The position numbers and the translations under genes are program-made. Positions 1 to 64,000 of a DNA stretch of 64,000 nt are shown here, one piece after another. A model generated the notes under the pieces. It did no database searches, was not told the origin of the DNA, and worked only from the letters and a program-made list of their open reading frames with translations. The DNA lies in contig NC_088302.1 in the NCBI RefSeq assembly GCF_032854445.1, positions 36,832,191 to 36,896,190 of the forward strand, given 5' to 3'. The number at the start of each line of letters is the position of its first letter. The first letter of the stretch is position 1. The stretch is from Liolophura sinensis (taxonomy: Eukaryota > Mollusca > Polyplacophora > Chitonida > Chitonidae).

Positions 1-2420
1 CACGTGGTTATATCTGAATATCATATGTGGGAAAGTTCATCAGTGTCTGCTCAAACGTTTGTGGTTTATCCCGGACACCCCAGTTTCCTCCAGCCATAAA
101 ACTGCATGTACAATTCAAATGCAATCACACCACAGGGGCAAAATAGCGAGTTCTTAACTGTGGGCAGGGGGTGTGAGTACCAAGTCTCAAATTGTAGAGG
201 TATGTGTGTGTGTGGGGGGGGGGGGGGGGGGGGAGGGCTTGCCACTGCTGTCCTACGGTTGTGCGAACCCTGCACCAGGTCCTTAGCATCGCTGCTTTGG
301 TTAATGACATTGAAACAATATGTCTAGTTGTTTGTGTATACCTTACTATCTTATCACAGAGTTCATAATCTCGTAGACTCTTCAGAGAGAGCGTGCAGCT
401 CTGCATTGCGGGGAGTAGCGTATAAGCCTTTACACAGTTGGTGGTGGTTTACTGTCAGCTATGTAACATCCAACGTTATAGGATAGACTCCCTACACACC
501 CTATAAGTGACCCAGCTCATTTAAACACGCACAAAACGTTACACTTTTGTCGCATGACATTTCATTCACAGCTGTTATACATGAAACGTTCAGCATCTCG
601 TTTATTGTTGTATCAGTTTATGTAGCCTATAATGACGTTGACACAAATGTCCTCGAAATAAAATATCAGAAAATGGTTTGGATATTACCTTGTGAAAACA
701 CAAACTTATACAGGAATGAATTACTTTGCGGGCATTTGGGACATTTCATGGCTACATCTCCCTAGACCAAATATATATATATATATAGATAAATTATCCC
801 AAAGAAAGTTTAAAAAGCATAATATTCTATTTTTGTGATGTTGCAAAACCAAGATATCGTAATTCGAAGTAATCAAAATAGCGCACTTTGAGACAATGGA
901 AAGAGCCGCCATGTTATAAGTTTGAACCAATCAGGCACGAGTTATTTCTATGACCCGAGTACGCAGCTATTTCCGCTTACGTCAGTCGAACCCTGTTTTG
1001 CCTTTAAACCTTATGTATCTGTGTCCATTTATGTTCGTTTCCAACCCTCTTCCGAAATAACTTCAGGTATATGTTTGTTGTTTTTTCTTTTAATCAGGAC
1101 ATCACATAACGACATTTTTTTGTGCATGACGTAATGTAGTAAATTGATGATGATAAGCAGAATAATGCCTTCGAGGGGGCGTTTGTGCATGTTAGAAAAT
1201 TCACAGTAATTTGACCGTAATTTGTCAAAGGTCTGGTGGGAGATTTGTCCTTGCGCATCATTCCTTCGATTGATAAACTTGCATGAACACCATCTTATAA
1301 ATGAATAATTCTAGAGTCTGGTATGGAGCAACAATCAAATAATGAAATTAATTAACAAATAAGCATCAAGGCACTCCAATCTAAATTTACAAATTCCTTC
1401 GATCACTACGGGCATGTAGCAGAGCAAATACACTGCATTTCTGTAGTTTTTCTCATAATCGCGAAGAATCGTTAAAAATTCATGAATCCACATTACCAAC
1501 AAAATTTAAAAATGAAATTGTTGTTGACTCAAGCACAAAATGTCTACTAAAACCGTGCCTAACTCTTCACATAAAGTTAAAGATATTGAGACAGACAGCA
1601 AAACAAACGCCTGGGAAATATATAACGAAGGTATAAATAAGGCACTTTGTTGACATGTATATTTTGACTACCAGTATTGTAGGTGTGTAATATTAACACT
1701 TTGGTCAGATAGCTACACGTACAAGCTCACGTGTTTCAACAACTGCTGTTGCCATAGTTACAGTTGGTCTTTATAGGCATACAGGCCAAGTCAGCGGTCT
1801 GCACGATATTTTTTCAGTTTTTACCTGCTTCTTGTCCACCAAACGAACGCCTATAAAAGAATCTGACTGGTGATTCCAACAAGTGCACAAGAGAAAAAAA
1901 AGATGCACTGATCTAATTTCGACACATGCCGAAGCTCAGCCAGGATGTAAGAGTGATGAACGAGTTTTATCGCGTTTCGTCTTTCAACCACGTGTAGCAG
2001 GAGAGCTCAGTGCTATATAGGCCTATTCAGACCTTTCGAGATGCGAGACTACACATACATTATCTGGTCGTTCATCTTCCTATGAGATGAACTGGGTTCT
2101 GATGTATAGTCAATGTGTACACGTTCAACACTTTCTTTGCTTTAAGTATGTAAACATCAGAGCAGGTGAAGTATTATATACGTGTCGTTGGTTATGTATG
2201 TGTGAGTTGTATAAGTGTTTTACCAGAAAGCTAATTTCATGTTTTGACAATACTTTATAAGAAGCAAGACATAAAATTATTTTTCTCACTTTTTCACGCT
2301 ATCTGGAAAAGTTACGAAACACGTGCGTTTGTATTGGTGCTTGTGCACGCCCAGTTCATGAGTGTAATACGTAAGGAAGCTCATTAGAACTGAAAATCTA
2401 ATATCTGAAAACTAACCACA
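1..2420. repeat. Segmental duplication, copy 1
   Basis: Matches 7558-9627 over almost its whole length with scattered substitutions and short indels. Copy 1 has about 230 bp of unmatched sequence around 105-340, including a G homopolymer, and a different filler around 1010-1200. The match stops abruptly near 2420 (copy 2: near 9627). No coding capacity is recognised. In copy 2 it lies directly upstream of the LOX-D PLAT exon, so it probably represents duplicated 5' flanking DNA of a lipoxygenase gene whose exon 1 would lie off the left edge. Confidence 0.85.
205..232. repeat. G homopolymer tract
   Basis: GT-rich lead-in followed by a run of about 20 G (plus strand). This is a simple-sequence expansion absent from duplicate copy 2. 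Confidence 0.8.
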
Positions 2421-2820
2421 GAAAATTTACCTCAGTTATTGTAATAATGCAATAAAAATTATGGTAGCAAACCACACGCCCCTTACAGCGCCGTGTTTTA
2501 AGCAGAATTGGGTAAAACAATGCAGTCATATTAACGTCAATGTATTATAAATATAAATACGACACCAAACCTCTACAATAGGTCGATCTGTAGACCATCT
2601 ATTATGATTCTGACCTATCCGGTGGCCACACGAATATAACAACCAGACGAATACAGAGACTTGGTCTTATAGACCCAAATGTTTGTTACACCAATATGGT
2701 GGCTCTGCCTTCATGTTGGTTAGACCATTAAGACAGGCAGGTCATTGCAGATAAATACGACGATTTGGCTTGCATGGTAACCAGAACAATAGGACAACTG
2801 GTCAATACGAAGGCTCAGCT

Positions 2821-3095
2821 TATTTATTTATTTGATCAGTGTTTTACGCCGTACTCAAAAATAATTCACTTATACGACGGTGCCTAGCATTATGGTGGGC
2901 GAGAACGAGACAGATCCGGGAGGCAACTCACGACCATCTGCAGGTTGTTGGCAGGCTTTTCCACGTACTACTGGAGAAGAAGTCAGCATGGACTGGACTT
3001 GAACTCACAGCAATCGCAATGGTGAGAGGCTCCTGAGTCATTGCGCTGCGCTAGCTCGCTCGCTAACCACTAGGTCACGGATGCTCCCGAGGGTT
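2821..3095 (-). mobile_element. tRNA-derived SINE, family 1, near full length
   Basis: Read on the minus strand: tRNA-like head, body with the cccggtttcctcccaccat-type core (diverged), then the gtataagtgaatta/acggcgtaaaac end and an (AAAT)n tail. Diverged from the better copy at 26557-26846. Confidence 0.8.
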
Positions 3096-4659
3096 CGATC
3101 TGCGGGCAAATGTGGTTGATTAACCAACGGCGGCTCGGCCAACTGCAACTTTATACTTCACAACAAACCAGGTAAATAGATTGTACCTGAACAGTACAAA
3201 AATAGTGAACCCATAAAAAGTACCCAACTCGTAATACCTAAATCTTTTGTACAAGAAATATCAGTAATTCGATCGTGACAACATACAGACCCATAACGTA
3301 GGCTTCAACGATATTATCAGATGTTTCCTAAAAATATGTAAGCAAATTGTTAGTGTTTAATCTTTTCCCGGGACAGCATGATTAATACATGCACCTACAG
3401 GATGGCAGATTCTTTCTTTAGCGGTATGCTGATAATCTAGCTATATGAAATTTCACTTTGCACATCGTTTACTTTATCATGTTTATATAGGTACAGAATA
3501 GACAAAACCTGAAGAATACCAGCGTAGCAGGGGGTTGTATAAAAAAACCACTGTAACTGTTGATTAAATGAAGACATGGACATAAACAGATTCCGACTAG
3601 CGTTACGGAACGTCATATTATTTTCATAACAATTTGGGTATTTAGCACGATATTTTGAGAGGAAGTAACTGGTTCTTAAGTTATGTGGCGTTATCTGGGT
3701 GCAAGTTAATGCGGCATGTGGTAATGAAAAAAAAAATTCAACCATGTATCAACGATAACCAGTTCGTGTGGACCAGTAATTAAACCCGTATAACATCAGT
3801 GCCAGAGATTTAATTGCACGCCCCAATCTTGAGTGAAGTTTTTGTGCAACACGTTACATAATACGGAGTGTTTCTTCAAGCTGTAAAGATAACTTTCTCG
3901 ATCGGTCTGTATATAATCTTTATCTGCGCCTAAAGGAATGTTCCACGGAGTTTACAAAAAATGCTATAAATGCTGTTTGTTTTCTTTTTTTGTCTTGCCA
4001 CTTGTGGGTGAACCTTGTTTACTTGACACAAAAAAACAAGCCGGGTCATTCAAAAGATTTTTAAAAAAAGAGGAGGGAAAAAGGCAAAAATAACCCTACA
4101 AAAAGATTTCGGGCCTCGACATAGTTAGCCAGTCGAATTACGTTTTGCTTCTCACTTTTGTTGTAACACTCATGTATGGGACACTGTCACTGGATGATTA
4201 TCTCAGGCCGAGACAAAATTAAGTCGGGCCTCCGAGTTAACCCCTTCGCTCACAAAGCCTAACGGCGACAGACATGTCAAACTCACTTAGCGACAGGCAT
4301 TATTACCGTGTAATACAGACGCAAGGTGAGGGCAAGTTTGAAGCTGCGTTCCCTTTGCTTACCCAAACGTGTGTTGTTGACACCAACTTGCAGACTGATA
4401 TATCTGTAGGGTAAACACAAGTAATGAAAGAAAGACATACCGGTATATCATCTATTTACCTGCCCTTCTCTTGATATACCTTTATTTTTTCAAAAGGTGT
4501 TGTCCTTATAACGATATACCAAAATAAATAAGTACTTATGTATACAAGTATCTTACGCTAAACTTTCCCCGACTAAAATTGACTGTTAATGTTGAAGACG
4601 CAAATCCAGTATCACTCTAGTGAAGTTTTTCGTTGATGTGAGTTGCACCGGGATATATT

Positions 4660-4812
4660 TGATTTATTTATTTATTGATTTGATTGGTGTTTTACGCCGT
4701 ACTCAAGAATATTTCACTTATACGACGGCGGCCAACATTATGATGGGAGGAAACCGGGCAGAGCCCGGGGGAAACCCACGACCATCCACAGGTTGCCGAG
4801 TCCTTTCCACAT
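4660..4812 (-). mobile_element. SINE family 1, 3' half
   Basis: Body and tail are present (acggcgtaaaac, aaatattcttgagt, cccgggctctgcccggtttcc on the minus strand); the tRNA head is missing. Confidence 0.85.
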
Positions 4813-5853
4813 ACGGCCGCATATATTTGAAAGTATACCCCTAAGTGGTCAAAAAGATTTACTAAATGCTTGGTGTCATTTTCCTTTTCGCTAAAGACTT
4901 TGTAGAATTTTCCCACGGCCCATGCATGCACAGACCCTCAGAGACAAACGACACACTTCAAAATTTGTTCAATAAAGGCAAATATTTCAAAAATATAACT
5001 GACTGATTTATATCTACCCAATATACTCCTCGAGATATATTCAATTTGATTAAAAACTTAGTTGGATGCGATTTACGATGGATTCTTCCTGCGAAACCAT
5101 ATAAACAGGCTCCTTTATAAATGATACCATTTTACCAGAACTTTACATATCAAATACAATACATCCAAGGTATATTTTCAAGCCAAATACGATATGATTG
5201 AATCGCCTATCTTGAGACGGTGTCTGATTTGGGGATGATGTGGGCTCATTGCAAATTAATGTATAATAACCCGTTATGTGAAGCAACTTTATTGGTGTCA
5301 CCTTCATAAGGAAATACCTTAATCAAAATGTTCACTAACTGGTTCCAGTGAGAGACATATCATTGACATTTTTTGCGCTTATTTTACATGTGAATGTTGT
5401 TTCACGCCTGGCTCTACTCAGTTAAGAGATTTTCACTTATTAAACGATGGCGGTCAGTTTAAAGCTAAACCACCGAGCTTTGGCAAGTTACTGAACAAAT
5501 TTCCTGCTTGTGAAAGTCAGATTGGGCAAACGACTATGGCGTCGTCGACATCTTTTTTTTCAACAACCCCTCATAGAAAGGCAAGTGCCTTAGCCATTCA
5601 GTCAATACGTCAAGCCTAAGTTTACGTACAGTACAAAGCATCCTTTTCTCTTTTAAAGTACAATTTACGGTTCATTCAACTAAAGGTATGACGCCCATGT
5701 TGTGGGTGTTGGAGTTTACAAAAACTGCAGTTAACGTATGGTGTCCTATTTCACCTGCATGCCGGGCAGCGTTACGCGTGGTTGATGTCACTGAATGATT
5801 CCATATCTATCAGGGCGTGGTTTAGGTGATTCATGGGGCTTATTGTTAGAAAG

Positions 5854-5955
<102 letters not shown>

Positions 5956-6337
5956 CCCATTAAAACTAATGGTTATTTCCCGTTTATAGTTGGATGAAAT
6001 AAGGCACAGCCTCGGGGAATTTAACAGAACCTGTGCGAAGCCAGTGAGGGTTAGATTTGAACCTGAGACCTAACTGGTCTATTCGATTTTCGTCAGAGAC
6101 CAACAAGACTACCAATATCCTTATTTGAAGTAATATATTTTTAAAGTGCGATTAACTTCTGATCAGAAAAACTGAAGTGCTTGAAACCAAACATGGTTTT
6201 AGCGCCTATATGTGCTTCTTATATTATATTTTTACTTACCAAACATTATTAGGTGAAATACTGTAATATTGTCACCAACTGAATGCGAAATTCTTTTTGA
6301 ACTGATTAAGAAACTTTTACGGCTAAACACAAGACTA

Positions 6338-6339
<2 letters not shown>

Positions 6340-6375
<36 letters not shown>
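6340..6375. repeat. (AT)n microsatellite
   Basis: About 36 bp of AT repeats, 15 bp beyond the presumed LOX-D exon 1 donor. Confidence 0.95.
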
Positions 6376-6376
<1 letters not shown>

Positions 6377-6389
6377 GATCTACGAGTAC

Positions 6390-6898
6390 CTGGCATGGGA
6401 GACCGGGAGCTGCTTGTCGAAGTTGGTATAGTTTAACTTTTTCAAGAGCAAATTTCGTCGTTGTTGTTGTTCAGGATCATGCTGAGGAAGAAAGGTGTCT
6501 AAATGCCATATGGCGATGCCTTGATGAGGACGTATCCAGCGGAAGACTGGAAACACGTACTGTTCATTAATTCGCTGATCTTGCACTGAAATGACGTCGA
6601 CAAACCAGCTAGGAGCGATTCCATAATTGTCGATCTCAACACAAATTTTCTTGAGAACGCTAAACCTTGTTCCAGAGGGCAGGTTGACCTCGAAACTGTT
6701 TTCAGTTCCTCTCTCGAAGTCGTCCCTAAAAGCGACATCAAGTTTGAACGACGGCGTTTTGGCGCCTCTCTCGTCGTGTAACGTTATGAATACTCGTGCA
6801 TCTGTACCTGCGAAAGGACGGTCTCCGGTGATAACCCGGATCAAGAAATTACTGTTCCACGAAGAGTCACTAAACAGTGCCGATTGTGTGGCCGGCAT
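6390..6898 (-). pseudogene. LOX-D: PLAT first exon with a 3' frameshift
   Basis: Third PLAT type: MPATQSALFSDSSWNSNFLI, then VITGDRPFAGTDARV, SWFVDVISV and YVFPVFRWI, followed by a charged linker. In the main frame the exon ends ...DKQLPVSHA and the likely donor (CCAG|GTACTC, exon end 6390) falls in phase 2. In a second frame the last bases read APGLPCQ|GT, matching the family ending (V/A)PGLPxQ in phase 0. A 1-2 nt indel near 6400-6425 has therefore probably broken the join. The start ATG at 6898 is chosen by alignment. An (AT)n run lies just inside the presumed intron. No catalytic exon follows in the window. Confidence 0.7.
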
Positions 6899-7557
6899 AG
6901 TGCAAGGACGCCAAATGACAGACTTAGTAACAAGCCACCTGGTAAATTGAAGAAACATGGCGTGAAGATATAGCGCTTCATCAACGATACGTATACCTGT
7001 ATATACAAGTAACCCGAGTACGGCACTCAAGAATTATGTCTTTCACAGCCTGTACAAATGTCTTTCCTGGAACGCCGATAATGGTACATTATTCAAGGTT
7101 TGTTAGGAACACTATGTATACGTACCTGGTTAGTCTATATCATCAGGTAATGTGGAAGACTTGATGTGGAGGTACTATGTATAGGACACATCAGAAAGCT
7201 TATATATTGTAATACATCTTATAAATGTTAAGAAGGACACAAAGCCGCGGGGTATGCCTACTCGCTGTCGATTTGAATACGTATTCTGTGTAGTATAGAA
7301 AATATGTTAAGGCTGAGCGATAATGAACCCAAAATAAAACGCCACCTTTGGCCACAATGGCTATAAGCGAAGAGACAGCACGACGTGTTCAATGTCACTA
7401 TTTTAACGTACGTTTGTGAACAGTCATGCGGAATAAAATATTTCCTGACTAAAGGAATAATACGCAGTGTCCAACACCACTTGCCATCCACATGTTCTTT
7501 TTTCATTTTCGCCCGATCTCATCCGTTTGCTGCAGACCACTTGTCTTCCACCACTAT

Positions 7558-9627
7558 CACGTGTTTATATCTGAATATCATATGTGAGAAAGTTCATCAG
7601 TGGCTGCCCAAATGTTTGTGGTTTATCCCGGACACTCCAGTTTCCTCCAGTCATAAAACTGCCCGCCATCGTGTACAAAACAATTCCATTCAAACCTTAG
7701 TATCTTATCACGGAGTTCATAATCTCATAGACTCTTCAGAGAGAGCGTGCAGCTCTGCATTACGGGGTGTAGCGTATAAGCCTTTACACAGTTAGTGGTG
7801 GTTTACTGTCAGCTATATAACATGCAACGTTATAGGATAGACTCAATACACACCCTATAAGTGACCCAGCTCATTTAAACACGCACAAAACGTTACACTT
7901 TTGTCGCATGACATTTCATTCACAGCTGTTATACATGAAACGTTCAGCATCTCGTTTATTGTTGTATCAGTTTATGTGGCCTATAATGACGTTGACACAA
8001 ATGTTCTCGAAATAAAACAACAGAAAATGGTTTGGATAATAGCTTGTGAAAACACAAACTTATACAGGAATGAATTACATTGCGGGCATTTGGGCTACAT
8101 CTTCCTACACCAGATGTATATATATGGATATAAAATTATCCCAAAGAAAGTTTAAAAAAGCATAACATTCTATTTTTGTGATGTTGCAAAACCCAAGATA
8201 TCGTAATTGATGTAATCAAAATAGCGCACTTTGAGACAATGGAAAGAGCCGCCATGTCATAAGTTTGAACCAATCAGGCGCGAGTTATTTCTATAACCCG
8301 AGTACGCAGCTATTTCCGCTTACGTCAGTCCATCCCTGTTTTGGCTTTAAACCATATGTATATGGGGTACGAATGACGCGATATTGTGTTTTCGGTTGCT
8401 GTAACTTGCGTATCCCAAGGCCTCTTCTGAGTGCCTGACTAAAAGTTGATTTCTATAGTTACGAAGTTAGTTGTGCAGGTTAGAAAGTTCATCAGTAATT
8501 TGTCAAAGGTCGAGTGGGAGATTTGTGCGTGCGCACCATTCCTTCGATTCATAAACCTGCATGAACACCATCTTATAAATGAATAATTCTTGAGTCTGGC
8601 GTTAAACAACAATCAAATAATGAAATTAATTAACAAATAAGCATCAAGGCACTCCAATCTAAATTTACAAATTCCTTCGATCACTACGGACATGTAGCAG
8701 AGCAAATACACTGCATTTCTGTAGTTTTTCTCATAATCGCGAAGAATCGTTAAAAATTCATGAATCCACATTACCAACAAAATTTAAAAATGAAATTGTT
8801 GTTGACTCAAGCACAAAATGTCTACTTAAACCGTGCCTAACTCTTCACACAGTTACAGATAGTGAGACAGACAGCAAAACAAACGCCTGGGAAATATATA
8901 GCGAAGGTATAAATAAGGCACTTTGTTGACATGTATATTTTGACTAACAATATTGTAGGTATGTTATACGAACACTTTGGTCAGATAGCTACATACATGT
9001 ACAAGCTCACGTGTTTTAACAGCTGCTGTTGTCATAGTTACAGTTGGGCTTCATAGGCATACAGGCCAAGTCAGCGGTCTGCACGATATTTTTTCAGTTT
9101 TTACCTGCTTCTTGTCCACCAAACGAACGCCTATAAAAGACTCTGACCGGTGATTCCAACAAGTGCACAAGAGAGATGCACTAATCTAATTTCGACACAT
9201 GCCGAAGCTCAGCCAGGATGTAAGAGTGATGAACGAGTTTTATCGCGTTTCGTCTTTCAACCACGTGTAGCAGGAGAGCTCAGTGCTATATAGGCCTATT
9301 CAGACCTTTCGAGATGCGAGACTACACATACATTATCTGGTCGTTCATCTTCCTATGAGATGAACTGGGTTCTGATGTATAGTCAATGTGTACACGTTCA
9401 ACACTTTCTTTGCTCTAAGTATGTAAACATCAGAGCAGGTGAAGTATTATATACGTGTCGTTGGTTATGTATGTGTGAGTTGTATAAGTATTTTTCTCAC
9501 TTTCTCACGCTATCTGGAAAAGTTACGAAACACGTGCGTTGGTATTGGTGCTTGTGCACGCCCAGTTCATGAGTGTAATACGTAAGGAAGCTCATTAGAA
9601 CTGAAAATCTAATATCTGAAAGCTAAC
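7558..9627. repeat. Segmental duplication, copy 2
   Basis: Same orientation as copy 1 (1-2420). It begins about 660 bp upstream of the LOX-D start codon on the minus strand and ends about 1 kb before the LOX-C exon. A ~150-bp internal part (about 8210-8350) also recurs at about 32560-32700, so the segment contains at least one dispersed repeat. Confidence 0.85.
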
Positions 9628-10119
9628 GCAGGCGCCACGATATGGAAATTGGCGCCAACTTATGGATAACCCATGCCACGTATATTCCCTGTCTATCCTA
9701 CCCAGATACATGGTGTGTAAAAGTATCAACACTACGTGTCTGGCTTAAACCTCAATGCTTATTTTATCGGTATTTTCTAGCCACATTAGACATTTACGTC
9801 AGTGTACTATTCCAAACTACTGCGTAATTTCCGCAAAGTTTAACGCAATGAAAAGCCACCCAATGTTTTCCACACGGATGCACCACATTGTCCGTTAAGA
9901 GGATGACAATCGGATTTACATCTGACTGTAGACTATGCATTAACTTATGAAGAATGCCTAGTCTTCTATCAGTTGTATGTCATTAATATGGAACAGGGCA
10001 AGTTCTCTCCATAAGAAATGAGAACAGCTAAAAATTACTTCACTGTCCACCAGTTAACTGATGTGAAAATGGAGGCAGTTGATTGCATATTCATTGATAG
10101 CGTAGTCGTATGAAGCCGT

Positions 10120-10397
10120 GAGCTACGTGGCCTATTGGTTAACGTACTATATACATGTAGTTCAGAACAATCACCCGAGAGACTCTCATCAATTCGATCT
10201 CTTTGAGTTCAAGTCCAGCTTATGCTGGCTTCCTCTTAGGTCGTTGGTTGGAAATTCTGCCAGCAATTTGCAGAGGGTCATGGGTTTCCCCTGGACTCTG
10301 CCCGGTTTCCTCATACCATAATGCTAGCCGCCGTCGTATAAGTAAAATATTCTTGAGCAACTCCAGTTAAATAAATCAATAAATAATAAATAAATGA
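10120..10397 (+). mobile_element. SINE family 1 copy
   Basis: Plus-strand copy: degenerate tRNA head, gagttcaagtcc B box near 10207, core ctgcccggtttcctc, gccgccgtcgtataag, and an aaataaat-rich tail. It lies about 230 bp downstream of the LOX-C exon donor. Confidence 0.85.
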
Positions 10398-10623
10398 TTT
10401 ATTAAACCTTGTTAACATGGGAGAAAGTTGATACAACATAAATCAGTGGTTGATTAATCGTGTTATGTACCGTGTAGTTGAGCTTGTCAACTCTAAAAAT
10501 GTACTAGAGCACATTTACGTAAAGATTTACGTAATCAAGAATATTTCTCTTACCTATACGCTGCATGGCTGTGTAAGTAGGTTAGCAGTATATATGTATA
10601 TATGCAAATGCAAAACTATTTAC

Positions 10624-11121
10624 CTGAGCAGGCATCCCGGGAGCCTTGAGAGAAAGTTGATACAATTTTTGCTTGTCTTGTATTTCTCCCTGTCGCTGAT
10701 TTTTGTGTTTGTCGTCCTGTGGTAATGCTGTGTCGTAGAGTTCGATCTTGTATCGGTAACCGGGCTTTACCCATCGGAACACGGGGAAGTCACGTGGTGG
10801 TGTATCCAGTCCGCGCTGTTTCACACTGATGTAGTCGACATACCACCCTGAGCAAAGCCCGCTGGTGTCTCGCCAGAACTCTATCATCTTTGCGGGTCCA
10901 AGCAGAGCTTCGTCATGGCCTAGGCGGATTTTAAACTTGCACAGAGAGCCTGTTTCGAAATCGTTCTTGAAGTAGTTGTCCAGCATGATTTCCTTAGACT
11001 GCTTTCCGGAATCGTCGTGAAGTATGACTTTGATATTGGCGTCCGTCCCAGCCATGGCCCTGTCGCCAGTCCGGACGAAAATCACAGCATCGGGCCGGAG
11101 TGTTGTGCAGATTGCCCCCAT
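10624..11121 (-). CDS. LOX-C: isolated lipoxygenase PLAT first exon (partial gene)
   Basis: Intact PLAT exon with motifs [40 protein letters not shown] and DFPVFRWV, ending ...APGMPAQ before donor GTAAATAG, phase 0 as in LOX-A and LOX-B. From the ATG at 11121 it is 166 codons; an in-frame ATG at 11151 would add ten. No microexon or catalytic exon was found on this strand between here and position 1. The gene must therefore continue beyond the left edge, serve as an alternative first exon, or be an orphan duplicate. It is diverged from the LOX-A/B PLAT pair. Orientation is divergent from LOX-A, with about 7.3 kb between start codons. Confidence 0.8.
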
Positions 11122-11896
11122 GCTATCCTGAACGGAACGGCCAGTACACACGTATAGACAGATGAGAGAAGCGCAGTGTAACTGACAGATGGAAGAAGCG
11201 CAGTGCAGCCGGGCTATTCGTCAGCAGTTTCCTTAAGACTCACGTCTGCGAGCAGTATATTCTCCATCTAGTATATAAGCGTCCGAAGTACTTCAGCCTC
11301 CGCTTAAAGCGCCCTGAGGCGACATGTACTTACAATGACCCCTAATTACAGTTCAGTGATCGAACATTGACCAGTTGACATTCACGCTTTACAAATTGAT
11401 CAGCCAGCGTATCCTCAATCCTGTGTTTTTCTGATCGAAGCGGAACTTTTAGATACGGGGGAGTACGTCTGATTGATGGTACCGATTAACGCACGGTGAA
11501 CGCCTGAGGGTGTATATGTTACGAGTGCACAGAAGTTGTATTAAACGTGAATAAACACTCCTCATTTTTTTCACCGCCCGGAGACACATCGATTATAAAT
11601 AAACAACAACATCCGAAAATACGACAGGTACATATCTACGGATCTGTCTAGCCAATTAGCAGCCAGGATTCCCTTTTATTAGCGTATGAGCTTGTAGGGA
11701 AACCAGCCCTTGTATGTATAACATGAAGGAGAACAGTAATTTCCTTGTTTTGACGTAATCGTATATCGCGAAGATAATGATGTGAGACACTCCTTTTATT
11801 GATGAAGACGTACAGAACCGATGTTGACTGGTTGGCAGTGAAGACGGAAGATCCAATACGAGTTGTGTCATTATAGTGATGCGTTCGGCAGTATAG

Positions 11897-12125
11897 AGCC
11901 GCTTCGGTGGCTTAGCGATTAGAAGGTGCGTCTCGGAGTCGGGAGACCTGGGTTGAAACCGAAGACATTAAAAATGGCACCTGCTCCCTCGCATGACGGT
12001 CAGAACAGACAGTTCACGGAAACAGGAGTGGTTGACCTGGTGTCAGTATTGTGACTAGGTGGGGTGTCAAGACTGGTGCCTGGGCATGATACTTCTTTGG
12101 CGGCACAATCAATATGTACACAATC
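11897..12125 (+). mobile_element. tRNA-derived SINE, family 2
   Basis: Head contains A-box-like ggtggcttagcgattag and B-box-like gggttgaaacc. The body is shared with 12625-12890 and 54190-54510 (aaaaatggcacctgct..., ggtgtcagtattgtgact..., catgatacttctttgg). Family assignment is by mutual alignment only. Confidence 0.7.
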
Positions 12126-12624
12126 TTAATGATTCTTCGTTGTGATATGACAGCCCAAAGACTACTCTTCACGATTTGGATTTTTCGTTTGTCATGCACA
12201 TCGGACAGTTATATCTGTGAAGAAAGCCATCAGCAGGGCAAAAAGTCTCCGTTGCGGCGTATGCACGGCAAAACATCTAGAATCTATGCGTCGAAACAGA
12301 CATTCGTGTGCCAGCCGTCAAGCAATAGAGGCGTTCCAGGTCAATAATCGCAAGGCCAATTCCCAAAAACGACGTATAACACAAACCACAAACGTAGAAG
12401 GCAAACATGGCTGCCTGTTCAAAATTTTCCGGTTTTAGGTCTAAAAATGACCGATTTTAGCAGAACATGAACCGAATTTGGTCTAACAAAAATGCAATCC
12501 CTTCGGCTAGCTATTGCTGATTGAGAAAGTGTCAGCCTCGAAACACTACGGAGATTCTAAGGGCGGACAGAGAATGGGCCTTTGTTAGACCCGGTATTGT
12601 TAGCATACAAGATATAATTAATTA

Positions 12625-12890
12625 GGCTATGATATGACATATGACGACGAGGACTTAATGGATGTGTGTACATTATTCTGACTTCTTGTGGCAGGGCTAG
12701 TCCATGCCGCCAAAGTGCTGCCGAAGTATCATGTCCAAGACAGCAGCCATGAAACCTCATCCAGTTACATTATACTGACACCGGGTCAACTATGATCCTG
12801 TTAACTTGCTCTAACCTCTCAGTGCTGAGCGTCAAGCAAGGCAGAAACAAGTACCATTTTTAAAGTCTTTGGTATGACCTCTCAGGTGGT
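12625..12890 (-). mobile_element. SINE family 2 copy
   Basis: Minus-strand copy sharing ggtatgac/aaaaatggtacttg, ctcagcactgagaggttag and the tggcagggctagtc end with the copy at 54190-54510. It directly abuts the minisatellite at about 12890. Confidence 0.75.
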
Positions 12891-12894
12891 TCAG

Positions 12895-13480
12895 TGTTGA
12901 CAGGCATAGGTGCTGTAATTTGAACAGTTGGTCCAGTGATGATAGGTATACTGATGTAATTTGAACTGTTGGTTCAGTGGTGACAAGTAAGGGTGATGTA
13001 ATTTAAACAGTTGGTCTGGTGGTGACTGGTATAGGTGATGTAATTTTAACTGTTGGTCTTGTGATGACTGGTATAGTTGATGTAATTTGAACAGTTGGTA
13101 CAGTTTTGACAGGCATGGGTGATGTAATTTGAACAGTTGGTCCAGCGGTGACAGGTATACGTGATGTAATTTGAACAGTTGGCACAGAGGTGACGGGTAT
13201 ACGTGATATAATTTGAACAGTTGGCAAAGTGGTGACGGGTATACGTGATGCAGTTTGAACAGTTGCTACAGTGGTGACTGTTATACGTGATGCAATTTGT
13301 ACACTTGGTCTGGTGGTGACTGTTATACGTGATGCAATTTGTACACTTGGTCTGGTGGTGACTGTTATAAGTGATGTAATCTGAATAGTTGGTCTTTTGG
13401 TGACTGGTATAGGTGATGTAATTTGAACAGTTGGTCTGTTGGCGACGGGTATAGGTGATGCAGTTTGAACAGACTGTGCA
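12895..13480. repeat. 42-bp minisatellite, about 14 units
   Basis: Tandem array with consensus core tgatgtaatttgaacagttg followed by a variable gtggtgacaggtata part. The period of 42 is a multiple of three, so long repetitive open frames appear on the minus strand ((P)TVQITSRIPVT repeats); there are no splice, start or domain signals to support a gene. Confidence 0.9.
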
Positions 13481-14554
13481 GTGATAATAGGTATGCGTAA
13501 TGGTGATCTAATTTGAGTGTCCTGTCATTTGAACACGCAGCTAAACAATGTTTAGAATACATGTGTATGCTTGGTGTGAGAATATAAATAGAAATTAGAA
13601 AGGTGTGAGTTTTAATTCCTGAGTTTGGAATTATTGGCAAGAGAGTACAGGGTGTCAGGTTGTGATGAGGTTCCGAATGATGTCCCCGGGGCACGTCGTA
13701 AGTTCCCCTCCTAGTTGCTGGCACAGGCACATGCAGATTCAGATTTGATGGTCAATCTAGGTTAAGATTTTTATAGCTGCTTTCTCACAGGTTGGACAAG
13801 GCAGGCACCAAATGCTTATTGACCATGGATTGTTTTAAGGTGAGTCACAACACTAAAGGGTAACATTGTCGTATATGGAAAAATTAATAGGGGTCTGCGG
13901 TCCAATATATGCAGTAGACTGTGATGTCAAACCATGTTTCAAGGGAGACAACTTCAAGGAAGTGTGACTTGTCTGAGAGACTAAAGTTTCCCTCTCCAAT
14001 CTTGAAACCTGTGTTCAATTCCGAGTCTGGTACATATACAATCACAAAATCAATCATTTGCTCGATTAGAGTTCAGCATAAGAGAATAGGCCAAGAACTG
14101 GGTGACAAATTGTTCATATGTACTGCGTGACGTATCATCTCCGGTGTCTTCTACAGACGCACTACTGACGCAGCTGTATACATGTAAGTCCCCCATATGC
14201 GGCTTATTGCAAACAGACACCATCGTGATATGACCGAATGCTGTTGAAAGCGATACTAACCTCAATGTGAATAAATCAGACTTTCTGTATGTATCGTTTT
14301 GGACCGAAGTATGGATTTAATATTTAAATCTGTCTTTTCAAAAGGTACCCGTGATGTACGACAATTTCAATCTTCTAGTCAGAAATGTGCATAATTTAAC
14401 TGATTTGATATGCTCTTGTGTTCGAAGTGTAATTGATTGTACAGTCAGATGAGACGGCTTTTTTTCAGGACGGTGTCCAGAAACATAAATCAAATTACAC
14501 GCGCATAAAATGATATTTAAGTATATTATGAGACTGCTATAAGCCCCTGACTGA

Positions 14555-14738
14555 GGGGGCGCGGCGCAATGATCTCACCAGTGCGGTCGCCGTGAATTCA
14601 AATTCACTGATGTTGGTTTCCTCTCCGAAGAAGGTCTGTCAGCAACCTATGGATGACCGTGGGTTTCCCCTGGGCCGCCGCCGTGTAAGTGAAATATCCT
14701 TGAGTACGGCGTAAAACACCAATTAAATAAATAAATGA
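14555..14738 (+). mobile_element. SINE family 1 copy, truncated head
   Basis: Contains gcggtcgccgtgaattcaaa, the tgggtttcccctgggc core shortened by a deletion, gtaagtgaaatatccttgag and an aaataaat tail. Confidence 0.85.
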
Positions 14739-15166
14739 ATACTTTCATTTGAAAAAGTTGATATGAGATTAAAAGGATTAAATTTATATACCCACCTGAA
14801 TTACCATATCAAGGTTAAAATACTCATGCATAGTGTTAATTTTTACATTGTGAAAATTTACATTTGAAAGCGCAGTTGAGAGCCCTTTTGGAAACAAATG
14901 TGACTGGTCATGAATGAATACGTCATCTGATTGATTTTCGAGCAGATTGAATCCAAAAGTAACATGCAGATTACGAATGAATGCCGTCATCTGATTGATT
15001 TTCAAACAAAATAAAAGCAAATGTGGAAAGATCATGAGTAGCTTCTTGGCAACAAAAAAAAAATACAAAAACAAAAACAAAACAATTGCTGTGTTCCATA
15101 TAGTGCGTTCAACAGGGAACACTTTCCGTCTAATAAACAAGCCGGTACCAAGCTGCGTGATAGAAC

Positions 15167-15717
15167 GTTACCAAATTATGGATGGAGTTGACATCCAGAT
15201 AATTTGATAAATACAACCAGTAAACAATTCTTGTGACAAGCCACAGTGCAGCCAAACTTGGCTAAACCTATATTTTCAAGATCGAGGAAGAAAAATAGTG
15301 ACTGAATTTTAATTGTCGCAAATCAGCATGGGTGGAACTACTAGTGATGTCATTACTTCACGAGATACAGCTGAATATTAAAGTCGAGATGGACAAACTA
15401 CTGAATATGTAAGATATTCCACGGCAATCATAAGGGCACTAGTGATTTTTAGCGTGGAAAAAACTCACGTTTCAGTTTAGATCAAAAATTGGTTACCTTA
15501 TGATTTTTGATAGATAAAACCATGTGCATGTACGTACCGTAGTACGGTACATTTGCCCCCCCACCCCCCACCCATAAAAATTACATATATTACGTTTTTG
15601 TTTCTGAATCATGAAATCCGTAGTCACAGTGGCTGCATTGTGGCTTGTCACAAGAATTGTTCACTGGTTGTATTTATCAAATTATCTGAAGGACAACTCC
15701 GTCCATAATTTGGTAAC
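15167..15717. mobile_element. 550-bp element with ~85-bp terminal inverted repeats
   Basis: Left arm 15167 to about 15252 (gttaccaaattatggatgga...gccacagtgcagcc) is the near-perfect reverse complement of the right arm, about 15629-15717 (ggctgcattgtggcttgtca...taatttggtaac). There is no coding sequence inside. This is the structure of a MITE or foldback element; the target-site duplication is not obvious. Confidence 0.85.
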
Positions 15718-18424
15718 ATACACACACACCGTGATTAAATTTGTATATGTGTGAATGTAACCAACAGGTCGAAAACCGGTTCTGAACCCGGACAGATTTT
15801 CGAGCCAAGTGTGAACGTAGCAGATTTCCAGGATCATCTGTAAGGAGAAGCTGAGTGAGGAAACAGGGCCCAGTTAGGTCGCAGGTGCGTGTTCTGAACT
15901 TAAGCTACATTTTTTTATTCCTAAGCTAACAAACCTGAGAAAGTATTTATCTGCTCAGGTTTGTACTGCCAGGCATTGTCGCGAATATTTAGATCTTTGT
16001 GATGATTAGTTCCTTTGTTAAACAAAGCTGGTCGTTCAGAAACAAGGTTGATGGGTTTTTTCATAGAAAATGGTCGATAGAAAAGATCGACCTGACGTTG
16101 CGTCGCGCGTCGTGAAGTGGAAATTGGCCTTTAATCGAGATTCATTCGAGATTAGGACGACAACATGAGATTGTGACGAGATTCCAACGAAACATCAGAG
16201 ATATTCAGTCGAGAATCTCGTGTAAATCGCTCTCCTGTAACTGTTGCGATGTGACGAACATATTCATGAATATAGAACAAGTATTCGGAATATAATATAC
16301 AGCTTCCATGCTTATTGTCGATATTGTAGAGGTAATTATTAACGCATGTTGATTATGCTCTTTCGTCTATGTTGGATCTGTGACCAACAAATCATAGTTT
16401 TTTTTCTAGGAGTGCGCCTGTCGCCATGCCGCTGGGAAACATTCTATCGGCAGAAAAATATTTAAAAACCATTAAAACCCATCTCCATTTTTTAATTTGC
16501 GTTATATACTACTTTATTCGGGACAGCTGGAATAGCCTTGCCCAATGAATACATATTACATATACTGCAGTTCTGAATAGGTAAATTTACATAACCTGTT
16601 CCATTAAATCAGGTGTGTTGATAAGCCCGAATATTTTCACTGTTTGGCTGGTATCATACAGGGAGAAAACCTTTCCCTTGTTTTGTTTGCTATATATCTG
16701 CGGATATCTGCTCGACCATACCAGATTTTTAAGTTAGCTGTCATACAATAGAGGTTTTCCACTCTTTTGCATATACCTGGGAATGATTTTACATTGGCAA
16801 CTTTTGTTGGCAGGGTAATGAGACTATATCCAAAGTTGGGCATAAACGTAGGTTTGAAGGGATTGTTCGAACTGACCAGTATATTAGCAATACTCCTGCA
16901 GTCTTAGTCTGTGTGATATTTACGAATGAAATGTATTTATTTTTTTATTTTATTGGTGTTTCACGAGGAAACCCTATCAAGAATATTTCACTTTTACGAT
17001 GTTGGTCAGGACTATGTCAATGAAATGTAAATATTCTCACAGACCAACAGAAACAAGGGAGGCTAGCGGAACTGGTAGAAGGTTATAAGTTTAATTTCGA
17101 ACAAGGAAATTGCTTTTAAAAACATAGCTTTGAGAATTTTACTTTGCCAAATGATCGTTTCCCAAGATCAAGGCCACAATCAGTGCTTTTATAGATGTCA
17201 AAGTGTTATTACGCGGTAAATTACAGAATGTGTTGTGTCCTCCAAAACAGAATCTTAAATGATTTGAATAATATTTCAAATTTATTTCTGTAGGTCTTAC
17301 CGTGTCCGTGAATATTTTTTTATAATTTATTACCAGAAGAGAAGCTATAATGTTATTTATCCTGTTCCAGTTTTATATGTATTGTGTAATCTCACTATAT
17401 TGTAAAAAGATTCCATCCTTTTTTAATTCTTATAGGGTTCACATGTTCATGTTTGATTGGCTGATTGATCAGGTTAATTCAGACTTCCAGGTGAAATTTG
17501 TTAAAACAACAAGTAGTATATAAAGCCAAACGCTGCGTTATTCAAAGAAATTGTTTTATTCATGGCAAACAATCCATGGTTCAAAAATGTTTTTCGTAGT
17601 GCACTACGCAAACAATTTGCTTTATAATGGCATAGAAAACTTAAATACTCTTATTTCAATTATACCATAGACTTCCATCAAGTTATAAATTCTCAAAACA
17701 AGGATGGCAAAATCGTAAATGGCGCGCCTTCGTGTTAGGGTGGTTTCTATTGGCTGGTACCTTGACTGAGACAGACAGTAGCATCAGTCAAGTTTCATCG
17801 AGTGGTGTTACTATTCATTGTTAAAACAAATATGAACTTGTTTTTTCCCTCTTCAGAAATTGAATTCACATATATTTTTCAAACAATGATTACTTCATGC
17901 ATAAAACACAACATATACTATATGTTTCTGGCCGTAAAGTGAACTTTCAGCCATAGTCGCCCTCTACATAGTGGAATCCTACCATTGCGAATGATTGTAT
18001 AGTGCACCCTTTTGCTGTAATGTAGAAACGCAGTGCTTTAGCTAGGTTAGAGCACAGGAAAACCACAAACGTCTGTAAATTTTTAAACTATATACTTAAT
18101 ATAGCACGAGGTGAATCAACTCAGAGCAAAACAACACTGCGCAGAAAATGCTGAGTAGCGGACTTACCTCCTATATAGCTTGATGTTACTAAGATCCCAA
18201 ATAACCAGTTCACTGTTTTGTTTTCTAGGCCAGTGAATTCGCCTCATGCATATCTGCCACAATACATACAGACGGATACGCTCCACGTACAAAGCCTTTG
18301 GATACCGGACATAAAAGTTTATAGTACTGGGTATGCCCCGCAGTAAGAGCAGTATAGTGCGGATAGCTCCATAGCTACTACAGGTGGTTCAAGACACTTA
18401 TATGCACGGTTAAACGTGGACGCC

Positions 18425-18889
18425 ATGTCGTACAAACTCCAGGTGTACACGGGGGACAGACCAGGGGCAGGAACCGACGCCAACATCAAAATACTGTTTT
18501 ACGATGACTGTGGAACTAAGACACCGGAGTTTAAACTCGACACATTTTTCAGGAACGACTTCGAGAGAGGCGGGATGGATGAATTCACCGTCAAGTTGCC
18601 TAGTGAACTGCAGTTTGGGTGCGTGAAGAAAATCGAGTTCTGGAGAGACTCGGTGGGCCTGGGGTCTTCTTGGTACCTGGACAGAATCTCGGTGATAGAT
18701 GAAGCCCGTACATATGTGTACGAGTTCCCTGTGTTCCGTTGGATTAGGACCGACCACCATTACGTCATCGAGCATCTGGACACCTCGCTCCCGCAGTTTG
18801 ATGAACAAAAGGAACAACGGCAAATGGAACTGGAGGAGAAAAGAGAACTCTACAAACTCAAAGTGAAAGTCCCCGGATTACCTATCCAG
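18425..18889 (+). CDS. LOX-A exon 1: whole PLAT/LH2 domain
   Basis: This exon carries the complete PLAT beta-sandwich plus the linker to the catalytic domain (155 codons, phase 0), ending ...VPGLPIQ before donor GTAATA. The [14 protein letters not shown] turn, the EFWRDS...WYLDRISV core and the FPVFRWI strand are typical of lipoxygenase PLAT domains. It is very close in both protein and nucleotide sequence to the LOX-B exon at 54853-55332, and clearly more distant from the PLAT exons at 10624-11121 and 6390-6898. Confidence 0.95.
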
Positions 18890-21800
18890 GTAATATACGT
18901 GTTTTTATTCCTGATTTAAGTCGACCGTTATTTATTACATCGGCCTGTACTTTACATATGTGCATTTATTAATATTTAATTTATTTCTATTGCATATTAT
19001 CTGCAGACCTTATGACACATATAGCTAGACATTCCGAAAACACCGACAGCTCGCCTGATTGAACAGTTCGCAATACTACATGACGTTCTAGTGAGGTGAT
19101 ACCTTCAAATACTGACCTCTGAACCAAAATAAAGCAGAATCACACGGTCATATGCAGATATTATTCTCTAGTCAGATGGTGCTAAGATCTTGCCATTAAA
19201 TCAACAAGAAAGGCCAAAATTGGTGTACTGTAATAAACATGACTATTTAGCGTATGCATAAAGACTGCAGAGCAGTGACTTCATATGTTATAGAGTTGTA
19301 AATCGTTGTAAGGCGCAGTTGTGAGCAGTGATTTTTAATACGTAAATCTCGAACTACATTTGGCAATCCGTGCACTATGGGTGACATTTGCTGCCCTGTG
19401 AATGGCTGACCAAATGTTGAGCTACTGTAGTGAAAAACTTCCAGAAGTGTTACCTTCCATCTGAGTATGTACATCCACACACCATACGTTACACGAGGGA
19501 GCTAAAGAAAGCTTCAGTCCGTGTTTGAGAGCCCAGTATAAAGGCGCTGAAAAAAAAAGCTAAAAAAAAACGACACCGACATCTCCTCACAATACCTCAC
19601 CTTACTTTGTACTGAGCTTAAAACGAGTTACTACCATGCCTTTTGAATTTCGGTGCATAACATTCTTAAAAATCTCAACCTTTTTATCTAGAGTTTTCTA
19701 TCAGCATTCCCAGCATGATTTGGGGGGCCAAAATGTAGCCATACGTAACTGCAGACATATATAATATAGAAAACATAGATCTACATAAGGCATAAACAGT
19801 GGAAGCTGTAAACGTAGAAACCTGATCACACACAAGTCTTCTTCTGTGTGGTTTCATGAATGTCACTTCAATAGTAGAAGACTCCTCTCAAAGAAATAAT
19901 CTGTTAAAATTAACAGAAAAACTGTTGTCTGACTGATGCAAGAATGTATTCTGCTATTGCAATAGATGAATCTGTTAAGTACAACATACATATCTTATTA
20001 ATTCAACATAAAGATTGTATGAGGTTAACAGAATGTAATGTTGAATATGAGAGAATATTGTCTTATAATAACATTCTAGCATCACATCGTTCTGTTAAAG
20101 TTAACAGCTTAAGTTTTTGTGTACTAAGTCAAGTCACTCTTAAGACAGCAGTAGCAGAGTGAGCGATTCCTGGCTGTTCATCTGCAGTGAACCGAAACGA
20201 GCAACGCAGAGGACAGACTGGTTGTCGTATATCCACATTTATGGTCATCATTGTGTCAATAGCAAACCTGGCACAATGGAGTTAAGCTATGAATACACCT
20301 ACAGAATGTCAGTGGTTTTCAGCTTGGGGCATTTCCGTGAATTTCAAGATATACTTGATCTTAGACCTAATGACGGCTCAAAGTGTTATTGGAAATTCTC
20401 AACATTACACTATACCGCGTGGTTATCAGCATTAGCATTTCAAGCTGTATATTACATTTTAGGCTGTTTGCAACCAGTTTAACAGGCTACACTCTACGCT
20501 TTAAACATTAAATTTACAGGGTGTGTTATACGTTACAGGGTGTTTCCCTCCTTCTTAACAGGCTACTATCGATGTTTTCAACATGAAATTTACAGACTGC
20601 GTTATACATTACAGGATGTTTCCCTCCTTCTTAACTGACTATAGGCAATGTTTTCAACATTAAATTTACACACTCCGTTATACATTACTACAGTCTATGT
20701 TTTGAACATTCAATTTCCCACCTTAGCAGACTATTTTTTCAACATTAAATTTACAGGCTGTGTTATGCATTACATGGTGTTTCCTTCCTTAGTAGACTAC
20801 AATCTATGTTTTCAACATTAAATTTACAGACTGCATTATACATTACAAGATGCTTCCCTCCATCTTAACTGGCGATGTTTTCAACATTAAATTTACAGGC
20901 TGCGTTATACATTGCAGGGTGTTTCCCTCCTTCTTAACAGGCTGCTGTCGATGTTTTCAACATTAAATTTACAGACTGTGTTATACATTACAGGGCGTTT
21001 CCCTCCTTCTTAACAGACTACAGGCGATGCTTTCAAATTACATTTACAGGCTGTGTTATACATTACAGGGTGTTTCCCTCCTTCTTAACAGGCTGCTGTC
21101 GATGTTTTCAACATTAAATTTACAGACTGCGTTATACATTACAGGATGTTTCCCTCCTTCTTAACTGACTATAGGCAATGTTTTCAACATTAAATTTACA
21201 CACTCCGTTATACATTACAGGGCGTTTCCCTCCTTAACAGACTACAGGCGATGTTTTCAACATTAAATTTACAGGCTGTGTTATACATTACAGGGTGTTT
21301 CCCTCCTTCTTAACAAACTACAGTCTATGTTTTGAACATTAAACTTACCGAATGCTTAATACACTACAGGGTGTTTAAAGGAGGGGTAAGCTACCGACTG
21401 CTTAACTCGATAAAGTCCACATTTTAAAAATTGATTGTCTCGGCTGCTTAGTTGAAGTTTCTTGAAGTTTCGGGGAAATCTCGCAATAGCCACGTGATTT
21501 TGCGAGTTGGCGTAACATATTGCGGGAAGACTTGTCATTTTACTCTACATTTGCATGAATGACAGCTGAACCTCCCCGTTATTATTTCCTCTAACCCTTA
21601 TACACCAACGCTGAAAAACATAAAAATTCATTGGATACTTTGTAGACACACAAGAAAGGAAAACCACAAATCCTATATTACCAGTAACATATATTGGTTC
21701 ATTTCTTGTGAGTACTGTGTATAACACATACCATTTACAGCGCCTGTGCCGCTCTCAACGCTCGGTTTACATCACTGCCATCACTAGACAAGGAGCCTGT

Positions 21801-24800
21801 GCGACGCACGTGGGCTCGTTTAGGCTAAGCCTTATCGCTGGTTTCCTTATAATCCACATTCATCAATAACAATAACTGTGTCAGGTGGCCATTAGAATCT
21901 TGTTGAGCATACTTCAGATAAAGAGAATGCATGTGCATCAATTATTAATAGAAACAAAAGTTGAGACAGAGACTTTGTGTTTTCCGATATCAACTCCTGT
22001 CTCATCACTGCGTCCCCGTTGACTCGATGTTGTTGAAGATTTCTGTACAAAATTCGCCGGTGATATAAAGAGAACGTAGGGAGCGACGCAGGCACTGTAA
22101 GGAGTATGTATATATCGTGACAGCTAGGCTCTGGCGAAATTAGGCCCAATGCAAACAGGCCTAAAATTCACCCAATGTATACGAAGATTACCATCTGCTA
22201 TACCATGATGCCGGCAGCCGTCGTATATTAAATGACATATTCTAGAATAAACAAATAACTAAATAACTAACTAAGTAACTAAATAAATTAATAAATTAAT
22301 ATATAAATAAATATGTAAATAAATAAATAAATAAAAATAAAATGACGAAGACATTTCTTACTTACTGTTCGCTAATTACAAGATGTTTTCCATCTTAAAC
22401 TGATATACTACTCATAATAATGCCTGGTGCAGCGCAAAATAACAGACCTTCACTTACACGAAGGAGAAGAATGTCACGAGTGATTCTTCTGTCGGGATTT
22501 ATTTATTTACTTGCTAATTGTTTAACGCCATACTGAAGATTTTTTTGTTACTCGATGGCGTTCAAGTTTAAACGGCCGAAAATAACATGAAAACACTACC
22601 TTTTTTTTAAACCGGCTAAAATGACGCGAATGTCAGAATTACATTAATAAAAAAGATAAAATAAAGAACAAAATAGGTGTTCTTGGTGTACTGTACAATC
22701 ATTCAGTTTAATGGAATATCATAGATTTCATTTAGAGTTAGATGTAGCGTGCCTATATATTCAACCTTGACAAAGGTGTATGTTCACTTTGGTCAATCCA
22801 TTTGTGTCGTGATAGTGTCTTAAAGCTACCCGTGCCGCCTCGGTCAGGAGTTATAAATGAATGTGCATCTCCATGTACCTCAATGGCCTTAGTCAATTTA
22901 CAGGCGCATGAGTGTGATGCTAAGATAACCGAGAACCTGTCAGTTAGCGTTTCACCGTTAGGTTACAATGGTAAGCATACCCTTAAGAACCTTTTATGTT
23001 TTGATTAGATGTAAGTCAGTTATATACCTGCGTCAATAATCCTGACATCAGTCATCATATAAGTAAGAAGGAATATAGCGTCAGTGGAATAAAATTTAAC
23101 GTCGTTTAATGATGTATTGATTATTATTGTTATTTTATATATTTTTTTTTTATTATTTTAGCATGGCTCTTGCTTGCTTTAGCATACCTTTTTGCTTGCA
23201 TTACAAACATGTTAAGTATAGGGTATATTAAATAGGTTCTATTTTGTGCTTTGATTAGTTTCACTTAACTCATTTATCCAAACTGGATATTCACTCAAAC
23301 GTTGAATGTATTATTATTCATCTGTATTTTTTTGATATTGAACGCGAGGTCTACACTGAAGAATTTCTCACATACATTTACATAACCGCCGTCAAGTCAC
23401 TGGGTGAAGGCAACTGGGTTCCCCGGATGAAATCATCACCCTTTACAACGTGCCTGAAAAGCTTCTTGACGTAAAAACGCAGCCGAAGCAAATATTGGCC
23501 TACCTGAGTCAAACTCGTGACCTCATGAGGGTCCCTCAATAATTTAAAATATCTGTAATAGACTAAATATATACACATGTAAACATTTTACCATGTTTTG
23601 AGCTTCAATCCACTTGAGCAGTGAGGCTGAAAAGTTCTTGGCCTGAGGTACTTAAAGAAGATCCGTCACACATGGCTCGTTTCAATTACTCAATTATTTC
23701 TCGTGCAATTACTCAGGGCGTAATAATTTTAATGACTTGTAACTTTCTTTGCATATCATTGGTAACCTACATAACGAGCAGATAGTGACTCATATTGTAC
23801 CTCAGGCCGAGAACTTTTTTTCCCCTATGTTAAGTGTTCACGTGAACAATCATCTCTTAATCCTTTGTATCCGAAGGAAAAACAAACTGATAATAGTAAT
23901 AATGGTCAAATAATAGCGGATTTGTTCACACATGAACATCGTGATTATTAAGTTATGTTAAAAGCATGTTTTTACTTACATTATTTATTATTTGTATTAA
24001 AATTTTTCCTTTTTTTTAAGGTTGATCAGATTCCCTCAGATGAAAACTTTTCTACGGAATACAGGGTAAGAATATTTACAATGGTAAAGGCGAACAGCTG
24101 TTATACCTGTTAGTTATGATGTTTATGACGCACTGATACGAAGCCAGCCACGCTTTGCTATGCTATAGGGAATTTATCATCGACTATGTTTGTTTGTTTG
24201 ATTGGTGTTTTACGCCGTACTCAAGAATATTTCACTTATACGACAGCGGCCAGCATTATGGTGGGAGGAAACCACGTAATCATGCCACGTAAGACAAGTG
24301 CCACACGTGGCAATCCTGGTTTAATCCAAGTTGACTTGTATGCAGCTGCAATTTGACCTGTTTGATGGTGTCACTAATATAACTTATATCTGTTATACCC
24401 TATTATAGTCCCAGCCATGATATATACAGAGTTTTAAATACAGTGTTGGATGCCTTGTATGACTCACTAGGACACCACTGTATAGACGTTCATATAGGGT
24501 AGGGTATAAGCCCTATAGAATTCACTTATATTTATCTCATAGAGCGTATATTTCTACTTCCGAAAAATACCGGAAGGTGGATAATCTTTTCAAAACTTTT
24601 AAATCCAACAACAACCGGCAGTCCTTCAAAGCGATGACGTCAGCAAAACTGATCGCGCCAATGCCTTTGTGACGGCCTGCACCCATATTGCGGTGCATCA
24701 GCATAAACAGTCAATCAGCAAATCAGAATTCCCGGACGTCATGGCTTGAAGCACCGTTGGTTGTTAATGAATGTGAAAATTTTCTAAAGCTTCCGCTCTC

Positions 24801-27800
24801 TGGAAGTCCAGTAAAACGTGTAAGGCCTCTGTGCGACCTGCAATCATCACCCGTTGAAGTATAGTGAGCTATATAGTGATCTGGTCGCAAAATTAAACAA
24901 CCCATAGATGATGAGTCTGAATGCTGCGAACACGTCGTCTCTTTCCACTCATTGTGTCAATCAGTCAGAGACACTACCTAGCCATCAGGTGGTTAAGGGG
25001 TACATGAAAAAGAACTCCAATACGAAGATTATGGTTTTAACGGACATGAGAGGGAAAAAAGAGAGCTATGCCCGCCAAAAAGAAAACAACTCTTTCGTTT
25101 TTTAGGCATATCTTATATCTCTTAACTACCCCTCGATTTTAAGAATATCTTTCGCCAGTGGTCGGTAATTTTTTTTCTTTCGATGAACTCATTGCGAACT
25201 CGGGACCGAAATACGTTCAAGTCAGCCTCTCGATCTTCTATATATACATGTAATGAAGAGTTTTAAAAGCAGCAATAACCAGTGCTGAAAAAAATGAAGA
25301 TTGGCTCAAGTACGGTTTATATGTGAGCTATAAACGTTTTAGGTTGAAAAACACTGACAGTTAACCTCTGTTAGGCGTTTCACTGAAATGTATAATTAAA
25401 ACAGGATCCTCCGACTCGACACTTAGGTTATAATATATGAAATTAAATTTGCGACATGTTTGAATTTTATCCCAGGGTCGCTGCCAGCAAAACCACTGAA
25501 TGTATTTTGCCGACTCGAAGAGGATTTGCCCTTTGACCTATGAATGCACGCGTTCAAAGCTCACTCCCATATTGCATCACGTGTCTAGTAGGGGTTTACC
25601 AAAAAATGTCAGTGTGCAGTATGCTCTGTCAGTTTTCCTTCATGCCCTGCCAGTTGTTCTCTATACATTGCCAATCTTTCACCACGCGCTGCCAGATTTC
25701 CTTCACGTGTTCCCAGTTTTCCTCCAGGCGTACACAGTTTATAAGGGAAATACACTTGAGAATAACCTGATTAGCACATCAGTCAAGTTAATAAGTAATT
25801 ATAAGTTAATAAACTATGCTTTAGAGTGTTTTCCTTCCGCTTCCAGTGGGACATGAAGAAGCTGAAGTATAAGCTAGCTCTGGATACGCTTATCGTGAGG
25901 GTGAAGTCCGGGAAATGGACAGATCTGGAATCTCTCAAGAACATATACGTCACTCATCATTTGCCAAAGCCAGAGGTAAAATCTGATGACAAATCTTCAT
26001 TATCTAAAATGTATATACACACCTTTGTTAACATCACATAGCAAAGAAATGAATGATTTGATAGGTTTAGTAAAAACATGAATTTTTATGTGAATTTTTT
26101 TTTACTGGTTGTTTTAAAAGTAAGTTCACAAACTCAATTCGTTGAAAACGATTTACGATAAAATGTTTAGTGTAAAAAGATTAGTGTTATTAGCTATAAA
26201 TTGTTTCATGGCCATAACTGTAACACCTGTATGTAAATAAGTAAACATTTGTTGTTTTCATTAGGCGACCGAGACGTGGAGAGAAGACAGCCATTTTGGG
26301 GATCAGAGAGTTTCTGGGGTCAATCCTGTTATGATTAAACTCTGCACACACATCCCCGAAAAGTGAGTCCACCAAAGAAACTATAGTTCTAAATTTAAAT
26401 GGATTGGGAGAACAAAATACGTGCCACTTCCAAAAGGCGAGAAATAATTTCGTACATTCAGTTAGATGTAGAACTAACAGGCGTTGTGTCAAGTGAAGAT
26501 CACAGAATGAGAAAGCATGGTGGTTTTTACCATGTGTCATCAATGATTTATATAACGGACAGTGGCCTCCGTGGCTCAGTTGGTTAGCGCGCCAGCGCAG
26601 CGTAATGAGCCAGGAGCCTCTCACCAGGCGACTCTGCGGTCGCTGTGAGTTCATATCCAGCTGATGCTGGCTTCCTCTCCGGCCGTACGTGGGAAGGTCT
26701 AGCAGCAACCTGCGGATGGTCGTGGGTTTCCCCCGGGCTTTGCCCGGTTTCCTCCCACCATAATGCTGGTCGCCGTCGAATAAGTGAAATATTCTTGAGT
26801 ACGGTGTAAAACACCAATGAAATAAATAAATAAATAAATAAATAAATATATAACTGAAGAATCTTATGCTCAGGTTTTAATGGTCGAAATTCCTTGAAAG
26901 AGTACGTTGAAACTCTTTAATGTGTCGGTAATGTGATGTATCATCGGGGTTTTTTGTGTTAGTTTTAAGGTTTTAAATTTTGGTTTTTAGATTCGGAGTC
27001 ACCGAAGAAATGGTGAAACCTTTTCTGGAAGGTTTAACGTTGAACGAAGCAATCCAGCAAAATCGACTGTTTATCGTCGATCTGAAGATAAATGAAGATG
27101 TGCCTTGTCAGAATGACTCCTTCGTGGTAAGTGGCGATTTCTTTACTGTCATTAAACCGAGGGTCGATTTGATAACCTCGAAATTATCCTAACAGAAAAT
27201 GTTGCCTCTGTACCTGTCACGGTTTAAGGCTTGGCATAAGGTCCTCTGTCTCCACATGCTACCTGTGCTTCCATAACTTTTTGGGTTTCCATGAAACCTA
27301 TATTAGTGCTCTTTTAGATCCTTTAGATTATTAGAGTTTAGTGCAACCTCCAAACCCCTGCCTTCACAACAACCTCCACCCTCCCCCCCCCCCCCAAAAA
27401 AATATCTACCGTATATATTGTCAGCGGAAAGCTGATATTATAACTTTGCGTAAAATTTCAGTGTAAGTTAATCCATACATTATCGTGAAGACTTTTCAGG
27501 GTACACTAAGATTGAGTAACTTATAAATACATGTATACTGTAAAAGAAATAATATATAATATATTACACGATTGTACCAACGGTAAAACACCAATCAAAT
27601 AAATAAATAAATAAAATCAGCATTAAGGTAACACACCTTCAATTGTTCGCGGATCCTTGGTGGTATGCCATAAGTGGTTGTTATTTCTTTATTTATTAAA
27701 TTTGATTGATGTTTTACGTCGTATTCAAGAATATTTCACTTATATACGACTGCGGTCAGATTTATCATAATGGTGAGAGGAAACCGGGCAGAGAACGGGG

Positions 27801-30800
27801 GAAACCCACGACCACCCGCAGTTTGCTGGTAGACACAATAAGTTGTGGACGATGCTGTCCTGTGTGGTCTTGCACGAAATTCTGTCAAGAAAAATATTAC
27901 ATATGTCACACATATAAGAGTTTGAACTCACTCACCAATGGGTTTCCTCCACACTCCAAAGAACAGATCAAGCAAATAAATAAATAATCAATAATAATCA
28001 ATAAACAATGCAATAGCGTGTTGTCTTCCTAATTAGTCTCAGGCCACAACATTAGTCATGATTAATCGTGTGAATAGTGTGAAATACTTCTCTAACGATT
28101 CGTCTGATGTCCTCTTGTATGATTAATGAGTAACATTTATCTATAGCTCCTTTATATATTAACTGTAAATTGTTTTGTAGCTGTGTTCGCCTATAGCACT
28201 GTTCTTCGAGACTTCCTGCAAGCAGCTGATGCCTATTGCCATACAACTATTCCAGAGCAAACTAGAACCTGGCAACCCGGTAGGTATCTACACCTTACTG
28301 AATTGTCAATCAAACACAACCAATTTTGACTTAGAAGAAACAACCATATATATATACTAAGAATACTTTCACTTCATGTTTTAGTTACATAAATTCTTGT
28401 TTTGTCATCTGTTCCAGGTATTTTTACCATCCGATCCGCCCATGACCTGGCTGCTCGCCAAAATGTGGTACAACAACGCCGACTCGGCTGTTCATCAGGC
28501 TCTCACACATCTGGGTACTTATATCTGATTGTGGACATATTTTAGTGCATTGCCCTGTAGAAATGAAAGAAATGGTGACTCATTTATGATGGTCATCGGT
28601 TTGCTTTTGAAGGTATAAGTTTTTGAAAAAATTTTCTTCTTAAAAAAATAGGTAGGGCTAAGCGCACGATGTTTCTTGCGAAGGAAAAACAAAGATTTGT
28701 CATAAATTATAATGTCTCTCAAGATCACGTGGTCACATCATTCATATAGTTCACAAGATAATATGGGTCTTTACGCTTGAGTGTATTAAATATACTCTTA
28801 CTCATCCAAGAATGAAACAAGAAGTCAGAGGTTAGATGTGAACAACTCAGCTAAACCAGTGCATTCGCCGAATGGTCTTTGAAACTTGAGAATACGGATG
28901 TGACGTCATGGATACCCGGTATAGTTTCCAACAGACCATGCATGCACATTCAGCACGCGGATAAATAGTTCTGAAACCCTACGAAACACCATTTACTAGT
29001 TTATAATGTTACTCGAAAGAAAGAAATTGAACCTCCATGTAGCCATACAGGGGGATATAAACCCTTGGTTGCTGTTTAAGTAAATTTTGTTTTTGTTTCT
29101 TTTGGAACCTGACAAAAGTGGATATGGGCCTGGCGTTACCAATCTGTTTGATTTTAGGTTTGACTCACTTGATTATGGAGGGTATAGCTGCCATTACTCA
29201 CCGGAACTTGTCCCCGACTCACCCCATCTTCAAACTGCTTGCCCCACACTTCTTGTATCTCATCGCCATCAACACGTGAGTTTATTCTATGATTTTCGCC
29301 AAATTCAGAATCCGATATACCGGTTATTACTGACTTGCTAAGATGCCCTGTCTTCGTAATAAGTTAATAATAGAAGATAATTACTCATTTCTATATTGCA
29401 GTGAAGGTAAATTATAAAAGTGGTGGAACATATACGACTTGGTTGTATCTTTCGCGTAACTTCTGAGTCGGCTTATGTGGTGTTGATCTTGACAGAAATA
29501 AAATCCTAGAAAAGAACTATACATGCATGGTAAGAAGACGACCAAAACAAAAGACGTTATGGTCCACACCACAGAACACTGTATGTAAAATACATTAATT
29601 TAAAAAAAGAAAACAAATACTTTTTCTTGCAAAGAATTACATTCATTCAAATAATTGAATTCTACGGTACGCTTTATGAACCATACCCACGACGTCACAA
29701 TGTTCGGTGTCATCATTAGAGAAAATTAATTCACATTTGAAGTTACAAGTTACAAGTTACAACTTGTAAAGATCTCTGTTTCAAGTTACGAGTTACAACT
29801 TGTAAAGATCTCTGTTGTCTGACCACGACGCTTGATTATTTTTTATGCTGATTTTTTCCTTTGAGCGCATCTTGCATTTTTCTCGCACATTTCCTTTATC
29901 TGTACGAATCCTTACAGACTGGGACTCCAAGCTCTGATAAACGAAGGTGGATGGGTGGATTCTGTTCAAGGAATTGGAATCAAAGGAACATTCTTCCTCA
30001 TCGCTAAAGGGTAAGATTTGATTTTTAAAGTCCTTCAGAATGGTTGTTCTTGCTAAATAGGAACAACGCGTGCGGTCTTAGCATTAGTTGTGCACATGGA
30101 AAGTTACTTTTTGAAACATATGCTTAACTACAACACAGTCACTGTACCAAAAACTTTAGGTATTTCATCTAAAGATTTTCATCAAACATTTCTTTTACCA
30201 GCTGTACTGTAGAGAACTCTCCTATAATGGTTATTCTGAACTATATCTGACAGACATTTGTCATTTTTTTTTAGTGTGAAGACATGGCGCATGGATGTGG
30301 AAGGGACCATTCCAGAGGAATTAAGACAAAGAGGGGTACGAACAGATGGGAGTTCTTCCTTTTTTTCGGAAGATTTTAAAAAGTAAAAGAAGACGAAAGG
30401 AACTTAAAAATTGTTGATAATGGCACATTTTATGACATGTACACTGCTGATTAATGGTTTACATAATGTACTGCATTTATTCCCTATCACAGCCCATTGT
30501 AAACAATATGGCCGTGGAAGTAGGTCTGTTTTTGATATGTTTATATTTATTTGTTTTTTTGATACTTTTATATAAATGTACATGTATATGTATACTACAA
30601 ATACTAATAATGTTTATACAATATATTATTTGTGTTTGGTGGCTAGTTGCTGGACGACAAGATCCTCTCGTATTATCCGTACCGCGATGATGTTATGCTG
30701 CTGTACGATGCCATCCACTCTTATGTTAAGAGCATAGTGAACTTGTATTACGGTGAGTATGTGTGTGGGTGAGGAGAGGGTGACAGATGGAAGTAATCAG

Positions 30801-33800
30801 TTCAGTCATACTTTATTCAAATGTAACATTTTCTAGCAATCGTGAGATGCAATCGGTCCAGGCTTCACTGACTCTACCACGCACCATTTTCGACTGGAAA
30901 AGTGAGATCACATTTGGAAAAGTTACAGTGTATTAGTTAGAGTACATTTGAAAAAGAAGAGTACATTTGGAAAAGTTTAAATGTTTTTTTCATATTTTAA
31001 AGAGGTTATACCGGAGGTTCTTTGCAAAAACACGACCAGCGCAAACCCAATGAGTCGTTTGGTATTTTTTAGCAAAGCCGAAATAATTATCTTTTACAAG
31101 ATATCAGCCTAGTATGTGTACGTGTTATCGTTCAAAATCTGTAATAAAGTTCCTAAAATTTTGTTGTTTCCTGCGTTTCGTTAATGAAAGTGCAGATAAC
31201 GGATGGAAGTTTTACGCAACGTTTTAGTGTGCAAGGCATTTGGTACACAGCTTTCAATTTGCTCGTGTAATTCAGTTATTGCTGCTAACATAATTCTGAT
31301 AGATGCACGATGTAGATTTTATGTTGCTACAACAGATACTCCTGATAAACTGAGTGGAGACGATGAGATCCAGACCTGGGCGCAAGAGTTGGTGAAACCC
31401 AAGGAAAAAGGCGGGTGCGGAATATTGGTACGTTCAGATGAAATTACCTGTGATTTATACACACCATGGAATTATTCGCCAGGATAACAACACTGAGATA
31501 ATTTGGGGATATAATGAGCTCAGTCAACCCATTACCAGAGGATAATGACAACCACAGGCGAATTGAGACATTTTCTCATATAGCGTTAAATGTACATGCG
31601 CATATGTTTTCATTATTCTGGTTGCTGTGGCAGTGCACGTAAACGTAAACTGGCTCACGGGCGGCATAACTGTACCAGCAATCATGGCTTTAAGGTTGTT
31701 TATAACACGTCATGCAGTATACGTGTGCATTCACGGCATACGTGCTTGTGAGTATAGGGGAAATGTTTTCGAGTCTCTTTGTGGGTTGGGGAGCGGGCTA
31801 TTAGTCAGCAGGACGTTTGGGTGAAAAATGTCTACTTTTATTGAGTAACAAACAATATGTCTTCGTCAGGCAAATACCAATGTTCTGAAAAGGTTAACTG
31901 GTATGTAAGGGTCACAATGCAAACGTTTCATGCTGATATGAAGCCAAGTGCGTGATGTCTCAACAGCTGCTAATAATAGGTTGAACTGACAAACCCAATT
32001 ATCAATAGGTTGTAAACCAAAAAACGTAGAGAACGTCATTTACGAAAAAGTTACGAGAAACTTAAAACGTTCAGTGAAAGTTGTCCCTTTGCTTTACATT
32101 TACTATTTAATAAATATAAAATATATTTTTAAAAATATTTCAGCACTTCATTATGCGGTCATTTTTGTTTCATTTTTCGGAATTACCCTACGACAAGCAA
32201 CAGTCATCCAAAATCACACGAAATATCCTTTCCTTGAAATCTGAAATAAGCAAAAATACCTCGCCTGTATGATGATCCTTGTATATACTTGTTATTTAGA
32301 ATCAACAACTAATAATTGGGTAGCGTAGACCTGGAGTTTTTCACAGCCGTGCAGAAAAGATCGTTCATGATACATGGAACAATCAGGTGGCTTTTCATTT
32401 GTCTGGAAGGACGTGGAAGGACAATTCAGATTAATAAAAAAAGACAACACTTCACTGAATATGTACATGCATCCGTGAAGTGTCCCTCGTAAACTTTAAA
32501 GAGCATACTTATTTATCTTTGTGCTGTTCATATCCGTGATACCACAGTTCAAAATGAGCGAAATCTCGCATATTGAGAAAATCTTAAGCGCCGCCATGTT
32601 ATCAGGTTTAACCAATCAGGCGCGAGTTACTTCTATAACCTGGTAGCACACCTGTGTTTCCGTTGACGTCAAGGGAACGCTGTTTAGCCTTTTAACCATA
32701 TGAATGCAGTGTACCGTACCAACTTTGAGATACATGTCATATCCCATTACGTAGTCCAGAGTAAATGCTGAGTTACTAAGGACGTTATTCTTTTAATAAA
32801 ACAGTAATAAATATAGCATTGTCAGTATTCTCCCGCTCTCATTATTGTTGGGACATTGGATGAGAATGTATAATTATTATGGTGTATTATGTTGTGTACT
32901 GCAGGGTGTACCAGGCAATGGGCACTTCACTAGCAACGACCAGCTCGTCCTCGTCCTCACCTCCATCATCTCCACATGCAGTCTTCTTCACGCAGCTTTC
33001 AACTTCCCACAGTATGACACTTACGGCTTCGCGCCAAACTATCCTCTGATGATGAAAGGGAGGCCACCCAAAGACAAGGTAGGTTTCATTTACTGGGTTT
33101 TACCATTCTCGTTTTATTAGAGCTCATCTCATTCTCTGATCATAGTTGACTCATCTGGCATCTGCAGTGGGTACTTCGAGTTCAGCTGGAATACATGTTG
33201 CGTATGTTTCGACATACGAAGTGTTAGAGCGAAGGTGATCCTGTGACCAATCAGAGGATCCGTTGGCGCAGCAGACAGGAGGTCGCACGACAATATGCGA
33301 CTATAAATATGTAACGAGAGATTTCATTGGATGACGTTGTTAAGACTAACCAGTAACTGAGTCGAACCACGTGCATAGTTCAATTCAGTCAAGGGTTTAA
33401 CTGCAGCAAAGCGAAAGAAAAACGTTGACATTGTGACAGTGGGTTTCACCGGCTAATATGAGAATCCGAGAGGGTTCTTACACCCCAGTGCGTAAGACTC
33501 ATGGTGACATTTACGGTATAACGGTAAATTATGGTAGTAATTATTACGGTAATAATTTCATAGGGTACATTTATATAACTTATAAAGCAAAAAGGCCAAA
33601 TAAAAACGGAATGAGCATCATTAGACAAACCACTGAAAATTGTATCAGAAAATTCTTCTTCTTCAATTTTCCTTTTACTGAATTACCAGATGTTCAGATG
33701 TTTGACTTGTCTGACTTGTCGGGGGGGGGGGGGGGGCTTTATGAAACATATTGAATGATAATTTATGTGTGCAATAAAAACCAGTAAAGCTATTTCTTTT

Positions 33801-34731
33801 AATAGTTTTTAATAGTCTTTCTGTTAGTGCTTTCTTCATTTTTACGGGGTTTTTTTTCTGAAAAAGGGCTCATTATACTGTAATGGAGAAAATACGCCAT
33901 GCAAAGTATTTTCAGAACCTTTGCATAATATTCTCGTCACACATTTAATTACAAATAATGCCTTTTGATTCCAGAACCCATTGACTGAACAGGACATTGT
34001 GAATACATTGCCGGACAAAGCTGTGACCTTGGACGCCATGTTAATCGTAAAACTGCTGAGTCAGAAGGGAACCAACTCTCTGGGCGACTTTGAGGTTAAA
34101 TTTGCGTATGATCCAAGAGCATTGAAAATTATTGAATCGTAAGTCAAACACATTTGATTTTATTCTGTGAGCAAATGTAGACAGTCGATGTGACAGTGCT
34201 TATTTGCAGTGACAAAATTTAGCCATATCCTAAATGATGAATGAAAAATCTATGAGACAAATGGCCGGATGTCTCACCTAGGAGACGGTTTTCTTGCAAT
34301 CTCCTGTTGGGTTAAGAACTTTCCGATATTCAACAGCACCTAAGATTACCAGGCACTTGATATGCTGAAAGCTTATCTGTTTGTTTCTTTATTATCTGCG
34401 GAGTGTAATTCTATGGGAAAACGGTGATATTGTTGGTGGAGATACATTATCTTCTTCTTGATCATGGGAGGCATTTTTTGAATCCGTATGCGTGGGAAAT
34501 TGTGTCCGCAATTCGATATTTTATTCTTGTTATTTTTCTTGATTTTATCTTACTACAAATGACGAAGTAACTACCTTTATAGTCTTCAGTTTTAACCTTC
34601 AAATTGTGTTTATTTCCAGATTCCAGCAGAAACTATCGGAAATAAGCAAGCTCATAAAGGAGAGAAACACAAGAAGAAAACCATATCCCTGGCTGGATCC
34701 CGAGGACGTGCCAAACGCCATCAGCATTTAA
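18425..34731 (+). CDS. LOX-A: complete PLAT-domain animal lipoxygenase, 15 exons, 662 aa
   Basis: Non-heme iron dioxygenase that should convert polyunsaturated fatty acids to hydroperoxides; the PLAT domain normally gives Ca2+-dependent membrane docking. Coding exons: 18425-18889, 24021-24065, 25847-25975, 26265-26362, 26991-27126, 28181-28279, 28418-28514, 29158-29275, 29918-30010, 30275-30335, 30647-30752, 31336-31427, 32905-33078, 33975-34138, 34620-34731. All introns are GT-AG and phases agree, giving 1989 nt including TAA. PLAT is residues 1 to about 120 (starts [20 protein letters not shown]); the rest is the catalytic domain. Iron ligands are visible: H350 and H355 (VHQALTHL), H542 and N546 (LLHAAFN), and C-terminal I662. 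Residue 398 (AINT-L-G-L) aligns with the Coffa stereocontrol site and is Gly, predicting an R-lipoxygenase. Length matches the family (about 660-680). The ATG was chosen because it directly precedes PLAT strand 1 and agrees with LOX-B. Positional specificity (5, 8, 11, 12 or 15) cannot be read. No allene-oxide-synthase domain is seen upstream. Confidence 0.93.
19895..20112. mobile_element. TGTTAA-type MITE, copy 1
   Basis: Terminal inverted repeats of the type ctgttaaaattaacag ... ctgttaaagttaacag, with subterminal 'gtctgactgatgcaagaatgtattctg' and its inverted counterpart. In LOX-A intron 1. Related copies are at 38957-39215, 46735-46960 and 49848-50015. Confidence 0.75.
20480..21380. repeat. 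Minisatellite of about 84-bp units in LOX-A intron 1
   Basis: About 10 diverged tandem units containing gttttcaacattaaatttac, aggctgcgttatacattaca and gggtgtttccctccttctta. Unit length varies through small deletions. Non-coding. Confidence 0.9.
22197..22340 (+). mobile_element. Degenerate SINE family 1 tail with expanded A/T repeat
   Basis: accatgatgccggcagccgtcgtata is followed by a long aaataaat/aactaaat tail to about 22340. An opposite-strand degenerate tail lies at 22497-22575. Confidence 0.6.
24021..24065 (+). CDS. LOX-A exon 2: 45-nt microexon
   Basis: A 15-codon phase-0/0 exon ([15 protein letters not shown]) lies between a pyrimidine-rich acceptor (ttttttaag) and donor GTAAG. It joins the PLAT linker to the catalytic domain. 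The exact 45-nt counterpart exists in LOX-B at 52016-52060 ([15 protein letters not shown]), which is the main support for such a short exon. Confidence 0.85.
24190..24275 (-). mobile_element. SINE family 1, 3' end
   Basis: Contains the attggtgttttacgccgtac, tcaagaatatttcacttata and ccagcattatggtgggagga blocks only; in LOX-A intron 2. Confidence 0.85.
26549..26854 (+). mobile_element. Full-length SINE family 1 with target-site duplication
   Basis: Best copy in the window, in LOX-A intron 4. The tRNA-like head at about 26560 has A box tggctcagttgg (26572-26583) and B-box-like gagttcatatcc (26647-26658); then the conserved body and an (AAAT)n tail. An 8-bp TSD tatataac flanks it (26549-26556 and 26847-26854). 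Confidence 0.92.
27690..27832 (-). mobile_element. SINE family 1, partial
   Basis: Tail and body are present (acgtcgtattcaagaatatt, gggcagagaacgggggaaac); the head is missing. A tail-only plus-strand fragment (aaaacaccaatcaaataaat) sits just upstream at about 27587-27616. LOX-A intron 5. Confidence 0.8.
28418..29275 (+). CDS. LOX-A exons 7-8: first two iron histidines and active-site helix
   Basis: Exon 7 (28418-28514) encodes [22 protein letters not shown], with the paired iron ligands H350 and H355 in the HxxxxH spacing of lipoxygenases. Exon 8 (29158-29275) encodes the following arched-helix region [15 protein letters not shown]...[19 protein letters not shown]. Its last codon (AC) is completed by exon 9 (29918-30010), whose third residue is the Gly398 stereocontrol position. 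Confidence 0.92.
29737..29817. repeat. Short direct repeat, ~46-bp unit, in LOX-A intron 8
   Basis: Two copies of agttacaacttgtaaagatctctg with palindromic agttacaagttacaacttgt elements. Confidence 0.7.
32560..32705 (+). repeat. Dispersed repeat shared with the segmental duplication
   Basis: Matches about 875-1010 and 8215-8350: gccgccatgttat, aaccaatcaggcgcgagtta, ttctataacc and tttccg.tgacgtca blocks occur in the same order and strand. In LOX-A intron 12. Confidence 0.75.
32905..33078 (+). CDS. LOX-A exon 13: third iron histidine and asparagine
   Basis: 58 codons, phase 0. The segment [20 protein letters not shown] contains H542 and N546, equivalent to H550 and N554 of human 5-lipoxygenase. 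The following [14 protein letters not shown] matches the usual 'NAP..MR.PPP..K' lipoxygenase stretch. Confidence 0.93.
33720..33737. repeat. G homopolymer in LOX-A intron 13
   Basis: Run of about 17 G on the coding strand. Confidence 0.9.
34620..34731 (+). CDS. LOX-A exon 15: C-terminal Ile iron ligand
   Basis: This exon encodes the last 37 residues, completed from split codon TC|A and ending [13 protein letters not shown] then TAA. The terminal Ile carboxylate is the fifth iron ligand in lipoxygenases, and the IP(N/x)..(A/S)I ending is diagnostic. Confidence 0.95.
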
Positions 34732-34841
34732 ATGGCGATAAACATCTTCAGTTTCCCATGTTTTCCAAGGATCTTCAGAACGTTAATATATTAACATCAG
34801 GCTAGACATATTAATAACAACGACAAAATCGATATGAGTGG

Positions 34842-34847
34842 AATAAA
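34842..34847 (+). promoter_or_regulatory. AATAAA polyadenylation signal for LOX-A
   Basis: A canonical AATAAA hexamer lies 111 nt after the LOX-A stop codon. It is the first good signal downstream; further AATAAA matches occur near 35484 and 35648, so longer 3' UTRs are possible. Confidence 0.5.
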
Positions 34848-37199
34848 TCATAAGTGTTAAATGTACTTATAAAGAAGCAATTACTATCCATTGTAAGGCG
34901 TTTTGGTATATAACTACTCAGAATGATTACTCACTAAAACAGCCACACCATCTGAAATTTATACACCCAATTACAACATTATGGCCACAAACTGAACAGG
35001 TTAGCCGACATTAAGACTTTTCAAAAAATGTAGTTTTTTCATACTATACAGCGAAATGCTCTCAGAATATGATAAACGACCACAGTAATACAGTGTGTTG
35101 GAATGTACGATTACATATATTTGTATGAGTCACATCTGGAGACCAAGGAACCAGATGTAGACTCGTGTTCATTTGTCAGTTTTGAAGAGGAATCTTTGAA
35201 ACGTCCGACATGTCCGACGCACGAGGAGTGGGTTAAACCCCAGCCTCTGGGGAAGAACTGTGTAGAAAATGGTATGCCCTGCCTCCCTGCACTATTTTTG
35301 TAGCCTTGATGGCAATACCCCGCCGATAGCGGTTTTATGGCTGTTTAATTCATCTTACATGAAGTTTTTTGGCGAGCACTTGCCTTCCACCAGCATAGCA
35401 TACGCACTGAGCTCCTTCTGCAGGAGAAAAACTAACAAATACTAATATATGAGTTTAGAAGCCTTAGTTTTTATTATTTTCCATGAATAAACATGTCATA
35501 AAAACTTGTTTAAAAACTCTGATCGACAAGTTTCCAAGTAAACCAAAGCTTTTAAATGACCTGAAAGTATGTTGAATTTGTTTACCCTATGACTTATACA
35601 CGAACATTTAATGTGCCTGACATGACGTCGCGTGCTCTTTACAATGGCAATAAATAAATGTTCCGTTACCTTCGAATACTTTCGTTCCTTTATTCTCCTG
35701 TTAATTGCATTATAAAGAGTTATAGCAGTTCCAAGGAGTTTGCGTTTTCAAAGAATGGCTGTCCGGAAAGGATTAGAATAATCTGTGAAGCTTCCCTAAC
35801 ATCTAATCAATTTACAAGATATTAATGCCAATTTTGCACTTCGTACGGAAACATTGTTTTTTATTTTTTTATTTATTTATTTTTTTTTGGTTGTTATTTC
35901 TATAGTTTTACCTCATGTTATACGTAACTCCAGGGTAAATCACGGCAACCAACGCCAATGCATGACCGTAAATGACTGAGGAAAATATACTGAGGAAAAT
36001 CAGTATATGCGTGAGAAGTAAGCAAGGTTTGTGACATTTCAGAGAGAAACCTTCAACAACATTGAGTGATATCGGGCGCAGTCGATATTCTCTGCCTAAA
36101 TGCGGATTTCCCTATAGAAATTGTTGTTCCTGCCAGGTGTCTCAGCTGTAACTGTTCCTATTAAAAGTAATGAATGATTCATTAAGGTTTAACAATATTT
36201 CATCCATAGGGTAACAAGAACATGTTAGAAGAACGAAACTGTCATATCTACAGCACCAAGTGACAAACACATCTGTTTAAATCTTTCACTTTTTCGACTT
36301 TCAAGAATGCCTGCTTTGACTTCGCCAGCGTTAACGTCCTCAGTATTGCCTGAACTAATTACTTAATTTGCATCTCATTGTCATCAGTTTCAGGCTTTTT
36401 CAACACAAAACGATTTAAGTGCGAACCATCCTCCCTTCACCACCCATACCCTTGCCATTATGACATTTTAAGGGACACAGGGTGCTGATCGATTTGAAAA
36501 TATGGAATAGTGTATTCCTTTTGTAGCAAATTTCCAGAAATGCCTTGAAAAGGTTTTGACAAAATCCAAGTACTTTCAAGAATTTCAAGGTTGTTCTTGC
36601 TCGGAATATTGAAATTATTCTTTTCTGACAGAGCTCTTGTTGTTCTTCTAGAAAAGTGCACAAAAGGACGGATCTTTCGCAAATTTGATATGCATGTAGA
36701 ATAAAACTATTTACATAAAGTTTGAATGTGTATTAAATCAGTCATAAAATTTACCAGGTCGAACATATAACGTCTTAAAAAGTTTTGAATTTTATATACT
36801 TTTCAAGTTTTTTAGTGTTTTGCGGACCAGTGATTCCGAATCTACGTTTGATTTTCTCTGTGTTTGTAACTTTTTGAGATATATGAAAATTAAGTTTAGG
36901 GTTTTGAAGTGACATAATTCCAATCGCCTGCAAATTGAAAACTGAGAGCTAGAATTTGCAATTTGTTCCAAGTTGTAGTCCAAGATATGCACTTTCCGTG
37001 CCATTTCCGAGCAACGATTAACGGTTCTCTCGTTAGAAGTGTTTAAAAGACATCATCATATTTCAGAAATACAAAAGGGCTCCTTGACTAGATAGGAACT
37101 GGATAGGAAATCGTGCCATTTCGGAGCAGCTGTGAGGTGTAATTTTTTCACTTAGAAAAACAAATAAAACTTACTTGAATATGAAGTACAATTATTGAT

Positions 37200-37397
37200 T
37201 TTTTTATGGTGGGTGGAAACCGGGCAGAGCCCGGGGGAAACCCACGACCATCCGCAGGTTGCTGGCAGACCTTCCCACGTTCGGCCGGAGAGGAAGCCAG
37301 CATAAGCTGATCTTGAACTCACAGCGACCGCATTGGTGAAAGGCTTCTGGGTCACTACGCTGCGCTAGCGCGCTAACCGACTGAGCCACGGAGGCCC
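37200..37397 (-). mobile_element. SINE family 1, head and body, tail truncated
   Basis: Well-preserved tRNA-like head on the minus strand (gcctccgtggctcagtcggt) and cccgggctctgcccggtttc core. It stops at a T-rich junction at about 37200 instead of the usual tail. Confidence 0.9.
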
Positions 37398-38616
37398 CTA
37401 CAGTTATTGAAGAGCGTGTGTGTGATAAATTGGAGTGATGCTAGTTATATTTTTCGTTTCATCACAAGACAAAAGTAGGGTCAAAAGCAGACTTTGCTAT
37501 TTTAAAGCGTTTTCCAGAGGGAATTCCCTTCATAATAAAAAGATGATTATGTGAACCAAAATCATTTCCATATATTTGATGTCTACTTATGGAGTGGTAA
37601 TTATATTTTTATAAATCGAACAAAATGGAATAATTTGGGCGTTCAGAGGAACGGTACATTCACCATAACATTTCATGCATTCTAACCTATTGTCCGCATT
37701 GGCACAGTGGTAACATGCATGCTTTGAAACCCTTGTGTCCAATAGGATATTGCACACTTGTGGAGTAATGGAGGGAGGATTAATTTGAACCACACATAAA
37801 TTTTTTTATATTTCGTCATATATTGTCAAGCTATATGTTAGATGAGTTTAAATATATTAAATCTATATAGATTATATACAGTATTTTCCCAGTGAAAGCT
37901 CAACGCTGTTTATTTCACCTAACAGTATATCGTACAATTTCACTGAGAAAGGGGCACCCTGTTTATCAGTTTAGCTTCGTCATAAATGTCTATTAAAGAC
38001 ACTGCCATATATTCACGGTATAATTCGTAAGACAAAACTTGTTTAAAATACCAACATTAGACGGAAAAGGATATTATCCTATGCATTTAAAGGCATAGAG
38101 TAGGCTGATGGTTAGCAACTATATTGTAGCCTGGCCTGTTTCATTGGCTACACCTTCAACCGAATACCGAAAAAGACCTTGCGTCATTTCGCAGACGATC
38201 TGTCACGGTGAGCAGGTTGGCAATCAACCTGCGCGACATGAGGACGATTTCCCCTAGTTGCAAGGGCTCCTCTAAGCCCAGTCATTTTATTTACTGATTT
38301 AGAGAGTAAGTGAACAATTGTACTCCCTTTAACTGCCTAGTCCCAAAGTTAACTGAGTACCCTAATACGTAGCATCGCTCCTGTTGTCATGTCACAAACT
38401 GCTCTGTAATGATGTAGAAGCTGAAAATAATTCACGAAACCGTGAAACCGCAGGCAGTTCTAGCATTTTGTTTTCAAATAATCATTTACATACTCGATGT
38501 CTTTGAATTCAAGTAAAATGCTTAAACATGACACTCTTGGAACTGAAATAATTGGAGATAACAGGATTTTTCTTATTTGTTCATCACACACTTTATGACA
38601 AAATGACTTTCTTATA

Positions 38617-38757
38617 TTTATTTATTTGATTGGTGTTTTACGCCGTACTCAAGAATATTTCACTTATATGACGGCGGCCAGCATTATGGTGGGTGGCAAC
38701 CGGGCAGAACCCAGGGGAAACCCACGACCATCCGCAGGTTGCTGACTGACCTTCCCA
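38617..38757 (-). mobile_element. SINE family 1, 3' half
   Basis: Conserved tail and body to the ggttgctgac/tgaccttccca region; head missing. Confidence 0.9.
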
Positions 38758-38956
38758 TGACTTTTCTTATACATTTTGACAACAAATATACTATGTGTTA
38801 TGTGCTACTGTTTATATTTAGCTATTGTAACATCATCTGTTTACAGCTATAAGCTAAAACGGCAAAGAAATATAATGGGGAGCCTTTCTCGCCTATTTTC
38901 CTGTGATTTATTCGTTTCTGTCTTTGCGTTGGTGATTGGTAACATCGTACACTCAA

Positions 38957-39215
38957 AAATTTAATCTGTTCATTTTATGAGGAAAGTCTTTTGTCCGGGT
39001 GATGCTAGAATTTACTCTGTTATTAAAACACAATATTCCGTTATATTGGACATAATATCCTGTTAGTCTAATAGAAACTTTATTTTGAATTAATAGAATA
39101 TGTGCATTATATTTAACAGAACAATGTTCTGCGATAACAGAATACATGCTAGCATCACTCAGACAATAGGCTGCGTTGAAATTAGTCGGTTCATTTTCTA
39201 AGTGTATAAAGGAAT
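38957..39215. mobile_element. TGTTAA-type MITE, copy 2
   Basis: Shares gtcttttgtccgggtgatgctagaatt, the internal ctgtta motifs and the inverted end gaatacatgctagcatcactcagaca with the other copies; outer termini are eroded. Confidence 0.65.
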
Positions 39216-39916
39216 TACAGGAGAACAATTGTCAATTCTGTGCGGACCCCCGATACGTCTTTGGGCGGGACAGTTACTTGAAAATGAAATAAACTGGAAT
39301 AAAGTATACAGCATCCGAAACACGATGCACTGATGGGGCGAAATAATCGTTTGGAGAAAAAAACACTAACATATCATACCAATGTTATATAGGTGCGGTT
39401 GGCTATAAAGCTAAAGATTATGCCACTACTAAAGTTTAAACTACGGTTACTGCCATGATCGCTCCTACTTCCATGACTGCTTATAACTGCATAATAATGC
39501 AACCACAAGAGTTTTGTTGAACCAGCAAGACAAAGCCAGATAATATAAACCGGTGTGAAGACTCAAGGAATCGAGAATCGTGACAACAAATAACTTAAAC
39601 CGAGAAACACATGGAGCGGTTATTCTTATAACAGAACACTCAACGTTAGTCCCCTAAAACCTCGTACTGCTTCCCGTCACCTATACTAAAACTTTCGAAT
39701 GCATCAACAATAACAACACGTGATGTCCGTAAACCCTGATTGTCTTTCCATCGCCAGACTTGCGCAAAGACGGTTTTCTTCACTGCATTGTAAACAAGTT
39801 TACATACAGAAACCCATATGCCCAAGAATGCAGGTGATGCAGGTTTCCAGTAGAAGTACCAAGCCCTGTTCAGGTCGATTTCTTACAATACAACCATAAA
39901 TACCCATTGTCAACGA

Positions 39917-40031
39917 TCAGATGCTTATGGAGTTCGGAATATTTTCTGGATCAAGCCACTCATACGGCAACCGTCGAGTTTTGTTTCTGTCTCTTATGAT
40001 TTTCTTGATTTCCGAGAGCTTAACCTTGAAT
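39917..40031 (-). pseudogene. Orphan LOX-B exon 15
   Basis: Intact last-exon homolog: acceptor cctttcag, then a phase-matched reading FKVKLSEIKKIIRDRN...EWLDPENIPNSISI and TGA, closely matching LOX-A exon 15 and keeping the terminal Ile ligand. No canonical phase-2 donor exists in exon 14 to reach it. Its good condition suggests recent loss of the donor rather than old decay. Confidence 0.85.
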
Positions 40032-40374
40032 CTGAAAGGACAGAGTTCGTATCTTCAGTCAGTGATGATTGTAAGATGCATACTGATTGCTGTGCTTCGA
40101 ATTCCAACAACAACTATCGGATCATAACCTAAAATTCGCAGGGAAAAATAACCTATAACAAGAATTTACTTTTATTTAATTATTTGATTTAATTATTGTT
40201 TGACATCTTATATACTTAAGGATTTTTCGCTTGCATCACGGCCAGTATTATGGGTGTAACTGGTGAACTTTCCCTGGTGTGGCAGGTGCAGATTGGCGGA
40301 AGACAAATGGTCCTGAATCAACGTACGATTGCTTACTGACCCCAAACTCCCACGGTTAATGAGAGTGGGACAAT

Positions 40375-43300
40375 CTATTCAATGGCATCCTTGGCTTTCG
40401 GGTCAAATGCAAAGTTAACCTCAAAGTCTCCCAGACAGTTTGTCCCCTTGGAACTGAGTAGTTTCACTACCAGCATGGTGTCAAGAACAACCGCTTTGTC
40501 TGGAATAGCCCTCAAAATGTCCTTCTCTGTCCTCGGTTTCTGGAAATTAAAGGGTATGAATTTACTTTTAAATGAATACAGAATAAAAAAAATTACTTTA
40601 AATATGCTGCTGTATCTGATCATCTTCAAATAGCAACGTTCGTTTGAATTACGGTGTTAGAAATTTAACAAATGTGGTTAGGACAATAAACAGAAAGGCT
40701 GGGTATATTTCGATGAGAAACTCACATTAGAAAGCGCCTTGACGCCACCGCAAAGAATAAGTACAAAATATAAAAGACGCCTATGTATATTTATTTATTC
40801 TCTGGACTCTTAACAGAAGTTAAAATGAATTATTGTGTAATGTTCGAATTACAGCCTTTCATGTTTAAACATAGATAATAATAACATATAATATAATGTC
40901 CATAGGGGCTTTTTACAATTATAGATACAGGTAAGTTATTTTCAGAATAATAGAAATGTTTTGATATTTTAGGATTCCCAAATGATTCATACTTTATCTT
41001 TAGGTGGCGTTCCCTTCAGCATCATGGGATAGTTAGGCGGAAAGGCGTAGTTTTCATACTGAGGGAAATTGAAGGCCCCGTGTACAAGACTGCAGGTGCA
41101 GATGATGGAGGTGAGAACAAGGATGAGCTGGTCATTACTGGTGAAGTATCCATTACCTGGTACACCCTACAATACAACAGAACACAATTCAATACAAAAA
41201 CACAATACACAATTCACGCAGATATACATTACATGTTACAATACATGTAACATAACAAAGAAATATATTAATTATTTCCAGTAGTGATTGTAAATGCCAA
41301 TGCTTCGGGGGCTCAAAATTTTGGTGGAGATGGCGAGCCTCTAAAGACCTAGAAAATCCTTTCGGATAAATTTGAAAAAGATTTTGTTTCAAAGAGCCTG
41401 AAAACAACCTACAAACCACAGTTGTACACTGAATATGAAAATACAACACGGAATTCACATAGGCACCCTGTATACAACTGTAACGTAATGTGTTGGTAAA
41501 TACCAATATTTGTGGAGATTAAAAGAAGGAGTAAAACCCCCAAAACGTGAAAAGGCGTTTGAGATAAAAGAAATTTGAAGATATTTGTGTTTTACTGACA
41601 ACATGTAGTAGGAAGCTGAATAGGCTTGATCACCAAACTAATCAACAAAAATTAACTTATCCCCCTGTAATCCTCATGGGTCCTTCTGTGCATAAATGTG
41701 GATGTGATGTATGACCTATTATATCACTACACACCAACTGACAAACACTGCAGACTTATTCTACGCTGAGGTATTGTTATGAAAACATGTTTATTTTGGA
41801 AGGAAGAAGACGCTTGCCAATATTCCACATCCTCCATTTTCTTTAGGGGTCACCAACTCTTTCGCCCATGCTTGTATCTCATGATCACCTGATAATTTCT
41901 CTGGGCTATCTGCGGATAAATGATAATATAAAATAGAAAAAGAGACTACATTGACTGTACACTTGTGTTGATAACTTCAGCGTTCCATCATTTTTATTTA
42001 TCTTTCAATAATCCACTATTGTAAATCATACCATTTTAATGTATTCGTCTATTATGATATCAAATAATGTGACCAACGCTTGCGAAAAGTAACGCCTTCA
42101 CCACCATATGAATAATTCAAATTCGTTTTCTTACTCACCGTAATACAAATCCACAATCTTAGTGACGTATGAGCTGATGGCCTCGTACAGCAGTATGACG
42201 TCATCACGGTACGGGTAGAAATGGAGCACCTTATCATCCAGCAGCTAAAAGATTAAAACTTTATTAAGACATACTACAATGTCTTGCAATCCTATAACTT
42301 CGATGGACTGTAGCTTGCCGATAGCGCAAACCGGCTTAAGAAGCCAAATCCAAACGAATATCTTTATTTATTTATTTAATCGACTGGCATTTAATAACTC
42401 TCTATTCAAGAATATTTCACTAAAACAATTTCATGGGTGTAGGAAACCCGGCGAGATACCTAACTAAAGCTTACTGGCATAAAACCAAAATTGACCCATC
42501 GTGGAGTGCTGTATTCTGGTCTGTGGAGTCACTGGCTGGTTGTGGCGAGAATAGCACTTTAGCCTATTGAACAATCGAGGGCCCCACGACAATCCTGTCA
42601 TTTAATTTTCTTTACGTCAAAATCCATCAAAATTCACTATTTTAACGAAGACATCAATGGCCAGCATGTTAGCAGAACGTAATTTGTTGTTGTTTTTTCA
42701 TAAAAAAGAAGTTTTAGTATTAACTTTTACATACACCTCTCTGTCTGAGCTCCTCTGGTATGGTTCCTTCCACATCCATGCGCCATGCTTTGATTCTGCG
42801 CCAGGTAAATCAGGTAAGTAAGTTATTTCTTATAACCACAGTAGTCTAGTCATATTGTTTGAAAGTAAATAAGATTGCAAACTCCCTTCTTAACAGTGGT
42901 AAACAACTTGTCAGTGACCTATTTGCGTTTTAATCTTCTAACTTAGAAGTGTACAAGTATCGTGACAGAAATAATGGAGCGATGATATTTATTTAGTTGA
43001 CTGGTGTTTTACACCGTACTGAAGAATATTTAACTTATACGACGGCGGCCAGCATTATGGTGGGAGGAAAATAAACAGACCACGACCATCTGCAGGTTGC
43101 TGCTAGACCTTCCCACGTACGGCGTAAACCAGCAGAGGAAACCAGCATGAACTGAATTTAAACTCTTAGCGACGACATTAGTGAAAGGCTCCTGGATCGT
43201 TGCTCCGCGATGGCGAGCTAACCCCCTAAATTGAATACAGTGCCCGAGAAAAAATGATAAGGGTCGGGGTTCTGGCGACACATTTCACAATTTCAACCTC

Positions 43301-46300
43301 AGTCAGCTGTATACTGAGAGACTCCCTCTTCTCTCGTCATAACTGTGAACAGATTCCAAGAATCTGAGAAGCTCACGATTATGCTGAAATCTCCAAAAAA
43401 TATAAAAATGTCAGAATTTTGCTGAAATATTCAAAAAAGGTCAACATTGTGGCAAGATATGTTAGAATCTTAGTATATGTCAACACTTTGAGGAGATGTA
43501 CCAGAATCTTAGAATGTCAACATCTTTCAAGGTATTCGGAGTATTTTTGTTTTTCCAATACCTTACTGAAATAAATTCATCTTATTTCAGTGGGGACTAC
43601 TATTGCACCCGGTAATGATACAATGATTTCAAAGGGTTGCGAAATACTCATACCTGTTAATTTACTTCTGTGATTGGTGTTTTACGCCGTAATTAATAAA
43701 TTTCACTTAAACGATGACAGCTAGTATTACGGCGAGAGGAGACCGGACATGACACGGGTTAAGCCCAGGAGTACCCGCTGCCAGACCCTTACACCCGTAT
43801 GTGACTGGACAAAAGCCAAAAGCATGCAGGATGAGCTGGACTGGAACTCCCGTCCAGTGCAGTGGTAAGAGGATCATGGGTCATTATGCTGCGCTAGCAC
43901 GCTCACAACTCCACCATGGAGGCCACGGGGTATCCAAAATATTAATAGATCAACAAGGTATTCTAGAATCTTATAGTAAGTCTACACTCAACAACAATCG
44001 CTATGTTATATATATTCTACCGTAAATTAGCAGATTAGATTCATTATTCTTTATCATTGTTTTGCGGTATAACAGAATGTCAGAATTTTGGAACTGGTCT
44101 CAGGTTTTAGAGAATATCAGATCAGAATTGGTCTCAGGTATCACAGAATATCAGAAGGTCAAAACTGATCTGAGGTATTACGGATTATCGTAAGATCAGA
44201 AATGGTCCGATTGATCATAGAATACCAGAAGATTAGAAATGGAACTGAGGTATCACTGAATATCAGATGGCCAGAATTGCTCTGAGGTATGACTGACCAT
44301 ATGCAAGTATCAGCTGGTCGGAAGGTATTACAGAATATCAGAAGGTCAAAACCAGTCTGCGGTATCACAGAATATCGGAAAATCACAATTCGTCTGCGGT
44401 GTCACAGAATTTCAGAACTGGTCTCAGGTATTGCACAATATCAGGAGGTCAGAATTGTGCCAGGCATTCCAGAAACCTTCATGTACAGAATACAAGAGCC
44501 TACGAAAAGTCAAGAATTTCACAAAGGCGTACCTGGCGGAAATGGCCTTGATCGACTTGTAAATGGGGATGAAAATTAAACTTAGCATCAAGTCCTCTAT
44601 AACACAACATTTTGTTAAAATAAAATTGATAATTATTACCCTTTGGCTATCAGAAAAAAGGTGCCTTTAATGCCTACACTTTCCACCGAGTCCACCCATC
44701 CACCTTTTGATATAAGCGTCTTGAGGGCCAGCCTGCAGCAAAGATATTTTTAAGACATAAAATATGTTCTACAGATAAGACACAACAATAGGCCTACCAA
44801 CTTTACTCAGTGAGTAAAATTCTGATATTAATGATGTTGGATATACATAGATACTTTTAAGATAATAAAAAAACAAATACTTAAAGAGACAAATAATTAA
44901 TAAAAAAGGATAAGTTTATTAAAAAGTGTTTCTTTTTAAACGTGCTTAACGCCTCACACAAATATTTTTCAAAAATATTTTACGCAGTTTTATCGATGGC
45001 GGAAACCTGGATACCTAAGTAAGATTGTTTACTTGGTGCTACTAACGCTGTTGGATGCTTACTGTCATTAAGACAGGAGCAAGAGAATCTTATCCGAGAT
45101 TCCTGTTCGAGGACAGGACTGAACGAATATCACAAGTGTTCAATAAATAAATGAAATTAAAGAAGAGTTAGACTTGTTTTCTTACGTATTAATAGCAATG
45201 AGGAAAAGGAAATGCGGGGCAAGGAGTTTGAAGATTGGATGAGACTGGGACAAGTTCCTCTGGGTGATGACAGAGATACCCTCCATTATCAGGTGAGTGA
45301 AACCTGAAAATACAAAATATAAGTTGAGTGAAACCTGGAAGCACAAAATATCAGGTGAGTTAGCCAGGAAAGAGAAAAGCATAGATCTTAATTATAAAGT
45401 GAGTGAAACCTGAAAACACAGGTGAGCGAAAATATCAGGCGCGTGATATATTTAAGAACTGAGCGATTTCTGGTTACAGTTATACGGGAAGAAATTTTAA
45501 GCGAGACCATTCGTATTAGAACATGTACAAGTCAGCGATTTCTGGCCAAAGTTATATGGGAAGAAATTTTGAGCGAGACCATTCATACCAGAACACGTAC
45601 AAGACAGCGATTTCTGGCCACAGTTATACGGGGAGAGAATTTTGAGCGAGACCATTCATACTAGAACATGTACAAGTCGGCGATTTCTGGCCAAAGTTAT
45701 ACGGGAAGAAAATTTTGAGCGAGACCATTCATACCAGAACACGTACAAGACAGCGATTTCTAGCCACAGTTATACGGGAAGAAAATTTTGAGCGAGACCA
45801 TTCATACTAGAACATGTACAAGTCGGCGATTTCTGGCCACAGTTATACGGGAAGAAAATTCTGAGCGAGACCATTCGTACTAGAAGACGGACTCGCCCGC
45901 CCAGCTCAATTTAATGAAGCTCATAAATACATTGTTTTTCTGTTTTCTGTTTAGGGTGTGTTTCCCAGCAAAATTGTTCGTCTTGATCATCTGATATATC
46001 CATTTTGTTACAATTTTGTAACCTTTTTAACATAATTTTTTGACCATCTGATACAAATGCTTCCTCGATTAACACTGGGAAACTACAAATTCGTGTATAA
46101 TGCGTGTTCCTCCTCTTTGTGGCAAACTTAGCATTTACATTTGCCTCCTTTCAAAGTTCTATAGATTCGACGCAGTATGTCACCATCGTCAGGGGCAATG
46201 GCAGCATAGCTATTGCGAAGAAAATATGACAGTCTTCGATGTTACATTCATTGTCCTCTTAGAGTGAGGATACAATGCTACATGTAAAACACGATGGTTA

Positions 46301-49300
46301 ACACATTAAGTTACTCCAATAGGTGTTACTTTTGCAAGGTAATGAAATGACTACCGAGATGTACAGCAATGGTTTCATTAAATACGTCTCTATTTTCTCA
46401 TGATATGTTGTAAATTTTGTACACATGTCTGCACCAGCTGTATAAAACGTCATGTGTACGGCAAATTTATTTAGCGGAATCTGGAAACTCACCTAATTTA
46501 TAATACATCTCAGGTTGTATGTGAGATCAAAGGCAATATAAGGCTTAATTTAATTTCAGTTTCTATCTGAATTGAAATATCTGTGATTCTTTGTCTGTGT
46601 ATGAGAGCAAAATATAGTCAGCGCTGAATAAGTAACATGCTGAAACAGCTGCAACTGGCATGGAACTGATGTACTCGGATTTGAATGATGGATGATTGAT
46701 GATATTTTGTTGAAAATAATGTGCAAATTACACTGAAAAAAAACATTGTTAAATTTAACAGAAAGTCTGTTGTCTGAGTGATGCTAGAATATATTCTGTT
46801 ATGGCAACAGATTATTCTGTTAAATATAACACACCTTTTCTGTTCATTCAACATAACCATTCTATTACACTAACAGGAAATTGTGTTGAATGTGACACAA
46901 TATTATGTTATAACAGCAGAATACATTCTAACATTAGTTAACAGATTTTCTATTAAATTTGTTACGACCCAAACTGTCTGTATTATAAAGAGATGGCTTG
47001 TTCGAAATACACGACAGTTTAGCCGCACAAAAAAGTAACCAAAACCAGCAGATTTTATTTTACAACAATTTATTAGATTGACAGAGGCATTACTTATGGA
47101 TAACAATTCCTGGATTTATTTTGTTGGTGACGTATCGATGTAGGTTCTTACATCGTTATCAATATGGTTTGATAACGATGTAAGAACCTACATCGAAACG
47201 TCACCAACACAATAAATCCAGGAATTGTTATCCATAAGTAATGCCTCTGTCAATCTATACCATCCCAATTCCTAAATGCCTCTGAAAGAAAACAATTTAT
47301 TAGCTTTGACAAGAACAGATAATAAGACTTATACAAATACTAAAGTACTTAAGTTTAACAAGAAAGGATAGCAGTTTCTATACAAATACTAAAGTACTTA
47401 CATGTACAACGGTGTCAAGTCCAAACGGACGCATATATTCCACAATGCGGAAAACCATACAGGCATTAATGCAGAAATAAGAGGGAAAAAATCCACAGTA
47501 TAACTGAGTGTATGACGAAATATACACAAAATTCCACAGACAGGGTCCGTGTACTAATAAGCACTGTGTACACAAGAGCACAAATTAAATATACAAGTTC
47601 AGACTGAACAATTATTCGGTGGAGATAGGATATAACAAAGCCAGAGGCTATAAAGACATCAAAATTCAGCACAAAAGGCCTACTAAAGTAATACACAGCG
47701 AAAGCATCCTAAACTCTCAACAATTCTCCATTCTCTCCCTTTGACTTGAACCTGAACTTAGCATGTGTGGCAAGCTAAATTTAGAAGCTGACGGCAGTTG
47801 AGCACATAACAAATTTAACAGATTAATTTTTGGAGTATATGAAAATTGGATTGTAACTACCCAGATGTGTGAGGGCCTGGTGATATGCGGAATCAGCGTT
47901 GTTGTACCACATCTTGGCCAGGAGCCAGGTCATAGGCGGATCGGACGGTAAAAATACCTGGAAGATGGAAGACAATATCTCTGAAAGACTGAATCTCCAC
48001 AGTTTTTTTATCTTTTAGCAGTAAATCTTTAAAGGATACACGAAAAGGTACTATAAAACAAAAAGTATGGTTTTAAAGAAATGAAGAAATATATGCGAAA
48101 CAAAAACAAAAAACAAAGACAAAAAAAATATTAATTTCTAATACCGGTACATGTTTTATATTTCTTCATATTTTACGTATACTTTTCGTGAATGGTCGGG
48201 AATATTCGAAAATGACATCATCGATGCACATACTGGGAACGCGAGTTTACGTTCTGAAGTTATCTAGCTTGAATCCTTCATCGTTGACGTCACCACAGTA
48301 GACTACTTAATTTCCGGACTGACAGCTGGGACCTTATAGGAAAACAGTAGCTTAAAGTCATTTTCACGCCCCAAGAAAGTTGAGAGGATTTTTGAACATT
48401 TATAGGTTAAGCGGGTCTCACACGAAGCGAGTTTCGACGTTCGATCAGTGAGTCAGCCATCATAGATTTTTTGGCCCAACCCAAAACATCTGCGACCGCT
48501 GGAGAATGGAAACGATCGTCTGCTACCGACTGAGGCCAACTGCGAGTGTATATACGTCGCAATATGCTCGTAAAAGACTCGCTCTGGCTCGCTATAGCCG
48601 AAACTCGCTTCGTGTGAGACCAGTTTAATCCACGTCATTTGCTCCATAATGAGACAAAACTAAGCGTTTTGCGTATCCTTTAATCTTGGCTAGACAAAAG
48701 CCAGGTCGCTGCCGTATTACTTATGCTTGACCTGTTCTGCAGCATGGCGTTACCACTAATCAAATAAATAATAACAAAGAAAAATGATTTAAAAGGTACA
48801 CTATAACGAATTTTCAAGATTATCATTCTTGTGCAATATACAAACACCACAACAACAGAAAAAGTTGCAGGCATGAAAATTGGCTAAACTGACGAGGAAA
48901 AACTTCCATGTACTTGTTAATAGCGCATGCGCCGGTATCCACGCTCGCTTCACATGCATGAAGGTAAATGGGATACAAACCGGATTGTCCGGTCCTTTGT
49001 TTTGGAACAGCTGGATTGCCACGGGTAATAACTGATTGTCTCTGTCTTCAAAAAACAATACCAAAGGGGCACAGACCTTGAAAAGAAAAGCAGCACATAT
49101 GTAGACAAAAACATGTCTAACAGAATTCTAGTATATTAACAATGTATTGATTGAATATCATCACGCATATATGTACACAGAAACATGAATAACAGAATTC
49201 TAGTACAAGTATATTCACAATGCAATAATCGGACACAAGTTATATGTGCACAGAAACATGTTTCACAGAATTTCAGTATTTTGACAACGGATTAAAAAGC

Positions 49301-52300
49301 CAATATTTCAGCCTGGGCTTATATTTCAATGCTGTAAAACACCAATCAAATAAATAAATAAATATTTCAATGCTATCGTCTGCCGAGAAATCCAATTTAG
49401 TATTTCTTTTCATCACATTGTGGCTCAGGTATTTTCCTCTGATATATCTGCAGCATTTCAGGTCACAGTTGAAAAACTTGCTGTTCTACGCTGTCAGTTG
49501 AGATTACGCGCTTTGCACTATTTACATTAACAGTATTTTCTTTAATAGGAATTACATAACGATAATACTGTTACTTAATCCACCTTATAAAATAACATGT
49601 AAACCTGTCTGATACATCCACCTAACGGAGTGGTGTCATTTGTGATCATCAGAGGGGTAATGCCTGTTCGCCGTAAAGTCTACCGGTCAACTACCATCTA
49701 TTTTGTGGAAGGCCTGTTGGTCGAGTGGTCTAGACAGTTAACATCGGTTGTTGGCGATTTTTTGCTTAAGCCTGAGATCGCTGGTTCGAAACCCACAATG
49801 ATTTCAGCACTAGAACCTGTGCTATATACTTCTAGGTGTTACACTAAAAAACTTAATCTGTTAATTTTAAAAGAAAGTCTGTTGTCTGAGTGGTGCTGGA
49901 ATGTATTCTTTTATTGCAGGAGATTATTCTGTTAAATATAACACACGCATTCTATTAATCTAACATAAACAGATTCAACAGACTTTCTGTTAAAATTAAC
50001 AGATTATTTTGTAGTGTACTGTGATACTGTGATTTCACCGCTTCAAGATTCGAAGCATCTTCTGACATTTTGAACAGTGGTGTCGCGCATCTCCAAGATT
50101 TTACAGTGTATCATGACATCGTGAACTGTTATTTCACTTCTCTACGCCATTGACAGCATTACGTGGTCCTGCGAGACACTACGGCATACTGTCGCGTAGC
50201 ATCGCTTCTATGTAGTAGAACCGTTTCAAACTTTAAAATACAACAGTACGCGGTGCTGCAAGCAGCTTACGGCTATGCACAGCTGGTGCTCGAACTTACA
50301 ACAAATGTGTCATTTTGACAAGGCACATCCTCCATGATTTCGAGGTCCACGATAAACAGTCGTTTTTGGTTGATAGCTTCCTGCAGAGATAACCCTTCTA
50401 GAAAGGGTTCAACCATGTTATCTGTAACTCCAAATCTGAAACCAAAGGTTCCTTAATGAGGTCCTATAGCTAGATATTCTACCTGGATAACGACAGGTAT
50501 TTGGGATTATAGTGGACACACAATTAAACTCTCAAGAAATTTAATTAACACCAATTAAAAAGATTTTATCGGACAGCCTTTTAGAAAAATTTAATTATGT
50601 CGTTATATACCTCAAACCGGTGTCGGTTTATAACGATGACTAAAATATAGATGTCGTTCTGTAGAGAGAAACAGAGACGGTATTAGAATAGAAAGAACAG
50701 TGATGAATATTCGGAACAACGCCTTGGAGCTCGACATATACTGAAATCTCTAATAGATAGACTCACTTGCTAGGTATATGTGTGCACAGGCTAATCAGAA
50801 CTGGATTGACTCCAGCTACTCTCTGGTTACCAAAATGGCTGTCTTCCATCCAGGTCTTTGTGCACTAAAAACGATAATGAACAGTTGGTATAAACATCAT
50901 TTCCCTTAAAAACACATGAAAATGTATTGAGTATTAAGACGGACTTTAATGAACATATATGTTGCATTACAAACAGTTGGTCTCATTCACTTTACGTACA
51001 GCCCGGTTTGTTGTGGAGAGTCTTTCCCATTAAAAGTAATTCGGGTCAAGGCTGTGTTCAATCTTTTGTTCATCGCTGCCTTTGTGATGACGTATTGTGG
51101 GAAATTTGGTAATGTATTACTCATACATGGCAAGTTAACAATGGTCTGTCCAGCTAGTCGCCATTGCGCCGGCAGCATAGGGCACTCCATTTGTATCATG
51201 CTGCATGCATAAGCAAGTATTTCAAATGTGGCGTTTTCGCGCTGTTCACCAAATTCCTTACACAAAAATTAAAGAAATTTTGTGTTGAGCTTTGTGTTTA
51301 AATGTCGTTTGTAGACTTTAGTTTCAATTTCTTCCGCGTGACCTCTATACAGGAAGACTGGTAACCTTGGGTTCAGGAAGACGATGAGCCGTGTAGAGAT
51401 TCCTCAATGACTCCAAGGTGGTCCATTTTGATGACTTTATCCCGATCATAAGAGTGTCAACGGCCAGTTGGTATTTCTGCTTCTTCATGTCCCACTGAAG
51501 AATATTTATTTATTTTATGTTAAAATCCAAAGCCAAAAAAATGTGACCGCCCTGAGTATTATAAAAGGAGATATATTATACATCACCTGCTTAGAAGCGG
51601 AAGATCATATGACGACGAAAGGTATCATTAGGGTGCATGTACGTGTAATGTGCCTCCTTGCTGCAGGACGGATTTCCACCGCTCTTTTATTTAGTGCTGC
51701 TTCACTGAGACGACTTACCGAAGATAAGATTTTAAAACCAATTGTGGTCATACCCAGTAGTTTAAAATTGGTACTTTCTATACCAGAGCTAATGAAACTC
51801 TCTAAGATCTTGATCTTGAACAGATCTTCCAAATTAATGCTGACTGGAAAGGATCACCCCTTAAAAAGAAACAAAAACGAAGATCAACATGAGATTTATC
51901 TTTTTTGTCTGATAACTTCTTACTTCCGGAATAAGTGTTTAGTTAAGTCTAAATCTCAGGCCTCTATGTCGTTTCTACGATGGAGTTCCATTGTAACTGT
52001 GACAAGATGACATACCCTATAGTCCTTAGCGAATTCTTCATCCTCTGGAATGCTTGCCACCTGAAAATAACGACCATGGCTGTAACATTTCCTGCTGCCT
52101 GGACAACGTTTTATGTGTAGTCGACATATTCCAAGTTTGGACAAAGAAAATAAAAACATCTGATTGAAAGGCTAATTCAGAACACTGGAAAAGTATCCTT
52201 TTGCAAGGAATAAAAAGAGGTGTCATTGGGGGAAACCAGTTGCACATTCCAGAAAAGCGTCCATTGCTTAATTTGCTTTCTTTTTTCTACCTTTTCTCTT

Positions 52301-55300
52301 TCGTTTTGCCAACAAATTGTAATTAAAATTCTTTCAAGTTTTACAAAGCATACAGTCAGCCATCTTAAGATATTTGGATATGCTTTTATTATTTTTTTGT
52401 TTTGGCTATTCCATGCTCGGATAATTAGAATATTTAAATGAAAAACTTAGATGGAAAATGTTTTCAGAATGTGAACTTTTGTCTACACTTGCATATGTAC
52501 CCTTAATGTATTTATTTATTGATTAGTGTCTTACGCCGTACTCAAGAATATTTCACTTACACGACGGCGGCCAGCATTATGGTGGAAGGAAACCAGGCAG
52601 AGCAGATTGCTGACAGACCTTCCCATGTACAGCCCTTATTGTACATTCCACTCTCCAGTTAAATGGGTTGCATTTAATTACAGTGTTCATTATTATTATT
52701 TTTTTTAGGGCAACACGTTTTTTTAAGTATTCCAAACATGCAGGTCATGGGTTGTACCTTTTAAGTCGTCTCTAATTAGCACTTTCCGCTAAGTTCAAGT
52801 TCCAACCCCCGTCTAATTAGCTTGCCGTGGGATCCAGTATTTGTAGGTTATTGGATTGTATGGTCCTGTATGGACGAGTCCATACACGACCATACAATCC
52901 AATAACCTATTTATTATACACCCACTTGTCAAAAACGTAAGTAAATACACTCGACAAATAAATGCTAATAAAACGCTAAACAAATTGGGTAAAACCGTGC
53001 TAATTATTTCATATCGCGTAAGAATAGCGGATAGCCGGTCGCGGATGAATATGGAATACTGAATACAGCACTTTCATTGGCTGACGGAAAACTGGGTCAG
53101 GCGCACGTGGCAAAAGCGGTATTTTACAAACAGAAGTGTAAAGAAAAGGAATGCAGAAGTTTCAGTGAAAATTGAAAGTGCAGTTATTGAAAACTGCGCC
53201 ACCAAACAGACTAGTGTAATCTTTACAGGACGAGGACGAAAGAGAAGTAGAGTTTACTGACAAAGTTAGCTGATTATCCTTGGGATTCTGTGCGGAAGTT
53301 GATGGCATCGGAGTCGGGAAAACTTCGTTTGTGTGCACTTGAACTGACCGGCCGGGGGAGTGGAAGCGCGGGAGATGGTTGACTGAAGGCGCGATTGCCC
53401 TGAAGTAAACTCGACATTTGCTTCTGCTCTACGTGATCTAATTTAGAATCATACTCCTGGATGCTAGCAAGGATTTGTGTCAGGTGACCCGTATAATTTT
53501 ATGTGGATTTTACAAGGGTTTGGACAGTTGTTTTTCGGACCGAGTGATTAGTTTTCCGGTCTTTCAGTCCAGCAGCCTCGGCTGCCCTCGTCATTAGCTC
53601 TCCCAAACGATGCTCTCCCATTGGAGTGGAGTAATACCACACAGCTGCACCAGGTTTGAGGCGACATTCGGAAATAGGTGTGAGGTAGACCGGACTGTCC
53701 GGAGACACAGATTTTTCAGGACGAGCACGGGCGAACATCGTGTTGTGTCGTCTGCTTGTTGACAAACAAAAAGTAGTCCGTACGTGTGACGTCACAGTTA
53801 CAACTGTCCAATATATCAAAAATATTGGACAGTTGTGTTTACTACATAATATAGTGGGCGCTGGACACTTAGGTGTATAATAATGTATCTTATTATACAC
53901 CTAAGTGTCCAGCGCCTACTATATCGTATCTATACAGCGCACACACGTATAAATGTTTTTTTTTTTTTTTGCATCGGATCATATACAACTTCACAACAGA
54001 TAGTGTACTGGGCGTCAGTTTTGGCCTATTTATATACGGTACACTCTGCTTGCAAACCTTGCCATTGTGCAGATGGAATATATGTAGTATAAAATTTATT
54101 TTATACGTGAGGCAACACAACCTTATAGCTTCACTAGCATAATATAAATGTAGATATTTTATTGCCTGTTTGATATTTAAGAATATACGTATGTATGCTT
54201 GGGGTTTAACGCCGTAGCTAACAATTTTTTAGTCATATTACGACGAGGAGTCATTAGATAAATGTACATATACTGTGTCTAATTCATGTGGCAGGGTAAG
54301 TCTATGTCACCCAAAGAAAAGACATGCCACCCCACTCAGTCACTTTATACTGTGACACCCGGGTCAACCGGTCAGGTTTCCTTGGTCTAACCTCTCTGTG
54401 CTGAGCGCCAAGCGAGGCAGCAGCAAGTACCATTTTTAAAGCCTTTGGTATGACTAGACCCGGTTCTTCTGGATTCGAGGTTGGCGCTCTAACCATTAGT
54501 ACTTAAGACACATATTCATTTAGGCTCTGCATAATATGGGTAGGTCTACTTTTATAACCTATAAATTTACTCTTTTAAGTTCATTTCGAATGTTTTCCAT
54601 GTTTTCTTTCAAAGTTAAAAGGAATTTAATATAATGCTTCACATATGATTTATTTATGTTTTATTTATAACAGTAAACTCTTAGCGGCATTTCAGGAATG
54701 TTATAAGACTTATAGGATCACATATAAGACGGTGACCAGTATTATGGTGAGAGGAAACCTGGCGTAGCCCGGCGAACCCACGCCCATCCCTATGTTGTTG
54801 CCAGAGCTGCTGTAGGAAAAAGGAGTGGTTTAATATATTTATTTAAATTTACCTGAGGAGGTAATCCGGGGACTTTCACTTTGAGTTTGTAGAGTTTTCT
54901 GTTCTCCTCCAATTCCATTTGCCGTTGTTCCTTTTGTTCGTCAAACTGCGGGAGCGAGGTGTCCAGATGCTCGATGACGTAATGGTGGTCAGCCTTAATC
55001 CAACGGAACACAGGGAACTCGTACACATATTTACGGGCTTCATCTATCACCGAGATTCTATCCAGGTACCAAGAAGACCCCAGGCCCACCGAGTCTCTCC
55101 AGAACTCAATTTTTTTGACGCACCCAAACTGCAGGTCGTTAGGCAACTTAACTTTGAAGTCATCTGTCCCACCTCTTTCGAACTCGTTCCTAAAGAATGA
55201 ATCTAGTCTAAACTGTGGTGTCTTAGTTCCACGGTCATCATAAAACAGTATTTTGACGTTAGCGTCGGTTCCTGCCCCGGGTCTGTCCCCAGTGTACACG

Positions 55301-55332
55301 AGGACTATGTAAGATATAGCGGTAGCGTTCAT
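40375..55332 (-). CDS. LOX-B: inverted lipoxygenase paralog, truncated at exon 14 (629 aa)
   Basis: Same family and intron pattern as LOX-A, tail-to-tail with it. Exons from the 5' end: 54853-55332, 52016-52060, 51366-51494, 50767-50864, 50300-50435, 48981-49076, 47861-47957, 45186-45303, 44640-44732, 42735-42795, 42139-42244, 41818-41909, 40993-41166, 40375-40539. All fourteen are open and in phase. Introns are GT-AG except intron 12, whose donor is GC. H354, H359, H546 and N550 are kept. The Coffa-site residue 402 is Ala (AINT-L-A-L), predicting an S-lipoxygenase. Exon 14 runs into TAG (IE-stop) where LOX-A has its last donor, so the C-terminal 37 residues, including the iron-binding Ile, are lost although exon 15 survives at 39917-40031. 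The start is set at MNATAISY by alignment with LOX-A; an upstream in-frame ATG at 55437 is possible. It may be a recent pseudogene, or make an iron-defective protein. Confidence 0.82.
42360..42455 (-). mobile_element. Degenerate SINE family 1 tail
   Basis: tttatttatttaat ... ctcaagaatatttcactaaa ... gtaggaaacccggcgaga in LOX-B intron 9-10 DNA. Clearly related but eroded. Confidence 0.6.
42985..43235 (-). mobile_element. SINE family 1 copy in LOX-B intron 9
   Basis: Tail, body and a degenerate head are visible on the minus strand, with an internal deletion of the cccgggctctgccc core. Confidence 0.85.
43672..43925 (-). mobile_element. SINE family 1 copy in LOX-B intron 9
   Basis: Diverged near-full-length copy: gtgattggtgttttacgccg, then body, gaactcccgtccagtgca and head ggcctccatggtggagttgt. 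Confidence 0.85.
44065..44475. repeat. Minisatellite of about 45-48-bp units in LOX-B intron 9
   Basis: About 8-9 diverged units of tatcacagaatatcagaagg / tcaaaactggtctgaggta. Confidence 0.85.
45293..45420 (-). repeat. Tandem copies of the LOX-B exon 8 splice acceptor
   Basis: The exon 8 acceptor with its first exonic bases (ttttcag|gtttcactcac on the minus strand) recurs diverged at about 45324-45345 and 45355-45372, and nearly perfectly at about 45400-45419. Using the distal copy would insert sequence that hits a stop. Confidence 0.75.
45455..45890. repeat. Minisatellite of about 72-bp units in LOX-B intron 7
   Basis: Six units of gcgatttctggccacagtta / tacgggaagaaaattttgag / cgagaccattcatactagaa. 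The period near 72 keeps one frame partly open, but no gene is supported. Confidence 0.9.
46735..46960. mobile_element. TGTTAA-type MITE, copy 3
   Basis: Begins ttgttaaatttaacagaaag, has gtctgagtgatgctagaata, and ends with inverted gaatacattctaac / gttaacagattttc. LOX-B intron 7. Confidence 0.75.
47076..47255. repeat. 180-bp near-perfect palindrome (85-bp arms)
   Basis: Arms 47076-47160 and 47171-47255 are reverse complements with only two mismatches, around a 10-bp loop (aatatggttt). In LOX-B intron 7. Confidence 0.93.
48407..48628. mobile_element. MITE with TTAA target-site duplication
   Basis: TTAA at 48407-48410 and 48625-48628 flanks inverted ends; the 20-bp inner TIR gtctcacacgaagcgagttt (48415-) is exactly mirrored at 48601-48620. 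A TTAA target points to the piggyBac group, but the TIR tips were not matched to a known family. LOX-B intron 6. Confidence 0.8.
49711..49800 (+). other. tRNA-like sequence (SINE head or tRNA pseudogene)
   Basis: A box tggtcgagtgg (49718-49728) and perfect B box ggttcgaaacc (49783-49793), spaced as in a tRNA with a long variable arm. The 3' acceptor pairing is poor, and MITE copy 4 starts ~50 bp downstream. LOX-B intron 5. Confidence 0.55.
49848..50015. mobile_element. TGTTAA-type MITE, copy 4 (shortest)
   Basis: Ends aatctgttaattttaaaaga and tctgttaaaattaacagatt are inverted repeats, with an internally deleted body relative to copy 3. The clearest TIRs of the family. Confidence 0.8.
52508..52626 (-). 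mobile_element. SINE family 1, 3' part
   Basis: attagtgtcttacgccgtac, tcaagaatatttcacttaca, ccagcattatggtgg; truncated after ttcccatgta. LOX-B intron 1. Confidence 0.85.
52844..52909. repeat. 66-bp palindrome (31-bp arms)
   Basis: Arms 52844-52874 and 52879-52909 with one mismatch and a 4-bp loop (cgag). It lies on one side of the recombinase relic at 53274-53770. Confidence 0.93.
53274..53770 (-). mobile_element. Crypton-type tyrosine recombinase relic
   Basis: Minus-strand reading gives [47 protein letters not shown] (the HxxR box of tyrosine recombinases), then TLVKST and a stop at about 53499. The same frame resumes with YTGH...SIQEYDSK (expected second His and Tyr region) and stays open to a stop at 53274. 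This matches the C-terminal catalytic part of Crypton-derived recombinase ORFs common in invertebrate genomes. The N-terminal part is missing and an internal stop makes it non-functional. Located in LOX-B intron 1. Confidence 0.7.
53787..53835. repeat. CRE-like palindrome and 14-bp-arm hairpin
   Basis: tgacgtca at 53787-53794 within a larger dyad, then a perfect hairpin with arms caactgtccaatat (53801-53814) and 53822-53835. Directly upstream of the recombinase relic on its strand. Confidence 0.75.
53849..53924. repeat. 76-bp palindrome (35-bp arms)
   Basis: Arms 53849-53883 and 53890-53924 with one mismatch and a 6-bp loop. The tattatacacc sequence also occurs just beyond the 52844-52909 palindrome. 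Confidence 0.93.
54190..54510 (-). mobile_element. SINE family 2 copy
   Basis: Minus strand: head taatggttagagcgccaacc / tcgaatcc B box, ggtctagtcataccaaaggc, aaaaatggtacttgctgct, ctcagcacagagaggttag, ggtgtcacagtataaagtga. Best copy of this family. Confidence 0.8.
54655..54806 (-). mobile_element. Degenerate SINE family 1 abutting LOX-B exon 1 donor
   Basis: gaccagtattatggtgagag / gaaacctggcgtagcccggc / gaacccacgcccatccctat is a diverged SINE body about 46 bp inside intron 1 from the donor at 54852. Confidence 0.65.
54853..55332 (-). CDS. LOX-B exon 1: PLAT domain
   Basis: 160 codons, phase 0, ending ...VPGLPPQ before donor GTAAAT. It differs from the LOX-A PLAT at only about 20 of some 150 residues by eye, and long stretches are almost identical at nucleotide level. 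A SINE remnant lies immediately inside the intron. Confidence 0.93.
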
Positions 55333-56803
55333 GATGTGATTATTACCTCTCTGAACTTGCAAAATCACATACACCAGACACCTTAATCCAGGCACCTTTG
55401 CTTCAAATATGCAGACTCCTGATTTGCATTCTTCCACATAGTCTACTTTTCATTGGTTAGCTGCTCGCAAATGTCTAGCTACCTTGTACACACGGCCTTT
55501 GAAGTGTGACAGATGTACCCTGTAGATATAACGTGCGCAGTATAGGCTGCCTAGCCTGATAATACATGTGCGAGACAGCTAGCCCGTGACACGTGAGGCG
55601 CAGGTAAAACCCCGGCTTTGGACAAATATTTTATTTTTTTGAGTTTTTTTTTTCTTTTCGGTGTACTCAAGCAAATTTCACTTTTACGGTGGGAGGAAAC
55701 GGGGCAGACAAAGAATTTATAGATATTAACGGTCTCACTGGATTTTCATAAGGGCCTGGTTGACAAAAAGCGGTTGTATGATCAGTTGTGCATGCACTCT
55801 TGCATTCGTTCAAGTCCAATTGCCATCCACCAGAAGTAATTCCAAGCAATCATCGTACTCAATTATATTTACTCCAAACTCATCGACCAATCAGCGTGGA
55901 GAGTTTCTCAGCAATCGCAGATCAACCACCTGAATAAAGCATCCAGACATCCGAATACGATGACTCAACCCGCGCTAGAATGTGCGGCATACTTGGAAAA
56001 ACTATCACAGGACATTATAAGCGAAGCTCCGGGACTCGAGATTTCCGTTGATGGCATCTGAGCCATTTGGGGACATCGAGAGATGGTGGTCTGAAGGGTA
56101 GAGAGCGGTAAATGGAAGTCTTAAAAGGTTACCCTGATGGGCGTGTTAAACGATGGTCCAGGGGCTGCTGAGGCCCCGGAGCCCTCGCGACCTTAGGTTG
56201 CCATAGACGTATATACATTGTATAGTCATTCAAGTTTGTGCCCCCCGTGATACGGGAGTTTAAACAGTACGGAGGCGTAAAAGCGAAATGGATTAAAAAA
56301 TTGTAAAGGTGGAGGTGGGGGTGGCAGTTCAAAAGTCTATCCCAGCATATGTCTATTAGGCGAAGGCCCAGGGGGCGCTAGTAGCTCCGCGACCTTAGAT
56401 TGTCGTAGAGACGACTTTTCAGGCATTAAAAGTTAAATGATGCCAGGAGACGAGCGTGCAGGGTGTAAAAGAGTACGGAGCTGAAAACTGATAAAAAATC
56501 TAATAGAAGTGAAGGCGTCAGTGCGCCGAGTTTAGGAGTCGTGTTTCCAAGTGTAACATTGAGGCCGAGACTTTTATATGATAACTACAGATGAGAGTGA
56601 TTGGTGAATTTTTTGGAATGTTTACAAGGATTCGTGAAAGAGCCTTATTTGATCGACAGAAATTAAAGTAATTCTAAACTCCTATAATAATATTTAATAC
56701 TATATTACTTCATGTTATTTGTGAAAACCAAAAAGAATCTAGCTCTAAATTGCAGACCGGTTGCCAAAAGTATATATTTAGCCAGGCGCAGTTATAGACA
56801 AAT

Positions 56804-56944
56804 AATGGCACGAAGCAATGGTACGATGTCATCTTGCCACATCGCTTCGTGCCATCTTGCCATATTGCTTCGTGCCACCTTGTCATCTTGCTCCGATGTG
56901 CCGTGATATACAGCTTCGCATCATTGTGTCATCACTTCGTGCCT
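56804..56944. repeat. Degenerate inverted and tandem repeat (gcttcgtgccatcttgccat)
   Basis: One copy of tggcacgaagcaatg is inverted relative to several tandem cttcgtgccatcttgccat units; arms 56805-56820 and 56840-56855 pair with one mismatch. Confidence 0.75.
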
Positions 56945-57063
56945 TGGTATAATAATAATAATATTATGCGATGATATGTCCTTATCCGGCTTCCATAAAC
57001 CTGAACTTTGCATTTCCTGCCGGATCAAATTCTTACTGGCACGGAAAAGTGTGAAGGGGATGG

Positions 57064-57153
57064 AGGGGGGGGGGGGCGCATAGCCCACTTGAAATGTGGG
57101 AATTAACTGGGTCCACGCACGCCCCGACTCCGCCCCCCCCCCCCCCCCCCCCC
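57064..57153. repeat. Poly-G tract facing poly-C tract
   Basis: A G run (about 57066-57075) and a C run of about 20 (about 57133-57153) lie about 60 bp apart and could pair with each other or form G-quadruplex/i-motif structures. Confidence 0.8.
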
Positions 57154-57924
57154 GCCAATCCCGCCCACAAGTGCCTTTCGCTTGCGACTCAGTTAATCTT
57201 ATTAACGTCAATATTTAGCTGGTTATACTTATAACAATATACGCTTCTTTGGTACAACAGGGCGTTTACTGAAAGATCTTAAAGTGCATGGTTTCCAAAA
57301 AATATCGACAGGTCTACCTGTTTGGTAGGCCTATAGAGTAATAGCCACTACAGGCAAATGGACAATTAACTCCACCAGTGAATTTGTCAAATGATTTAAC
57401 AACGTACTAACGTACCGAACAGATCTGTACACTGTCAGATCTGCTGAGCCACACACTTGCAGGTTAATGGACTTAATAAATTTGTGTCTTCCTCGAACGT
57501 CAGGCGGGTGAAGAATGGTTTAAAAAATTCCTGGGTCGCGATCCAAATACCGATAACAACACAATATAATGAATGATCCGAGACCAGACTGTGAGCAAAA
57601 TTTCATCATAATTCGTTCATAGCAAACAGTCAGATAGACAGACGAGTAAACGCAGCCAAAACCATAACTCAGTGATGAGACGATTATAGAAGTTCTGTGG
57701 CTTACGGGATTGCGAACCTCCGCAGTTACCTCCCATATGCAGAAATGTTTTCCCTGCAACAGGCGGCGCTCTGATATGGAATTCCCCCATCGAAGAAGCA
57801 GTGCATGAAGTTCAAGACAACAGTGTAAAACACCTGCAAGTTCAGTGATTTCTTTGGAATTTCCAAGTTTATCTGAAAAAAAATGTCTTGACAGTTGTAG
57901 TCGGTGCTATCCATCTAACTGAAA

Positions 57925-60900
57925 ATGAGACCAGCAAGGCCGAGACGCAAGTCGGATCGGATGGCTTGTAAGCAGTGTCCAGCTTGCTGTGATCAGGTGA
58001 ATTTTGGTCCCTACAAAATAAATGCTAAAAGGTTACGATTTTTTCCAAATCATCGAATTATATATGGCTTAGGAAGATAGATCAGGAGTGTAAATACAGC
58101 GTGTACTCCCTGTGCACAGTATTAGAATTTGGGCCCTAGCTGAGTTGTTTTAAGCTGAATAGATGCCACTGGAGAACCACGCGTCACGAGTACGAATCAA
58201 GCTCATGTTGGTTGGGGTGCGGCTTTCTTTAGTGACAGTGGTGAGGCTACTGGTACATAAATACAGTGTGATGATATGTCAGATCTTACGTTTGTCCATG
58301 TGCGCTAAGATTAGCAATTCCACAGTAGTATAAAGTGGCTAGCATAACTTCAATGACACTATCAGGCTACACTACAGCTCCAGTTGTTTCGCATGCATGC
58401 AATCTGGTGGATACATAGATATAGAAGTGATGGTCCGCCATATTTACATTTGTCCATATCAGCAGTTAATGGCCATGGTAATCAGAATGTCCAATACCAA
58501 TTTTGTTGATAAGTATGACTTCTTTTTTTCTTCCTGTGGTCTCATAGTTTACATCCAAATATGACTTATAAAGTACATTCTGTTGTACTTTCTGATGTCA
58601 CCTTGTCACACTGTTATACTTTTCTGATGTAACATAGTCGTTTTGTTTGTCTGTATCTTCATCCATAATGTCTGATGTGTCCCTTTGTAGGTCCCAGTTG
58701 CGTGTAAATATTGTCCCTGTGGTCATCAGTTTCCTACTAGAAACAAGGCTAAACAAAAGTCTCTCCGAGAAGAATCTTCCAAAGATGATACAGCAGAGTC
58801 AGGTAGGATAAATATGGAATAGCTTTTTGTTAAGTTTTATGACTTAGTCACTAAGATTTAACCTCAAAAAACTTCACAAATGTTCAAGGATCATAATGTA
58901 TAGGATTTCATCGAGCTGGAAATCATGACAGACTCAATCAAGTTTGACAGTTAATTACGTTTGAATGCTTTAAATGGTTTGTAATGTGTGATACCAATTT
59001 GAATGCCTTGATGTCGTAAGTGATATTTCTAAATAAGTTTGGAATAAATCACATAGCGAACTCCTTTTAGTAAGCAGTATTGTTGTATAAATGCATGTTG
59101 TGTTAAAAAAATTATATTTTAATGGAAATCTCTGTATGTTACTCTAGTTCTGGAAAATCTCACACACTAAGGAATTAAGATAAATCATACTGATGCATAT
59201 AAATGTATGTTCTACTGAGTTACAGACCTATGTTTTTAGGTTTTAGTGACTTAGTCACTAAATTTATCTTCAAATTCAGAGTACATCCCAGATGTTCGGG
59301 GATCATATTTTATGGGATCTTATCGAGTTGCAAATCATGACAAAGTCACATTGTAATGCTGTCAATGGTTTTTAATGTACGATATGTCTTGATGTTATAA
59401 GTGATATTTCTAAATAAGCTCGGATAACATCACATGTTGTGTTAAAGGAATGGGGAGGAGGCATATTTTTAATCCTGTGAAGTGGCACTAGTGTGAAGCA
59501 GGACCTCGAGCCATTGTTACGTCAAAAATGGATTGTGTCATAACGATTACACTGTTACAGTATATCAGTTTCTATTGTAACTCTCTACTGCCTTTAATGT
59601 GACGTCATCATGATGAGACGGGAAAGGAAAATTTGACGTCAATAAAATGACATCAGGGTATTTGACAGGTCCCCATTATATTGAAAAGACAACTCTGTAT
59701 GTTACTCCAGTTTCTAAAAACCTCACACAATAAGGAATGAAGATAAATCATATTTATGTATATATAGATGTAGATTCTACTGAGTAAAAGAAATGCTTCT
59801 TTGTTTGCAGCTACAGTAGCATCTGAACCAAACACTGACTCGACGAGTAAAGATGGTAGTGAGATTGGAACAAAGCGAAGAACTGTTCGCACAAAACGAT
59901 TCCGTCCAGATTTCTTTAACCCAATGGAGGAGCAGGTCACTAGGCGCAAGCCAAAGGAGGTGAGAGTCATTTGGCAAATGTTACTTACATGTGTACGGGC
60001 TTGATGGTGTTCAGTCTTTCTTTGAGATGATGCTTGACACTGAAATGATGGCAGTTTTTTGCTCGCAGTTACAAATTGTTTGACTGGTGTTATACTTTCT
60101 CTTAACATTTGTTTTATTTGTTCTGTCATTATTTGTACATGTGCATTAAAGTTATGTTGATAAATACCAAACCTTCTCTTAAATCATCATTAACATTAAT
60201 CATCAATGAATATCATGTAAATGACACTTGCAGGGAGAGAAAGCCAAAAGGAGAAGAAGTAGGGCCAAAAGCAACAGTAGCACTGCCAAAGAAGAGACCA
60301 ATAAACAAGGTTTGTCGTTTAATCAGTTGTTTTGAGGGGTGGTATGAAACAGCTGGTATAACTCTTAACAATTATCCGTGCAATTGATTCTCTTGATTCC
60401 CAACTCACTGCACCACCCCATCCCCCCCACCCCCCCAGCATGGGTAAAGATACTGAATTCAGCTGTAAGCTGTGGTCAAACACTGCTGCCTGAATAATAG
60501 CTGGTGACATAATGTATAATACTTTTCCAACAATCTGGGCAAATTGTTGTTTTTCTGGGAATATATTTTCAAAAAGCTTAGAAATTGGTTGCGTATTTTT
60601 TTTTTTTTCAAAATTTTCAAAATGCCAGCTCATGCAGTTCCGTTTACATTGTTCTCAAAACTGGTTTTTCAGTGCCTATGTATAAAAGGATTATTAAACA
60701 ATACAGTTTATTCAATTTAACCCATATCCAGTGTATAGGTAACAAGAGAGTTGATACTTTTAATGTCAAGGCACTATGCCACACATTATCAGGATTCCAT
60801 TTCTGGTCAAGGAAACTTTCTTGATTACCTCACTTTCAATTCTTCTTTGGATCTTGGTTGACAGTCCCTTTAAGCTGTCAGTTGCACTCATGAGGCTGTT

Positions 60901-61590
60901 TTTATTTATTTATTTATTTGATTGCTGTTTTACGCCGTACTCAAGAATATTTAATTTATACGACGGCAGCCAGCATTATGGTTACAGTAAACTGGGCAGA
61001 GCGACTGTTTTGAAGTCTTTCAAATGTCAAATACCATCAATATCTTCCACCAAAATGCCATTCAAACCTATTTGTGTCACACGTGTGAAAGTAGCATCAA
61101 ATGCAAGAACTCAAGAGCCTCTCACCAATGCGATCACTGTGAGTTTAAGTCCAGCTCAGGCTGACTTCCTCTCTGACCATACGTGGGAAGGTCTTCCAGC
61201 AACCTGTGGATGGTTGTGGGTTTCCCCCCAGGCTCTGCCCGGTTTCCTCCCACCATAATGCTGGTCGCGTCGTATAAGTGAGACATTCTTGAGTATGCCG
61301 TAAAACAACAATTAAATAAATAAATCAATCAATCAAATGCAAAAGGTTTACTCCAAGCACTCTGGTTTCTTCGTCCTATGAAACTGACTGCCATTATATA
61401 AATCAAAAATTATTGTGTATAGCAAGATAAGATCATGATGCAGCTGTGATTTTTGTTGATTTCAGCCACACTGCCTACTCCTGAGGATGACATGTTTGCC
61501 AACCTCCCAGCTGAGAAAGCCTTGCAGTATTCAGTCATTCTGGCAGAATTAAACAGAAAACTTACCACTCAGCATTTCAAGCCTTTATGA
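57925..61590 (+). CDS. C16orf87: C16orf87 homolog (UPF0547 zinc-ribbon protein), 5 exons, 177 aa
   Basis: Exons 57925-57996, 58691-58802, 59811-59959, 60234-60309 and 61466-61590 give 534 nt including TGA, with consistent phases and GT-AG introns. The N-terminus is basic (MRPARPRRKSDR). A short zinc ribbon follows: CKQCPAC at residues 15-21, then VPVACKYCPCGHQF at about 25-38, i.e. two Cys knuckles separated by an intron. The middle is low-complexity, Lys/Arg/Ser-rich and resembles nuclear-localisation sequence (GEKAKRRRSRAKS). The C-terminus DMFANLPAEKALQYSVILAELNRKL matches the conserved tail of vertebrate C16orf87. Human C16orf87 is about 154 aa, so this is slightly longer in the disordered middle. 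I know no established biochemical activity for the family and claim none. Any 5' non-coding exon was not identified. It is divergently placed from LOX-B, 2.6 kb between start codons. Confidence 0.9.
58828..59795. repeat. Tandem duplication filling C16orf87 intron 2
   Basis: Unit A (58828-59230) and unit B (59238-59795) share gacttagtcactaa, tgttc(a/g)(a/g)ggatcata, aagtgatatttctaaataag, ctctgtatgttactc and aagataaatcata in the same order, with about 150 bp of extra sequence in unit B (59450-59660). Unit B runs up to the exon 3 acceptor. Confidence 0.85.
60902..61005 (-). mobile_element. SINE family 1, 3' part, C16orf87 intron 4
   Basis: (aaat)n tail, ttttacgccgtactcaagaa, ccagcattatggtt, gggcagagcg; head missing. 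It faces the copy at 61105-61325. Confidence 0.85.
61105..61325 (+). mobile_element. SINE family 1, C16orf87 intron 4
   Basis: cctctcaccaatgcgatcac, gagtttaagtccagctcagg, ggctctgcccggtttcctcc, gtcgtataagtgagacattc and an aaataaataaat tail. About 140 bp before the exon 5 acceptor (61465). Confidence 0.9.
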
Positions 61591-61639
61591 TGACTTAAAG
61601 TGTGTGCTCAGTAATATTATCATGGATGCATGGGCTGAA

Positions 61640-62240
61640 GAGTTCACAGAAAGTGATCACAGATGGATTGCATCCAATCCTGTAAACCACTTGAAGGATG
61701 GACTACACATGTATATGATGGAAGGGATTGTGTGAACTCATGTGAATGATGCATGGCATCCCATTAGCTGCTTGTGTGAATGATGGATGGCATCCTGTGA
61801 ACTATTTGTGTAAATGATGGGTGGCATCCTGTGGAGTATTCATTTGAATGATGGGTGGCATCCCATGAACTGCTCATGTGAATCATGGATGACATCCCAT
61901 GAACTATTCATGTGAATGATATATGACATCCTGTGAACTGCTCAGGAGAAAGATGGGTGGCATCCTGTGGACTATTCATGTGAATGATGGATGGCATCCT
62001 GTTAACTGCTTATATGAATGATGGATTGCATCCCATGAACTATTTGTGTGAATGTTGGCGTATCTTATGATCTGCTTAAGTTACAGATGGCATCCTAATC
62101 TATGAACTGCTTCCTGTAAAGGATGGATGGCATTTTATGTAAAGCATGTGTGAATGATGGACAGCATCCTATGAGTGGCTTTAGATGATGGATGGCATCC
62201 TGTGAGTGGCTTTAGGTGATGGATAGCATCCTGTGAACTC
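61640..62240. repeat. Minisatellite in C16orf87 3' UTR or flank
   Basis: About 14 diverged units of roughly 35 bp, consensus gaatgatggatggcatcctg followed by tgaactgctcatgt, starting ~50 bp after the stop codon. Confidence 0.9.
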
Positions 62241-64000
62241 GCTATGAGTGTTAGCATTTGGTGAACTACAGTTGTGAAGGGATGTAAATACATGTACTTT
62301 AAAATAAGTTACCTCATTTACATTCAGTAGATGATTTAGGACATCTTCATGTACATGTGCCACACCTTGATGGTGTCATTCATTGCATCCTCTAATGACC
62401 GTTTTTATGACTGTCCAGTGCATATGTACATGTAGGCCTAGGCTTATATATGCTTGTATTTGTGCATCTTCAGAGGTGTGTTTTTAACCTTGCATAACTT
62501 GATGAGTATGAAACCACCCATTTTCCATACTCCTGCAAGCAAAAAGCAGAAGAGGTTATCTAACTCGGTGGTGAAAAGCCACGGAGTTTGGGTAGAATGG
62601 GTAATTATCCGTTATAATGTTTGTGACTACACACCTGACTACTTAATTTTAACTACTAAATGTTGTTCTCTACCTTTATGTCACTGCCACCACTAGTAAA
62701 TTTTTTTACTGAAAATTGGAACAATGCTGAGGTTACTAGGGCCATGGTGATGAGGCAGGAAAAACACAAACAATCCGTCTCAGTCTTTGTCTCTAACAAT
62801 ACTTTATACACATAAACTCTCTTTATTTAGAGTATATGCCATGTGGTTCTAATTGAAACCTAAAACAGCTTAATGAATTGATGAATGTTGATTAAATAGT
62901 TCCGTGGGGGGACACATGATTATGCTGAGTCTAAACAAGCCTATGGGTGTCTCATAGGCTCCAAAGGTCAAGCTTGTCTGGTGATGGCAGTGATGTGATG
63001 TAAAGCAAAATGTAGAGAGCGATGTATGCACCGTAAGAAATATGAGTTTCATCATGAAATGTTTCAGAAATCATCAGAAACATCTGCTGGTTGACAGGTA
63101 CTAATCCTATGAAAAGACTGTGTTTCATTTTATACATGTAACTCTGACAACCGCAAGTGCACTTTTGTCTGTAAATGGTTGGTATCCCCATTTCCGAATT
63201 TATGAATACATACAAGAAAACACGCAATTGCCAAGTAGTCTCAATGGAACAGAATCTGTGGCTTGCCGTTCGTGTTGACATCCCAGATTTTCAGCACTGT
63301 CTTACCCTAAAATGGCAGATTAGGATTATAGACTTTGGGATAACTACAGATGTATGTTTGTATTTGCCTTCATTACATCCTTCAAACATGCAAGTTAATG
63401 GTTTAATACGTGCACCATTTTTGAAAGGGGTGGGAAATGTTGTGTGGATTCTTTGCCTTGGGTTCTTTAATTGATACATGTTTGTAAAAAGAGAGAAGAC
63501 GTTTTATCTATTGTTATTCTGCATTATTCATACAATGTGATGCTATTACTCATTGCAAACAGCAGGAACAGTTAATCAGTAAACATTCATCTTTTCAATG
63601 CTTGTCAGAAAAATGATTATTTTTACAATGTCAGTCAGAGTGTTTAGATGAAATTATAGTCGTTTATCTAGTTATATGCACAGTTCTTGTTTTTTTTTCC
63701 TCAGTATTGATATTTTTCCTCAACATGTTAGGCTCAAGCGACTCAAGAGCTTAAGTTCCAACTCAACTGAGTGGTTGTGTTGGGTTGTTGGTTCTTGTGT
63801 ATGCAACACAATGATGCAACTCGACTGGAATCAGTTGTATTTTTTGTGTGGAGTTCAGTCTTGAAGCCATATGTCCATTGGCAACCAACTCTGTGTGACC
63901 AGTTGTTAAGTTGTGTTTTAATCTCTTGTGTATGCTGAGTTTTACGCCACCGGTACTATTAATGTGATAGAGCCTTAAATCCATACATGCTCAGTCTCTG
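62241..64000. other. Right-end non-coding DNA
   Basis: Possibly a long C16orf87 3' UTR followed by intergenic sequence. No exon with recognisable homology or good splice context was seen on either strand. Confidence 0.45.

Follow-up and report, generated by a model that had tools for sequence, protein, structure and literature searches.

Whether a lipoxygenase forms R or S hydroperoxides is read, by default, from the residue at the Coffa-Brash position, namely Gly for R and Ala for S. Human 12R-LOX carries Gly at this switch and obeys the rule, and the 9R mini-LOX of Nostoc/Anabaena carries Ala. An 11R/12S activity is reportedly present in mussel ovary, and no title among the matches listed dealt with the stereochemistry of molluscan lipoxygenases. 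Among the structurally described enzymes compared here are two from corals, 8R-LOX (2fnq, 3fg1, 4qwt) and 11R-LOX (3vf1), the latter from Gersemia. The source of 8R-LOX is Plexaura homomalla, and the switch is described as directing O2, on the same face, to the opposite end of the pentadiene, so that 12S-LOX has its close mechanistic counterpart in 8R-LOX and not in 12R-LOX (PMC13059375). The same review names the C-terminal carboxylate as an iron ligand of lipoxygenases, and in 5-LOX a marked loss of activity follows once the C-terminal Ile is altered (PMC13014066, citing Hammarberg 1995).

According to the review, the rule has a few exceptions, and its references include the 9R mini-LOX of Nostoc/Anabaena (PMC13059375). 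Fish lipoxygenases with Gly at the site form mainly 12S and some 8R product, their mutants follow the rule in part, and the replacement of the Arg before Gly by Ile raised the 8R share (PMC10531496). The A410G substitution in the Myxococcus fulvus lipoxygenase left both position and chirality unchanged (PMC6612559). We rejected CspLOX2 (Ala300, main product 11R) as a further exception, as a rule about two ends does not cover its bis-allylic product, while the Ala300Gly variant obeys the rule, the 9R product being increased in line with the model (PMC5437038).

A convergent pair of S- and R-lipoxygenase genes is already known from human, where ALOX15B(+) and ALOX12B(-) are neighbours at 17p13.1 (PMC12993299, Table 1). 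The chirality of ALOX15B is S (PMC11582214).

Results

Lipoxygenase Genes of the Locus

The window, i.e., the whole 64,000-nucleotide stretch of Liolophura sinensis DNA analysed here, holds two lipoxygenase genes, LOX-A and LOX-B (Table 1). Their convergent orientation, proposed in the first-pass annotation, was borne out. In the exon model, LOX-A has a single open frame and GT-AG boundaries at all 14 introns. The domains PF01477 and PF00305 scored above the Pfam cut-offs in LOX-A (E 4.6e-21 and 2e-67) as well as in LOX-B (E 4e-20 and 7.5e-62), and an NCBIfam search gave no match.

Table 1. Lipoxygenase features of the locus (positions are those of the window).
Feature	Position	Strand	Remarks
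LOX-A gene	18425..34731	+	15 coding exons, 662 aa, complete; PLAT and lipoxygenase domains
LOX-A exon 8	29158..29275	+	second His ligand H360; HPIFKLL...AINT helix
LOX-A exon 9, stereocontrol site	29918..30010	+	acceptor ttacag, donor gtaaga
LOX-A Gly398, Coffa-Brash position	29922..29924	+	codon GGA; aligned to 8R-LOX Gly427 and 11R-LOX Gly
LOX-A exon 13	32905..33078	+	H542 and N546, equivalents of 8R-LOX H570 and N574
LOX-A exon 15	34620..34731	+	terminus is the C-terminal Ile iron ligand
LOX-B gene	55332-39917	-	extent includes exon 15
LOX-B exons 1-14	40375..55332	-	629-aa open frame, closed by a TAG where exon 14 ends
LOX-B exon 9, stereocontrol site	44640..44732	-	exon model
LOX-B Ala402, Coffa-Brash position	44726..44728	-	codon GCC; aligned to 8R-LOX Gly427 column and 15-LOX-2 TLA
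LOX-B exon 12	41818..41909	-	non-canonical GC donor, TTG|GCAAGC
LOX-B exon 14	40375..40539	-	homologous donor is ATA|GATTGT; in-frame TAG after GAA
LOX-B exon 15	39917..40031	-	intact, FKVKLSEI...PNSISI stop; tttcag acceptor; carries the C-terminal Ile ligand
LOX-C, third lipoxygenase	9-36 kb left of window		complete, intact; Gly407 preceded by Arg

The metal site of three His and one Asn is complete in LOX-A (H355, H360, H542, N546) and in LOX-B (H359, H364, H546, N550). In LOX-A the H355-x4-H360 pair is split, with H355 on exon 7 and H360 on exon 8. The C-terminal Ile carboxylate ligand is present in LOX-A (protein end ...NAISI) and in LOX-C (...NSISI). LOX-A shares 36-37% identity with coral 11R-LOX and 8R-LOX and resembles them in having a PLAT and a catalytic domain, the His/Asn iron-site residues, the invariant Leu and the switch Gly. 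In contrast to the coral enzymes, the LOX-A gene model has no allene oxide synthase part, and H-L-G-L/F-T-H stands in place of H-L-L-R-x-H.

The numbers of identical residues were 510/660 for LOX-A and LOX-B (77%), 386/661 for LOX-A and LOX-C, and 391/666 for LOX-B and LOX-C. Judged from these identities, LOX-A and LOX-B are sisters and LOX-C is more distant. The window holds two of these three clustered related genes. Such close sisters are unlike the human ALOX15B/ALOX12B pair, whose genes are listed as functional and lie in a cluster with more genes (PMC12993299). The PF00305 scan revealed no further lipoxygenase genes, its matches falling at five places, all within LOX-A, LOX-B or LOX-C; as it failed to catch exon 13 of LOX-B, its reach is limited. 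The genome search for lipoxygenases gave 44 matches, and the six on contig C6 span the PLAT part only. Six peptide patterns of the LOX-A core, which reach close relatives only, had no match in viral contigs.

Residues at the Stereocontrol Column

The first-pass annotation had assigned Gly398 of LOX-A and Ala402 of LOX-B to the Coffa site. In the exon models, AINT is indeed followed by L-G-L in LOX-A and by L-A-L in LOX-B, and the exon 9 coordinates had been given exactly (Table 1). The column itself was confirmed by a gapless alignment to 8R-LOX Gly427, the Gly of 11R-LOX and the Ala of human 15-LOX-2. In HMMER alignments, T-L-G of LOX-A falls on the identical triplet of 11R-LOX (3vf1) and on T-I-G of 8R-LOX (2fnq), while T-L-A of LOX-B falls on the same triplet of human 15-LOX-2 (ALOX15B; 4nre) and on E-L-A of CspLOX2 (5med). 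Gly427 and the clamp residue Leu431 of 8R-LOX are in register with G398/L402 of LOX-A and A402/L406 of LOX-B. At the Coffa-Brash column, LOX-A therefore has the R-type and LOX-B the S-type residue.

Since the paralogs share 510/660 aligned residues and differ at five of the nine positions of LOX-A 397-405, the Gly/Ala difference is statistically unsurprising and is notable only for the function of the column. Using the clamp positions of 8R-LOX (L758/I796/G800/L804/T996/L1000) from Table 1 of PMC5437038, we found, in that order, L I G L I L in LOX-A, L I A L V L in LOX-B and L I G L V L in LOX-C. Save at the switch, the LOX-A clamp is identical to the one tabulated there for human 15S-LOX (PMC5437038), so the clamp alone is no marker of LOX-A as an R enzyme. 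Nor are LOX-A and LOX-B alike apart from the switch, because they differ at 150/660 positions, including clamp position T996 (Ile/Val) and the Ala589 depth position, which is Leu561 in LOX-A and Met565 in LOX-B and at which they also depart from the coral enzymes. The equivalent of 8R-LOX Arg182 lies in a poorly aligned region.

Gly is found at the switch in LOX-A, LOX-C, 8R-LOX and 11R-LOX. As LOX-C also carries it, Gly is likely ancestral and Ala derived in LOX-B; the ancestor of LOX-A and LOX-B would have had Gly, and LOX-B would have switched to Ala. The fish ALOX15-like enzymes and zebrafish LOX1 have Arg-Gly at the switch, as does LOX-C, whereas the genes of the window have Leu-Gly (LOX-A) and Leu-Ala (LOX-B). 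It should be noted that gene conversion between the paralogs can blur the polarity of the Gly-to-Ala change.

Exon-14 Donor of LOX-B

Exon 15 of LOX-B, which had been annotated as absent, was found intact (Table 1); it is exon 14 that has no usable donor at its end. This donor reads GATTGT in LOX-B and GTAAGT in both LOX-A and LOX-C, i.e., three consecutive bases (+2 to +4) are changed. Among the GT and GC positions tested in the interval that begins 20 bases within exon 14 and runs up to exon 15, no GT donor joins exon 15 in frame, and the sole in-frame join uses a GC site at 40474 with the deletion of part of exon 14. As the donor is lost and the frame stops at residue 629, LOX-B, read from the genomic sequence alone of one assembly, is truncated and lacks the C-terminal Ile carboxylate iron ligand. 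It differs in this from human 15-LOX-2, as it stops before the C-terminal Ile. A transposon inserted exactly at the exon-14 donor was considered and rejected: intron 14 holds a weak SINE-like remnant, the matched part of which begins only ~120 bases past the exon end.

Discussion

According to the first-pass annotation, LOX-A and LOX-B would make mirror-image hydroperoxides from one locus. Its reading of Gly as R and Ala as S holds as the family default for this column but is not supported as a way of deducing chirality from a single residue, given the tested exceptions. That the two genes carry the two alternative residues at the genuine Coffa position speaks for enantiomeric products, but the rule couples 8R, and not 12R, with 12S (PMC13059375), and the prediction is therefore regioisomers of opposite chirality rather than enantiomers. 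To form both enantiomers at the same carbon, the two enzymes would, moreover, have to bind the substrate in opposite orientations, and none of the evidence examined points that way. Products of both genes are likewise not expected, as LOX-B lacks the C-terminal iron ligand as sequenced. We regard an enantiomeric pair as very improbable. The value of the locus is independent of it: two close sisters split at the stereocontrol residue, together with a third paralog having the fish-like Arg-Gly, would provide a favourable natural setting in which to test the reach of the Gly/Ala rule, covering the prediction of both position and chirality beyond the enzymes on which the rule was built.

LOX-A might also be mainly S-specific despite its Gly, as are the fish ALOX15-like enzymes and zebrafish LOX1. 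The mainly 12S products of the Gly-bearing fish enzymes argue for this (PMC10531496), as does the occurrence of their Arg-Gly pair in LOX-C. However, the Gly of LOX-A is preceded not by Arg but by Leu, as in 11R-LOX and akin to the Ile of 8R-LOX, and it was the change of Arg to Ile that increased the 8R share in the fish enzymes (PMC10531496). We consider an S-specific LOX-A unlikely.

Whether LOX-B is functional depends on the exon-14 donor, the defect of which could be an assembly error or a rare allele, or could be bypassed by unpredicted splicing. Exon 15 is not only intact but matches LOX-C at 21/36 positions, exactly as does that of LOX-A. Over 660 columns, LOX-B has 39 unique residues and LOX-A has 42, so that LOX-B has changed no faster, and dN/dS over exons 1-14 is as low as 0.127 (0.096-0.162 in 100 bootstrap resamples). 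These observations favour a functional gene, but three adjacent changed donor bases exceed one base error, and the only in-frame route to exon 15 sacrifices part of exon 14. Moreover, when exon 14 of LOX-B was searched as DNA against the 632 contigs of the assembly, the two matches were its own locus and the corresponding exon of LOX-A, with no second haplotype copy. A functional LOX-B is possible, though we doubt it, and the splice defect is a caution against annotating this gene as a functional S-lipoxygenase.

LOX-A is of the Gly type, and LOX-B is its Ala-type sister. We consider it probable that LOX-B derived from a Gly enzyme, that the switch between the two predicts regioisomers, and that LOX-B is truncated as sequenced. 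In a working LOX-B, the switch to Ala would place O2 at the opposite terminus of the same pentadienyl radical, and a pair with otherwise like pockets would yield, e.g., 8R versus 12S or 11R versus 15S. LOX-B has kept its other catalytic residues and evolved no faster than LOX-A, so it probably remained active as an Ala-type enzyme up to the recent past. As sequenced, the exon-14 donor is lost, and the product is without the iron-binding Ile carboxylate. Hydroperoxide formation in this haplotype is predicted for LOX-A and LOX-C alone.

More tentatively, the three genes may constitute, within one genome, a natural series centred on a single control residue (Arg-Gly in LOX-C, Leu-Gly in LOX-A, Leu-Ala in LOX-B) and leading from an ancestral Gly enzyme to an Ala enzyme. 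The pair may once have split one pentadiene into an R end and an S end, the S branch now being lost through the splice defect, or LOX-B may persist as a C-terminally truncated, non-catalytic lipoxygenase.

Opposite Residues at the Switch Column

The neighbouring lipoxygenase paralogs LOX-A and LOX-B were rebuilt as genes facing each other. LOX-A (plus strand, 18425-34731) comprises 15 exons in a single open frame of 662 aa with 14/14 GT-AG introns; LOX-B runs on the minus strand from 55332 downward. The rebuilt exons confirmed Gly398 in LOX-A and Ala402 in LOX-B, as the first-pass annotation had proposed, and its exon 9 coordinates were exact for both genes.

Its assignment of these residues to the Coffa site, the stereocontrol (switch) column, was upheld by gap-free alignment to coral structures, in which Gly427 of 8R-LOX falls on both. 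LOX-A matched 54 distinct lipoxygenase sequences of solved structures, the best 5 of 54 alignments being all coral, and its AINT-L-G pairs without gaps with AINT-L-G of 11R-LOX (3vf1) and AIDT-I-G of 8R-LOX (2fnq). The LOX-B stretch matched 51; among the best 5 of these, its switch region pairs with INT-L-A of human 15-LOX-2 (4nre) and INE-L-A of CspLOX2 (5med). In the 8R-LOX alignment, the shielding Leu431 corresponds to L402 in LOX-A and L406 in LOX-B, and both paralogs retain the iron site's three His and its Asn. The first two His ligands lie in H-L-G-(L/F)-T-H in LOX-A, LOX-B and the third paralog, LOX-C, and in H-L-L-R-x-H in both coral enzymes.

The two paralogs share 510 of 660 aligned residues, and 5 of the 9 residues at LOX-A 397-405 differ in LOX-B. 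A mismatch at the switch column would not be improbable by chance; its significance comes from the already known role of the site.

Features of the lipoxygenase locus (window positions; C8, contig NC_088302.1)
Feature	Position	Strand	Source
LOX-A exon 9	29918-30010	+	
LOX-B exon 9	44732-44640	-	
LOX-A Gly398, codon GGA	29922-29924	+	rebuilt gene model
LOX-B Ala402, codon GCC	44728-44726	-	rebuilt gene model
Exon 8 (H-L-G-(L/F)-T-H), LOX-A	29158-29275	+	
Exon 8, LOX-B	45303-45186	-	
Exon 8, LOX-C	C8:36801518-36801401		
LOX-B exon 15	40031-39917	-	
LOX-C (left of window)	C8:36822825-36795919	-	genome search, flanking sequence
Exon 1 inverted pair, LOX-A	18421-18893	+	self-comparison
Exon 1 inverted pair, LOX-B	55321-54849	-	self-comparison
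Extra PLAT first-exon-like stretches	6380-7033; 10582-11220	-	
Tandem-like repeat arrays	12883-13472; 20422-21376; 45462-45889; 61715-62058		self-comparison
Near-perfect palindrome, ~185 bases	47074-47257		self-comparison

Predicted Products

Mirror-image hydroperoxides, as initially proposed for the pair, were not supported. According to a 2026 review (PMC13059375), the residue directs O2 to either end of the pentadienyl radical, Ala going with S and Gly with R. Since O2 is thus sent to opposite ends, the switch difference is predicted to yield regioisomers of opposite chirality.

The six active-site clamp residues of PMC5437038 Table 1 read L-I-G-L-I-L in LOX-A and L-I-A-L-V-L in LOX-B. As tabulated there, these equal the clamps of 9R-forming CspLOX1 and 13S-forming soybean LOX-1, respectively, bar the first position; the LOX-A clamp departs from that of coral 8R-LOX by a single residue, Ile in place of Thr at position five, and from that of human 15S-LOX solely at the switch. 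This likeness, only a resemblance, would fit a same-face, opposite-end difference set at the switch.

The Gly/Ala rule is not universal, as tested enzymes break it. Fish lipoxygenases carrying Gly are reported to give mainly 12S product, with 8R dropping upon Gly to Ala and rising when the Arg directly before Gly becomes Ile (PMC10531496); judging by these shifts, they obey the rule in part. In Myxococcus fulvus LOX, A410G is described as leaving both position and chirality unchanged (PMC6612559), and Ala300Gly in CspLOX2 as raising 9R, as the model expects (PMC5437038). The residue before Gly is Leu in LOX-A, as in 11R-LOX, which favours an R product without proving it.

The LOX-B Splice Defect

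LOX-B exon 15, previously thought missing, was found; it has a good acceptor and ends in the C-terminal Ile. The exon-14 donor reads ATA/GATTGT (GTAAGT in LOX-A and LOX-C), and the frame hits TAG right at the end of exon 14. In a scripted test of GT and GC positions from 20 bases inside exon 14 through the exon 15 start, one GC site only gave an in-frame join, costing part of exon 14; the exon 12 donor is also GC. The predicted product has 629 aa and lacks the terminal carboxylate, a metal ligand described as common to all lipoxygenases (PMC13059375); 5-LOX with an altered C-terminal residue is said to have markedly reduced activity (PMC13014066, citing an older paper). LOX-B is thus broken as sequenced. 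The initial interpretation is partly borne out: the opposite switch residues stand, mirror-image products do not, and the present sequence does not predict a working LOX-B.

The donor loss may yet reflect misassembly or a rare allele. When LOX-B exon 14 was searched as DNA against the assembly, no second copy of it turned up, the matches being LOX-B and its LOX-A paralog. The defect looks young: private changes over 660 columns are similar in number (39 in LOX-B, 42 in LOX-A), exon 15 of each is identical to LOX-C at 21/36 residues, and dN/dS is low (0.127; 0.096-0.162 in 100 bootstrap resamples) over exons 1-14. Taken by itself, exon 15 has saturated dS and yields no ratio.

LOX-C, Polarity and Precedent

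The 609-Mb assembly (632 contigs; window at C8:36832191-36896190) gave PF00305 matches in 5 places, all inside LOX-A, LOX-B and LOX-C; the search skipped LOX-B exon 13, and weaker or diverged lipoxygenase genes could escape likewise. The LOX-C gene, with 15 exons and GT-AG introns throughout, encodes 672 aa with the C-terminal Ile intact. It is 58-59% identical to LOX-A and LOX-B, which share 77%. Its switch residue, Gly407, directly follows an Arg, giving the same pair as reported for the fish enzymes. As LOX-C and both coral enzymes carry Gly, parsimony over five sequences suggests that Gly is ancestral and Ala derived in LOX-B.

Convergent S/R lipoxygenase neighbours are already known in human 17p13.1, where PMC12993299 Table 1 places ALOX15B on the plus strand (8,039,034-8,049,134) and ALOX12B (12R-LOX) on the minus strand (8,072,636-8,087,716); ALOX15B oxygenation is given as S (PMC11582214). 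This is the same kind of pair as LOX-A/LOX-B. The present set has some value as a natural test of the Gly/Ala rule.

Conversion-Like Patches and Repeats

Exon 1 of LOX-A and LOX-B forms a 473-base inverted pair, 89.9% identical. Codon third positions differ by only 0.05-0.10 over the 3' half of the exon (aa 79-156), compared with 0.26-0.36 over the 5' half and 0.33-0.69 for blocks further on; across their first 200 bases, the flanking introns show no greater similarity than shuffled sequence. The 3' half thus resembles a gene-conversion patch. LOX-B exon 8 is nearer LOX-C (36/40) than LOX-A (33/40), contrary to the overall relationship, and some 20-odd intron bases directly upstream look alike by eye in LOX-B and LOX-C; this may be a second conversion patch.

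Both extra PLAT-like stretches are on the LOX-C strand, upstream of that gene, and the one at 6380-7033 is split between two frames near its 3' end. Between them and the window's left end, no catalytic exon was matched; they could be either alternative first exons or remnants. A two-block direct duplication (340-2221 and 7694-9494) is 93-95% identical. In LOX-B intron 1, an open frame (53502-53900, minus strand) weakly matches DUF3504 (21.6 bits, under the Pfam cut-off of 29.7) and is perhaps a tyrosine-recombinase transposon remnant.
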